Source: Paracoccaceae bacterium
GTDB taxonomy: Bacteria > Pseudomonadota > Alphaproteobacteria > Rhodobacterales > Rhodobacteraceae
DNA: 37,789 nt
Assembly (NCBI GenBank): GCA_012270125.1
Contig: JAAXIY010000084.1
Location: 1-37,789, forward strand
Direction of reading: 5' to 3'
Part shown: positions 1 to 37,789 of the stretch, piece after piece
How the letters are laid out: the number at the start of each line of letters is the position of its first letter
Position numbering within the stretch: the first letter of the stretch is position 1
Position numbers and translations under genes: made by a program
Notes under the pieces: generated by a model
What the model was told of the DNA's origin: nothing
What the model saw: only the letters and a program-made list of their open reading frames with translations
The model's database searches: none

Positions 1-2
1 AA

Positions 3-887
3 AAAGGCCCAAAGGTGATTTGGCCGAATAATGCAAAAGTGGCTGTGCAATTTGTTCTAAATTATGAAGAAGGTGCTGAGAATAGTATTCTGCATGGCGA
101 TCCAGCATCAGAGATTTTTCTTTCTGAAATAATTGGTGCTGCACCATTTGAAGGTTCTCGCCACATGTCGATGGAGTCAATTTATGAATATGGCTCAAGG
201 GCAGGTGTATGGCGAATATTGGATTTATTTCGATCGCGAAAAGTACCCATAACTTTATTTGCTGTTGCGATGGCGATGCAAAGAAACCCTTTAGTGATTG
301 AACAAGCGCTAAAAGATGGACATGAAATTGCGTCGCATGGATATAGGTGGATAAATTACCATGGAATGCCAAAGTCGGAAGAAATGGCACACATGAAGAA
401 AGCAATCGATATACACAAAGATATTTGTGGGGAGCGTCCACTAGGATGGTACACAGGTAGAACAAGCGAAAACACACGTGATTTAGTTTCAGAAGAAGGT
501 GGCTTCATTTATGATGCAGATGATTATTCAGATGACCTGCCTTTTTGGAGTGAGCAAACAAAAAAGCCTCATCTGATTGTTCCATATACTCTTGATACAA
601 ATGATATGAGATTTGCGACTGCCCAAGGTTTCAATACTGCAAAGCACTTTTCGGATTATCTGATCGATGCATTTGATACGTTATATTCAGAAGGTTCGAC
701 CGCACCGAAAATGATGTCAGTTGGGTTACATTGTAGATTAATTGGGCGCCCAGCAAGGTTCAAAGGGCTTGTGAAGTTTTTAGATCATATACTTTCACAT
801 GAAAAAGTCTGGATAGCAAAGCGTATTGATATAGCGAGGCATTGGATTGAGAACTTTCCAAGTCCGGAGTTTGAAACTAATAAATAA
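3..887 (+). CDS. puuE: Allantoinase, PuuE / polysaccharide-deacetylase type (5' end cut by window edge)
   Basis: Hydrolyses allantoin to allantoate in the cytoplasm, the step after urate has been opened. The protein has the cofactor-free NodB-like fold of PuuE rather than the amidohydrolase fold. Near the start it reads WPNNAKVAVQFVLNYEEG, typical of PuuE, and the metal-site motif EIASHGYRW lies about residue 104-112 counted from the GTG at 15. The reading frame stays open to the left edge and family members carry roughly 15-20 more N-terminal residues. The GTG at 15 is therefore probably not the true start and the gene is truncated by the window. It is followed 17 bases later by allantoicase and then ureidoglycolate lyase, which fixes its role in ureide breakdown. 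Family assignment is firm; substrate rests on motif and neighbours. Confidence 0.9.
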   Translation, partial: KGPKVIWPNNAKVAVQFVLNYEEGAENSILHGDPASEIFLSEIIGAAPFEGSRHMSMESIYEYGSRAGVWRILDLFRSRKVPITLFAVAMAMQRNPLVIEQALKDGHEIASHGYRWINYHGMPKSEEMAHMKKAIDIHKDICGERPLGWYTGRTSENTRDLVSEEGGFIYDADDYSDDLPFWSEQTKKPHLIVPYTLDTNDMRFATAQGFNTAKHFSDYLIDAFDTLYSEGSTAPKMMSVGLHCRLIGRPARFKGLVKFLDHILSHEKVWIAKRIDIARHWIENFPSPEFETNK

Positions 888-904
888 ATAGTAAGGATTT
901 TTGC

Positions 905-1894
905 ATGGAAAAGGAGACTCCTCCCTCGGAAGCAATGGGGTTAGTTAATTTGGCTTCCCCTAGGATGGGTACTGAAATCCACTCAGTAAGTGACGATTTT
1001 TTTGCTGAAGCCCCTAGAATGTTACAAGATACAATACCAGTGTTTGTTCCAGATAAATTTGATGATAACGGAAAGTGGATGGATGGCTGGGAGTCTCGTA
1101 GACGACGTCAAGGAGGCCATGACTGGTGCATAATAAAATTGGGTGTACCTGGTGTAATCAGACTTGTTGATATTAACACTGCGCATTTCACCGGAAATTA
1201 TCCGCCTGGAGCTATGATCGAGGCGGGGCATTCTGCAGACGGTGATATAAGCAAAGTTGAATGGAAAACTCTTGTAGATCAGGTAGATCTAGGTCCTGAC
1301 TCGCATCACATATTGCCTACAAATACTTTAGGTCCAGTCAATATGGTCAGACTAAATATATATCCAGATGGCGGCGTGGCTCGGCTTCGGCTTTTTGGTG
1401 ATGTAAATTACGATTGGGAAAATGAAAAAAGTGATATTTGCGAACTTTCTGCTCTTAAATTGGGTGGATGTATATTAGGATATAATGATGCTCATTACGG
1501 TGATGTGAATGCCCTTCTTTCAGAAGGCCGAGGGTTAACAATGGGTGATGGCTGGGAGACACGTAGACGTCGAGAGCCAGGTAATGATTGGATAGTTGTT
1601 CAACTGGGCACAACAGGAACTATTGATGAAATAGAAATAGATACCGCACACTTCAAAGGAAATTTTCCTGATATGTGTAGTATTCAAGCTGCTGTGGTTG
1701 AAAAGGGCTTTGATCTAAATTTGGCTGAAAAATGGAAAGAAATTTTACCTAAGCAAAAACTATCCGCTGATGCTATTCACACGTTCTCATCGGAAATCAT
1801 TAAAGATTTTGGCCCAGTAAACGCCATTCGACTGAATATTTACCCAGATGGCGGTGTTTCAAGGTTAAGGGTATTGGGTCGGGTTGAATTGTAA
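905..1894 (+). CDS. alc: Allantoicase
   Basis: Hydrolyses allantoate to ureidoglycolate and urea. The 329-residue protein is an internal tandem repeat of two jelly-roll domains, as in known allantoicases. Each half carries a DGWE(S/T)RRRR motif followed by a (D/N)TAHF.GN(Y/F)P motif and ends with an NIYPDGG(V)(A/S)RLR motif. The halves span about residues 25-170 and 180-329. The ATG is preceded by AAGGA. The gene lies between puuE and allA in the same direction, with the next start codon directly after its stop, so the three are almost certainly one transcript. The released urea can be used by the urease encoded about 10 kb downstream. Confidence 0.95.
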   Translation: MEKETPPSEAMGLVNLASPRMGTEIHSVSDDFFAEAPRMLQDTIPVFVPDKFDDNGKWMDGWESRRRRQGGHDWCIIKLGVPGVIRLVDINTAHFTGNYPPGAMIEAGHSADGDISKVEWKTLVDQVDLGPDSHHILPTNTLGPVNMVRLNIYPDGGVARLRLFGDVNYDWENEKSDICELSALKLGGCILGYNDAHYGDVNALLSEGRGLTMGDGWETRRRREPGNDWIVVQLGTTGTIDEIEIDTAHFKGNFPDMCSIQAAVVEKGFDLNLAEKWKEILPKQKLSADAIHTFSSEIIKDFGPVNAIRLNIYPDGGVSRLRVLGRVEL

Positions 1895-2434
1895 ATGGGT
1901 CAACAGAAACTAAAAATTAGAACACTATCTCAAAAAAACTTCAGCTCTTACGGTGAGGTTATTGAGCTAAAAGGCGCAGAAGAATTAGTAATTAATCAAG
2001 GCACCACCACTCGATATAATGCACTAGCTTTGGTTGACGTAGGAGAAGAAGGCGGTGTTCCAATAATATCTATCTTTGAGGGCAAACGTCGACCGGATCC
2101 AATTAAGCTAGTTTTAATGGAACGGCATCCTTTGGGGTCACAAGCATTTTTTCCATTATCTAATCACGGTTGGATAGTTGTTGTATGTAAGTCAAACAGT
2201 TCAGGGGAAAAACCAGATTTAAGTACCATTGAATGTTTTTATGCAAGGGGCGATCAAGGAGTAAGTTACCTAAAAGGTACCTGGCATCATCCATTAATAG
2301 TTTTAGAAGCAAGCCAAAAATTTTTGGTTGTTGACAGACAAGGAGATGGGTGCAACCTGAACGAGTTTTCTATTGAAAACTTAGATATCAATATAGGGCC
2401 AGATAACTTAATAAAATCTAAGTCTATAGATTAA
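1895..2434 (+). CDS. allA: Ureidoglycolate lyase
   Basis: Splits ureidoglycolate into glyoxylate and urea, the last ureide step. The 179 residues match the small cupin-like AllA family in length and layout: N-terminal GEV, a central RHPLGSQAFFPL segment and a late GTWHHPL segment. The ATG follows the allantoicase TAA with no spacer, so translation is likely coupled. The 3' end overlaps by 11 bases the end of the convergent amidohydrolase gene, leaving no room for a separate terminator. The alternative amidohydrolase-type ureidoglycolate enzymes look quite different, so the call is confident. Confidence 0.92.
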   Translation: MGQQKLKIRTLSQKNFSSYGEVIELKGAEELVINQGTTTRYNALALVDVGEEGGVPIISIFEGKRRPDPIKLVLMERHPLGSQAFFPLSNHGWIVVVCKSNSSGEKPDLSTIECFYARGDQGVSYLKGTWHHPLIVLEASQKFLVVDRQGDGCNLNEFSIENLDINIGPDNLIKSKSID

Positions 2435-3803
2435 TCAAATCATGGGATAGCGTATTGTGTTCATGAATAAGTTTTTCCATAGGGATAGTGGTCAATTGCC
2501 CTTCACTAACTATTATTTTTCCATTGACGATAGTATAATTTGCCTTCCCTGGACCGCAAAATACTAAAGATGCAACAGGATCCCAATCGCTTCCTGAGAA
2601 ATCAACATTATTTCTCTTGAAAGCTGTTATGTCAGCAGCATAACCTGGTGCGAGCACACCAATATCATCTCTATTCAAAACGGATGCACCACCTCTGGTG
2701 GCAACCTTTAATGCCTCCCTAGCAGTCATAGAGCTAGCTTTGGAATTTACTCTTTGTAAAAGCATAGTTTGACGGGCCTCATTCAACATGTTTCCGCTGT
2801 CATTAGAGGCAGAGCCATCAACACCAAGGCCAACTTTTACGCCACTATCCAACATTTGCCTAACGGGAGCTATTCCACTCGCAAGTCGCATATTGGAGCA
2901 GGGACAATGCGCGATACCTGTCCCTGTTTTTGAAAATAAATTAATCTCTTCTGAGTTAAGCTGAACGCAATGGGCATGCCAAACATCGTCTCCAGTCCAT
3001 CCGACAGCTTCAATATATTCGCCAGGCCGCATCCCAAATTGTTGAAGACCATACTCTATATCTTCTACATTTTCCGCAAGGTGAGTGTGTAAACCCACCC
3101 CATAAGAACGCGCCATCTCAGCGCTTTCTCGCATTAAATCTATACTTACAGAAAATGGAGAGCAGGGCGCTAGTGCAATCCTCTGCATGGCATAACGATT
3201 ATTATCGTTATATGTTTCAATTAGTCTTTGACTTTCCGAGAGGATATAAGTTTCTTTCTCTGTCAAACTATCAGGTGGGAGCCCACCTTGCGACTCTCCT
3301 ATACTCATTGATCCTCTTGTTCCATGAAATCTAACACCAATGTCTGCAGCGGCAGATAATGAGTCATCTAATTTTGCCCCATTAGGATAAATGTAGAGAT
3401 GGTCAGAAGAAGTGGTGCACCCACTCAATGCAAGTTCAGCCAATCCTAATGCGGTAGACCAATAAACATGCTTTGGTCCAATATTACTCCAAATAGGATA
3501 TAGTGTTTTTAGCCAACCAAAAAGTTCCGAGTTTTGTGCTGCAGGTACAGCTCGGGTTAAGTTTTGAAACAGGTGATGGTGCGTGTTAACCATCCCTGGA
3601 ATTACAACATGCCCTTTCATGTCAATGATTGTGTCAGCTATTTTGGGTAAAGAGCTACTCTCTCCAACAGCCTCAATGACACCATTACGCACAAAAAGCC
3701 CACCACCTTTAATTTCACTTTCTACGTGATTTTTATTTTCATTTGGCTCTGACATAGTACATAAAACGTCAGCATTTTTTAAAAGTAGAGTTTGGTCTGG
3801 CAT
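2424..3803 (-). CDS. Amidohydrolase, probable 8-oxoguanine deaminase
   Basis: Member of the TRZ/ATZ amidohydrolase family (cytoplasmic, single-metal TIM barrel). Metal and catalytic residues are visible: H75 and H77 (THHH), H241 and E244 (THLAE), H276/H278 (WHAHC) and D329 (LGVDGSASND). The segments NLTRAVPAAQ and ELFGWLKTLYPIW and the SDHLY motif are characteristic of the bacterial 8-oxoguanine / isoguanine deaminase group, which converts 8-oxoguanine to urate. That activity would feed oxidised purine bases into the urate-allantoin route next door. Its stop overlaps allA convergently. An upstream gap of about 90 bp separates it from the MmgE/PrpD gene on the same strand. Guanine deaminase or hydroxyatrazine-type activity is a less likely alternative. 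Family is certain; substrate is likely. Confidence 0.8.
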   Translation of the reverse strand: MPDQTLLLKNADVLCTMSEPNENKNHVESEIKGGGLFVRNGVIEAVGESSSLPKIADTIIDMKGHVVIPGMVNTHHHLFQNLTRAVPAAQNSELFGWLKTLYPIWSNIGPKHVYWSTALGLAELALSGCTTSSDHLYIYPNGAKLDDSLSAAADIGVRFHGTRGSMSIGESQGGLPPDSLTEKETYILSESQRLIETYNDNNRYAMQRIALAPCSPFSVSIDLMRESAEMARSYGVGLHTHLAENVEDIEYGLQQFGMRPGEYIEAVGWTGDDVWHAHCVQLNSEEINLFSKTGTGIAHCPCSNMRLASGIAPVRQMLDSGVKVGLGVDGSASNDSGNMLNEARQTMLLQRVNSKASSMTAREALKVATRGGASVLNRDDIGVLAPGYAADITAFKRNNVDFSGSDWDPVASLVFCGPGKANYTIVNGKIIVSEGQLTTIPMEKLIHEHNTLSHDLINL

Positions 3804-3894
3804 TCAAAACATTCCTATTTTCTGTCTTTTAAAGCCAGATTTAAAAAAATTCGTAGCTTTTACTTTAGATTTTAAGCTGGTGAGTACACACTAT

Positions 3895-5244
3895 TCAATT
3901 TATTATGCATTTTATGAAATCATCCAATGGAATTTTCTCCAGATTTTGAGAATATGAGTGCACATTAAGTGCTTTTTCTTCTGACCAAAGCCTTTTCGTA
4001 AGACTGAGAAATTTTTGCTTTAGTTCGTCTTCAGAATATGGATCTTGCCAATCGCCCCTGTTAGTTGAGACGTGAGCCTCAAAAGTAGTTCCATCCGCCA
4101 TAAAAACTCTGACAAGTGCTGGCCTTAAGTTGGGAGTTTTTTCTGTCATCTTTTTGTCTTCAATTACAGTGATTTTTTGGCAGAGTTTTTGGATTTTTTC
4201 ATTTGAACGCATATTTTCTGTGAAGCTTAGTACTCCAGAATCTAAGTTTACTAATGTCGTTGCTAATGCAAATGGGACAGAGAATTTACACGCTAGGACG
4301 TTGCGCGGGTTTTGATCTTTTAGTTCTGCAGCAAGATTGTAACTTTGGACTTCAACCTTTCTAATTTCATTCACTTTTTTTACTTCACTGTGAAGTTTAA
4401 TAATTTCCCATAAAGCATCTAATGCCGCATGATTGTAGCGGCAGCAGGCATGGAGTTTAAAATAATTTCTAGTTACTTCAAATCTTTGGCCAAGTAATTC
4501 AAGCGCACTCTCGTCATCAAATTTACTAGATACAACACCATCAAATATTGATTTGATACCATCCTGCTCACCGGTAAAACCAGCTTTTAATAACATTAGT
4601 CCAACGTGAGCCATTTTGTTGGAGATGCCAGCATATGAGTTTCTCACGGTTGCCCCTTCTAACATAGTCTTTCTGCTTGTCGCTAATGTCAGACTTGAAA
4701 CAATATTGAGATATTCCTCAGCTTTCTGGGCATTCATTTTATGTATTACAGCTAATCCTGCAGCAGCCCCTAGGCCTCCCCAGGTACCATGTGGGTGCAT
4801 GTTTGGATTAAGGTTGGAGGCCAAACCTACTCTCGCACCAACATCATAACCCAAAATAAAAGCCCTTAAAAACTCTTCACCTGAAATATCTTGGTTAGAT
4901 GCTGCAGACAGTAGGGCAGGGAAAATATGCATTCCAGGATGGCCTTTGGCAAATTGATGTCCTTCGTCCATCTCTAAAACTGTACCAGCAGTCCCTAAAA
5001 CAAAACTAATATTTTCCTCAGTAATCTTTTTTCTATTCTCCAGAGCTTTAAAGAAGTTTCCATCGCTTCCGATTTCAGATTCGGTGAGTTTGCATATTTC
5101 TGGTTCTGCCATGCCGCCTACTATTGCCGCAAGGCAATCTGCGACAATTAGTTTTGCAGAGCGATATGCCTCCTCAGGGATTTCAATATTCATTGAATTC
5201 CCTATAAAATTTGCAAAATTTTTAACTGTACTTTCCATTTTCAT
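3895..5244 (-). CDS. MmgE/PrpD family protein
   Basis: A 449-residue member of the family that includes 2-methylcitrate dehydratase (PrpD), cis-aconitate decarboxylase and many uncharacterised enzymes. Family landmarks include an MDEGHQFAKGHPG-type segment in the first quarter, HPHGTWGG about residue 151-158 and the late KLHACCRYNH segment. There is no propionate or methylcitrate gene (prpB, prpC) nearby, so a methylcitrate role is unlikely. It sits between a purine amidohydrolase and a Liv-type importer. It may start at either of two close ATGs (5244 or 5238). Its promoter region faces the importer operon across about 125 bp. The family is clear, the substrate unknown. Confidence 0.75.
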   Translation of the reverse strand: MKMESTVKNFANFIGNSMNIEIPEEAYRSAKLIVADCLAAIVGGMAEPEICKLTESEIGSDGNFFKALENRKKITEENISFVLGTAGTVLEMDEGHQFAKGHPGMHIFPALLSAASNQDISGEEFLRAFILGYDVGARVGLASNLNPNMHPHGTWGGLGAAAGLAVIHKMNAQKAEEYLNIVSSLTLATSRKTMLEGATVRNSYAGISNKMAHVGLMLLKAGFTGEQDGIKSIFDGVVSSKFDDESALELLGQRFEVTRNYFKLHACCRYNHAALDALWEIIKLHSEVKKVNEIRKVEVQSYNLAAELKDQNPRNVLACKFSVPFALATTLVNLDSGVLSFTENMRSNEKIQKLCQKITVIEDKKMTEKTPNLRPALVRVFMADGTTFEAHVSTNRGDWQDPYSEDELKQKFLSLTKRLWSEEKALNVHSYSQNLEKIPLDDFIKCIIN

Positions 5245-5311
5245 CTCTAACGGTGGCTACTAAAAATTTAATGGTAAACAATAAAGCTTGCGTATCCTTC
5301 ACATTATATCA

Positions 5312-5326
5312 TTTACTTTAAGTAAA
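5312..5326. promoter_or_regulatory. 15-bp palindrome upstream of the Liv-type importer, possible operator
   Basis: Two perfect 7-base arms, TTTACTT and AAGTAAA, flank a single T at 5319. It lies in the divergent gap between the MmgE/PrpD gene and the importer gene livK, 46 bases before the livK ATG. A site like this suits a dimeric regulator. No regulator gene adjoins it, so the binding protein is unknown. In AT-rich DNA a chance match is possible. Confidence 0.4.
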
Positions 5327-5371
5327 GATGAAACAGTACTTATAAAAAAGTATTATTAAAGGGAGAAGACT

Positions 5372-6598
5372 ATGAGTAAATCAATTTTAAAAAAGAATAC
5401 CTCTCGACGTAATTTTTTGGGAGGCACAGCTGCAACTGTCGCATTAACCGCTGGTGTTGGAACGCCATGGATTGCTCAGGCTGCTAGCAATGTGAAAATA
5501 GGCTTGATTCATCCAGCAACGGGATGGGCAGCGTATCCGGCAGCACAACTTCGTTACGGAGCCCAAATGGCTATAGCTGATATAAATGCCGCTGGTGGTA
5601 TAAAGTCTATGGGTGGAGCTCAGTTAGAAGCACTTTTAGGTGACTCACAGACAAAGCCTGAGATTGGTGCAGCAGAAGTCGAAAAGATGAATGAGGCTGG
5701 AGTTCATGCAATTCAGGGCTGCTACCAGTCAGCTGTTGGTCTTGCAGCATCAGCCGCTGCCGCTAAATACAATATTCCATTCTCAGTGGATGTTGGCGTT
5801 TCCGATAAGCTGGTTCAGCGTGGACTTTCAAATGTGTTTAGAATGGCTGACGGATATGGCCGAATTGCTCGTGATGCCGCAACTAATCTGGGTGAGATAA
5901 ATCGCTTAGCCGGCAACCCAGCAAAAACAGTGATTATCGTTCATGAGGAATCAGAATTTGGAACTGGTACTGCTAAGCTAATGACAGAAGCCCTAAAAGA
6001 ACATAATATTCAGGTTATTGATACAATTAAGCACGCAAATCCAACACGTAACTTCGATAATGTAGCTCTTAGAATAAAGTCAGCAAAACCAGATATTGTT
6101 ATGCCAATTAACTATCCTGGCGAATATGTGCTGCTAGCCAAAACATTACGTCAGCAGCGAGTTGATTTTATGGCAAGTTACTCAGTTCTTGGAGGTGGTT
6201 TTAACTTTAAGTTTGTTGATGACCTTCCTCAGATTGCTGAAAATATGATTGATGTGAACCATTGGTACAACCCCAGCTCCGCTTCAGGACAGGCAATGAG
6301 AGCCAGAACAGAGGCTGATGGTAATTATTTCACTTTTGAAGTTTACTGCGCTTACATGTCTGTCATGTTTTTGGCTGATGGTTTTGAGCGTGCAGGAACC
6401 ACAGATAAAGATGCTGTCAATGCTGCTTTAGCTAGTTCTACTATCGATGTTGACTTCATGCCATATGGAAAAACTGAGATGGTTAATGGTCAAAATATGG
6501 GATCGAGAGCTGTTGCTATTCAGGCACAAAAAGGTGACGTGCAAATTATTGCTCCATCCGAATACGCTTCGGCTAAAGCGGTTTTTCCTCGCACTTAA
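5372..6598 (+). CDS. Branched-chain-amino-acid-type ABC importer, substrate-binding protein (Tat-exported)
   Basis: Periplasmic binding protein of the LivK/type I fold family, 408 residues. A twin-arginine signal is visible: SRRNFLGG at residues 11-18, a hydrophobic stretch, and a likely cleavage after AQA near residue 37. The mature part opens VKIGLIHPATG, as in LivK relatives. A good Shine-Dalgarno (GGGAGAAG) precedes the ATG. It heads a five-gene importer operon and is followed by a hairpin that probably keeps its mRNA level above that of the membrane parts. It does not look like the urea-binding protein UrtA. Neighbours suggest a nitrogen compound, but substrate cannot be read from the sequence. 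Confidence 0.85.
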   Translation: MSKSILKKNTSRRNFLGGTAATVALTAGVGTPWIAQAASNVKIGLIHPATGWAAYPAAQLRYGAQMAIADINAAGGIKSMGGAQLEALLGDSQTKPEIGAAEVEKMNEAGVHAIQGCYQSAVGLAASAAAAKYNIPFSVDVGVSDKLVQRGLSNVFRMADGYGRIARDAATNLGEINRLAGNPAKTVIIVHEESEFGTGTAKLMTEALKEHNIQVIDTIKHANPTRNFDNVALRIKSAKPDIVMPINYPGEYVLLAKTLRQQRVDFMASYSVLGGGFNFKFVDDLPQIAENMIDVNHWYNPSSASGQAMRARTEADGNYFTFEVYCAYMSVMFLADGFERAGTTDKDAVNAALASSTIDVDFMPYGKTEMVNGQNMGSRAVAIQAQKGDVQIIAPSEYASAKAVFPRT

Positions 6599-6612
6599 CA
6601 ATTTAAAAAAAC

Positions 6613-6632
6613 AGGCGGCCATAAGGCCGCCT
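6613..6632 (+). terminator. Intra-operon hairpin after the binding-protein gene
   Basis: Perfect 8-bp GC-rich stem, AGGCGGCC at 6613-6620 and GGCCGCCT at 6625-6632, with an ATAA loop, followed by ATCTCTTTTT. It sits 14 bases after the binding-protein stop and 29 bases before the permease start. It is likely a partial terminator or mRNA-stabilising stem setting a high ratio of binding protein to membrane components. Confidence 0.75.
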
Positions 6633-6661
6633 ATCTCTTTTTCCAACAGGCAAAGTTTTCT

Positions 6662-7540
6662 ATGATTTCAGCCTCACTTTCAATGCTTCCTGCTGCTATT
6701 ATAAATGGTCTTATGTATGGGGCTATCTATGCGCTTGTAGCTTTAGGTTTGACTCTAATTTATGGCGTTTTACACATTATTAATTTTGCGCATGGCGCTA
6801 TGCTAATGTTGGCCTTATACGCAGCATTTTTCTTGTTTCATTTATTTAATATCGATCCATATGTCTCGATACTTATCGTTACCCCATGTGCGGGTATATT
6901 TGGTTATATGATTTATAGGTATGGAATAGGCCCTCTAGCAAAAGGAAAAGACCAAAATATACTTTTGATCACTCTTGGTTTATCAATTATTATTGAGAAT
7001 GGGGCTTTATTTTTCTTTAGTGGTGATCAGCAAACTGTAAATTTGTCTTATGGTTTTGAAGCCTTTGATTTAGGCTTTATGTATCTTTCATATCCAAAAG
7101 TCATATCATTTTTTGCGGCTTTATTGATGTGTGCTGTTCTTTGGGCTGCGATGAGCCTTACGGATATGGGGCGTGCAATACGGGCCGTCGCAAAGGAAAG
7201 GCAAGGTGCAAGGCTCGTGGGTATAAATGTTGAGCGTATTTTTGCTGTGACTTTTGGAATTGGCATAGCTTGTTTAGGTGCTGCTGGCTGCATGATGCTA
7301 CCTATATTTTATGTAGATCCTTACACCGGTAACATTTTTGTTCTAGTGGCTTTCACCATTGTTGTACTTGGAGGTATGGGCAGCGTTGTGGGAGCCCTTG
7401 TTGGCGGTTTTATAATAGGAATTACTGAGTCTGTTGGCGGTCTTTTATTAGGAGAAAGCCTTGGCCAAATAGGGATATCGTTAATCTTCATTCTTATTCT
7501 GATATTTAGACCAACCGGTTTGTTCGGGAGTAAGGTGTAA
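6662..7540 (+). CDS. livH: ABC importer permease, LivH type
   Basis: Inner-membrane permease of the HAAT (hydrophobic amino acid) importer family, 292 residues, almost entirely hydrophobic with about eight membrane spans. Family features include the N-terminal NGLMYGAIYALVALGLTLIYG, then HIINFAHG, and near the C terminus FTIVVLGGMGSVVGALVGG. It pairs with the LivM-type protein encoded next; the TAA stop and the next ATG share one base, so translation is coupled. The gene symbol reflects family position, not proven branched-chain amino acid transport. Confidence 0.85.
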   Translation: MISASLSMLPAAIINGLMYGAIYALVALGLTLIYGVLHIINFAHGAMLMLALYAAFFLFHLFNIDPYVSILIVTPCAGIFGYMIYRYGIGPLAKGKDQNILLITLGLSIIIENGALFFFSGDQQTVNLSYGFEAFDLGFMYLSYPKVISFFAALLMCAVLWAAMSLTDMGRAIRAVAKERQGARLVGINVERIFAVTFGIGIACLGAAGCMMLPIFYVDPYTGNIFVLVAFTIVVLGGMGSVVGALVGGFIIGITESVGGLLLGESLGQIGISLIFILILIFRPTGLFGSKV

Positions 7541-8535
7541 TGACTAACTTTCGAAATCATCTGTATTTTCTGTTTATGGGGGCATTGGCTCTGATCATAC
7601 TGCCTTATTTTATAAGTAGCCGATTTTATATCGACGTACTTACTTTGATTTTTTTTACTGCTTATTTAGGTCAGTCGTGGAATATTTTGGGTGGCTATGC
7701 CGGCCAGTTTTCCTTTGGTGGTGTTATGTTTTTTGGAACCGGTGCTTATGTTTCTTCAATTCTTTTAACTACATTTGGTTTTCCTCCTATTTTTGGAATT
7801 TTTTTAGCGATACTAGGCGGTGCTTTTTTAGGTCTGATCGTTGGCTATATGTCTTTTAGGTCTGGTCTCAGAGGTTCTTACTTTGCGCTGATCACATTGG
7901 CTTTTGCTGAATTATTAAGAGTGCTGGCAAACTCAGTTGAATTCACAGGTGGCGGCGTTGGCCTCTTTCTCACCTATGCTCCCGGTCTAAGCAATTTACA
8001 ATTTGAAACCCCAGTTGGTTTCTACTACTTCGCATTAATTTTAATGTTTATCTCTATTGCAATCGTGTACTGGCTTGAAAGATCGCGCTTTGGCGCTCAA
8101 CTTGTGGCCATTAGAGAAAATGAAGATGCTGCTGAAGCATTAGGAATTAATACCTTAAAATGCAAAATTTACGCAATTATGATAATGGGTGCTATGGGTG
8201 GTGCAGCAGGAACTTTTTATGCTCAAAAGTATCTCTATCTGGATCCTCCGATAGCATATTCCATACATCTTTCAGTTGAAATGCTTTTGGTAACAATAGT
8301 TGGCGGGATGGGTACAATTTTTGGGCCTTTAGTTGGCGCTTTTGTTTTGCATACAGTTAATGAAATAGCACGCCATTTTATCGATACGCCAGGCCTAAGT
8401 CTTATCGTATATGGTCTGATATTAATAGTTATCATTGGATATCTGCCAAATGGATTAATAGGAGCATTTAAGAAAAAAGAAAAGAAATCAGACTCTACTT
8501 CGCTTGATAAAAAAACATCGCGTGAGGACCCTTAA
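7540..8535 (+). CDS. livM: ABC importer permease, LivM type
   Basis: Second inner-membrane permease of the Liv-type importer, 331 residues. Typical LivM landmarks are LGQSWNILGGYAGQFSFGG in the first third, the cytoplasmic loop SRFGAQLVAIRENEDAAEALG that contacts the ATPases, and LLVTIVGGMGTIFGPLVGA near the end. The C terminus is a short lysine- and serine-rich tail. It overlaps livH by one base at the start; the ATPase gene follows immediately. Confidence 0.85.
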   Translation: MTNFRNHLYFLFMGALALIILPYFISSRFYIDVLTLIFFTAYLGQSWNILGGYAGQFSFGGVMFFGTGAYVSSILLTTFGFPPIFGIFLAILGGAFLGLIVGYMSFRSGLRGSYFALITLAFAELLRVLANSVEFTGGGVGLFLTYAPGLSNLQFETPVGFYYFALILMFISIAIVYWLERSRFGAQLVAIRENEDAAEALGINTLKCKIYAIMIMGAMGGAAGTFYAQKYLYLDPPIAYSIHLSVEMLLVTIVGGMGTIFGPLVGAFVLHTVNEIARHFIDTPGLSLIVYGLILIVIIGYLPNGLIGAFKKKEKKSDSTSLDKKTSREDP

Positions 8536-8536
8536 C

Positions 8537-9271
8537 GTGCTGAAAGTCAATAACGTAACAAAAAGATTTGGTGGATTAGTTGCGGTTTCATCAGTGGACT
8601 TAGAGGTTAATGAACAAGAAATTGTTTCATTAATTGGACCAAATGGAGCAGGTAAAACAACTTTATTTGCAATGGTGGCAGGGTTTTTGAAGGCAGACGA
8701 GGGCAGAATAGATTTCAAAAATGCCTCTGTTTTAGGGATGAAGCCTCACCAAATTTGTCAACTTGGGATGGTTAGGACATTCCAAATAACTCAACCATTT
8801 GCCGGTTTGACGACCCTGCAAAACATTATGGTTGGCGCATACAGTAATACTTCTGATACTGATCTCGCCAGAACAAAAGCAGAGGAAGTTGCTGAAGTTG
8901 TTGGTATGACTTCATTATTAAATCAAGGCGCCGATGGGCTTACCGTAGCAGGGCGAAAACGTCTTGAGTTGGCTCGGGCGCTTGCAACGGATCCGAAGCT
9001 TCTTCTTCTTGATGAAGTAATGGCCGGATTAAATCCAACAGAAATTGATGATATCGTAAAAGTTATTAAAGGGATAAGAGATCGCGGCATCACCATTTTC
9101 CTTATTGAGCATGTTATGAAAGCAGTTATGAATTTATCGGATCGTACCTATGTTCTCAATGATGGAAAACTTATTGCTAGTGGCACTCCCTCTTCTGTCG
9201 CTGAAAACCCACAAGTGATTGAAGCTTACCTAGGACATGGTGCTGCTGAAGCTATGGCGGAGGGTGGATGA
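8537..9271 (+). CDS. livG: ABC importer ATPase, LivG type
   Basis: Cytoplasmic ATPase energising the Liv-type importer. I place the start at the GTG at 8537, two bases after the livM stop: GAGGA sits about eight bases upstream and the protein then opens LKVNNVTKRFGG, as family members do. An in-frame ATG at 8504 would add 11 residues inside livM and has no better ribosome site. From the GTG, Walker A is GPNGAGKTT at about 34-42 and Walker B LLLLDEVMAGL. The ABC signature is the divergent TVAGRKRLELARAL typical of the LivG branch instead of LSGGQ. The urea-importer UrtD has a different signature. Overlaps livF by an ATGA. Confidence 0.88.
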   Translation: MLKVNNVTKRFGGLVAVSSVDLEVNEQEIVSLIGPNGAGKTTLFAMVAGFLKADEGRIDFKNASVLGMKPHQICQLGMVRTFQITQPFAGLTTLQNIMVGAYSNTSDTDLARTKAEEVAEVVGMTSLLNQGADGLTVAGRKRLELARALATDPKLLLLDEVMAGLNPTEIDDIVKVIKGIRDRGITIFLIEHVMKAVMNLSDRTYVLNDGKLIASGTPSSVAENPQVIEAYLGHGAAEAMAEGG

Positions 9272-9975
9272 GTCTTATTAAAGTTGAAAACTTAGCCGCA
9301 GGTTATGGTCTGGTTGAGGTTTTAAGAGATATCTCGCTGGAAATTAAAGAAGGTGAGGTTGTAGCAGTACTCGGTAGTAACGGCGTTGGTAAAACAACCT
9401 TAAACAATTGTATGTCAGGCTTGATCAAGCCTAACGATGGTAAAATATTTTTTGAGGATGAAGTAATCTCGAACAAGTCGCCTGAAGAAATAGTTGATAT
9501 GGGTTTAATTCATGTTCCTGAAGGCAGAAAACTTTTCCCTAATCTTACTGTAAGAGATAATTTAGAATTAGGATCCTATCGACGTGGAAAGAATAACCGA
9601 TCTGTTAATTTGGAAAAAGTTTTAGAAATTTTTCCAAAGCTTTCTGAGAGAATAAGCCAAACAGCTGGAACACTTTCGGGCGGTGAGCAGCAGATGGTTG
9701 CTATTGGCCGTGGGTTAATGGGTGATCCACGCCTTCTATTACTTGATGAGCCCTCCTTGGGTCTTTCCCCTTTATTGGTAGAACAAATGTTCGAATTAAT
9801 AAAAAAAATTAGTGATAATGGCCTCACCGTTTTGTTGGTCGAGCAAAATGTGACGCAATCTCTTTCTATAGCTGACCGAGCATATGTAATCGAGGAAGGA
9901 TCGATTGCTATTTCTGGTTTGTCAAAAGACCTATTAAAAAATGCTGAGCTTAAAAAATCTTATCTTGGGCTTTAA
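9268..9975 (+). CDS. livF: ABC importer ATPase, LivF type
   Basis: Second ATPase of the importer, 235 residues. Walker A is GSNGVGKTT at 36-44, the signature is the canonical LSGGEQQM and Walker B is LLLLDEPSLGLSP, followed by the LLVEQNV switch. The ATG overlaps the livG stop (ATGA). Its stop lies two bases from the end of the convergent dehydrogenase gene, so no dedicated terminator fits between them. It completes a binding protein-two permeases-two ATPases operon. Confidence 0.88.
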   Translation: MSLIKVENLAAGYGLVEVLRDISLEIKEGEVVAVLGSNGVGKTTLNNCMSGLIKPNDGKIFFEDEVISNKSPEEIVDMGLIHVPEGRKLFPNLTVRDNLELGSYRRGKNNRSVNLEKVLEIFPKLSERISQTAGTLSGGEQQMVAIGRGLMGDPRLLLLDEPSLGLSPLLVEQMFELIKKISDNGLTVLLVEQNVTQSLSIADRAYVIEEGSIAISGLSKDLLKNAELKKSYLGL

Positions 9976-9977
9976 TT

Positions 9978-10706
9978 TTAATTGGCTGTAAAACCACCGT
10001 CCACAACTATTACTTGACCCGTAACAAAGGATGCAGAGTCGGATAGTAAAAAACCTATTACTTGTGCAACCTCTTTTGCTTCCCCAAAACGCCCAAGTGG
10101 TATTTTACTTTTAATTTCCTCATAACGATTCTGATCAGATCTAGCTGCTTCTGTCATTGGTGTTACTATTGGGCCTGGCGCAACAGTATTTACTCTTATG
10201 TTTCGGTTCGCAAGTTCTAATGCGATAGATTTTGCAAATCCATTTAATCCAGCTTTGGAAGCAGCATACGCAGCTGCGTTATCGTGGCCAACAAGACCGA
10301 TTTGACTTGAAACAAAAATGAGACTTGCTCCCGATTTCAAAAATGAATTGGCAAATTGGGCTAATTTAAAATTTGCTTTAAGGTTTACATCAAGGGTTTG
10401 ATCCAACTCTTGAGAAGTTGTTGCATCAAAAGTTTTTAATTTTATAATTCCTGCAGCACCTACCAAGCCATCTAACCCTTGATATTTTCTTGCAGCAGCC
10501 TGAATGGCAGACTGAAGCTTTTCGCTATCATTCAAATCCAGTAAAAAAATATCTTCGGTAAGAGGTAATATATCTTTCTTTTGATCTTCATTTTCAATTG
10601 TACCTGTCAGGTTTCCACCTAAACTTTTAATAAGTTTTCCGGTTTCGTAGCCTATCCCACTTCCCAACCCTGTGACGAAGAAAGTTTTATTGACAAGAGA
10701 AATCAT
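9978..10706 (-). CDS. Short-chain dehydrogenase/reductase
   Basis: NAD(P)-dependent oxidoreductase of the classical SDR family, about 242 residues. The cofactor motif TGLGSGIG is at about 10-17, catalytic YAASK appears past the middle, and VTGQVIVVDGGF is at the C terminus. I prefer the ATG at 10706 because AAGGA lies eight bases upstream. The longer frame up to 10745 would begin with TTG, adding 13 residues. It is transcribed divergently from the racemase-like gene with about 50 bp between them. Substrate unknown; the pairing with a racemase relative suggests a small hydroxy or keto acid, but that is inference. Confidence 0.75.
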   Translation of the reverse strand: MISLVNKTFFVTGLGSGIGYETGKLIKSLGGNLTGTIENEDQKKDILPLTEDIFLLDLNDSEKLQSAIQAAARKYQGLDGLVGAAGIIKLKTFDATTSQELDQTLDVNLKANFKLAQFANSFLKSGASLIFVSSQIGLVGHDNAAAYAASKAGLNGFAKSIALELANRNIRVNTVAPGPIVTPMTEAARSDQNRYEEIKSKIPLGRFGEAKEVAQVIGFLLSDSASFVTGQVIVVDGGFTAN

Positions 10707-10757
10707 TCGTGTCGTCCTTGCGATAGTATTTCTAACTCTAAACAATATATTTTATTT

Positions 10758-11522
10758 ATGAAGAAAATTCTCGTTATTGTTCCATTCCCAATGTCAAAGG
10801 AAAATCTTTTATCACGACAAGCACAGTTAAAATCTGTCGAAATAAGTGAAGGTTTTGAATTTATATTCAGACCAGTAAAAGCAGCTCCAAAAAATTATGT
10901 TAGTCAGTCTGATATGGTGCTCGCAGATGTTGGAATATTAGAGGCTGGGTTAGATGCGGAGAAAGAGGGTTTTTCAGCGGTATGTATTGATACTATGAGC
11001 GACTCCGGTGTCTCTGCTCTTCGATCAGTTCTTTCAATACCTGTTATTGGTCCTGGCAGGACGTCTATGCTTACAGCAATGTCTCTTGGCTCCAAATTTT
11101 CAATAATTACTATGTGGGAAAAATGGTTTCATCTTTATGAAAAGACTATAAATGATCTTGGAATAAACAGTTCTTTGGCTTCAATTAGATCAATAGATGT
11201 AACTCCTGATAATCAAGCACTTTTAGATGGAAAAGAAGAGGAGATTTTTCCTCTTTTAGAAATAGCAGCCAATAAAGCTATAGAGCATGACAAAGCAGAA
11301 GTTATTATTTTGGGCTCAACAACAATGCATCAAGCACATAGCTTCCTATCGTCTCGCTTGCCTGTGCCAATTATTAATCCAGGTCCACTGACCTACAAAA
11401 AGGCTGAGATGCTTCTAAGTTCTAATCTGTCTCATAGCAGAAAAGCTTACCCCACCTCTCCAGCAGACAAAAGTAGTATGTTAAAAGCTATGTTGAAAAC
11501 TGCATCAAGTTTTAAGCATTAG
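10758..11522 (+). CDS. Asp/Glu/hydantoin racemase family protein
   Basis: A 254-residue member of the family that contains aspartate/glutamate racemases, hydantoin and allantoin racemases and maleate isomerase. These normally use two cysteines as a proton-transfer pair. Here the first is present (C76 in SAVCIDTMSDSG), but the second position reads LGSTTMHQ, with S187 where LGC is usual. C76 is the only cysteine in the protein. Either it belongs to a one-cysteine branch with lyase-like chemistry or it is a non-racemising relative. Neighbouring ureide and urease genes make allantoin racemase tempting, but the missing cysteine argues against it. It ends one base before the convergent SnoaL-like gene. 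Confidence 0.7.
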   Translation: MKKILVIVPFPMSKENLLSRQAQLKSVEISEGFEFIFRPVKAAPKNYVSQSDMVLADVGILEAGLDAEKEGFSAVCIDTMSDSGVSALRSVLSIPVIGPGRTSMLTAMSLGSKFSIITMWEKWFHLYEKTINDLGINSSLASIRSIDVTPDNQALLDGKEEEIFPLLEIAANKAIEHDKAEVIILGSTTMHQAHSFLSSRLPVPIINPGPLTYKKAEMLLSSNLSHSRKAYPTSPADKSSMLKAMLKTASSFKH

Positions 11523-11523
11523 G

Positions 11524-11913
11524 CTAGGGGTTTTCTTTATTAAGAGTATTTTGTCCAGCCATGTAAACTCTCACTTCCGAGAAGATACCATCTCGTAGAG
11601 TAAAAAAATTGCAATTTGATTTCAAAACAGTTTCGCCTCCCAAAAGGATATTTTTTACTTGAAATCTTACAGCAACTTGGTTGTTTACAGCGTCTTTTAC
11701 AAAATGAAAGTTTGTATGTTCAACCGAGGCGTGGTTTTCCCATAGTCTCTTAAACATACCTGTAATTTCTTTATGGCCAAACAATTTTACGCTATGCGTT
11801 TCAACCGAAAAAATACAATCCTCAGTTAAGGTGTTTAGAATTGCACCAATATCTTCGTCATCAACGGCTTTGAAGTATTCCAGCACTAATTCTTCTGCGT
11901 TTGTTTTTTTCAT
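11524..11913 (-). CDS. SnoaL/NTF2-like protein
   Basis: A 129-residue protein of the SnoaL-like NTF2 fold: an N-terminal helix with EYFKAVDDEDIGAILNTLTEDC, then an HKEITGMFKRLW segment and alternating beta strands ending in EVRVYMAGQN. Members are either small enzymes (isomerases, hydrolases) or binding domains, and no catalytic residue can be assigned here. It is divergent from the urease operon across about 190 bp and convergent with the racemase-like gene, with one base between their stops. Function unknown. Confidence 0.6.
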   Translation of the reverse strand: MKKTNAEELVLEYFKAVDDEDIGAILNTLTEDCIFSVETHSVKLFGHKEITGMFKRLWENHASVEHTNFHFVKDAVNNQVAVRFQVKNILLGGETVLKSNCNFFTLRDGIFSEVRVYMAGQNTLNKENP

Positions 11914-12105
11914 TTTGATTTACTTTTCTGCTTTTTAAATTCAAAAATATTTTTATCTCAAGGCCATTTTGTGATTAAATTTTAGTCATTTTTTAAAAAT
12001 TGGTCAAAAAACACTCCAAAATAGTCTATATGAATTTAAATTTTCCTGAGTTTAGTCCAAGCCTTTATCTGCTAGTAATAGAGTCGGTCTCTTTCTGGAG
12101 ATTAA
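11914..12105. promoter_or_regulatory. Divergent intergenic region upstream of the urease operon
   Basis: The longest gene-free stretch in the window, about 190 bp and very AT-rich, between the SnoaL-like gene and ureD. It must hold the urease promoter. I found no convincing sigma-54 element (TGGCAC-N5-TTGCA) or NtrC palindrome. TAGTC recurs at 11983, 12022 and 12053, and a related TGGTC at 12001, too irregularly to call an operator. TCTGGAGA just before the ureD ATG is the ribosome site. Confidence 0.4.
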
Positions 12106-12921
12106 ATGTATTTAGAAAAAATTGACATAACAGATCAACTACCTCGGGCACATGGCGCATTACGTTTAAAATCTGCTGGTAAAAGTAAAATAAGAAATCT
12201 TTTTCAGCAAGGTTCCACAAAGGCGCTTTTTCCGAGGAAGGTTAATGGATTAGAATGCGTCGTTATCAATACATCCGGGGGGCTAACGGGCGGCGATAAA
12301 TTTTCGAATATTATTGAATGTGAAGATCAATCTAAACTCACAGTAACCACCCAGGGATGTGAAAGAATTTACAAAAGTAATGATGGCTCAGCTGCAATTG
12401 TTGAAAACAAAATTGTGTTAAAGAACACAGCTAGCATTTACTGGCTTCCTCAAGAAACGATTGTCTTTGATCAGGGAAAAATAAAGCGTGAATTAAAGGT
12501 TAGCCTTTCATCTGAAGCAGAAGCTTTAATCGTTGAGCCAGTAATTTTTGGTAGACTAGCAATGGGTGAGACTAATATCTCTGGTTGTTTTGATGACACT
12601 ATAGAAGTTTGCGTAGATGGAAAAATTATTTTTTTAGATAAAACTCGATTGAGTGGCAACATATCGAAATTATTAAAAAGGCAAGCGGTTGCTGCCGGTG
12701 GCTCTGCAACCGCTAGTATTATTTTCAAGTCAAAAAGGGCTAAGTTATTGTTGAATAGATTTAAAGATCACTTGAATAGTTATTCAGGAGTTAGCCTTAT
12801 CAAGGACAACTTTTTAGTAGCGCGATTAATTGCCCCAACTGGATATGAATTAAGGCAAATGCTTGTGCCAATAATCACTGAAATTACAGACAAAAATTTA
12901 CCAAAAGCTTGGAGGCTATAG
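12106..12921 (+). CDS. ureD: Urease accessory protein UreD (UreH)
   Basis: Scaffold that binds apo-urease and recruits UreF and UreG for nickel delivery. The 271-residue protein carries family segments: RAHGALRLK near the start, [24 protein letters not shown], and the glutamine-rich [11 protein letters not shown] about the middle. It is first in the operon. Its TAG stop shares a base with the GTG start of ureA, and the GGAGG ribosome site for ureA lies inside its last codons. Length is normal. Confidence 0.95.
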
Positions 12922-13223
12922 TGCAATTATCACCTCGAGAAAAAGATAAACTTTTAATAGCTATGGCAGCAGAAGTTGCCCGGAAAAGAAAAAGCCGTGG
13001 AGTTAAGCTTAATTATCCAGAAGCTATTGCTCTAATTTGCGATGCTGTTGTTGAGGGAGCTCGTGATGGGAAAAGCGTAGCTGAAATGATGGAATTCGGT
13101 GCAACAATAGTTAAATCGACTGACTGCATGGATGGTATACCTGATATGATACCAGAAGTTCAGGTAGAGGCCACGTTCCCCGATGGAACGAAGCTTGTTA
13201 CAGTTCACAACCCAATAAGATAG
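12921..13223 (+). CDS. ureA: Urease gamma subunit
   Basis: Small structural subunit of the nickel urease that hydrolyses urea to ammonia and carbamate. I choose the GTG at 12921: GGAGG lies five bases upstream, and the product opens [20 protein letters not shown] and is 100 residues, the family's usual length. An in-frame ATG at 12909 would add four residues (MEAI) and overlap the ribosome site. The conserved [11 protein letters not shown] and late [11 protein letters not shown] segments are intact. Followed by a small unlisted gene before ureB. Confidence 0.95.
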
Positions 13224-13230
13224 GAAAAAA

Positions 13231-13401
13231 ATGAAATATTTAACTTTTTTAATTCTAGTTTTTATCTCTAATATTTCACTTGCCCACAGCAGTACAAGTT
13301 TTCATTTACACGAAGCGAGTGCAGTGCCGGTATACATAGCAATAGCCATTGTGTTTTTGTCGTTGCTATTAATTTTCTTGAGCGAAAATAAGAAATCATG
13401 A
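13231..13401 (+). CDS. Small secreted or membrane peptide inside the urease operon
   Basis: An open frame of 56 residues between ureA and ureB. It begins with ATG 7 bases after the ureA stop, preceded by an adenine-rich TAGGAAAAAA. It ends in an ATGA overlap with ureB, so it is almost certainly translated and coupled. The peptide has an N-terminal signal-like stretch ([18 protein letters not shown]), a short middle with three histidines (H19, H25, H27), and a C-terminal membrane span (about residues 32-51) ending in ENKKS. Alphaproteobacterial urease operons often carry a small ORF here, but I know of no assigned function. A role in nickel or ammonia handling at the membrane is only a guess. 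Confidence 0.75.
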
Positions 13402-13703
13402 AACCAGGTGAAATAATAACCTCAAATGGTTCTATAACTTTGAATGAAGGACGAGAAGGTTCGTCTCTAATGGTATCTAATACTGGAGACCGCCCGATTC
13501 AGGTGGGCAGCCATTATCATTTTTTTGAAACTAACGAAGCTCTTTCTTTCGATCGTGAAAGTGCTCGAGGAATGCGGCTAAATATAGCCTCTGGAACAGC
13601 AGTTCGATTTGAGCCTGGTCAATCGAGAAAAGTAAATCTTATTCCCTTTTCAGGAGAGAGAAGAATCTTTGGTTTTAACGGAAAAATAATGGGTGATCTC
13701 TAA
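13398..13703 (+). CDS. ureB: Urease beta subunit
   Basis: Structural subunit of 101 residues, the expected length. Typical start is MKPGEI, then [21 protein letters not shown] about residue 27-47 and [18 protein letters not shown]. The ATG overlaps the small upstream peptide gene and the stop overlaps the ureC ATG by one base. Subunits A, B and C are separate, as in most proteobacteria. Confidence 0.96.
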
Positions 13704-15412
13704 TGGCAGTAGAAATTTCGAGATTTGATTATGCAGGAATGTATGGTCCCACAGTTGGGGATAAGGTGAGGCTGGCTGATACCGAGCTTTTTATAGAGGT
13801 AGAAAAAGATCTGACGACATACGGAGAAGAAGTTAAATTTGGTGGTGGTAAAGTTATTCGCGACGGTATGGGGCAGTCGCAAGTAACAAGAGCTAATGGA
13901 GCACCTGATACAGTAATCACAAATGCTCTAATCCTTGATTACACAGGCATATTTAAAGCAGATGTCGCTCTCAGAGATGGAAAGATAGAGGCAATAGGTA
14001 AGGCTGGTAACCCAGATACCCAACCAAACATTAATATAATAATTGGCCCTGGCACAGAAATTATCGCTGGGGAGGGAAAAATTTTAACTGCAGGGGGATT
14101 TGATAGCCATATTCATTACATTTGCCCTCAACAAATTGATGATGCTCTTCACTCTGGTGTGACCACAATGTTAGGTGGTGGAACTGGGCCAGCACATGGC
14201 ACTTTAGCAACAACTTGTACGCCAGGTCCTTGGCATATTGGAAGAATGTTGCAGTCAGCAGATGGCTTACCAATGAACCTTGCGTTTGCAGGTAAGGGAA
14301 ATGCCTCGCTACCTGGAGCCTTGGAAGAACAGGTTTTAGGTGGAGCTTGTGCGTTGAAACTTCATGAAGATTGGGGAACAACACCACAAGCGATTGATTG
14401 TTGTTTGGGTGTAGCAGATGATCTTGATGTTCAAGTGATGATCCATACTGATACATTAAACGAAAGTGGTTTTGTTGAACGAACTGTTGATTCCATGAAA
14501 GGAAGAACAATACATGCTTTTCATACTGAAGGAGCAGGAGGCGGTCATGCGCCTGACATCATAAAAATTTGTGGCGAACAATTTGTATTACCGTCTTCAA
14601 CTAACCCAACAAGACCATTTACTAAAAATACAGTTGAAGAGCATTTAGACATGTTAATGGTTTGTCACCATCTTGATAAATCTATCCCAGAAGACATAGC
14701 ATTTGCTGAAAGCCGCATACGGCGAGAAACAATTGCGGCAGAGGATATTCTACATGATATGGGGGCCTTTTCTATAATAGCATCGGATAGCCAAGCTATG
14801 GGTCGAGTTGGGGAAGTCATTATAAGAACTTGGCAAACCGCCGATAAAATGAAAAAGCAACGAGGTGCTCTTTCCGAAGAAACTGGTGACAATGATAATC
14901 TGCGAGCTCGACGATACATTGCAAAATACACAATAAATCCTGCAATTGCTCATGGAATATCGCATGAGGTTGGTTCAGTAGAGCTTGGTAAGCGAGCGGA
15001 TCTTGTTCTTTGGAACCCAGCATTTTTTGGAGTAAAACCAGAGATGGTTTTATTGGGCGGGACAATTGCTGTTGCTCAAATGGGTGATCCAAATGCTTCC
15101 ATTCCAACCCCTCAACCAGTTTACACCCGATCAATGTTTGGGGCTTTTGGGAGGGCTTTGTCGGAGTCTTCTGTGACGTTTGTTTCGGAGGCTGCTCACG
15201 CTGATGGTATAAGTTCAAAATTAGGTTTAGCTAAGAAAGCGGTACCAGTTAAAAATACCAGAAATATTGGAAAACTCGATTTGAAATTGAATGTAGCTTT
15301 ACCAAAAATTGATGTTGATCCAGAAACCTATGAAGTTCGCGCCGATGGAGAGCTTTTAACGTGTCAGCCAGCTGACGAAGTGTCCATGGCGCAGCGCTAT
15401 TTTATGTTTTAG
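13703..15412 (+). CDS. ureC: Urease alpha (catalytic) subunit
   Basis: Catalytic subunit, 569 residues, holding the dinuclear nickel centre. All active-site residues are present, shifted by two from Klebsiella numbering: H136 and H138 (GGFDSHIH), the carbamylated lysine K219 (LKLHEDWG), H248 (MIHTD), H274 ([12 protein letters not shown]), D362 (IIASDSQ), and the flap residues C321 and H322 (CHH). The enzyme should therefore be active once loaded with nickel. The start overlaps ureB by one base. Its substrate urea arises from allantoicase and ureidoglycolate lyase in this window or from uptake. No urea importer (urtABCDE) is recognisable here. Confidence 0.97.
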
Positions 15413-15421
15413 GAAATTAGC

Positions 15422-15889
15422 ATGTTTTTAGTTAAATCAGTTATTACGAGTCCTACTTCAAATGCTAAATTAAAGTGCTCTTTGAATTACTCAGATCGGT
15501 TTCTCCGTAGAAAAAGACTGCTTACGGATTGTGGAATAGATTTTTTGATAGATCTCGAAAAAGCAACAAATTTGAACCATGGTGACCAACTAGAATTAGA
15601 TGACGAAAATCTTGTGGAAATAATAGCCAAACCAGAATTGTTGGCTGCTATTACAGGGAGTAAAATGTTGGAATATGCTTGGCATATAGGAAACCGCCAC
15701 ACGCCAGCACAAGTTGAGCAGACCAGAATACTTATTCAGCATGATCACGTCATAGAACATATGATTGAACATTTAGGTGGAATTATAACGCATGTTACAG
15801 AACCTTTTACGCCACTTGGTGGTGCTTATGGCCATGGCAGAACACATTCACATGAACATGTAAAAAGTACCCATGCACATGCACACTGA
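15422..15889 (+). CDS. ureE: Urease accessory protein UreE, nickel metallochaperone
   Basis: Delivers nickel to the urease assembly complex. The 155-residue protein has the UreE N-terminal domain (with SDRFLRRKRLL) and the C-terminal metal-binding domain with WHIGNRHTPAQ. It ends in a histidine-rich tail, seven histidines in about the last 18 residues, which stores extra nickel. The last codons, which encode the HAHAH tail, also contain the start of ureF in another frame, a 17-base overlap. Confidence 0.94.
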   Translation: MFLVKSVITSPTSNAKLKCSLNYSDRFLRRKRLLTDCGIDFLIDLEKATNLNHGDQLELDDENLVEIIAKPELLAAITGSKMLEYAWHIGNRHTPAQVEQTRILIQHDHVIEHMIEHLGGIITHVTEPFTPLGGAYGHGRTHSHEHVKSTHAHAH

Positions 15890-16517
15890 TTTGAAATTTA
15901 TGACAGTAATGCAATGGATGTCTCCCGCATTTCCAATCGGTGCCTTTGCCTATTCCCATGGGCTGGAGTGGGCCATCGATAAAGGCCATGTAAGCAATGG
16001 TAAGAAATTGCAAAATTGGATTACAGATCTACTAGAGTATGGATCTTTAAGAACTGATGCTATCTTTATAAGTCTGATACTTCGAGGGTATGACGCTAAG
16101 AAAATGAATGAATTATCTATTGCGTTGTGCCCTGCTGGGGAGCGCCTATTGGAAACAAAGTTACAAGGCAGTGCATTTGCAAAGGTAATTGAGGATGTCT
16201 GGAAACAGGATATAGGTGAACTATCTCTACCAATAGCTGTCGCCCTGGCTGCAAAAAATCAGAGTATTGAGCAAGATCTTATTCTACCTGCTTATTTGCA
16301 CGCATTTTGTTCTAATCTTGTATCGGTTGCAATTCGCCTAATTCCCATTGGTCAAACCGAGGGTCAGCGTATAATGTTAGGGCTGTCTTCAAAAATTTCT
16401 GATCTTGTACAGAGTGCTTCTGAAAGTGAAATTGATGATTTAAACTCTGCTTGTTTTTTCTCAGATGTTTCAGCGATGGAACACGAACACCTTCAGCCAA
16501 GGGTTTTTAAAACATGA
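15873..16517 (+). CDS. ureF: Urease accessory protein UreF
   Basis: GTPase-regulating partner of UreG in urease maturation, 214 residues. The diagnostic segment [20 protein letters not shown] lies near the N terminus. Start codon is ambiguous: ATGs at 15873 and 15879 are both in frame. The second would give MHTDLKF, close to the usual UreF opening, and a third at 15900 would be too short. The 5' end is nested in the ureE histidine tail and the 3' end overlaps ureG by an ATGA. Confidence 0.93.
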
Positions 16518-17128
16518 ATAATCAAAAAAAGTCTGCGGTTCGTGTTGGTATTGGTGGGCCAGTTGGAGCAGGAAAAACATCGTTTACGGCTGCAATCGTC
16601 AAAGATTTAAAACAGAGATATTCAGTTGGTGTTATAACAAATGATATCTATACAAAGGAAGATGCAGAGGCCTTAATGCGGATGCAAATTCTTCCAGAAG
16701 AGCGTCTAATTGGAGTAGAAACTGGTGGTTGCCCTCACACAGCTATAAGAGAAGATGCTTCAATAAATCTTGCTGCAGTGGAAGAATTGCAGCGACGTCA
16801 TGATGACTTAGATCTAATTTTTATTGAAAGTGGTGGAGATAATTTATCAGCAACATTTTCCCCAGAATTAGCAGATGTAACAGTTTATATGATCGACGTG
16901 GCGATGGGCTCTGACATTCCAAGAAAACGAGGCCCAGCAATGATGAAATCGGATATCTTGCTTGTTAATAAAACGGATTTGGCGCCTTATGTCGATGTTG
17001 ATTTAAGCTCGATGGAAAGAGATCTAAAAGTGGCAAGAGAAGATAGACCCTACTTTTTGATACAAGCAAAAAACAGTATTAATATTGAACAAGTTTCGCA
17101 AGAGATAGTTAAATTAGCTGGGTTATAA
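16514..17128 (+). CDS. ureG: Urease accessory GTPase UreG
   Basis: GTP-dependent nickel-insertion protein, 204 residues. The P-loop [10 protein letters not shown] is at 14-23, the nickel-binding CPH motif at C73-P74-H75 in [15 protein letters not shown], then [10 protein letters not shown], and the guanine-specificity motif NKTD. It is last in the operon. No clear terminator hairpin is visible in the 46 bases before the convergent MGMT-like gene. Confidence 0.96.
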
Positions 17129-17174
17129 ATTTTTAGCAACTTAGAGAGTTCAAAACTTTAAATTTCATATCTAG

Positions 17175-17540
17175 TTATTTGAACCCTTCTGCAATTCTCA
17201 GGTCTGCTATTTTGCCACTGTCAATTCCAAGCTTTTTTATAATTGGATGGCGTTCATCAATTACTCGCCAAAAAGGCATAGAAGATCTCTCTATTCTCTC
17301 TGGATTATAATTATCTTGAATCGCCTTCTTGAGAAAAATTCCTGTGGTTACGGGGCAAGTATTGTCTGCGCCCTCTAATAATGCCAATTCTTTCCGGATT
17401 TGTTTCACCGACTTGAAGCATCCTGGTGCCAAGGAATTAACATATTCGGTAATTTTCTCAGGAGAAGATATCAGCATTTTTTCACCGGCCTTCATATCAC
17501 TAAAATTTTTTTCTAAAATCTTAATAATATTTCTGGGCAT
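17175..17540 (-). CDS. MGMT / alkyltransferase-like family protein
   Basis: A 121-residue protein I place tentatively in the O6-alkylguanine transferase-like group. It has a winged-helix-like segment (SVKQIRKELALLEGADNTCPVTTGIFLKK) followed by MPFWRVID at 88-95. Real transferases have PCHRV there with the reactive cysteine, while alkyltransferase-like (ATL) proteins have a bulky residue (PWWRV). The F90 here would make it non-catalytic: an ATL-like DNA-lesion binder or an unrelated DNA-binding protein. It lies between the urease operon and a sugar importer with no apparent link to either. Confidence 0.5.
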   Translation of the reverse strand: MPRNIIKILEKNFSDMKAGEKMLISSPEKITEYVNSLAPGCFKSVKQIRKELALLEGADNTCPVTTGIFLKKAIQDNYNPERIERSSMPFWRVIDERHPIIKKLGIDSGKIADLRIAEGFK

Positions 17541-17579
17541 AGATCTTCTGAATTCTAAAAGTCAAATATAGAAAAGAAA

Positions 17580-17607
17580 TTTGAGCTGGGTATGTACCCA
17601 GCTCAAA
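17580..17607 (-). terminator. Terminator of the ribose-type importer operon
   Basis: Perfect 13-bp inverted repeat: TTTGAGCTGGGTA at 17580-17592 and TACCCAGCTCAAA at 17595-17607, with two unpaired central bases. On the minus strand it begins six bases after the binding-protein stop and is followed by a U-rich run (TTTCTTTTC). This is a strong intrinsic terminator, possibly working in both directions. Confidence 0.88.
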
Positions 17608-17613
17608 ATAGTT

Positions 17614-18660
17614 TTAACGCTTAGGTAATGGCATCCAGCTTGGAACTGACACATCAGCGTGAGCAAATTGTGGCATTTTTGCTGATAGGTCTTCCATATT
17701 CTTAATATCATTATCATTTAAGAATTTCTGAGTGATCAATGTTGGTGGCACGACAACATTACTCCCAGGGTTTTCACCAGCAAGCATCATGGCAAGTGAT
17801 CTTACTGACACTTCTCCAACAACTGCAGGATTAGTAGCAACTGTTGCTGCCCAAGCAGAATTAGGTTCGCGCATTGCTGATATGTCGGCAGTAGAAACGT
17901 CAGCTGAATAAATATCTATTTGATCTGTTAGCCCAGCTTCGTCCACTGCGATTTTTACGCCTTTGGCAAACTCGTCATATGGAGCAAACATAACAGTAAT
18001 ATCTGAGTTGGCTTGCAATACGGATCTTGCCTGGTTGGCGTTTGAGTTTGCAATTGGGTTATCAAGCGTACCAAATTGAGCAACTTCTTCTATGCCAGGG
18101 TTTGCAGCTTTTATGTCTTCCCATGCAGCATGCCTTCTGTCTAGTGGCGCAATACCAGGAACATAAACATAGCCAGCTTTCCAAGATGTTCCATTATCTT
18201 TGATAGCTTGTTCCAAAGCAAGCTTACCTAGTAAGTAGTCAGATTGTTCTATTTGAGGAATTGCTGCGTTCTCAACGTTCACATCAAATGCAACAACTTT
18301 AATTCCAGCATCTACAGCTCTTTGAGCCGCGTCTCGCATACTTTCAGTCAGTCCATGTTGAATTACGATTCCATCAACGCCAAGCGCTATGGCTTGGTCT
18401 ACCATATCAGATTGAAGGGCAGCATCTTGCCTGCTGTCGAAAACTCTCAAGTCCACTCCTAGAGCTGCTGCTTGTGTTTCTACACCTGACAGATATGCTT
18501 GAAAAAAGTCACCTGTTGAAAGGTATCTGACAAGAGCGATTTTTACATCACCTGGATTGTCAAATGGTGCAGGCATATCTCCTGCTAATGCAGAGGTGGT
18601 AAGGGTCACAGGTAATGCAACCATTCCCCCAATTAGTTTCAGTATTGATCTTCTTATCAT
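17614..18660 (-). CDS. Ribose-type ABC importer, periplasmic sugar-binding protein
   Basis: Periplasmic binding protein of the RbsB/type I sugar family, 348 residues. I use the ATG at 18660: GGGAGGA lies about six bases upstream, and it gives a clean signal peptide (MIRRSILKLIGGMVALPVTL, cleavage after ALA near residue 26). A longer frame to 18693 would overlap the permease gene. The mature protein opens VKIALVRYLSTGDFFQAYLSG and has the DQAIALGVDGIVIQHG and KVVAFDVNV segments of this family. Last gene of a three-gene operon divergent from the mtnK-mtnA-aldolase operon, which suggests a pentose-like ligand such as 5-deoxyribose or 5-methylthioribose (inference). Confidence 0.85.
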   Translation of the reverse strand: MIRRSILKLIGGMVALPVTLTTSALAGDMPAPFDNPGDVKIALVRYLSTGDFFQAYLSGVETQAAALGVDLRVFDSRQDAALQSDMVDQAIALGVDGIVIQHGLTESMRDAAQRAVDAGIKVVAFDVNVENAAIPQIEQSDYLLGKLALEQAIKDNGTSWKAGYVYVPGIAPLDRRHAAWEDIKAANPGIEEVAQFGTLDNPIANSNANQARSVLQANSDITVMFAPYDEFAKGVKIAVDEAGLTDQIDIYSADVSTADISAMREPNSAWAATVATNPAVVGEVSVRSLAMMLAGENPGSNVVVPPTLITQKFLNDNDIKNMEDLSAKMPQFAHADVSVPSWMPLPKR

Positions 18661-18689
18661 AGTCTTCCTCCCTTGTTTACTAAGCCAAG

Positions 18690-19712
18690 TCAATGGCCGC
18701 TTTTACGCCCACTGAAAGATAGGGCAAATGTAAAAATCAGCGCGATTACTAGCACTGCGCCTTTTACAAAATCTTGTGTATAATAGGGTGCATTCATCAT
18801 TGTGAGACCCTGCAAAAGAATACCCACAAACAGGGCACCTATCGCTGTTCCAAATGCGTTAGGTTTGGCTGCACCAAGAACAGCAAATCCAATTAGCGCC
18901 GCAGCTACTGAATCTAGTAATAGATTGTTTCCTGAAGCAATATCTCCCCTCCCCAAGCGAGCGGAAAGCAAAATACCACCGATGGATGCCATTACCCCAG
19001 ATATAACGTAAGCTAAAATTTTGTATCTATTCACATTAGCGCCAGCAAGTGCCGTCGCTGTTTCATTGGAACCAATGGCATACATCAATCTTCCGTGCCG
19101 TGTTAATTCTAAGAAAACCCATATTAAAATACCTACTAGAATGAAAATGATTACTGGTATCGGAATAAGTTTTTCTAAAAAGAAGTCTAGTCTATGTCTC
19201 CCAAGCCATAAAAAAGCTTGTGAGTATACTCCTTCAGCAGTGGACCCGTCTGGTAATTTCATGCCAGTAGAAATTGAGCGACCCTCTGTTGGAATGCGCT
19301 GAAGTCCTATTAATAGGAACATCATTCCCAGAGTTGCCAAAAGATCTGGCACTCTGGCTTTTACAATTAGTAATCCGTTGATGAAACCAACTGCAGCACC
19401 CATGATTAAACATGCAATAATTGCAGTGAAAGCTGACATCTCTAAGACAACCATAACATATGCCGATAGCATAAGTGCAGAAGTTGCAACTGATCCGATC
19501 GAAAGGTCAAAGCCATCGACAACTAAAGTTGCTGTGACACCTAGGGCCAAAATACCTGTTATAGAAACGGACTGAAAAATAAATACAGCCGATCGTGGTC
19601 CAGCAAAACCCTCGGCCGCTATGGAAAAGAAGATTAACAAACCTGCAAGTAAAATAAGGAAGCCATACTTTATAGCAAAACTTCGGAAATTCATTTTTTC
19701 ATTAGTAGCCAT
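18690..19712 (-). CDS. Ribose-type ABC importer, permease
   Basis: Inner-membrane permease of the RbsC family, 340 residues, mostly hydrophobic with about nine or ten spans. Family marks: VDGFDLSIGSVATSALMLSA in the first third, a loop with GSNETATALAGANVNRYKILAYVISG, then GGILLSARLG and LDSVAAALIGFAVLGAAKPN. It lies between the ATPase and binding-protein genes. Its ATG follows the ATPase stop after two bases, so translation is coupled. Confidence 0.86.
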   Translation of the reverse strand: MATNEKMNFRSFAIKYGFLILLAGLLIFFSIAAEGFAGPRSAVFIFQSVSITGILALGVTATLVVDGFDLSIGSVATSALMLSAYVMVVLEMSAFTAIIACLIMGAAVGFINGLLIVKARVPDLLATLGMMFLLIGLQRIPTEGRSISTGMKLPDGSTAEGVYSQAFLWLGRHRLDFFLEKLIPIPVIIFILVGILIWVFLELTRHGRLMYAIGSNETATALAGANVNRYKILAYVISGVMASIGGILLSARLGRGDIASGNNLLLDSVAAALIGFAVLGAAKPNAFGTAIGALFVGILLQGLTMMNAPYYTQDFVKGAVLVIALIFTFALSFSGRKSGH

Positions 19713-19714
19713 AA

Positions 19715-21238
19715 TTAGGTTCCGTAATTTGCGCTATCTAGATTATTAGCACTTCCACTAAAACTTGATACTATTTTTGGTATATTTTTACTTTTGTTTT
19801 GATAGTCACCAACAAGATTTCCCTCGTGTAAAACAATAACCCTGTCTGCTATTTCTAAGGCCTCATCAAGCTCAGCAACAAATATTATGGTGGCTCTTTG
19901 TCTAGATGTTGATCGTATTTGATGACCGATGTCACGCCGGGCTTTTATGTCTACTCCTTGAAAGGGTTCGTCTAGTAGAAGTACAGAAGAGTCCTCAGCT
20001 AACCATCTTCCAACCATGACCTTCTGCTGGTTTCCCCCAGATAATGTTGTAACAGAGTCCATTTCAGACTGACACACTATTCCAAGCTCATTGATAGAGT
20101 TTCTAGCATTTTGCGTAAGACTTTTGTTCCGAATAAAAGACAATCTGCTATGCCGTTTGAAAAATGGTAATGCCAGATTGTTAGATATATCAAATTCTGA
20201 CACCACAGCATTTGACGCTCTATCTTTCGGACACATAAAAACGCCAGCTGAAATAGCATGCTCTGGGCTTTGTGGGCTGTATGAATTGCCATTTAAGGTC
20301 ATAGTGACTTTCGGATCAGGATTTAAACCGAATATTTGTGACGCTAAAGCTGTTTTGCCACTACCAATCAGACCGGTAATTGAAACAATTTCATTTTCAA
20401 AGAAAGACAAGTTAAAGGGTTTGCTATCATTGGCTAATTTTACGTCCTTTAAGTTCAATATTTCTTTTTCTCGCTCATTTATCTTTATCTCATTTTGCGA
20501 GAGCTTCTGGCCGAGCATTGCTGTTACAGCGCCCTCATAATTGAGAGGCTTTTCTTCAAATAGCCCTGATATAGTACCGTCTCTCATGGCTACTATGCGA
20601 TCCGCAATATTATTTATATCGGACATTCGGTGGGAAATGTACAAAATAGCAACGCCTTGCTCTTTTAGTCTTTGTAATAGTTTAAAAAGTCTTTTTGCTT
20701 CATTTTCAGAAAGAGAGGAAGTCGGCTCATCCAAGATAAGCAGTTTGGGAGCATGTGCCATTGCGCGAGCTATGGCAATCATCTGCTTATCGGCTGGACC
20801 CAAATCTCGCACCAAAGTGGAGGTATCCATGTTAATATTCATAGCCGAAGCAATTTCATCAGCGTTTCTTTTAAGTTTTTCTGAGTTAATAAAAAACCCT
20901 GAATTTTGTTCTGCAAGTTTATCAATCATTAGGTTTGAAACTACGTCCAAATCAGGAATAACACCGTTGTTTATTGATTGATGCACGGTTACAACTCCAG
21001 ATTTAAATGCGTCTGCAGGTGAAACTGGTTCGAATCTTTCACCAAAAAGATTAACCGTTCCGGCATCTGCTTGATGAACGCCACATAGAATTTTAACTAA
21101 AGTTGACTTTCCGGCACCATTCGCGCCCATAAGAACAGTGACCATACCAGCCGGCAAATCTAAGTTGATTTCCCGGAGAACTTTGTTTGGCCCAAATGAT
21201 TTTACAATACCTGAAATTTGGCAAGCAATTTTCGACAT
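19715..21238 (-). CDS. Ribose-type ABC importer, double ATPase
   Basis: Fused two-domain ATPase of the RbsA family, 507 residues. The first domain has Walker A GANGAGKST at 38-46 and Walker B LLILDEPTSSL, with a divergent signature (LGPADKQMIAIARA). The second has a degenerate Walker A GLIGSGKTA, an intact LSGGNQQKV signature and LLLDEPFQGVD. This asymmetry is usual in sugar importers. It is the first gene of the operon, preceded by GGGAGAGGGG. The leader carries a 9-bp inverted repeat just upstream of that ribosome site. Confidence 0.87.
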   Translation of the reverse strand: MSKIACQISGIVKSFGPNKVLREINLDLPAGMVTVLMGANGAGKSTLVKILCGVHQADAGTVNLFGERFEPVSPADAFKSGVVTVHQSINNGVIPDLDVVSNLMIDKLAEQNSGFFINSEKLKRNADEIASAMNINMDTSTLVRDLGPADKQMIAIARAMAHAPKLLILDEPTSSLSENEAKRLFKLLQRLKEQGVAILYISHRMSDINNIADRIVAMRDGTISGLFEEKPLNYEGAVTAMLGQKLSQNEIKINEREKEILNLKDVKLANDSKPFNLSFFENEIVSITGLIGSGKTALASQIFGLNPDPKVTMTLNGNSYSPQSPEHAISAGVFMCPKDRASNAVVSEFDISNNLALPFFKRHSRLSFIRNKSLTQNARNSINELGIVCQSEMDSVTTLSGGNQQKVMVGRWLAEDSSVLLLDEPFQGVDIKARRDIGHQIRSTSRQRATIIFVAELDEALEIADRVIVLHEGNLVGDYQNKSKNIPKIVSSFSGSANNLDSANYGT

Positions 21239-21252
21239 TCCCCTCTCCCTCA

Positions 21253-21275
21253 GAAAAGCTTAACCTAAGCTTTTC
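21253..21275. promoter_or_regulatory. 9-bp inverted repeat in the importer/mtnK divergent promoter region
   Basis: GAAAAGCTT at 21253-21261 and AAGCTTTTC at 21267-21275 with a five-base spacer, perfect in both arms. It lies directly upstream of the ribosome site of the minus-strand importer gene. It could be an operator or form a hairpin in that mRNA leader. Its centre is 23 bp from that of the neighbouring repeat. Confidence 0.55.
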
Positions 21276-21277
21276 AA

Positions 21278-21296
21278 TTGTCAACACTATTGACAA
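21278..21296. promoter_or_regulatory. TTGTCAA-N5-TTGACAA inverted repeat, likely operator
   Basis: Perfect 7-base arms at 21278-21284 and 21290-21296 with spacer CACTA. It sits in the middle of the 127-bp gap between the divergent importer and mtnK operons. Each arm contains a TTGACA hexamer on one strand, so it may overlap -35 elements, but no good -10 is found at standard spacing. The SorC-family regulator encoded at 25778 is the obvious candidate to bind it. Confidence 0.6.
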
Positions 21297-21365
21297 AAGT
21301 CAAATTATGCTAATGCTTGTTCATGTTCATTATAAGTTAAAATTTAAATAAGGAGGAACCATTGT

Positions 21366-22625
21366 ATGTCTCCGGATAAATACGAACCTCTTACAATCGA
21401 AACGCTTGCTGATAGATTGGGTTCTGTCGAGGCAATCTGTAAAATAGTTGGTGATGACACAAGTAAATGGAAAATAAATGAAGTAGGCGATGGAAATTTA
21501 AATCTAGTTTACACAGTCTCAAGTAACTCAGGAAATATAATCGTAAAGCAGGCTTTGCCTTATGTCAGGTTGGTAGGTGATAGCTGGCCATTACCCTTAA
21601 GTCGCTCGTTTTATGAGCATGAGGTTTTAGTAAGGCAAGCGAAGCGCGATCCTGGGAGTGTTCCGGAAATATATTATTTCAATAAAGAGCAAGCCATTAT
21701 AGCTATGGAAATGCTTTTGCCGCATGTCATCTTAAGAAAAAAATTAATAGCTGGAGACAAAATTGACGGGTTAGCGCAGAGGCTTGGAGAATTCTGTGCC
21801 CGTACTGCTTTTAGAGGTTCCGATTTGTCACTCCAAACAGCAGATAAAAAGAGTGATACGGCAATGTTTCAGGGAAACCTGGCTCTTATGGCGATCACTG
21901 AAAGTCTGGTATTCACGGATCCTTATTTTCAGGCGGAAATGAATCATCATACAGACGGATTGGATCCGGTTGTTAAGATACTTAGATCCGATGTTAAAAT
22001 GAAAAGTGAAGCGCAGAGGATGTTGATGAAGTTCACAGCTAATACTGAAACTTTATGTCATGGTGATTTACATTCAGGTTCAGTGATGTGCACTGATAAT
22101 GAAACAAAAGTTATAGACCCAGAATTTGGCTATTATGGTCCAATGGGCTTTGATATTGGGATGTTAATTTCCAATTATTTAATGGCATATTTCAGTCAGC
22201 CAGGGCACCGTAGTAGCGAAACATTGTTAGAATATCAAAATTGGATTCTGGAAGTTATTATAGAAACTTGTGCGGCATTTCAGAATGAATTCAAAAAACT
22301 ATGGAATTCTGAAAGAACAGGTATTTTGTTTCCTCGGTCAATGTTTGAAGATCAGGGTGATAGTTCAGAATTTGCACTCAACAACATGCTCGAACACATA
22401 TGGCAAGATGCTGTTGCCATATGCGGTATTGAAATGCACAGACGTGTCTTATCACTTGCCCATAATGCAGATTTTGAAGAAATTGATGACGCTAAGAAGA
22501 GATCCCAGCTTGAAGCTAGAAACTTAATGATGGGAAGAGATTTAATATTAAATAATAAGTCGATAAAAAATGCTAGTGAACTGACCGATCTGGCAAAAAA
22601 GTTCAATTCGGAGAATTACCTATGA
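21366..22625 (+). CDS. mtnK: S-methyl-5-thioribose kinase (or 5-deoxyribose kinase)
   Basis: Phosphorylates 5-methylthioribose, and in related systems 5-deoxyribose, at C1. The 419-residue protein has the MtnK signatures: GDGNLNLVY at 41-49, KQALPYVR at 61-68 with the nucleotide-binding lysine, the catalytic loop CHGDLHSGS at 231-239, and the metal-binding [15 protein letters not shown] at 251-265. The ribosome site AGGAGGAA lies before the ATG. It leads a four-gene operon, overlapping mtnA by an ATGA. Divergence from a sugar importer suggests that free sugar is imported and phosphorylated here. A phosphorylase gene at 28217 gives a second, kinase-free entry. Confidence 0.9.
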
Positions 22626-23719
22626 AGGTTCAAGGAACTCATTATCGGTCGATCTGGTATGATTACAAAGATTGTCAGGTAAAAATTATAGATCAAAGAT
22701 GGTTACCTCATGATTTTAGGATTGTTGCTCTAACAAACTTGAATGAATTTGCAGTGGCAATACGCGATATGTGGGTACGGGGTGCACCTCTTATAGGTGC
22801 AACTGCTGCTTATGGTGTAGCAATATCTTTAAGTGATGATGCTTCAGATTCGGGTCTAAAAAATACATATGATACTTTGATAGAGACTCGTCCAACAGCA
22901 ATCAATTTAAAGTGGGCTCTGGATAGGCTACTAGGTGCACTAACCCCAGTTTCAGAAGATGAGCGTCCTTTAAAGGCATTAGAGCTAGCTCATCAGGTCG
23001 CTGAAGAAGATGTTGGCATTAACAAAAAAATAGGTGAGCACGGATTAGAGATTGTCAAAAAAATAGCATCCAAAAAACCTGCTGGTGAACCTGTTAGGAT
23101 GTTAACACACTGCAATGCTGGATGGCCGGCTACTGTAGATTGGGGTACAGCTACTTCACCAATGTATCATGCACACGAAGCAGGCATTCCTATCCATGTT
23201 TGGGTCGATGAAACAAGGCCAAGAAATCAGGGCGCAATGACAGCCTGGGAGTTAGAGAGCCATGGTATTAGTAATACATACATTACAGATAATGCTGGTG
23301 GACATCTAATGCAGAAGGGTCTTGTTGATATGGTTATTGTAGGCACTGATAGAACCACTGCTCAAGGTGATGTCTGTAACAAAATTGGCACGTATCTTAA
23401 GGCTCTAGCAGCTCATGATAACGGCGTTCCTTTTTATGTAGCTTTGCCTTCACCCACAATAGATTGGACAATAAGTGATGGCGTAGCGGATATCCCAATT
23501 GAGGAGCGAGCGTCTCGTGAGGTCACTCATATTTTAGGACACCACGAAAAAAATAGCATTGAAGAAATAAGAGTTACCTCAGAGGGTGTTTCTGGAGGTA
23601 ACCCAGCGTTTGATGTCACCCCAAACAGACTAGTTACAGGATTGATAACTGAGAGGGGTGTTTCTGATGCATCCGAAAAAGCTTTAGCAAAAATGTTTCC
23701 AGATTTAGCAGGACTTTAA
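22622..23719 (+). CDS. mtnA: S-methyl-5-thioribose-1-phosphate isomerase
   Basis: Converts 5-methylthioribose-1-phosphate (or 5-deoxyribose-1-phosphate) to the ribulose-1-phosphate. The 365 residues show the [13 protein letters not shown] phosphate-site motif at 53-65, the catalytic cysteine C164 in LTHCNAGW and the catalytic aspartate D243 in [12 protein letters not shown]. These match C160 and D240 of the Bacillus enzyme; the initiation-factor eIF2B-like homologues lack this pair. It is translationally coupled to mtnK, and the aldolase-dehydrogenase gene follows after five bases. No mtnB, mtnC or mtnD for the classical salvage route is in the window. Confidence 0.93.
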
Positions 23720-23724
23720 ACAAT

Positions 23725-25758
23725 ATGATCAAAAATAATTATAATTCTAGTGAAGCTAAATCCTATATCGATCAAGCAGGCAAAGATCTTGCTGATCAAG
23801 AACTTGCTCTTCGGGTTTATACATCAAGAATAATTGGGCAAAATCCCGATCTTGTTATGCACGGTGGCGGTAACACATCTGTTAAAGTTGAACGAAAAGA
23901 TCTTTTTGGAAATACTAAACAAGTAATACATGTTAAAGGATCAGGCTGGGACTTAGATACGATACAAGCACCTGGCCTTCCTGGCCTGTGGTTGGACCCT
24001 CTGAGAGAGTTACGAAACCTAGATAAACTGTCTGATGAAGATATGGTAAATGTACAGAGAGCTAATTTGTTAGACAGCTCTGCGCCAAACCCTTCCGTTG
24101 AAACACTTTTGCATGCGTTTTTGCCTCATAAATTTGTTGATCATACCCATGCCACACCATTTCTAATTCTTGCGAATCTCCCAAACGCTGAAGAAGTTTG
24201 CAGAGAAATTTTTGGTTCGCGGTTAGGAATAGTACCATACATAATGCCTGGTTTCGCTCTAGCAAAAAAAGCTGCTGAAGTTTATGAAGAGGATCCCAGT
24301 GTAGAGGGCCTGATCTTACTAGGGCATGGTCATTTTGCTTTTGGCCAGACAGCTGAAAAAAGTTATAATCAGATAATATCGCACACACAAACTGTTGCAG
24401 ATTACTTAAATCTTGAAAATCCAACAGCTCTCAATGTGAAAGCCAGCCACTCATCTCATGGAGTTTTACCAGTTATAAGGGGTCTAATTGCAGAAATGAT
24501 TGGTCCTAATGCTGCTATGCCGATTATTGATGTAAGAAATGGTCCAGAAGAAATGAAGTTTCTAAAGAGAGATGATTTAGAAAGCTTGTCAGAACGAGGA
24601 ACAGCTTCACCAGACCATGTTATTAGGATCAAGGGCCGTCCTTTAGTTTTGCGCAAATCAGTCTGGGAACAGGGAAGGTCTGCTATAAAAGAAGCGCTAA
24701 AGGACTATGAAATTGAATATAAGGCGATGTTTGAAAGGCAGGCTCCTAAAGCGGCCCAACCCAAAACTATTCTTCCGCCTGATCCGAAAACAATATGGAT
24801 GGAGGGAGTAGGTCTTCTAGGCCTTGGTGCAAATTTTAAATCTGCAAGTATAGCGGGTGATCTTGTTGTACAAAATGCCCGCGTAAGGTCAGTTGGCGAG
24901 GATGCAGGTGGTTTTTATCCAATTGGTGAAAAAGATTTGTTTGACTGTGAATACTGGTCGTTGGAGCAAGCTAAATTGGGCAAAGGCAAAGCCCCACCGT
25001 TTCAAGGTAAAGTGGTAATGGTAACTGGAGGTTCAGGAACCATTGGATTTGAAACAGCGAAGGCTTTTTCTTCATTAGGTGCACAATGCTTCTTAGTTGA
25101 TATCAATCAAGAAAATTTGGATATTGCTACCGAAAAATTGGGACCAGGGCATTTTGGAAAAGCGCTCGACGTAACTGATCCAGATGCTGCATCAGAAGCA
25201 ATTAAAACTGTGATAGAGGCGTATGGGGGTCTTGATATACTTGTTTCAAACGCAGGATCAGCTCAATCAGGGGCGATGGTAGATATGCCAACTTCCTCGG
25301 TAAGAAAAGCTTTTGAGTTAAACTTTTTTTCTCATTATGAGTTTGCAAAAGAAGCAGCCAACTTGCTGAAGTTACAATCCAGAGGCGGTCAAATTTTGTT
25401 TAATATTTCGAAACAAGCCGTCAACCCAGGTAAAAATTTTGGTGCATACGGAATGCCAAAAGCAACCACATTTTTCTTGATGCGGCAGCTTGCGCTTGAG
25501 CTGGGAGCAGATGGTATCCGAGTTAATGGGGTAAACGCTGACAGAATAAGATCTGGCTTACTTACAGATAATTTTATAGCTGAACGTGCAACTGCAAGGG
25601 GCGTTTCGGAAGAAAGCTATATGGCTGGTAATTTACTAAATGCAGAAGTGAGAGCTAGCCACGTGGCACAAGCTTTTGTTGCACTCGCTCAATCTGAACG
25701 AACAACTGGACATGTCATGACAGTAGATGGCGGTAATGTGGAAGCTTCTTTACGTTAA
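23725..25758 (+). CDS. Class II aldolase fused to short-chain dehydrogenase
   Basis: A 677-residue two-domain enzyme. Residues about 20-340 form a class II (AraD/fuculose-type) aldolase, with MHGGGNTSVK at 45-54, zinc ligands H140 and H142 (DHTHATP) and the GHGHFAFG motif at 200-207. Residues about 428-677 are an SDR, with TGGSGTIG at 434-441, N509, S562, Y575 and K579 (YGMPK). The layout is that of the rhamnulose-1-phosphate aldolase/lactaldehyde dehydrogenase fusion. Here its partners are mtnK and mtnA, with no rhamnose kinase or isomerase. The likely substrate is therefore 5-deoxy- or 5-methylthio-ribulose-1-phosphate, split to DHAP plus an aldehyde that the dehydrogenase domain processes. 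Reaction inferred; domains certain. Confidence 0.85.
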   Translation: MIKNNYNSSEAKSYIDQAGKDLADQELALRVYTSRIIGQNPDLVMHGGGNTSVKVERKDLFGNTKQVIHVKGSGWDLDTIQAPGLPGLWLDPLRELRNLDKLSDEDMVNVQRANLLDSSAPNPSVETLLHAFLPHKFVDHTHATPFLILANLPNAEEVCREIFGSRLGIVPYIMPGFALAKKAAEVYEEDPSVEGLILLGHGHFAFGQTAEKSYNQIISHTQTVADYLNLENPTALNVKASHSSHGVLPVIRGLIAEMIGPNAAMPIIDVRNGPEEMKFLKRDDLESLSERGTASPDHVIRIKGRPLVLRKSVWEQGRSAIKEALKDYEIEYKAMFERQAPKAAQPKTILPPDPKTIWMEGVGLLGLGANFKSASIAGDLVVQNARVRSVGEDAGGFYPIGEKDLFDCEYWSLEQAKLGKGKAPPFQGKVVMVTGGSGTIGFETAKAFSSLGAQCFLVDINQENLDIATEKLGPGHFGKALDVTDPDAASEAIKTVIEAYGGLDILVSNAGSAQSGAMVDMPTSSVRKAFELNFFSHYEFAKEAANLLKLQSRGGQILFNISKQAVNPGKNFGAYGMPKATTFFLMRQLALELGADGIRVNGVNADRIRSGLLTDNFIAERATARGVSEESYMAGNLLNAEVRASHVAQAFVALAQSERTTGHVMTVDGGNVEASLR

Positions 25759-25777
25759 TCAGAAATGAAAAAAGCTT

Positions 25778-26767
25778 ATGCTGAGAAAGAGTAACACTGA
25801 AACTGAAGCCGGTCTTTCATACTCGACGAAAGATGAAAGTTATTTGGCTAATGTTGCTCTTTTATATTATCAGGAAGGTTTAAATCAGGGTCAGATAGCA
25901 GATCGTCTTGGTCTCTCTAGAGCGACTATAGTAAATTATTTAAAAGAAGGGCGAGATCGTGGCATCGTAGATATCAGGGTCAACGGTGAAAGCCTTCGGA
26001 GCTCCTCAATTGGTCAAGAATTGCGAAAAATGTTTGATCTTGAGGATGTTTACATAGCGAACAGTGGACCAAATTCTGATCCTTCATCCGCATTGCGGCA
26101 AACTGCTAGAGTGGCTGCTTTAGCTTTTTATAACATTATTGAGCCAGGTGACGTAATAGGTGTCGCTTGGGGTGAAACCATAAAGTCAGTTGGGGAAAAT
26201 TTACCGGACCGCAAAATTGATAGCACCTCAGTTTGTCAGATAATAGGATCAATGGAGTCAGACAGATTACTAAGTGCGGAAGATTGCGCAATTCAAATTG
26301 CTAACAGAATAGGTGCACAGTGTTATACTCTTCATTCGCCAGCAATTCTTTCAAGCAAGCCTTTAGCTCAAGATTTAAGACAAGAAGAAACGATTAAAGC
26401 GCAATTAAAAAGGTTAAAAAATCTCAGTGCTATAATAACATCTGTTGGTGACCTCTCAGATAGTACTCACATTCTCTCTTCAGGAATAATAAGCGAAAAA
26501 GATTTAGAAAAAATTAAAGATGAAGGGGGCGCTGGTTGGTTATGCAGCGGTTTTATTCAAGCAGATGGAAGTAAGCTACCTCATCAACTTCAAGAACGTA
26601 TGATAGCAATTCAGCTGGAAGATATTCTAAAAACCCCAAAAAGGATCTTAGTTGCTTCAGGATTAAAAAAAGACTTAGCTGTATTGGCGGCTTTAAAAGG
26701 GAAATTTGTCACGCATGCTATTCTTGATTACGAACTCGCAAAAGCAATATTGGAAAAAAGTAGATAA
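25778..26767 (+). CDS. SorC/DeoR-type sugar-binding transcriptional regulator
   Basis: A 329-residue SorC-family regulator. The N-terminal helix-turn-helix runs about residues 22-60, with YYQEGLNQGQIADRLGLSRATIVNYLKEGRDRGIV. The rest is a sugar-phosphate isomerase-like effector domain, with DVIGVAWGETIKSVGENL and late ILVASGLKKDLAVLAAL. Such regulators sense phosphorylated sugars made by the pathway they control, so 5-deoxyribose- or methylthioribose-phosphate is a plausible ligand. It is last in the mtnK operon, 19 bases after the fusion gene. The ribosome site is poor, fitting low expression. The inverted repeat at 21278-21296 is a candidate target. Confidence 0.82.
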   Translation: MLRKSNTETEAGLSYSTKDESYLANVALLYYQEGLNQGQIADRLGLSRATIVNYLKEGRDRGIVDIRVNGESLRSSSIGQELRKMFDLEDVYIANSGPNSDPSSALRQTARVAALAFYNIIEPGDVIGVAWGETIKSVGENLPDRKIDSTSVCQIIGSMESDRLLSAEDCAIQIANRIGAQCYTLHSPAILSSKPLAQDLRQEETIKAQLKRLKNLSAIITSVGDLSDSTHILSSGIISEKDLEKIKDEGGAGWLCSGFIQADGSKLPHQLQERMIAIQLEDILKTPKRILVASGLKKDLAVLAALKGKFVTHAILDYELAKAILEKSR

Positions 26768-26779
26768 TTATAGAACCTT

Positions 26780-26823
26780 CAAGGATCTGGATTTATACAA
26801 CAGTTTACTTAAATGGATCCTTG
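26780..26823. repeat. Inverted repeat between the regulator gene and the deaminase operon
   Basis: CAAGGATC at 26780-26787 and GATCCTTG at 26816-26823 are perfect 8-base arms separated by 28 bases. It begins 13 bases after the regulator stop and ends 64 bases before the deaminase ATG. It could be a long-looped hairpin or a pair of half-sites; there is no U-run typical of a terminator. Confidence 0.35.
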
Positions 26824-26887
26824 TTGGTGCTAGTGTTTGGGTCACTCACTGAGACAAGAGATTTGATAAGTATGAGAGAGTATCGCA

Positions 26888-28204
26888 ATGGATGATATTT
26901 TAATTAAAGACGCCTTAATCGTAACATGTGATCCAGCTCATGCCATTATTAAAAATGGCCTGATTACGGTCAGTGATGGAAGGATAACAGCACTAGAAAG
27001 CTCTGATACAGTTTCAGTCGATAGCTTTCGCGCAAAAAAAACGATCTCAGCAAATGGCAATATAGTAATGCCGGGTTTGATTAACATGCACTGTCATGCT
27101 GCTGATAGTTTATTTAGAGGGCTTGTGGAAAACCTGCCTCTTGAGGAGTGGTTAGGACGTGTTTGGATAGCTGAGAAAGCAATCCTCACCCCTGAAACTA
27201 CATACTTGGGTTCTATTTTAGGATTGGCAGAAAATCTTTTAAGTGGTGCAACTACTGTGATGGATATGTTTTGGTATCCAGAAGAAACAGCTAATGCTGC
27301 AAAAAAATTAGGTATGCGGATCTCTACCGGTGGGATCTTTTTTGATTTGCCAGGAATAGGTGGCCGGTGTCATGAAGATTATATTTCTGAGGCTCATCAG
27401 TTTTCTCAAAATCATGAGGCTGATGAAAACGTAATCCCTGCGATTCTGCCTCATGGTAGTTATACGGTTTCTCCAGAAAACCTGACTGATGCTAAGAGAA
27501 TTGCGGATGAGTATGGGATACTATTTTGCACCCACGCAGCAGAAACTAAAGCAGAACAAAATGATATTAAGGCAAGATATAATAATTCAGTCATAAGACA
27601 CTTGAATGAACATAAATTGTTGGGTGAAAATGTAGTACTGGCTCATTGTGTACATCTTGATGAAAAAGAGATTTCTCTTATAGCAAAAAGCAAGACAAAT
27701 GTTGTTCTTAACCCGATGTCAAATCTGAAGTTGGGGTCAGGTATTGCTCCAGTTAAAGAAATGAAAAGAGCGGGTATAAATCTGACAATTGGTACAGATG
27801 GGGCAATAAGTGGCAATGACTTAGATATGTGGCTGGCAATGCGGTTAACTTGTGGTTTAGCAAAAGGCCTCAATATGGAAGCTGACGCTCTAACTGCTGA
27901 GCAGGTGCTTCATATGGCAACTATTAATGGTGCGAAAGCATTAGGTAAATCTGAGTTAATTGGAAGTTTGGAAATAGGAAAATGTGCAGATATTATCATG
28001 GTTGATGTAAATAACTCTCATTCTATACCTCTATTTGATCCCATAACACATCTTGTATTTGGCGCAGGCCGATCTGACATAACAGATGTTTTTGTATCGG
28101 GGAAACATATTGTGAAAAATAAAAAAATCACTGGAATTGATATTGAAAAAATTTACGACGAGGTTCGTGAATTAGCGCCACAAATAAAAGCCAGCCTTGA
28201 ATAA
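26888..28204 (+). CDS. Amidohydrolase, probable 5'-methylthioadenosine/5'-deoxyadenosine deaminase
   Basis: TRZ/ATZ-family amidohydrolase, 438 residues. Metal and catalytic residues: H68 and H70 (NMHCHAAD), H216 and E219 (CTHAAET), H253 (LAHCVHLDE) and D304 (IGTDGAISGND). These match the MTA/S-adenosylhomocysteine deaminase group, which turns the adenine part into hypoxanthine. Its partner 13 bases downstream is a phosphorylase predicted to take 6-oxopurine, 5'-modified nucleosides, which supports a 5'-methylthioadenosine or 5'-deoxyadenosine substrate. It differs clearly from the 8-oxoguanine-type amidohydrolase at 2424. Family is firm; exact substrate is inferred. Confidence 0.78.
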   Translation: MDDILIKDALIVTCDPAHAIIKNGLITVSDGRITALESSDTVSVDSFRAKKTISANGNIVMPGLINMHCHAADSLFRGLVENLPLEEWLGRVWIAEKAILTPETTYLGSILGLAENLLSGATTVMDMFWYPEETANAAKKLGMRISTGGIFFDLPGIGGRCHEDYISEAHQFSQNHEADENVIPAILPHGSYTVSPENLTDAKRIADEYGILFCTHAAETKAEQNDIKARYNNSVIRHLNEHKLLGENVVLAHCVHLDEKEISLIAKSKTNVVLNPMSNLKLGSGIAPVKEMKRAGINLTIGTDGAISGNDLDMWLAMRLTCGLAKGLNMEADALTAEQVLHMATINGAKALGKSELIGSLEIGKCADIIMVDVNNSHSIPLFDPITHLVFGAGRSDITDVFVSGKHIVKNKKITGIDIEKIYDEVRELAPQIKASLE

Positions 28205-28216
28205 AAAAGTGGTTCC

Positions 28217-29047
28217 ATGGAAAATGATGTCATAAAAAAAATAAAATTTGCTTCTGCGTATATTAGTGAAAGAATAAATCATCAGCCTGAGTTTCTTTTA
28301 ATTTTAGGATCTGGTTTGGGTGATGTAATAGATGAAATCTCAAATGAAGTTGTAATCCCATATAAAGAAATACCAGGGTTTCCTGTCTCTACGGCACCAT
28401 CTCACGCAGGAAACTTAGTAGTAGGGTTCTTTGGCGGCCGGTGTGTAATGGTTATGCAGGGTCGGTTGCATCTATATGAGGGGTGGAAAGCCCATGAAAT
28501 AGGATTTCCAATAAGGGTTGCTAAAAGCTTAGGTGTAGGGAAGATGATCGTAACAAATGCTGCAGGTGCTTTGGACAAAAGTTTTGAGCCTGGAAGCATA
28601 ATGATGTTAACCGATCATATTAATTTCACTGGCCAAAATCCACTTATTGGTCCTCACAATGATGACTTAGGTTTGCGATTTCCTGATATGTCTGATGCTT
28701 ATGATAAAAAGGTACAGAAGATAGTCTCTAATTGTTTTGAAAACGCCGGTATCAAATTAAGCCAAGGAATTTACGCGGGAATAACTGGCCCTTCTTTGGA
28801 AACTTCAGCAGAACGGCGCTTTCTAAGCGCAAGTGGTGCGAATGCCGTTGGAATGTCTACGATAATGGAAGTAATTGCTGCCAAACAGGCTGGTTTTGAG
28901 GTTGTTGGCCTTTCAGCAATTACAAATAAGGCTGATGGGGGAGAAGATCAGCAACCTGATACGATTGAAGAGGTGTTAGAATATGCCAGTATTGCTGGAA
29001 AAAAAATTAAATCTATTTTGCCAGAACTTTTGAACACTTGGTATTGA
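28217..29047 (+). CDS. Trimeric purine nucleoside phosphorylase, 5'-modified inosine type
   Basis: Phosphorolytic enzyme of the trimeric PNP/MTAP family, 276 residues. Visible residues are the phosphate loop GSGLG at 31-35, H85 and Y87 (RLHLYEG), N114-A115-A116-G117, E195 (GPSLETSAE), M213 and N237 (ITNKAD). E195 and N237 correspond to human PNP E201 and N243 and select 6-oxopurines; MTA phosphorylase has aspartate at N237. The position of human H257, which holds the 5'-hydroxyl, is I250 in DTIEEVL, a hydrophobic residue like the MTAP valine. The enzyme should therefore prefer 5'-deoxy- or 5'-methylthio-inosine. It lies in an operon with the deaminase that would make those. Confidence 0.85.
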   Translation: MENDVIKKIKFASAYISERINHQPEFLLILGSGLGDVIDEISNEVVIPYKEIPGFPVSTAPSHAGNLVVGFFGGRCVMVMQGRLHLYEGWKAHEIGFPIRVAKSLGVGKMIVTNAAGALDKSFEPGSIMMLTDHINFTGQNPLIGPHNDDLGLRFPDMSDAYDKKVQKIVSNCFENAGIKLSQGIYAGITGPSLETSAERRFLSASGANAVGMSTIMEVIAAKQAGFEVVGLSAITNKADGGEDQQPDTIEEVLEYASIAGKKIKSILPELLNTWY

Positions 29048-29091
29048 GATTATCTTAGATTTTTATATTTCACAGACCAGGGAGATTTTAG

Positions 29092-29847
29092 TTGACTGAG
29101 CTGACGGGAAAGCGGGTTTTAATTACAGGATCAAAAGGTGGCATTGGGTTTGCCATCGCAAAAAAGTTTGCAGAGGCTGGAGCGGAATTAGTTCTTCATG
29201 CAAGAAACGAAAGCCCCGAGTTCATAGAAGCTAAAACTAAGTTATCAAAGCTTTCAATGGCAGATATCTCAGGAGTCTTTGGAGATTTTTCAAATCAAGA
29301 TGCATGCAAACAAATATTTGAAACACTTATGAAAGATCAGAAAACTGTTGATGTTTTGGTTAACAATGCTGCTACTCAAACCTTAAGCGCATTAACAGAT
29401 ATGAGTGGAACAAAAGTGAGGGAAATGCTGGAGATTAATCTGCAAGTCCCAATTTTGATGACACGATATTTTGCTGAACAGGCTCAAGGAGGAGGGTCCA
29501 TTGTTAATATCTGTTCTATAGAAGCTCTGACACCTGCGTTAAATCATAGCCATTATGCAGCTTCGAAAGCAGGTCTCATAAACTTTACAAAGGCCTCAGC
29601 GCTTGAGCTTGGCCCCAAGAAAATCCGTGTAAACTCAATTTGCCCAGGATTAATTGATCGGCAAAATTTAAAGCAAGACTGGCCGGACGGAGTAAAGAGC
29701 TGGTTAGGAGCTGTGCCTCTTGGTCGATTGGGTACCGGTGAAGATGTGGCTAATGCTGCTCTATTTTTGGCAGGAGATCATGCAAAATTTATTACTGGTG
29801 CCAATCTTACAGTAGATGGTGGCATGGACTGCGTTCCAAGCTGGTAA
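29092..29847 (+). CDS. Short-chain dehydrogenase/reductase
   Basis: Classical SDR of 251 residues. The cofactor motif TGSKGGIG is at about 12-19, NNAA in the middle, catalytic YAASK, and FITGANLTVDGGM at the end. It starts with TTG at 29092, eight bases after GGGAGA; no better ATG exists. It resembles gluconate-5-dehydrogenase-type sugar oxidoreductases. It is the third gene after the deaminase and phosphorylase and is followed by a cupin. Possible roles are oxidising a free deoxy-sugar or handling the aldehyde from the aldolase; neither can be decided from sequence. Confidence 0.75.
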   Translation: MTELTGKRVLITGSKGGIGFAIAKKFAEAGAELVLHARNESPEFIEAKTKLSKLSMADISGVFGDFSNQDACKQIFETLMKDQKTVDVLVNNAATQTLSALTDMSGTKVREMLEINLQVPILMTRYFAEQAQGGGSIVNICSIEALTPALNHSHYAASKAGLINFTKASALELGPKKIRVNSICPGLIDRQNLKQDWPDGVKSWLGAVPLGRLGTGEDVANAALFLAGDHAKFITGANLTVDGGMDCVPSW

Positions 29848-29872
29848 TATTTAAAATGAAAGGAATTTTCCA

Positions 29873-30241
29873 GTGAAGTTATCGAAAGATAAAATCAGTT
29901 CTCCCGAGTTTTGGACTGACGAAAGATGTTTTATCACAGAGTGTTTAAATAGTGATGAAGTTAAAGATTTTTCTTTGGCAATTGCCAGAGTTGAGCCTTC
30001 AGTTACGACACAACTACACTGTCTTAGGGATACAAAAGAAATCTATATTATTCGAAAAGGAAGTGGATTGGTCATGGTGGGCGAAGAAGAATTTGAGGTT
30101 TCAGTTGGGGATAGCGTTATAATTCCAGCCAATATTCCTCAAAGAATTACTAATCTAAGTGACACTGACGATTTGGAATTTTACTGTCACTGTTCCCCAA
30201 GATTTATGCCAGAGGTATATGAGAATTTAGAAAACAATTAG
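29873..30241 (+). CDS. Cupin-domain protein
   Basis: Single-domain cupin of 122 residues. Motif 1 is degraded: one histidine (LHCLRDTKEIYIIRKGSG), with E57-like and GEEEFEVSVGD features. Motif 2 is GDSVIIPANIPQRITN, lacking the usual histidine; a CHC occurs near the end. It starts with GTG at 29873 behind AAAGGAA. It may be a sugar-binding or non-catalytic cupin. Last gene of the deaminase operon, its stop lying four bases from the end of the convergent dehydratase gene. Confidence 0.65.
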   Translation: MKLSKDKISSPEFWTDERCFITECLNSDEVKDFSLAIARVEPSVTTQLHCLRDTKEIYIIRKGSGLVMVGEEEFEVSVGDSVIIPANIPQRITNLSDTDDLEFYCHCSPRFMPEVYENLENN

Positions 30242-30245
30242 TACT

Positions 30246-31976
30246 TTAATTTATTTCTGGTTCTTTAACAGCGGATCCAAAGTCTGACTTTAGGAAGTCA
30301 AAATCACAACCCTTATCAGCTTGCTCAATATGCTTTGAATAAATGTAACCATAACCGCGTTCATAACGAGGTTCGGGTTCTTTCCATTTTTCTCGCCGAT
30401 TACTCAATTCATTTTCTGAAATATCAACATTGAGTTTTCGTTCAGGTATATCCACTTCTATGATGTCGCCATTTTTTATTAACGCCAACGGCCCACCAAT
30501 GTAGGCTTCTGGGGCAACATGAAGAATACACGCGCCATAAGACGTTCCAGACATTCTTGCATCAGATAATCTAATCATATCCCGGTGTCCCTGCTTAAGT
30601 AATGCTTTTGGCATAGGGATCATACCCCATTCTGGCATTCCTGGACCACCTTTTGGTCCGGCATTTCGTAAAACCAAAATATGATCAGCTGTTATAGGAT
30701 AGTTTTCATCATTTATTATTTCTTTCAATTCAGAATAACTGTTTGCAACAATGGCGGGGCCTCTATGTTTTTGAAACTTTGGATCCATTGCCGCTGGTTT
30801 TATGACGGCTCCATCAGGAGCAAGGTTTCCTTTTAAAACAGCTAAAGATCCCTCATGGTAAACTGGATTATCTAGGGTACGAATGACATCACTATTATAA
30901 TTTTTAGCTCCTTTGACACATTCGCCTAGTGTTTTTCCTGTAACTGTTTTGACACTTAGATCAAGTTTATCCCCCAGCTCAACCATCAAAGCTCGCAAAC
31001 CCCCTGCATAAAAGAAATCTTCCATCAAGTACTCTTTTCCTGATGGACGAATATTGGCGATCACGGGTGTAGTTCGGCCTATTTCATCGAGTTGATCCAA
31101 GGTTAGATTGACACCGGCACGACGTGCCATCGCAATCAAATGGATAATTGCATTGGTTGAACAACCTGTCGCCATGGCTACCGTTACTGCGTTTCTTGTG
31201 CTGGCTTCGTTTATGATTTTGTCAGGAGTTAAATCTTCCCAGACCATCTCAACAATTCGACGACCACAGTCAGTCGCCATACGTTTATGACTAGCATCGG
31301 GGGCTGGTATTGAAGATGACCCTGGTAAAGTTAGCCCCCAACCATCAGCAATACTCATCATAGTTGATGCCGTTCCCATTGTCATACATGTACCATAACT
31401 ACGGGCTATACCACCTTGCACGCCATACCACTGCTCTTTGGAAATATTGCCAGCTCTACGTTCGTCCCAGTATTTCCAAACATCAGTACCGGACCCTAGC
31501 TTTTCACCTGCATAGTTACCTCGCAACATTGCTCCTGCAGGCATGTAAATAAATGGTAGTCCCATACTGGTTGCGCCCATAATCAGTGCTGGTGTTGATT
31601 TATCACATCCACCCATCAAGACGGCTCCATCAATTGGGTGAGAGCGCAGTGTTTCTTCAACCTCGAAAGCTCCCATGTTTCGATACAGCATTGACGTTGG
31701 CTTTAGAAATTGTTCCGAAAAAGAATGAACAGGCATTTCAACAGGCATACCTCCGGCTTGGTAAATGCCCTTTTTAACAAATTCGGCTCGGTCTCTTAAA
31801 TGATGATGGCATGGTGATAAGTCTGACCAAGTATTAATAATGGCAATAATAGGTTTGCCTTCCCAATCTGCTTGATCGAGTCCCATTTGCATAGCACGAG
31901 ATCTATGACCCATGGATCTTAAGTCATCTGGTGCAAACCAACGGGCTGATCTTAAATCTTCTTTTTTCTTAACCAT
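30246..31976 (-). CDS. IlvD/Edd-family dehydratase, probable sugar-acid (arabonate-like) dehydratase
   Basis: Iron-sulfur dehydratase of 576 residues. The cluster cysteines C56 (SDLSPCHHHL), C124 (GGCDKSTPA) and C197 (GTCMTM) are present, with K126 and the catalytic serine region MSGTSYG. The length and the C56/C124/C197 spacing fit the [2Fe-2S] L-arabinonate/D-xylonate branch rather than the amino-acid enzyme IlvD. It would convert an aldonate to a 2-keto-3-deoxy aldonate. It is convergent with the cupin and divergent from the YczE gene. Neighbouring dehydrogenases and TIM-barrel isomerases make a sugar oxidation route plausible; the sugar is unknown. Confidence 0.82.
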   Translation of the reverse strand: MVKKKEDLRSARWFAPDDLRSMGHRSRAMQMGLDQADWEGKPIIAIINTWSDLSPCHHHLRDRAEFVKKGIYQAGGMPVEMPVHSFSEQFLKPTSMLYRNMGAFEVEETLRSHPIDGAVLMGGCDKSTPALIMGATSMGLPFIYMPAGAMLRGNYAGEKLGSGTDVWKYWDERRAGNISKEQWYGVQGGIARSYGTCMTMGTASTMMSIADGWGLTLPGSSSIPAPDASHKRMATDCGRRIVEMVWEDLTPDKIINEASTRNAVTVAMATGCSTNAIIHLIAMARRAGVNLTLDQLDEIGRTTPVIANIRPSGKEYLMEDFFYAGGLRALMVELGDKLDLSVKTVTGKTLGECVKGAKNYNSDVIRTLDNPVYHEGSLAVLKGNLAPDGAVIKPAAMDPKFQKHRGPAIVANSYSELKEIINDENYPITADHILVLRNAGPKGGPGMPEWGMIPMPKALLKQGHRDMIRLSDARMSGTSYGACILHVAPEAYIGGPLALIKNGDIIEVDIPERKLNVDISENELSNRREKWKEPEPRYERGYGYIYSKHIEQADKGCDFDFLKSDFGSAVKEPEIN

Positions 31977-32096
31977 TATGCTTTTAATTTATAGATAGCT
32001 TTTGGAATAGAGGATACCATTTAAATAGATTTGGATAGAAAAAAATAGACTGAAATCCAGATTGCAAAAGTCTTAAAAGATTTCTAGTTAGGTTAA

Positions 32097-32762
32097 GTGA
32101 AAGCCATCTCAAAAATATTTTCGTTAACAAGTGTTCCAAATTTATTTTGGAGTGCTCCAACTCCGTTATCGTTTAAACCCCCTCTACAATCGGTACTATT
32201 TTTATTTCTTGGGCTTATGATTTTCGGTTTTGGGCATGCTATATTATTTGGCTCAAATTTTGGGGTTAGCCCTTGGATGGTTCTAGCACAAGGCTTTGTT
32301 GTGCAATTTGGAATTGGCATAGGCTTATCAATTATTTTGGTTAGTTTTGCTGTTTTACTGTTTTGGATACCTCTCAAAGAAAAACCGGGTATTGGAACTT
32401 TCATAAACTTTTTTGTTGTGGCAGCAGTTATTGAGATAACGCTACCTTATATACCATACCAAACAGAAAATTTACTAAAACTCGTGCAAGTCTTTATTGC
32501 AATCCTAGTTATAGGTTTAGGGGGAAGTATTTATCTTATTGCAAATTTAGGTCCAGGCCCTCGTGATGGTCTTATGACCGGTCTTAGTAAAAAAACCAGA
32601 ATTCCAATGGCTTACGTAAGGAACTTTTTAGAAATTTCAGTGGTAGTTTTTGGATGGTCTTTGGGTGGTACAGCTGGAGTAGGAACTTTGATTTTTGCAA
32701 TTTTAATAGGACCAGTGACCGTGGCTTACATGTATTTTATCAAGACCACTTTTGATAAATGA
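32097..32762 (+). CDS. YczE/YitT-type integral membrane protein
   Basis: A 221-residue membrane protein with about five or six hydrophobic spans. It carries the YczE-family marks FGHAILFGSNFGVSPWMVL and LIANLGPGPRDGLMTGLSKK. It begins with GTG at 32097 preceded by a weak AGGTTA. Members are thought to be transporters or transport-associated, but no substrate is established. It lies about 120 bp from the divergent dehydratase and 32 bp before the deacetylase-like gene, so the two probably share a transcript. Confidence 0.72.
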   Translation: MKAISKIFSLTSVPNLFWSAPTPLSFKPPLQSVLFLFLGLMIFGFGHAILFGSNFGVSPWMVLAQGFVVQFGIGIGLSIILVSFAVLLFWIPLKEKPGIGTFINFFVVAAVIEITLPYIPYQTENLLKLVQVFIAILVIGLGGSIYLIANLGPGPRDGLMTGLSKKTRIPMAYVRNFLEISVVVFGWSLGGTAGVGTLIFAILIGPVTVAYMYFIKTTFDK

Positions 32763-32794
32763 ATGTAAACCTCTAAATCTAAACTCTATAAGCA

Positions 32795-33940
32795 TTGAAA
32801 GTTCTAGAGTTGAAAGAAACGAATTCGGCAAAAGCTATCTTAATTGGTTCAGAGGTTTATCGTAAATCTCAATTCGGAGGAAAGCATCCATTATCGATAC
32901 CCCGTGTATCTGCAGTTTTGGATTTAGTAAGAGCACTTGGAATTTGTGATAAAGAGGAATACAAAACGGGTCCATGTGCAAAGCCAGAGCTTCTTAAAAG
33001 TTTTCATACAGCTGATTATATTGCTGTTTTAAAAAAAACCGAAGTTTCTCAAAAAATTTCAGAAAAAGATGCAAAAACCTATAATATTGGATCACTATCA
33101 AACCCTGTTTTTCCAGAAATGTTTAAGAGGCCAGCAACCTCTGTAGGGAGTTCCTTATTAGCGGCTGACTTAGTTGCTAATGGGGGGCGTGCCTATTCAT
33201 TAGGTGGAGGTCTTCACCATGGTATGACGGGCTATGCGAATGGTTTTTGTTTTCTGAATGATTTGGCTTTTGCTATCAATCGTCTCAGAGATCTAGGTGT
33301 GCAGAGAATAGCATATATTGATTTAGATGCACATCATTGCGATGGTGTCGCCGCAGCTTTTCCAGAAGACGAAAACCTGTTTGTCGTTTCAACACATGAA
33401 AGAAAAAGATGGCCATTCACTGGCGGCTTAGATGAAAACATACCCGATAGGTTTCTTAATGTCCCTCTTCCAAGTCATTGTAATGACTCAGAATTTATGT
33501 TTGTTTTTGAAAAATTAGTGCTCCCTTTATTAGATAGATTTCAACCAGAGGCCTTAATTATTCAAGGTGGTGCGGATGCATTAGTAGAAGATCCAATGTC
33601 ACGACTTTGCCTATCCAACCAGGTTATTTTTAAAATTCTGAGTATACTTTTGGGATTCTCTCAAAGAGTACTACTGACTGGCGGTGGAGGATATAATCCT
33701 TGGACGGTTGCCAGACTGTGGACGGGTTTTTGGGCATTGATTAGCGGCCGGACTATTCCTGAAGTTTTACCTAATCAAGCTACTGAACTTTTACGATCTT
33801 TATCTTGGCAAAGGCAAACAAAGCCCAAAGAAATTATGTTAAATTCTATATATGATGTGCCCATGGAAGGGCAGTTAAGAGATGAGGTAAGCGATATTGT
33901 GAAAAAGGTGTCGAGTTTGCACAAATTTAAACACTCTTAG
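32795..33940 (+). CDS. AcuC-like histone-deacetylase-family protein
   Basis: A zinc-dependent deacetylase fold, 381 residues. The catalytic elements are complete: H141-H142 (GGGLHHG), the zinc ligands D178 and H180 (YIDLDAHHCDG) and D261 (QGGADAL), and the active-site tyrosine Y300 (GGGGYNPW). Bacterial members remove acetyl groups from lysine residues (for example acetyl-CoA synthetase) or from small amines such as acetylpolyamines. The annotated start is a TTG at 32795 with no clear ribosome site, so the true start may differ. It ends one base before the convergent MFS gene. Confidence 0.8.
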   Translation: MKVLELKETNSAKAILIGSEVYRKSQFGGKHPLSIPRVSAVLDLVRALGICDKEEYKTGPCAKPELLKSFHTADYIAVLKKTEVSQKISEKDAKTYNIGSLSNPVFPEMFKRPATSVGSSLLAADLVANGGRAYSLGGGLHHGMTGYANGFCFLNDLAFAINRLRDLGVQRIAYIDLDAHHCDGVAAAFPEDENLFVVSTHERKRWPFTGGLDENIPDRFLNVPLPSHCNDSEFMFVFEKLVLPLLDRFQPEALIIQGGADALVEDPMSRLCLSNQVIFKILSILLGFSQRVLLTGGGGYNPWTVARLWTGFWALISGRTIPEVLPNQATELLRSLSWQRQTKPKEIMLNSIYDVPMEGQLRDEVSDIVKKVSSLHKFKHS

Positions 33941-33941
33941 A

Positions 33942-35150
33942 TTAACTGGTATTTAGATCTAGTCGCTCTTCTTCAAGCTGTTTTGGTAAAAGCAAGGCTG
34001 CTAATAAAATCAATACTGCCATAAAACTCATCATGCTAAATATCTGTCGCATTTCAAAACCATTTTGCATCATAAGGCTGCAAATTGGTAATACACTTGC
34101 TCCAGCAGATAAGTTTAAAACGTACTTGATACTTAGAATTTTTGCTCGTTTTTTGTCAGGAATATATCGAGATAGAATAATATCGTTGATTGGTACTTGT
34201 CCAAATACAAATGCCATGGCGAAAAGTGTCATGAAAAAAAGTGACCAATTTTCTAAGATTGAAGAAAAGTATATAAATAAAATTTGCCCTACTGAAATTA
34301 TTAATAAAATTAATTTTGGAGAAAATTTATCAATCATCTTTCCAACAAAAATCTGTGCAAATGAAGCGGTAGCATAAACAATCCCAGCTAATAGACCTGT
34401 TACTGCCACTGAGGTGGAAATATTTGATAGGTAAGTTTCAAAATAACGAGGAATAATGAATGTCATAGCGCCAAAAATAAATCCAGCGCTTAGGGTTGAT
34501 AAGGCAATTGAGCTCAATGCCCTATGCCAGTTTTTGGCAAAAGGCTGACTGGAATTTACTTTTGAATTTATTTTTCCAGAAGGTTCGATACTTAATGCTG
34601 ATAAAAACTTTAGTCCATAAAATAAGCAGAAAAGTCCTGGTAACAAAAAACATAGTCTCCAATTACCGTAAAATAATATTAAGCCTGTAATTAAAGGCGC
34701 AGCTGCAACTCCCATATTTCCAAACACGCCGTTTATTCCCATTCTAACACCGTTATTTTTATTTTTTGACAAGAGCATAGTGATGCCAACAGGGTGATAA
34801 ATTGCAGCGAAGATGCCTATTAGGGATAAGCTCATTGCGAACAGCCATAAGTTTGTTGCAGCTGCAGCCAAAATTGAGGAAAGCCCAATTCCAAAGTGGT
34901 AAACAATCATCAAAAAGGATCTTGAAATTTTGTCTGATAAATGAGCTGCAAGTGGAGCAAAAGCACCAAAGAATAAAAAGCCAACTGCACCATAAGCAAT
35001 TATTTCATCATATGTTAATCCGAAATATTTTCCTGCATCGTATGCAGCTTTAGCAAATATCAACATCATAAAATGATCCAGGAAATGACTTATATTTATG
35101 TATATGTCACTGATACTTTTAGGTTGAAATATTGATGTTTGCTTGGACAT
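33942..35150 (-). CDS. MFS transporter
   Basis: Major facilitator of about 402 residues with roughly twelve hydrophobic spans, including a family-type loop (AAHLSDKISRSFLMI) after span 2. I choose the ATG at 35150, one base after the stop of the GFA-family gene; the longer frame to 35180 would start with TTG inside that gene. The opening ISHFLDHFMMLIFAKAAYDAG resembles the fosmidomycin-resistance/sugar-exporter branch, but this is weak. Substrate unknown. Confidence 0.75.
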   Translation of the reverse strand: MSKQTSIFQPKSISDIYINISHFLDHFMMLIFAKAAYDAGKYFGLTYDEIIAYGAVGFLFFGAFAPLAAHLSDKISRSFLMIVYHFGIGLSSILAAAATNLWLFAMSLSLIGIFAAIYHPVGITMLLSKNKNNGVRMGINGVFGNMGVAAAPLITGLILFYGNWRLCFLLPGLFCLFYGLKFLSALSIEPSGKINSKVNSSQPFAKNWHRALSSIALSTLSAGFIFGAMTFIIPRYFETYLSNISTSVAVTGLLAGIVYATASFAQIFVGKMIDKFSPKLILLIISVGQILFIYFSSILENWSLFFMTLFAMAFVFGQVPINDIILSRYIPDKKRAKILSIKYVLNLSAGASVLPICSLMMQNGFEMRQIFSMMSFMAVLILLAALLLPKQLEEERLDLNTS

Positions 35151-35151
35151 T

Positions 35152-35565
35152 CTAGGGTTTTGATGGTGGTACTCGTTCAAAACTTGGCACTTCGCCTGGA
35201 ATGAGATGATAGGGTTGTTTGTCTACGCAATAAATTGCTGATTGAGGCTTAAACCAAGAATGGTCATCTAATGTTCCTATTTTTAACACTAACATGCCTG
35301 GACGTGGCGGGCTTTTAACACAAATGTGAGTGCCACAGTTTCCACAGAAATACCGCGTACGTGGTTTCTCTAAATCACCTCTCTCGAAAGTATTGGGCTC
35401 ACCTTTCGTGAACCGAAAATTCCCTTCGGAAATAACGATGGATGTGTTTGCTTCTCCTCCAGACAAATATCGACACTCTCGACAATAGCATAAAAGCTGT
35501 GAATGTATTGGCTCATCAAATTCATATTTCAGATCACCACAGTAACATCTACCAGTGTAAGACAT
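35152..35565 (-). CDS. GFA-family (CENP-V/GFA domain) zinc protein
   Basis: A 137-residue member of the glutathione-dependent formaldehyde-activating-like family. Zinc ligands are the cysteines in GRCYCGDLKY, CYCREC and YFCGNCGTHIC. The family contains many proteins with no proven formaldehyde role. Translation of the MFS gene follows almost immediately. It is preceded by the sugar-isomerase gene with a 14-base gap. Confidence 0.8.
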   Translation of the reverse strand: MSYTGRCYCGDLKYEFDEPIHSQLLCYCRECRYLSGGEANTSIVISEGNFRFTKGEPNTFERGDLEKPRTRYFCGNCGTHICVKSPPRPGMLVLKIGTLDDHSWFKPQSAIYCVDKQPYHLIPGEVPSFERVPPSKP

Positions 35566-35579
35566 GAGAGTTCCTTCTA

Positions 35580-36401
35580 TTAGTGAGTTTGGTTATATTC
35601 AGACTTAAGGCTTTTTAAGTAAGCTATACTTTCAATAGTCCATATATCTTCGTTTTTTCTCGCATCTTCAAAATTTCCAGGCCATGGCAGCCAATGTTCG
35701 TAAATGACGCTGATATCTTTATCTTTAAACTTTGATAAAAGACCGGCAACGTTTGTAAGGCCTTTTCCCAGTGGAACACCCTCTATACTAAAACCCACAC
35801 CGTATGGGTCTATGCTAAATTGGTAGTCTTTTATGTGTAAATTAATGGTGTAATCTTTTAAACAGTCTATGGTTTCATCTGGCCATTCTCCAGCACAGAT
35901 TGAATTTGCCACATCCAAACAAGCTCCAAGATATTCTTCATCTACTAGTTTAATTATGTTTGCCATTCTATCTGAAGGAAAAGCAAAATGATTTTCTATT
36001 GCAATCTTACAGTTAATCTTTTCGGCAATTGGGAGAATGTTTTTAAATTCTTTTGCAATAATATCATCTGAAGTTCCAACATCATTGCCGTCTAAAGCTA
36101 TCCTCAATATTCTTGCGTCTAGGCGTTGAGCAATATCTAAATAAAGCTTGATACTTTCAGTTGAAAACGATTGCATACCAATTTCTAGATTAATTCCTTG
36201 CTTCTGAGCTGTTCTATAAAGCTGGTCCAGAGTTTGCGTTTCGATATTATGAACTGGCATATTATCTGCAATCTGCAAAACGTCTAAATCAAGTTTTGAT
36301 GTTATCCCAAGTAACTCTATGCAAGTTATTGGCGATGAGGGGGTCCGGTCTTTATGTCCAATAGACCAACGGTAAGAGTATGAGCCCAATCCTAACTTCA
36401 T
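35580..36401 (-). CDS. Sugar phosphate isomerase/epimerase (TIM barrel, AP-endonuclease 2 family)
   Basis: A 273-residue xylose-isomerase-like TIM barrel. Likely metal ligands are the glutamate in IAIENHFAF, the aspartate in GACLDVANS, the histidine in NLHIKDYQ and the glutamate in VIYEHW. Such proteins epimerise or isomerise keto-sugars or related inositol and sugar-acid derivatives. It overlaps the upstream isomerase-like gene by an ATGA, so the two are made together. Exact substrate unknown. Confidence 0.77.
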   Translation of the reverse strand: MKLGLGSYSYRWSIGHKDRTPSSPITCIELLGITSKLDLDVLQIADNMPVHNIETQTLDQLYRTAQKQGINLEIGMQSFSTESIKLYLDIAQRLDARILRIALDGNDVGTSDDIIAKEFKNILPIAEKINCKIAIENHFAFPSDRMANIIKLVDEEYLGACLDVANSICAGEWPDETIDCLKDYTINLHIKDYQFSIDPYGVGFSIEGVPLGKGLTNVAGLLSKFKDKDISVIYEHWLPWPGNFEDARKNEDIWTIESIAYLKSLKSEYNQTH

Positions 36402-37357
36402 AATAAATGTTTTATTAATTCTTTAGAAACGTATGCACTATCACCACTCTCGCGGAGCTCTTGAATTTTTTCATCACCAATTTTTGCAATTAGTGAGCGA
36501 AGATCTTCCATAGTCTCAAAAGTATGAGATATTGCCATGCTACCTGTACCTGCCCTTGTAAATACATCGTAAGCAATCCAACCATCATATCCAATTTTAT
36601 CCATAAAATGTATTGCTTCTAAAGTTTCCCATAAATTTACAGACCCAACAGGCATATCCCAGTCAGCTTGTCGATTGTTATCGTTAAAGTGAATATAGAA
36701 CAGACGTCCTGCATCATGTGCTGCGGCCATCTCAGCCGTCGGGCTTTCCTGTTCCATTAGCGAATGCCCCAAATCCATAGTAACACCTATGTTTTCAGAC
36801 CCGACCCGATCACAAAAATGTAGTGTTTTTCCCATTGATGGTAAAATAATTCTATTGCGCACTTCATAGGCCTTGTACTCTATGGAAATTTTTACATCCG
36901 CGTTGTAGTTAGCAACCTCTTGAAAGGCTTCGATAGCCCAATGCCATTGTTTCATATGGTCAACATGGAATGGGTGATCACTTCCGTCTATTAAAGGACA
37001 AACCGAAATCATATTAGCATCAAACTCTGTTGATATATCGATTGCCTTCTTCATGTAATCGATGGATTTTTTTCTTATTGAAGCGTCTGGGTTTGTAAAA
37101 GAACCCGCTCTAAAGAGATCTTCGCCTTTCAAATTTACATTGATAGCCGAAACATCATGTCCACTCTGCTTCAATATTTCTATATTTTGTCCCTCATGCC
37201 CCAAGTCTTGAGGATAGACTGGTTCTACACCGTCCGTCCGAGGAATGGATTTGGCAATATCCAAGCGCTCACTAAAGCTCTTTTCAGGTTGGTAAGTATG
37301 AAACCGGTCTGAATATTTTCCAAGAGTTCCCAAAAGAATTGAATTTTTTGTTCCCAT
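36398..37357 (-). CDS. Sugar phosphate isomerase/epimerase (TIM barrel)
   Basis: A second xylose-isomerase-like TIM barrel, 319 residues, distinct from its neighbour. Probable metal ligands lie in ISIEYKAYE, VTMDLGHS, IHFNDNN and the late AYDVFTR. The opening TDGVEPVYPQDLG and the HFDN-like motif resemble ketose isomerases or epimerases of the rhamnose/xylose type. An AGGATATTC ribosome site precedes the ATG. First gene of a minus-strand operon running to the MFS gene. Confidence 0.77.
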   Translation of the reverse strand: MGTKNSILLGTLGKYSDRFHTYQPEKSFSERLDIAKSIPRTDGVEPVYPQDLGHEGQNIEILKQSGHDVSAINVNLKGEDLFRAGSFTNPDASIRKKSIDYMKKAIDISTEFDANMISVCPLIDGSDHPFHVDHMKQWHWAIEAFQEVANYNADVKISIEYKAYEVRNRIILPSMGKTLHFCDRVGSENIGVTMDLGHSLMEQESPTAEMAAAHDAGRLFYIHFNDNNRQADWDMPVGSVNLWETLEAIHFMDKIGYDGWIAYDVFTRAGTGSMAISHTFETMEDLRSLIAKIGDEKIQELRESGDSAYVSKELIKHLL

Positions 37358-37445
37358 GAATATCCTCCGGCTATGTTTTCACAAATTAAACATAAAAAAT
37401 TGCCATGACCAAATGAAACTTGTGGCTGTTTTTTTGGAAGTAATG

Positions 37446-37789
37446 TTAAACTTTGTTTACTGCTGAGCACATAATACGAAGTTTTGCTTCTGCTAACTCA
37501 GGGCTTAGTAAGCCAAGCCCACAATCAGGGGCAATGACAAGCCTATTTCTATCAATATGATCTAAAGCAGAATTAATTCTATCAATGATTTCTTCTTCTC
37601 TTTCAATTCGGCTTGAAGCAATGGCGATAGCCCCAAAGATAACAGATTTCTTCTCAAACTTTTCCAATAATTCTAAATTATTTTGACAGTGAGCGTCCTC
37701 TATAGATACCTGATCAATGTTTAACTCGTCTACCTCTTTGGCAAGAAGGTGATAACTTTCTGGATCAGCTTTTTTGTAGTCTTCATCAT
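37446..37789 (-). CDS. Cobalamin-independent methionine-synthase-like protein, C-terminal part (cut by window edge)
   Basis: The frame is open to the right edge, so only about the last 113 residues are present; an internal ATG at 37667 is not the real start. The segment QVSIEDAHC followed by KKSVIFGAIAI, then LVIAPDCGLGLL and LAEAKLR, matches the catalytic C-terminal barrel of MetE relatives. In these, the cysteine of the PDCG motif is a zinc ligand. It may be a short MetE-core protein, which often methylates something other than homocysteine. It lies 88 bp upstream (minus strand) of the isomerase operon, whose start is at 37357. Confidence 0.75.
   Translation of the reverse strand, partial: DEDYKKADPESYHLLAKEVDELNIDQVSIEDAHCQNNLELLEKFEKKSVIFGAIAIASSRIEREEEIIDRINSALDHIDRNRLVIAPDCGLGLLSPELAEAKLRIMCSAVNKV

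What the first reader, a model, noticed from the sequence alone, without database searches (positions are those of the whole stretch)
21366..29047. Variant DHAP shunt for 5'-deoxy/5'-methylthio nucleosides with deaminase-phosphorylase entry and a fused aldolase
One locus encodes MtnK, MtnA, a class II aldolase-SDR fusion, a SorC regulator, an MTA-deaminase-like amidohydrolase and a 6-oxopurine phosphorylase. No mtnBCD genes are present. Known DHAP shunts use MtnP or Pfs plus MtnK, then MtnA and a separate aldolase. Here the nucleoside would be deaminated first, cleaved to hypoxanthine and 5-deoxy/methylthio-ribose-1-phosphate, isomerised by MtnA and split by the fusion enzyme to DHAP and an aldehyde. 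The deaminase step is known from Pseudomonas MTA metabolism; I have not seen it joined to an aldolase shunt in one cluster. Would let a cell recover carbon and purine nitrogen from radical-SAM and polyamine by-products.
Basis: partly seen in the sequence, partly recalled or inferred. Interest (0 to 1): 0.82.

Follow-up and report, generated by a model that had tools for sequence, protein, structure and literature searches.

The report
Deaminase-first shunt for SAM by-products
A bacterium carries a gene set that appears to import and break down the 5'-modified nucleosides and sugars left over from S-adenosylmethionine, removing the amino group first and ending in ordinary carbon metabolites; every part has known relatives, but this combination looks like a new variant of a known pathway.

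Summary
The six genes are present at the stated coordinates. They belong to a larger set: a ribose-type importer whose binding protein best matches a solved protein titled 5-methylthioribose SBP (38% identity), plus an SDR and a cupin. There are two modules. Module A (importer, MtnK, MtnA, aldolase) occurs in many relatives. Module B (deaminase, phosphorylase, SDR, cupin) adjoins MtnA and the fusion in the window and in 8 of the 16 closest relatives, and lies apart in others. The phosphorylase is of PNP descent. It keeps Asn237 of the base site but has Ile250 where PNPs have His257. All 16 close relatives have Ile or Leu there; 77 of 93 other PNPs compared have His. The window genome has no MtnP, MtnN or MtnB over model cut-offs. 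A PnrA-type importer precedes the deaminase in four relatives. Best reading: a deaminase-first DHAP shunt, with MtnK serving imported free sugar. Corrections: no spermidine synthase was found, so polyamine-derived MTA is doubtful; the fused SDR domain probably oxidises the aldehyde. No activity has been shown.

The parts
17617..18693 (-). Substrate-binding protein of a ribose-type ABC importer; predicted ligand 5-methylthioribose / 5-deoxyribose
   Evidence: Best PDB match 4ry8, E 8.8e-67; Foldseek rank 1 is 4ry8, titled '5-methylthioribose transporter solute binding protein TLET_1677', 38% identity; 71-98% identical in 25 relatives aligned
18693..19712 (-). ABC permease (BPD_transp_2)
   Evidence: PF02653 133 bits
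19718..21238 (-). ABC ATPase (double)
   Evidence: PF00005 152 bits, two stretches
21280..21294 (.). Palindrome GTCAAN5TTGAC in the divergent ATPase/mtnK gap; candidate operator
   Evidence: Exact match in this gap in 25 of 39 clusters
21366..22625 (+). [quoted passage not shown]
   Evidence: TIGR01767 466 bits vs cut-off 275
22622..23719 (+). MtnA, aldose-1-phosphate isomerase
   Evidence: TIGR00512 404 bits vs cut-off 279; single PF01008 match in the genome
23725..25758 (+). Class II aldolase fused to an SDR dehydrogenase (PRK08324.1-6 subfamily)
   Evidence: NF006192 820 vs 639 bits; TIGR02632 (RhaD_aldol-ADH) 418 vs 567.75, not met
25778..26767 (+). SorC/DeoR-type sugar-binding regulator
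   Evidence: PF04198 185 bits; intact in only 2 of the 8 linked relatives
26888..28204 (+). MTA / 5'-deoxyadenosine deaminase-like amidohydrolase
   Evidence: Best PDB match 4f0r, E 9e-74, named MTA/SAH deaminase; histidine, glutamate and aspartate metal-site motifs aligned
28217..29047 (+). Trimeric-PNP-family phosphorylase with Asn237 (6-oxopurine) and Ile250 (position of human His257); predicted 5'-deoxy/5'-methylthio-inosine phosphorylase
   Evidence: NF006054 330 bits; residues from alignments to human PNP mutants and a 110-row alignment; AlphaFold2 model pLDDT 87, best Foldseek matches are PNPs
29092..29847 (+). SDR oxidoreductase of module B, function unknown
   Evidence: PF13561 195 bits; beside the phosphorylase in all 16 close relatives
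29873..30241 (+). Small cupin of module B, function unknown
   Evidence: PF07883 42.5 bits; in all 16 close relatives

Best explanation
The locus is a deaminase-first DHAP shunt with two entries that meet at the 5-substituted ribose 1-phosphate. Entry 1: the ABC importer brings in free 5-methylthioribose or 5-deoxyribose and MtnK phosphorylates it. Entry 2: the amidohydrolase deaminates 5'-methylthioadenosine or 5'-deoxyadenosine to the inosine form, and the Ile250 phosphorylase splits that to hypoxanthine and the sugar 1-phosphate, the job that MtnP does elsewhere. MtnA isomerises the sugar phosphate to the ribulose 1-phosphate, and the fusion cleaves it to DHAP plus acetaldehyde or methylthioacetaldehyde, which its SDR half oxidises in place. 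Hypoxanthine can enter purine breakdown, whose late genes and urease lie in the same window. The SorC protein may regulate the set here. Shown: gene content, conservation, residues, absence of alternatives over model cut-offs. Inferred: every substrate and reaction; the roles of the SDR and cupin are unknown.
For: (1) Module B (deaminase-PNP-SDR-cupin) is present in 16 of 16 close PNP relatives, next to MtnA and the fusion in 8. In 4 of the other 8, module A is intact elsewhere in the genome. (2) In L104 (= L194) MtnA-fusion-SorC-deaminase-PNP-SDR-cupin stand together with no MtnK beside them, so there the phosphorylase is the only local source of substrate for MtnA. (3) Phosphorylase: Asn237 kept, Ile at the human residue-257 position. 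Ile or Leu in all 17 of the clade; His in 77 of 93 other PNPs compared. Of 11 PNPs found in 10 further genomes of the window's family, 8 have His and the 3 that sit beside a module-B-type SDR have Ile, Leu, Val. The 13 MtnP rows printed have Val/Ile in that column but Asp in the base site. (4) The genome has three PF01048 proteins: this one, a DeoD PNP and AMP nucleosidase, so no MtnP or MtnN; no MtnB. (5) The importer's nearest solved relative is titled a methylthioribose SBP. (6) A PnrA/Bmp-type importer lies directly before the deaminase in L098, L099, L107 and L256 (the Bmp domain itself was tested in L107 and L256). (7) A stand-alone FucA-like aldolase occurs in 9 of 13 module-A clusters without the fusion. 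(8) AhcY and DeoD are present, so SAH recycling and ordinary nucleosides are served elsewhere.
Against: I know of no assay of an enzyme of this clade, and none was done here. Two larger genomes of the same family (G290, G011) have both MtnP and an unlinked module B, so module B does not simply replace MtnP; G087 has phosphorylase, SDR and cupin but no deaminase in the 20 kb read. MtnA was not found in 4 of 16 relatives (G680, G682, G683, G684; single-cell or metagenome assemblies, completeness not given). The deaminase misses the curated cut-offs of the named deaminase models (PRK07228 313 vs 522 bits; PRK15493 245 vs 779). The SDR and cupin, conserved with the pair, are not needed in the proposed route. 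SorC is missing or reduced to an N-terminal remnant in 6 of the 8 linked relatives. PMC4308819 (passages) says the 5'-OH to His257 bond was not persistent in its simulations, so Ile250 need not exclude inosine. On the PNP tree only 2 independent pairs test whether His loss goes with deaminase linkage, too few for significance.
Confidence: 0.74

Rival explanations
1. Two unrelated neighbours: module A is a methylthioribose/5-deoxyribose utilisation operon, and module B is a purine-nucleoside salvage or catabolism unit (ordinary adenosine-type nucleosides to hypoxanthine) placed beside the allantoate/urease genes.
For: Module A stands without B in the 28 other mtnK loci examined (none with deaminase or phosphorylase within the stretch read). 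The window's 5' part is purine-nitrogen catabolism: allantoinase PuuE, allantoicase, ureidoglycolate lyase, urease. B stands apart from A in 8 of 16 relatives and in G290 and G011, which also keep MtnP.
Against: The phosphorylase lacks His257 in all members of its clade. DeoD already serves ordinary nucleosides. The A-B linkage recurs in differing contexts, including L104 without MtnK. No other MTA-cleaving enzyme was found in the window genome over model cut-offs.
Confidence: 0.15
2. Module B is its own pathway: the SDR and cupin process the released sugar or sugar phosphate by an oxidative route, and the link to MtnA and the aldolase is secondary.
For: SDR and cupin accompany the pair in 16 of 16 relatives, including four genomes in which MtnA was not found. 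In L105 the block is followed by an aldo-keto reductase-like protein and a 2,4-didehydro-3-deoxy-L-rhamnonate hydrolase-like protein (440 bits, cut-off 500). Three further gene clusters (c4-c6, among them an aldo-keto reductase-like and a xylose-isomerase-like protein) are near the block both in the L104 and in the L105 type.
Against: Those four genomes are single-cell or metagenome assemblies of unknown completeness. Only the four block genes are shared by all three contexts compared (L104, L105 and L109 types); c4-c6 and the hydrolase are absent from the L109/L111 stretches.
Confidence: 0.2
3. The fusion is a RhaEW-type L-rhamnulose-1-phosphate aldolase/lactaldehyde dehydrogenase and the cluster is for a 6-deoxyhexose.
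For: Same domain order as RhaEW, which turns L-rhamnulose 1-phosphate into DHAP and L-lactate (PMC3870299, passages).
Against: TIGR02632 cut-off not met (418 vs 567.75) while NF006192 is met. PMC3870299 says RhaEW genes are always within rha loci; no rha isomerase or kinase appeared among the window proteins scanned (not every ORF, and the rest of the genome was not searched for them). A fusion of this family lies within the stretch read around MtnK in 14 of 28 mtnK loci and beside mtnK-mtnA on the Mariluticola plasmid.
Confidence: 0.04

Closest known systems
DHAP shunt of E. coli ATCC 25922 (Pfs, MtnK, MtnA, Ald2; PMC10986504 and PMC12632272, passages)
   Same: MtnK and MtnA followed by a class II aldolase giving DHAP; neighbouring transporter and DeoR-family regulator; use of 5'-deoxynucleosides and 5-deoxypentoses
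   Different: Entry there by Pfs hydrolysis without deamination; separate Ald2; here deaminase plus phosphorylase, ABC importer, fused aldolase-SDR, SorC-type regulator
DHAP shunts of Rhodospirillum rubrum and Rhodopseudomonas palustris (MtnP, MtnA, Ald2; PMC5893883, passages)
   Same: Phosphorylase entry to the sugar 1-phosphate, MtnA, aldolase
   Different: MtnP acts on MTA itself; the aldehyde is reduced to methylthioethanol; no deaminase or fusion in the passages read
5-deoxyribose salvage DrdK-DrdI-DrdA of Bacillus thuringiensis (PMC6079011, passages)
   Same: Kinase, isomerase, class II aldolase to DHAP plus acetaldehyde; some such clusters there include sugar transporter genes
   Different: No deaminase or PNP, separate aldolase
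Pseudomonas aeruginosa MTA deaminase plus methylthioinosine phosphorylase (described in PMC6302742, passages)
   Same: Deamination before phosphorolysis, hypoxanthine released
   Different: The S-methyl-5'-thioinosine phosphorylase model PRK09136 scores only 67 vs cut-off 223 here, so the phosphorylase is of another branch; not joined to an aldolase shunt as far as I found
Methanocaldococcus jannaschii deaminase, MtiP and MJ0454 route (PMC6302742, passages)
   Same: Deaminated 5'-deoxynucleoside, phosphorolysis, MtnA-type isomerase; an aldolase was proposed as next step
   Different: Archaeal, no cluster described in the passages read
RhaEW, fused L-rhamnulose-1-phosphate aldolase/L-lactaldehyde dehydrogenase (PMC3870299, passages)
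   Same: Class II aldolase fused to NAD-dependent dehydrogenase
   Different: Different subfamily by curated models and different gene neighbourhood

Membership tests
DHAP shunt (5'-deoxynucleoside / 5-deoxypentose to DHAP plus aldehyde) | MtnA-type isomerase | tested here: met
   TIGR00512 404 vs 279 bits
DHAP shunt (5'-deoxynucleoside / 5-deoxypentose to DHAP plus aldehyde) | Class II aldolase in the cluster in place of MtnB | tested here: met
   NF006192 over cut-off; only two PF00596 proteins in the genome, neither MtnB
DHAP shunt (5'-deoxynucleoside / 5-deoxypentose to DHAP plus aldehyde) | Known entry: Pfs plus MtnK, or MtnP | tested here: not met
   MtnK present but no MtnN or MtnP over cut-off; the deaminase-phosphorylase pair would be a third entry
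DHAP shunt (5'-deoxynucleoside / 5-deoxypentose to DHAP plus aldehyde) | Cleavage of 5-deoxyribulose- or 5-methylthioribulose 1-phosphate to DHAP | not testable with these tools
   Needs an enzyme assay
Trimeric purine nucleoside phosphorylase | Family model and fold | tested here: met
   NF006054 330 vs 218 bits; Foldseek TM about 0.9 to solved PNPs of this family
Trimeric purine nucleoside phosphorylase | His257 (human numbering), which can contact the 5'-OH | tested here: not met
   Ile250 aligned to that position; role of His257 from PMC4308819 (passages), which also reports that this H-bond is not persistent
S-methyl-5'-thioinosine phosphorylase model (PRK09136) and MtnP (TIGR01694) | Curated model cut-off | tested here: not met
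   67 vs 223 bits; 82 vs 275 bits
MTA/SAH or 5'-deoxyadenosine deaminase (amidohydrolase superfamily) | Metal-site motifs and nearest solved relative | tested here: met
   Nearest is 4f0r, named MTA/SAH deaminase; alignment to 4f0r and 4dzh keeps the H-x-H, H..E, H and D motifs (motifs as metal site recalled)
MTA/SAH or 5'-deoxyadenosine deaminase (amidohydrolase superfamily) | Curated cut-off of a named deaminase model | tested here: not met
   PRK07228 313 vs 522; PRK15493 245 vs 779 bits; also PRK09045 (TRZ/ATZ family) 399 vs 540
RhaEW (TIGR02632) | Curated model cut-off | tested here: not met
   418 vs 567.75 bits
5-methylthioribose importer SBP (4ry8 type) | Closest solved relative is titled a methylthioribose SBP | tested here: met
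   Sequence E 8.8e-67 and Foldseek rank 1, 38% identity
5-methylthioribose importer SBP (4ry8 type) | Same ligand-contact residues | not tested
   The contacts of 4ry8 were not at hand
Universal methionine salvage (MtnBCD) | MtnB dehydratase | tested here: not met
   No MtnB among PF00596 matches; MtnC and MtnD not searched

The most novel reading that the evidence does not exclude
A clade of trimeric PNPs in Rhodobacteraceae has turned into 5'-deoxy/5'-methylthioinosine phosphorylases by exchanging the 5'-OH-binding His for Ile or Leu, an origin separate from the Pseudomonas methylthioinosine phosphorylase family. With a partner deaminase, up to two importers and an aldolase-dehydrogenase fusion it forms a complete oxidative route from imported MTA, 5'-deoxyadenosine or methylthioribose to DHAP, acetate or methylthioacetate, hypoxanthine and ammonia, with the SDR and cupin adding a further, unknown step.
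Probability: 0.45. Interest if true: 0.72.

Novelty: new variant of a known kind. Interest (0 to 1): 0.6.

Why it matters
If true, it is a third way into the DHAP shunt besides Pfs plus MtnK and MtnP, with a phosphorylase of separate descent. It would give such bacteria, some of them from seawater by their record names, a route to use carbon and purine nitrogen of MTA, 5'-deoxyadenosine and methylthioribose from other organisms; MTA release by Prochlorococcus under phosphate limitation is reported in PMC11698098 (passages). It also supplies a residue marker (Ile/Leu250 with Asn237) for re-examining PNPs now called inosine/guanosine-specific.

Tried and rejected
Rejected: a plain RhaEW rhamnose locus (TIGR02632 cut-off not met). 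SAH as main substrate is less likely because AhcY is present. Polyamine-derived MTA as the endogenous source: no PF01564 match; AHL synthase only below the cut-off.

Weakened: a clean replacement of MtnP by module B. MtnP is over the cut-off in 23 of 27 mtnK-bearing genomes of the window's family and in 0 of 17 of the window's clade (Fisher p 9e-9, which ignores kinship; completeness of 16 of the 17 not given). But of 12 stretches that I then read from 10 of those 27 genomes, two showed module B in genomes that keep MtnP (G290, G011), and one (G087, no MtnP) showed PNP, SDR and cupin with no deaminase in 20 kb. The other 17 genomes of the 27 were not searched for module B. The 28th mtnK genome (G237, a divergent MtnK without importer, L064) was left out.

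Led nowhere: a shared operator before module B. The palindrome is in 25 of 39 ATPase/mtnK gaps, but exactly before an unlinked deaminase only in L109 and nowhere in L255-L257. No shared repeat of 9 to 12 bases was found between the window's two regulatory gaps. Independent-pair test on the PNP tree: 2 pairs only. L125 (MtnA beside a PNP): the aligned residue is ambiguous (Ile, Ser). PMC10130141: no ribose, nucleoside or methylthio term.
Full report
1. Observation. Curated models name MtnK, MtnA, an aldolase-SDR fusion and a PNP over their cut-offs; the SorC domain is clear by Pfam. The amidohydrolase is nearest to 4f0r, a solved protein named MTA/SAH deaminase, but stays under the cut-off of each of the 25 models printed. 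MtnK and MtnA overlap by four bases; the following gaps up to the cupin are 5, 19, 120, 12, 44 and 25 bases. The set is larger than reported: an importer diverges from mtnK, and an SDR and a cupin follow the phosphorylase.

2. Window genome. It has 2.16 Mb and is 96% complete. PF01048 gives three proteins: the cluster phosphorylase, a DeoD-type PNP and AMP nucleosidase. TIGR01694 (MtnP) and NF004079 (MtnN) have no match over the cut-off. PF00596 gives the fusion and a PRK07490-type protein, no MtnB. MtnA is single. AhcY is present. Radical SAM: seven matches over the cut-off, one under. Spermidine synthase: none. AHL synthase: one match under the cut-off.

3. Module A. In a draw of 292 genomes of the order, 29 have MtnK over the cut-off, the window's own among them. 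I read 14 to 20 kb around the 28 others. In one search (blastp, E 1e-15) the SBP was found in 26 of 28 and the fusion in 14 of 28; deaminase and phosphorylase in none. Of the 14 without the fusion, L064 is a lone divergent MtnK; of the other 13, 9 have a stand-alone FucA-like aldolase. The SBP's best solved match by sequence and by fold is 4ry8, titled 5-methylthioribose transporter solute binding protein (model pLDDT 87). SBPs over 60% identical are on 81 plasmid records; of these I read two: beside mtnK-mtnA on S. meliloti pSymB, no aldolase annotated in the stretch, and, with an annotated bifunctional aldolase/short-chain dehydrogenase, on a Mariluticola plasmid.

4. Module B. One scan of 84,980 species genomes with the phosphorylase gave 90 relatives, of which the best 80 were kept. 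The 16 closest (L097-L112, 60-81% identical) all have deaminase, phosphorylase, SDR and cupin; 8 of them also have MtnA and the fusion alongside. MtnA was sought in the 16 genomes: found in 12, not in G680, G682, G683, G684. In the four genomes with MtnA but unlinked module B, importer-MtnK-MtnA-fusion-SorC is intact elsewhere. L104 has MtnA, fusion, SorC and module B but no MtnK or importer alongside. A four-gene importer directly precedes the deaminase in L098, L099, L107 and L256; its SBP is of the Bmp/PnrA family in the two tested, L107 and L256. L099, read with its neighbour stretch L195, shows everything in one place: SBP, permease, ATPase, MtnK, MtnA, fusion, SorC, PnrA-type importer, deaminase, phosphorylase, SDR, cupin. 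SorC is intact in 2 of the 8 linked relatives (L099, L104); L097, L100 and L101 keep only a match to its first 40-52 residues, and L098, L102 and L103 none.

5. Phosphorylase. Alignment to human PNP entries places Ile250 at residue 257 (the three human entries shown are Trp, Phe and Asp mutants, as titles say) and Asn237 at the base-binding Asn. PMC4308819 (passages) names His257 and Asn243 as binding-site residues; it speaks of an H-bond between the ligand's 5'-OH and His257 but says it was not persistent in simulation. In 110 PNPs (window, 29 loci, 80) the column is His in 77; all 17 of the window's clade have Ile or Leu with Asn237. The other 16 without His: L119, L120, L121, L123, L125, L126, L127, L131, L134, L135, L137, L138, L148, L165, L071, L080. 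The clade is one side of a branch on a quick tree (SH-aLRT 97) and lies apart from the ordinary alphaproteobacterial PNPs. Of 23 MtnP aligned, the 13 printed have Val or Ile in this column with Asp in the base site. So the enzyme joins a PNP-type base site with an MTAP-like 5' site, as a 5'-modified inosine phosphorylase would need. This is inference from residues.

6. Against a simple story. MtnP: 23 of 27 module-A genomes versus 0 of 17 in the window's clade. But G290 and G011 keep MtnP and carry an unlinked module B (Ile, Leu), and G087 has phosphorylase (Val), SDR and cupin without MtnP and without a deaminase in 20 kb. Module B is therefore wider than the linked clade and not only a stand-in for MtnP; uptake and use of external nucleosides fits better. 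The constant SDR and cupin are unexplained.

7. Mechanism. Importer plus MtnK handle free methylthioribose/deoxyribose; deaminase plus phosphorylase handle nucleosides; both give the sugar 1-phosphate for MtnA. The fusion is then expected to work like RhaEW, in which NAD was needed and DHAP and lactate appeared (PMC3870299, passages); by analogy acetate or methylthioacetate. Hypoxanthine would go to purine catabolism; allantoinase, allantoicase, ureidoglycolate lyase and urease are in the window. Xanthine dehydrogenase was not searched for.

8. Literature. Passages of PMC10986504 give two known shunt entries, Pfs plus MtnK or MtnP; PMC12632272 (passages) describes the E. coli operon, its putative transporter and its repressor. 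PMC6302742 (passages) describes the Pseudomonas deaminase and phosphorylase and proposes an aldolase after the M. jannaschii deaminase/MtiP/isomerase steps. No row listed (20 of 43; 10 of 10; 10 of 10; 15 of 31; 3 of 3) is, by title or abstract start, on a deaminase-PNP-MtnA-aldolase cluster; this covers open-licence PMC papers only.

9. Verdict. New variant of a known pathway; confidence 0.74 in the general scheme, about 0.45 in the full set of specific claims.

Noticed in passing
window 21280-21294: Palindrome GTCAAN5TTGAC in the divergent ATPase/mtnK gap, exact in 25 of 39 module-A clusters including S. meliloti and Mariluticola plasmids: a candidate operator for a conserved regulon.
   Followed up: partly
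L097 6244-6363; L100 and L101 8536-8706: Only an N-terminal remnant of the SorC gene is left between fusion and deaminase: the regulator has decayed in these relatives while the enzymes stay.
   Followed up: partly
L121, L126, L127, L131, L135, L148, L165: PNP-family proteins, mostly Bacteroidota, with Asp in the base site and Ile/Leu/Val at the His257 column: candidate MTA phosphorylases of PNP descent.
   Followed up: no
L134, L137, L138: Clostridial PNPs with Gly at the His257 column next to a deaminase-like amidohydrolase (L138 scanned); a second deaminase-PNP pairing.
   Followed up: partly
L196 8812-11417: Gammaproteobacterium: phosphoribosyltransferase-MtnA beside a PNP without His at that place; no MtnP over the cut-off in that genome.
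   Followed up: partly
L242: Mariluticola plasmid: importer, mtnK-mtnA, RuBisCO-like and DXS-like genes, and the aldolase-SDR fusion together, suggesting two fates for methylthioribulose phosphate in one place. A class D beta-lactamase gene lies nearby.
   Followed up: no
window 3-17128: Allantoinase PuuE, allantoicase, ureidoglycolate lyase, an 8-oxoguanine deaminase, Urt/Liv-type ABC genes and urease genes: a purine-nitrogen region.
   Followed up: partly
L105 12060-13982: After module B: an aldo-keto reductase-like and a 2,4-didehydro-3-deoxy-L-rhamnonate hydrolase-like protein, both under cut-off, a possible oxidative sugar route.
   Followed up: no
window 30246-31976: L-arabinonate dehydratase-type protein (PRK13016 over cut-off), end to end with the cupin and kept in five of the close relatives.
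   Followed up: no
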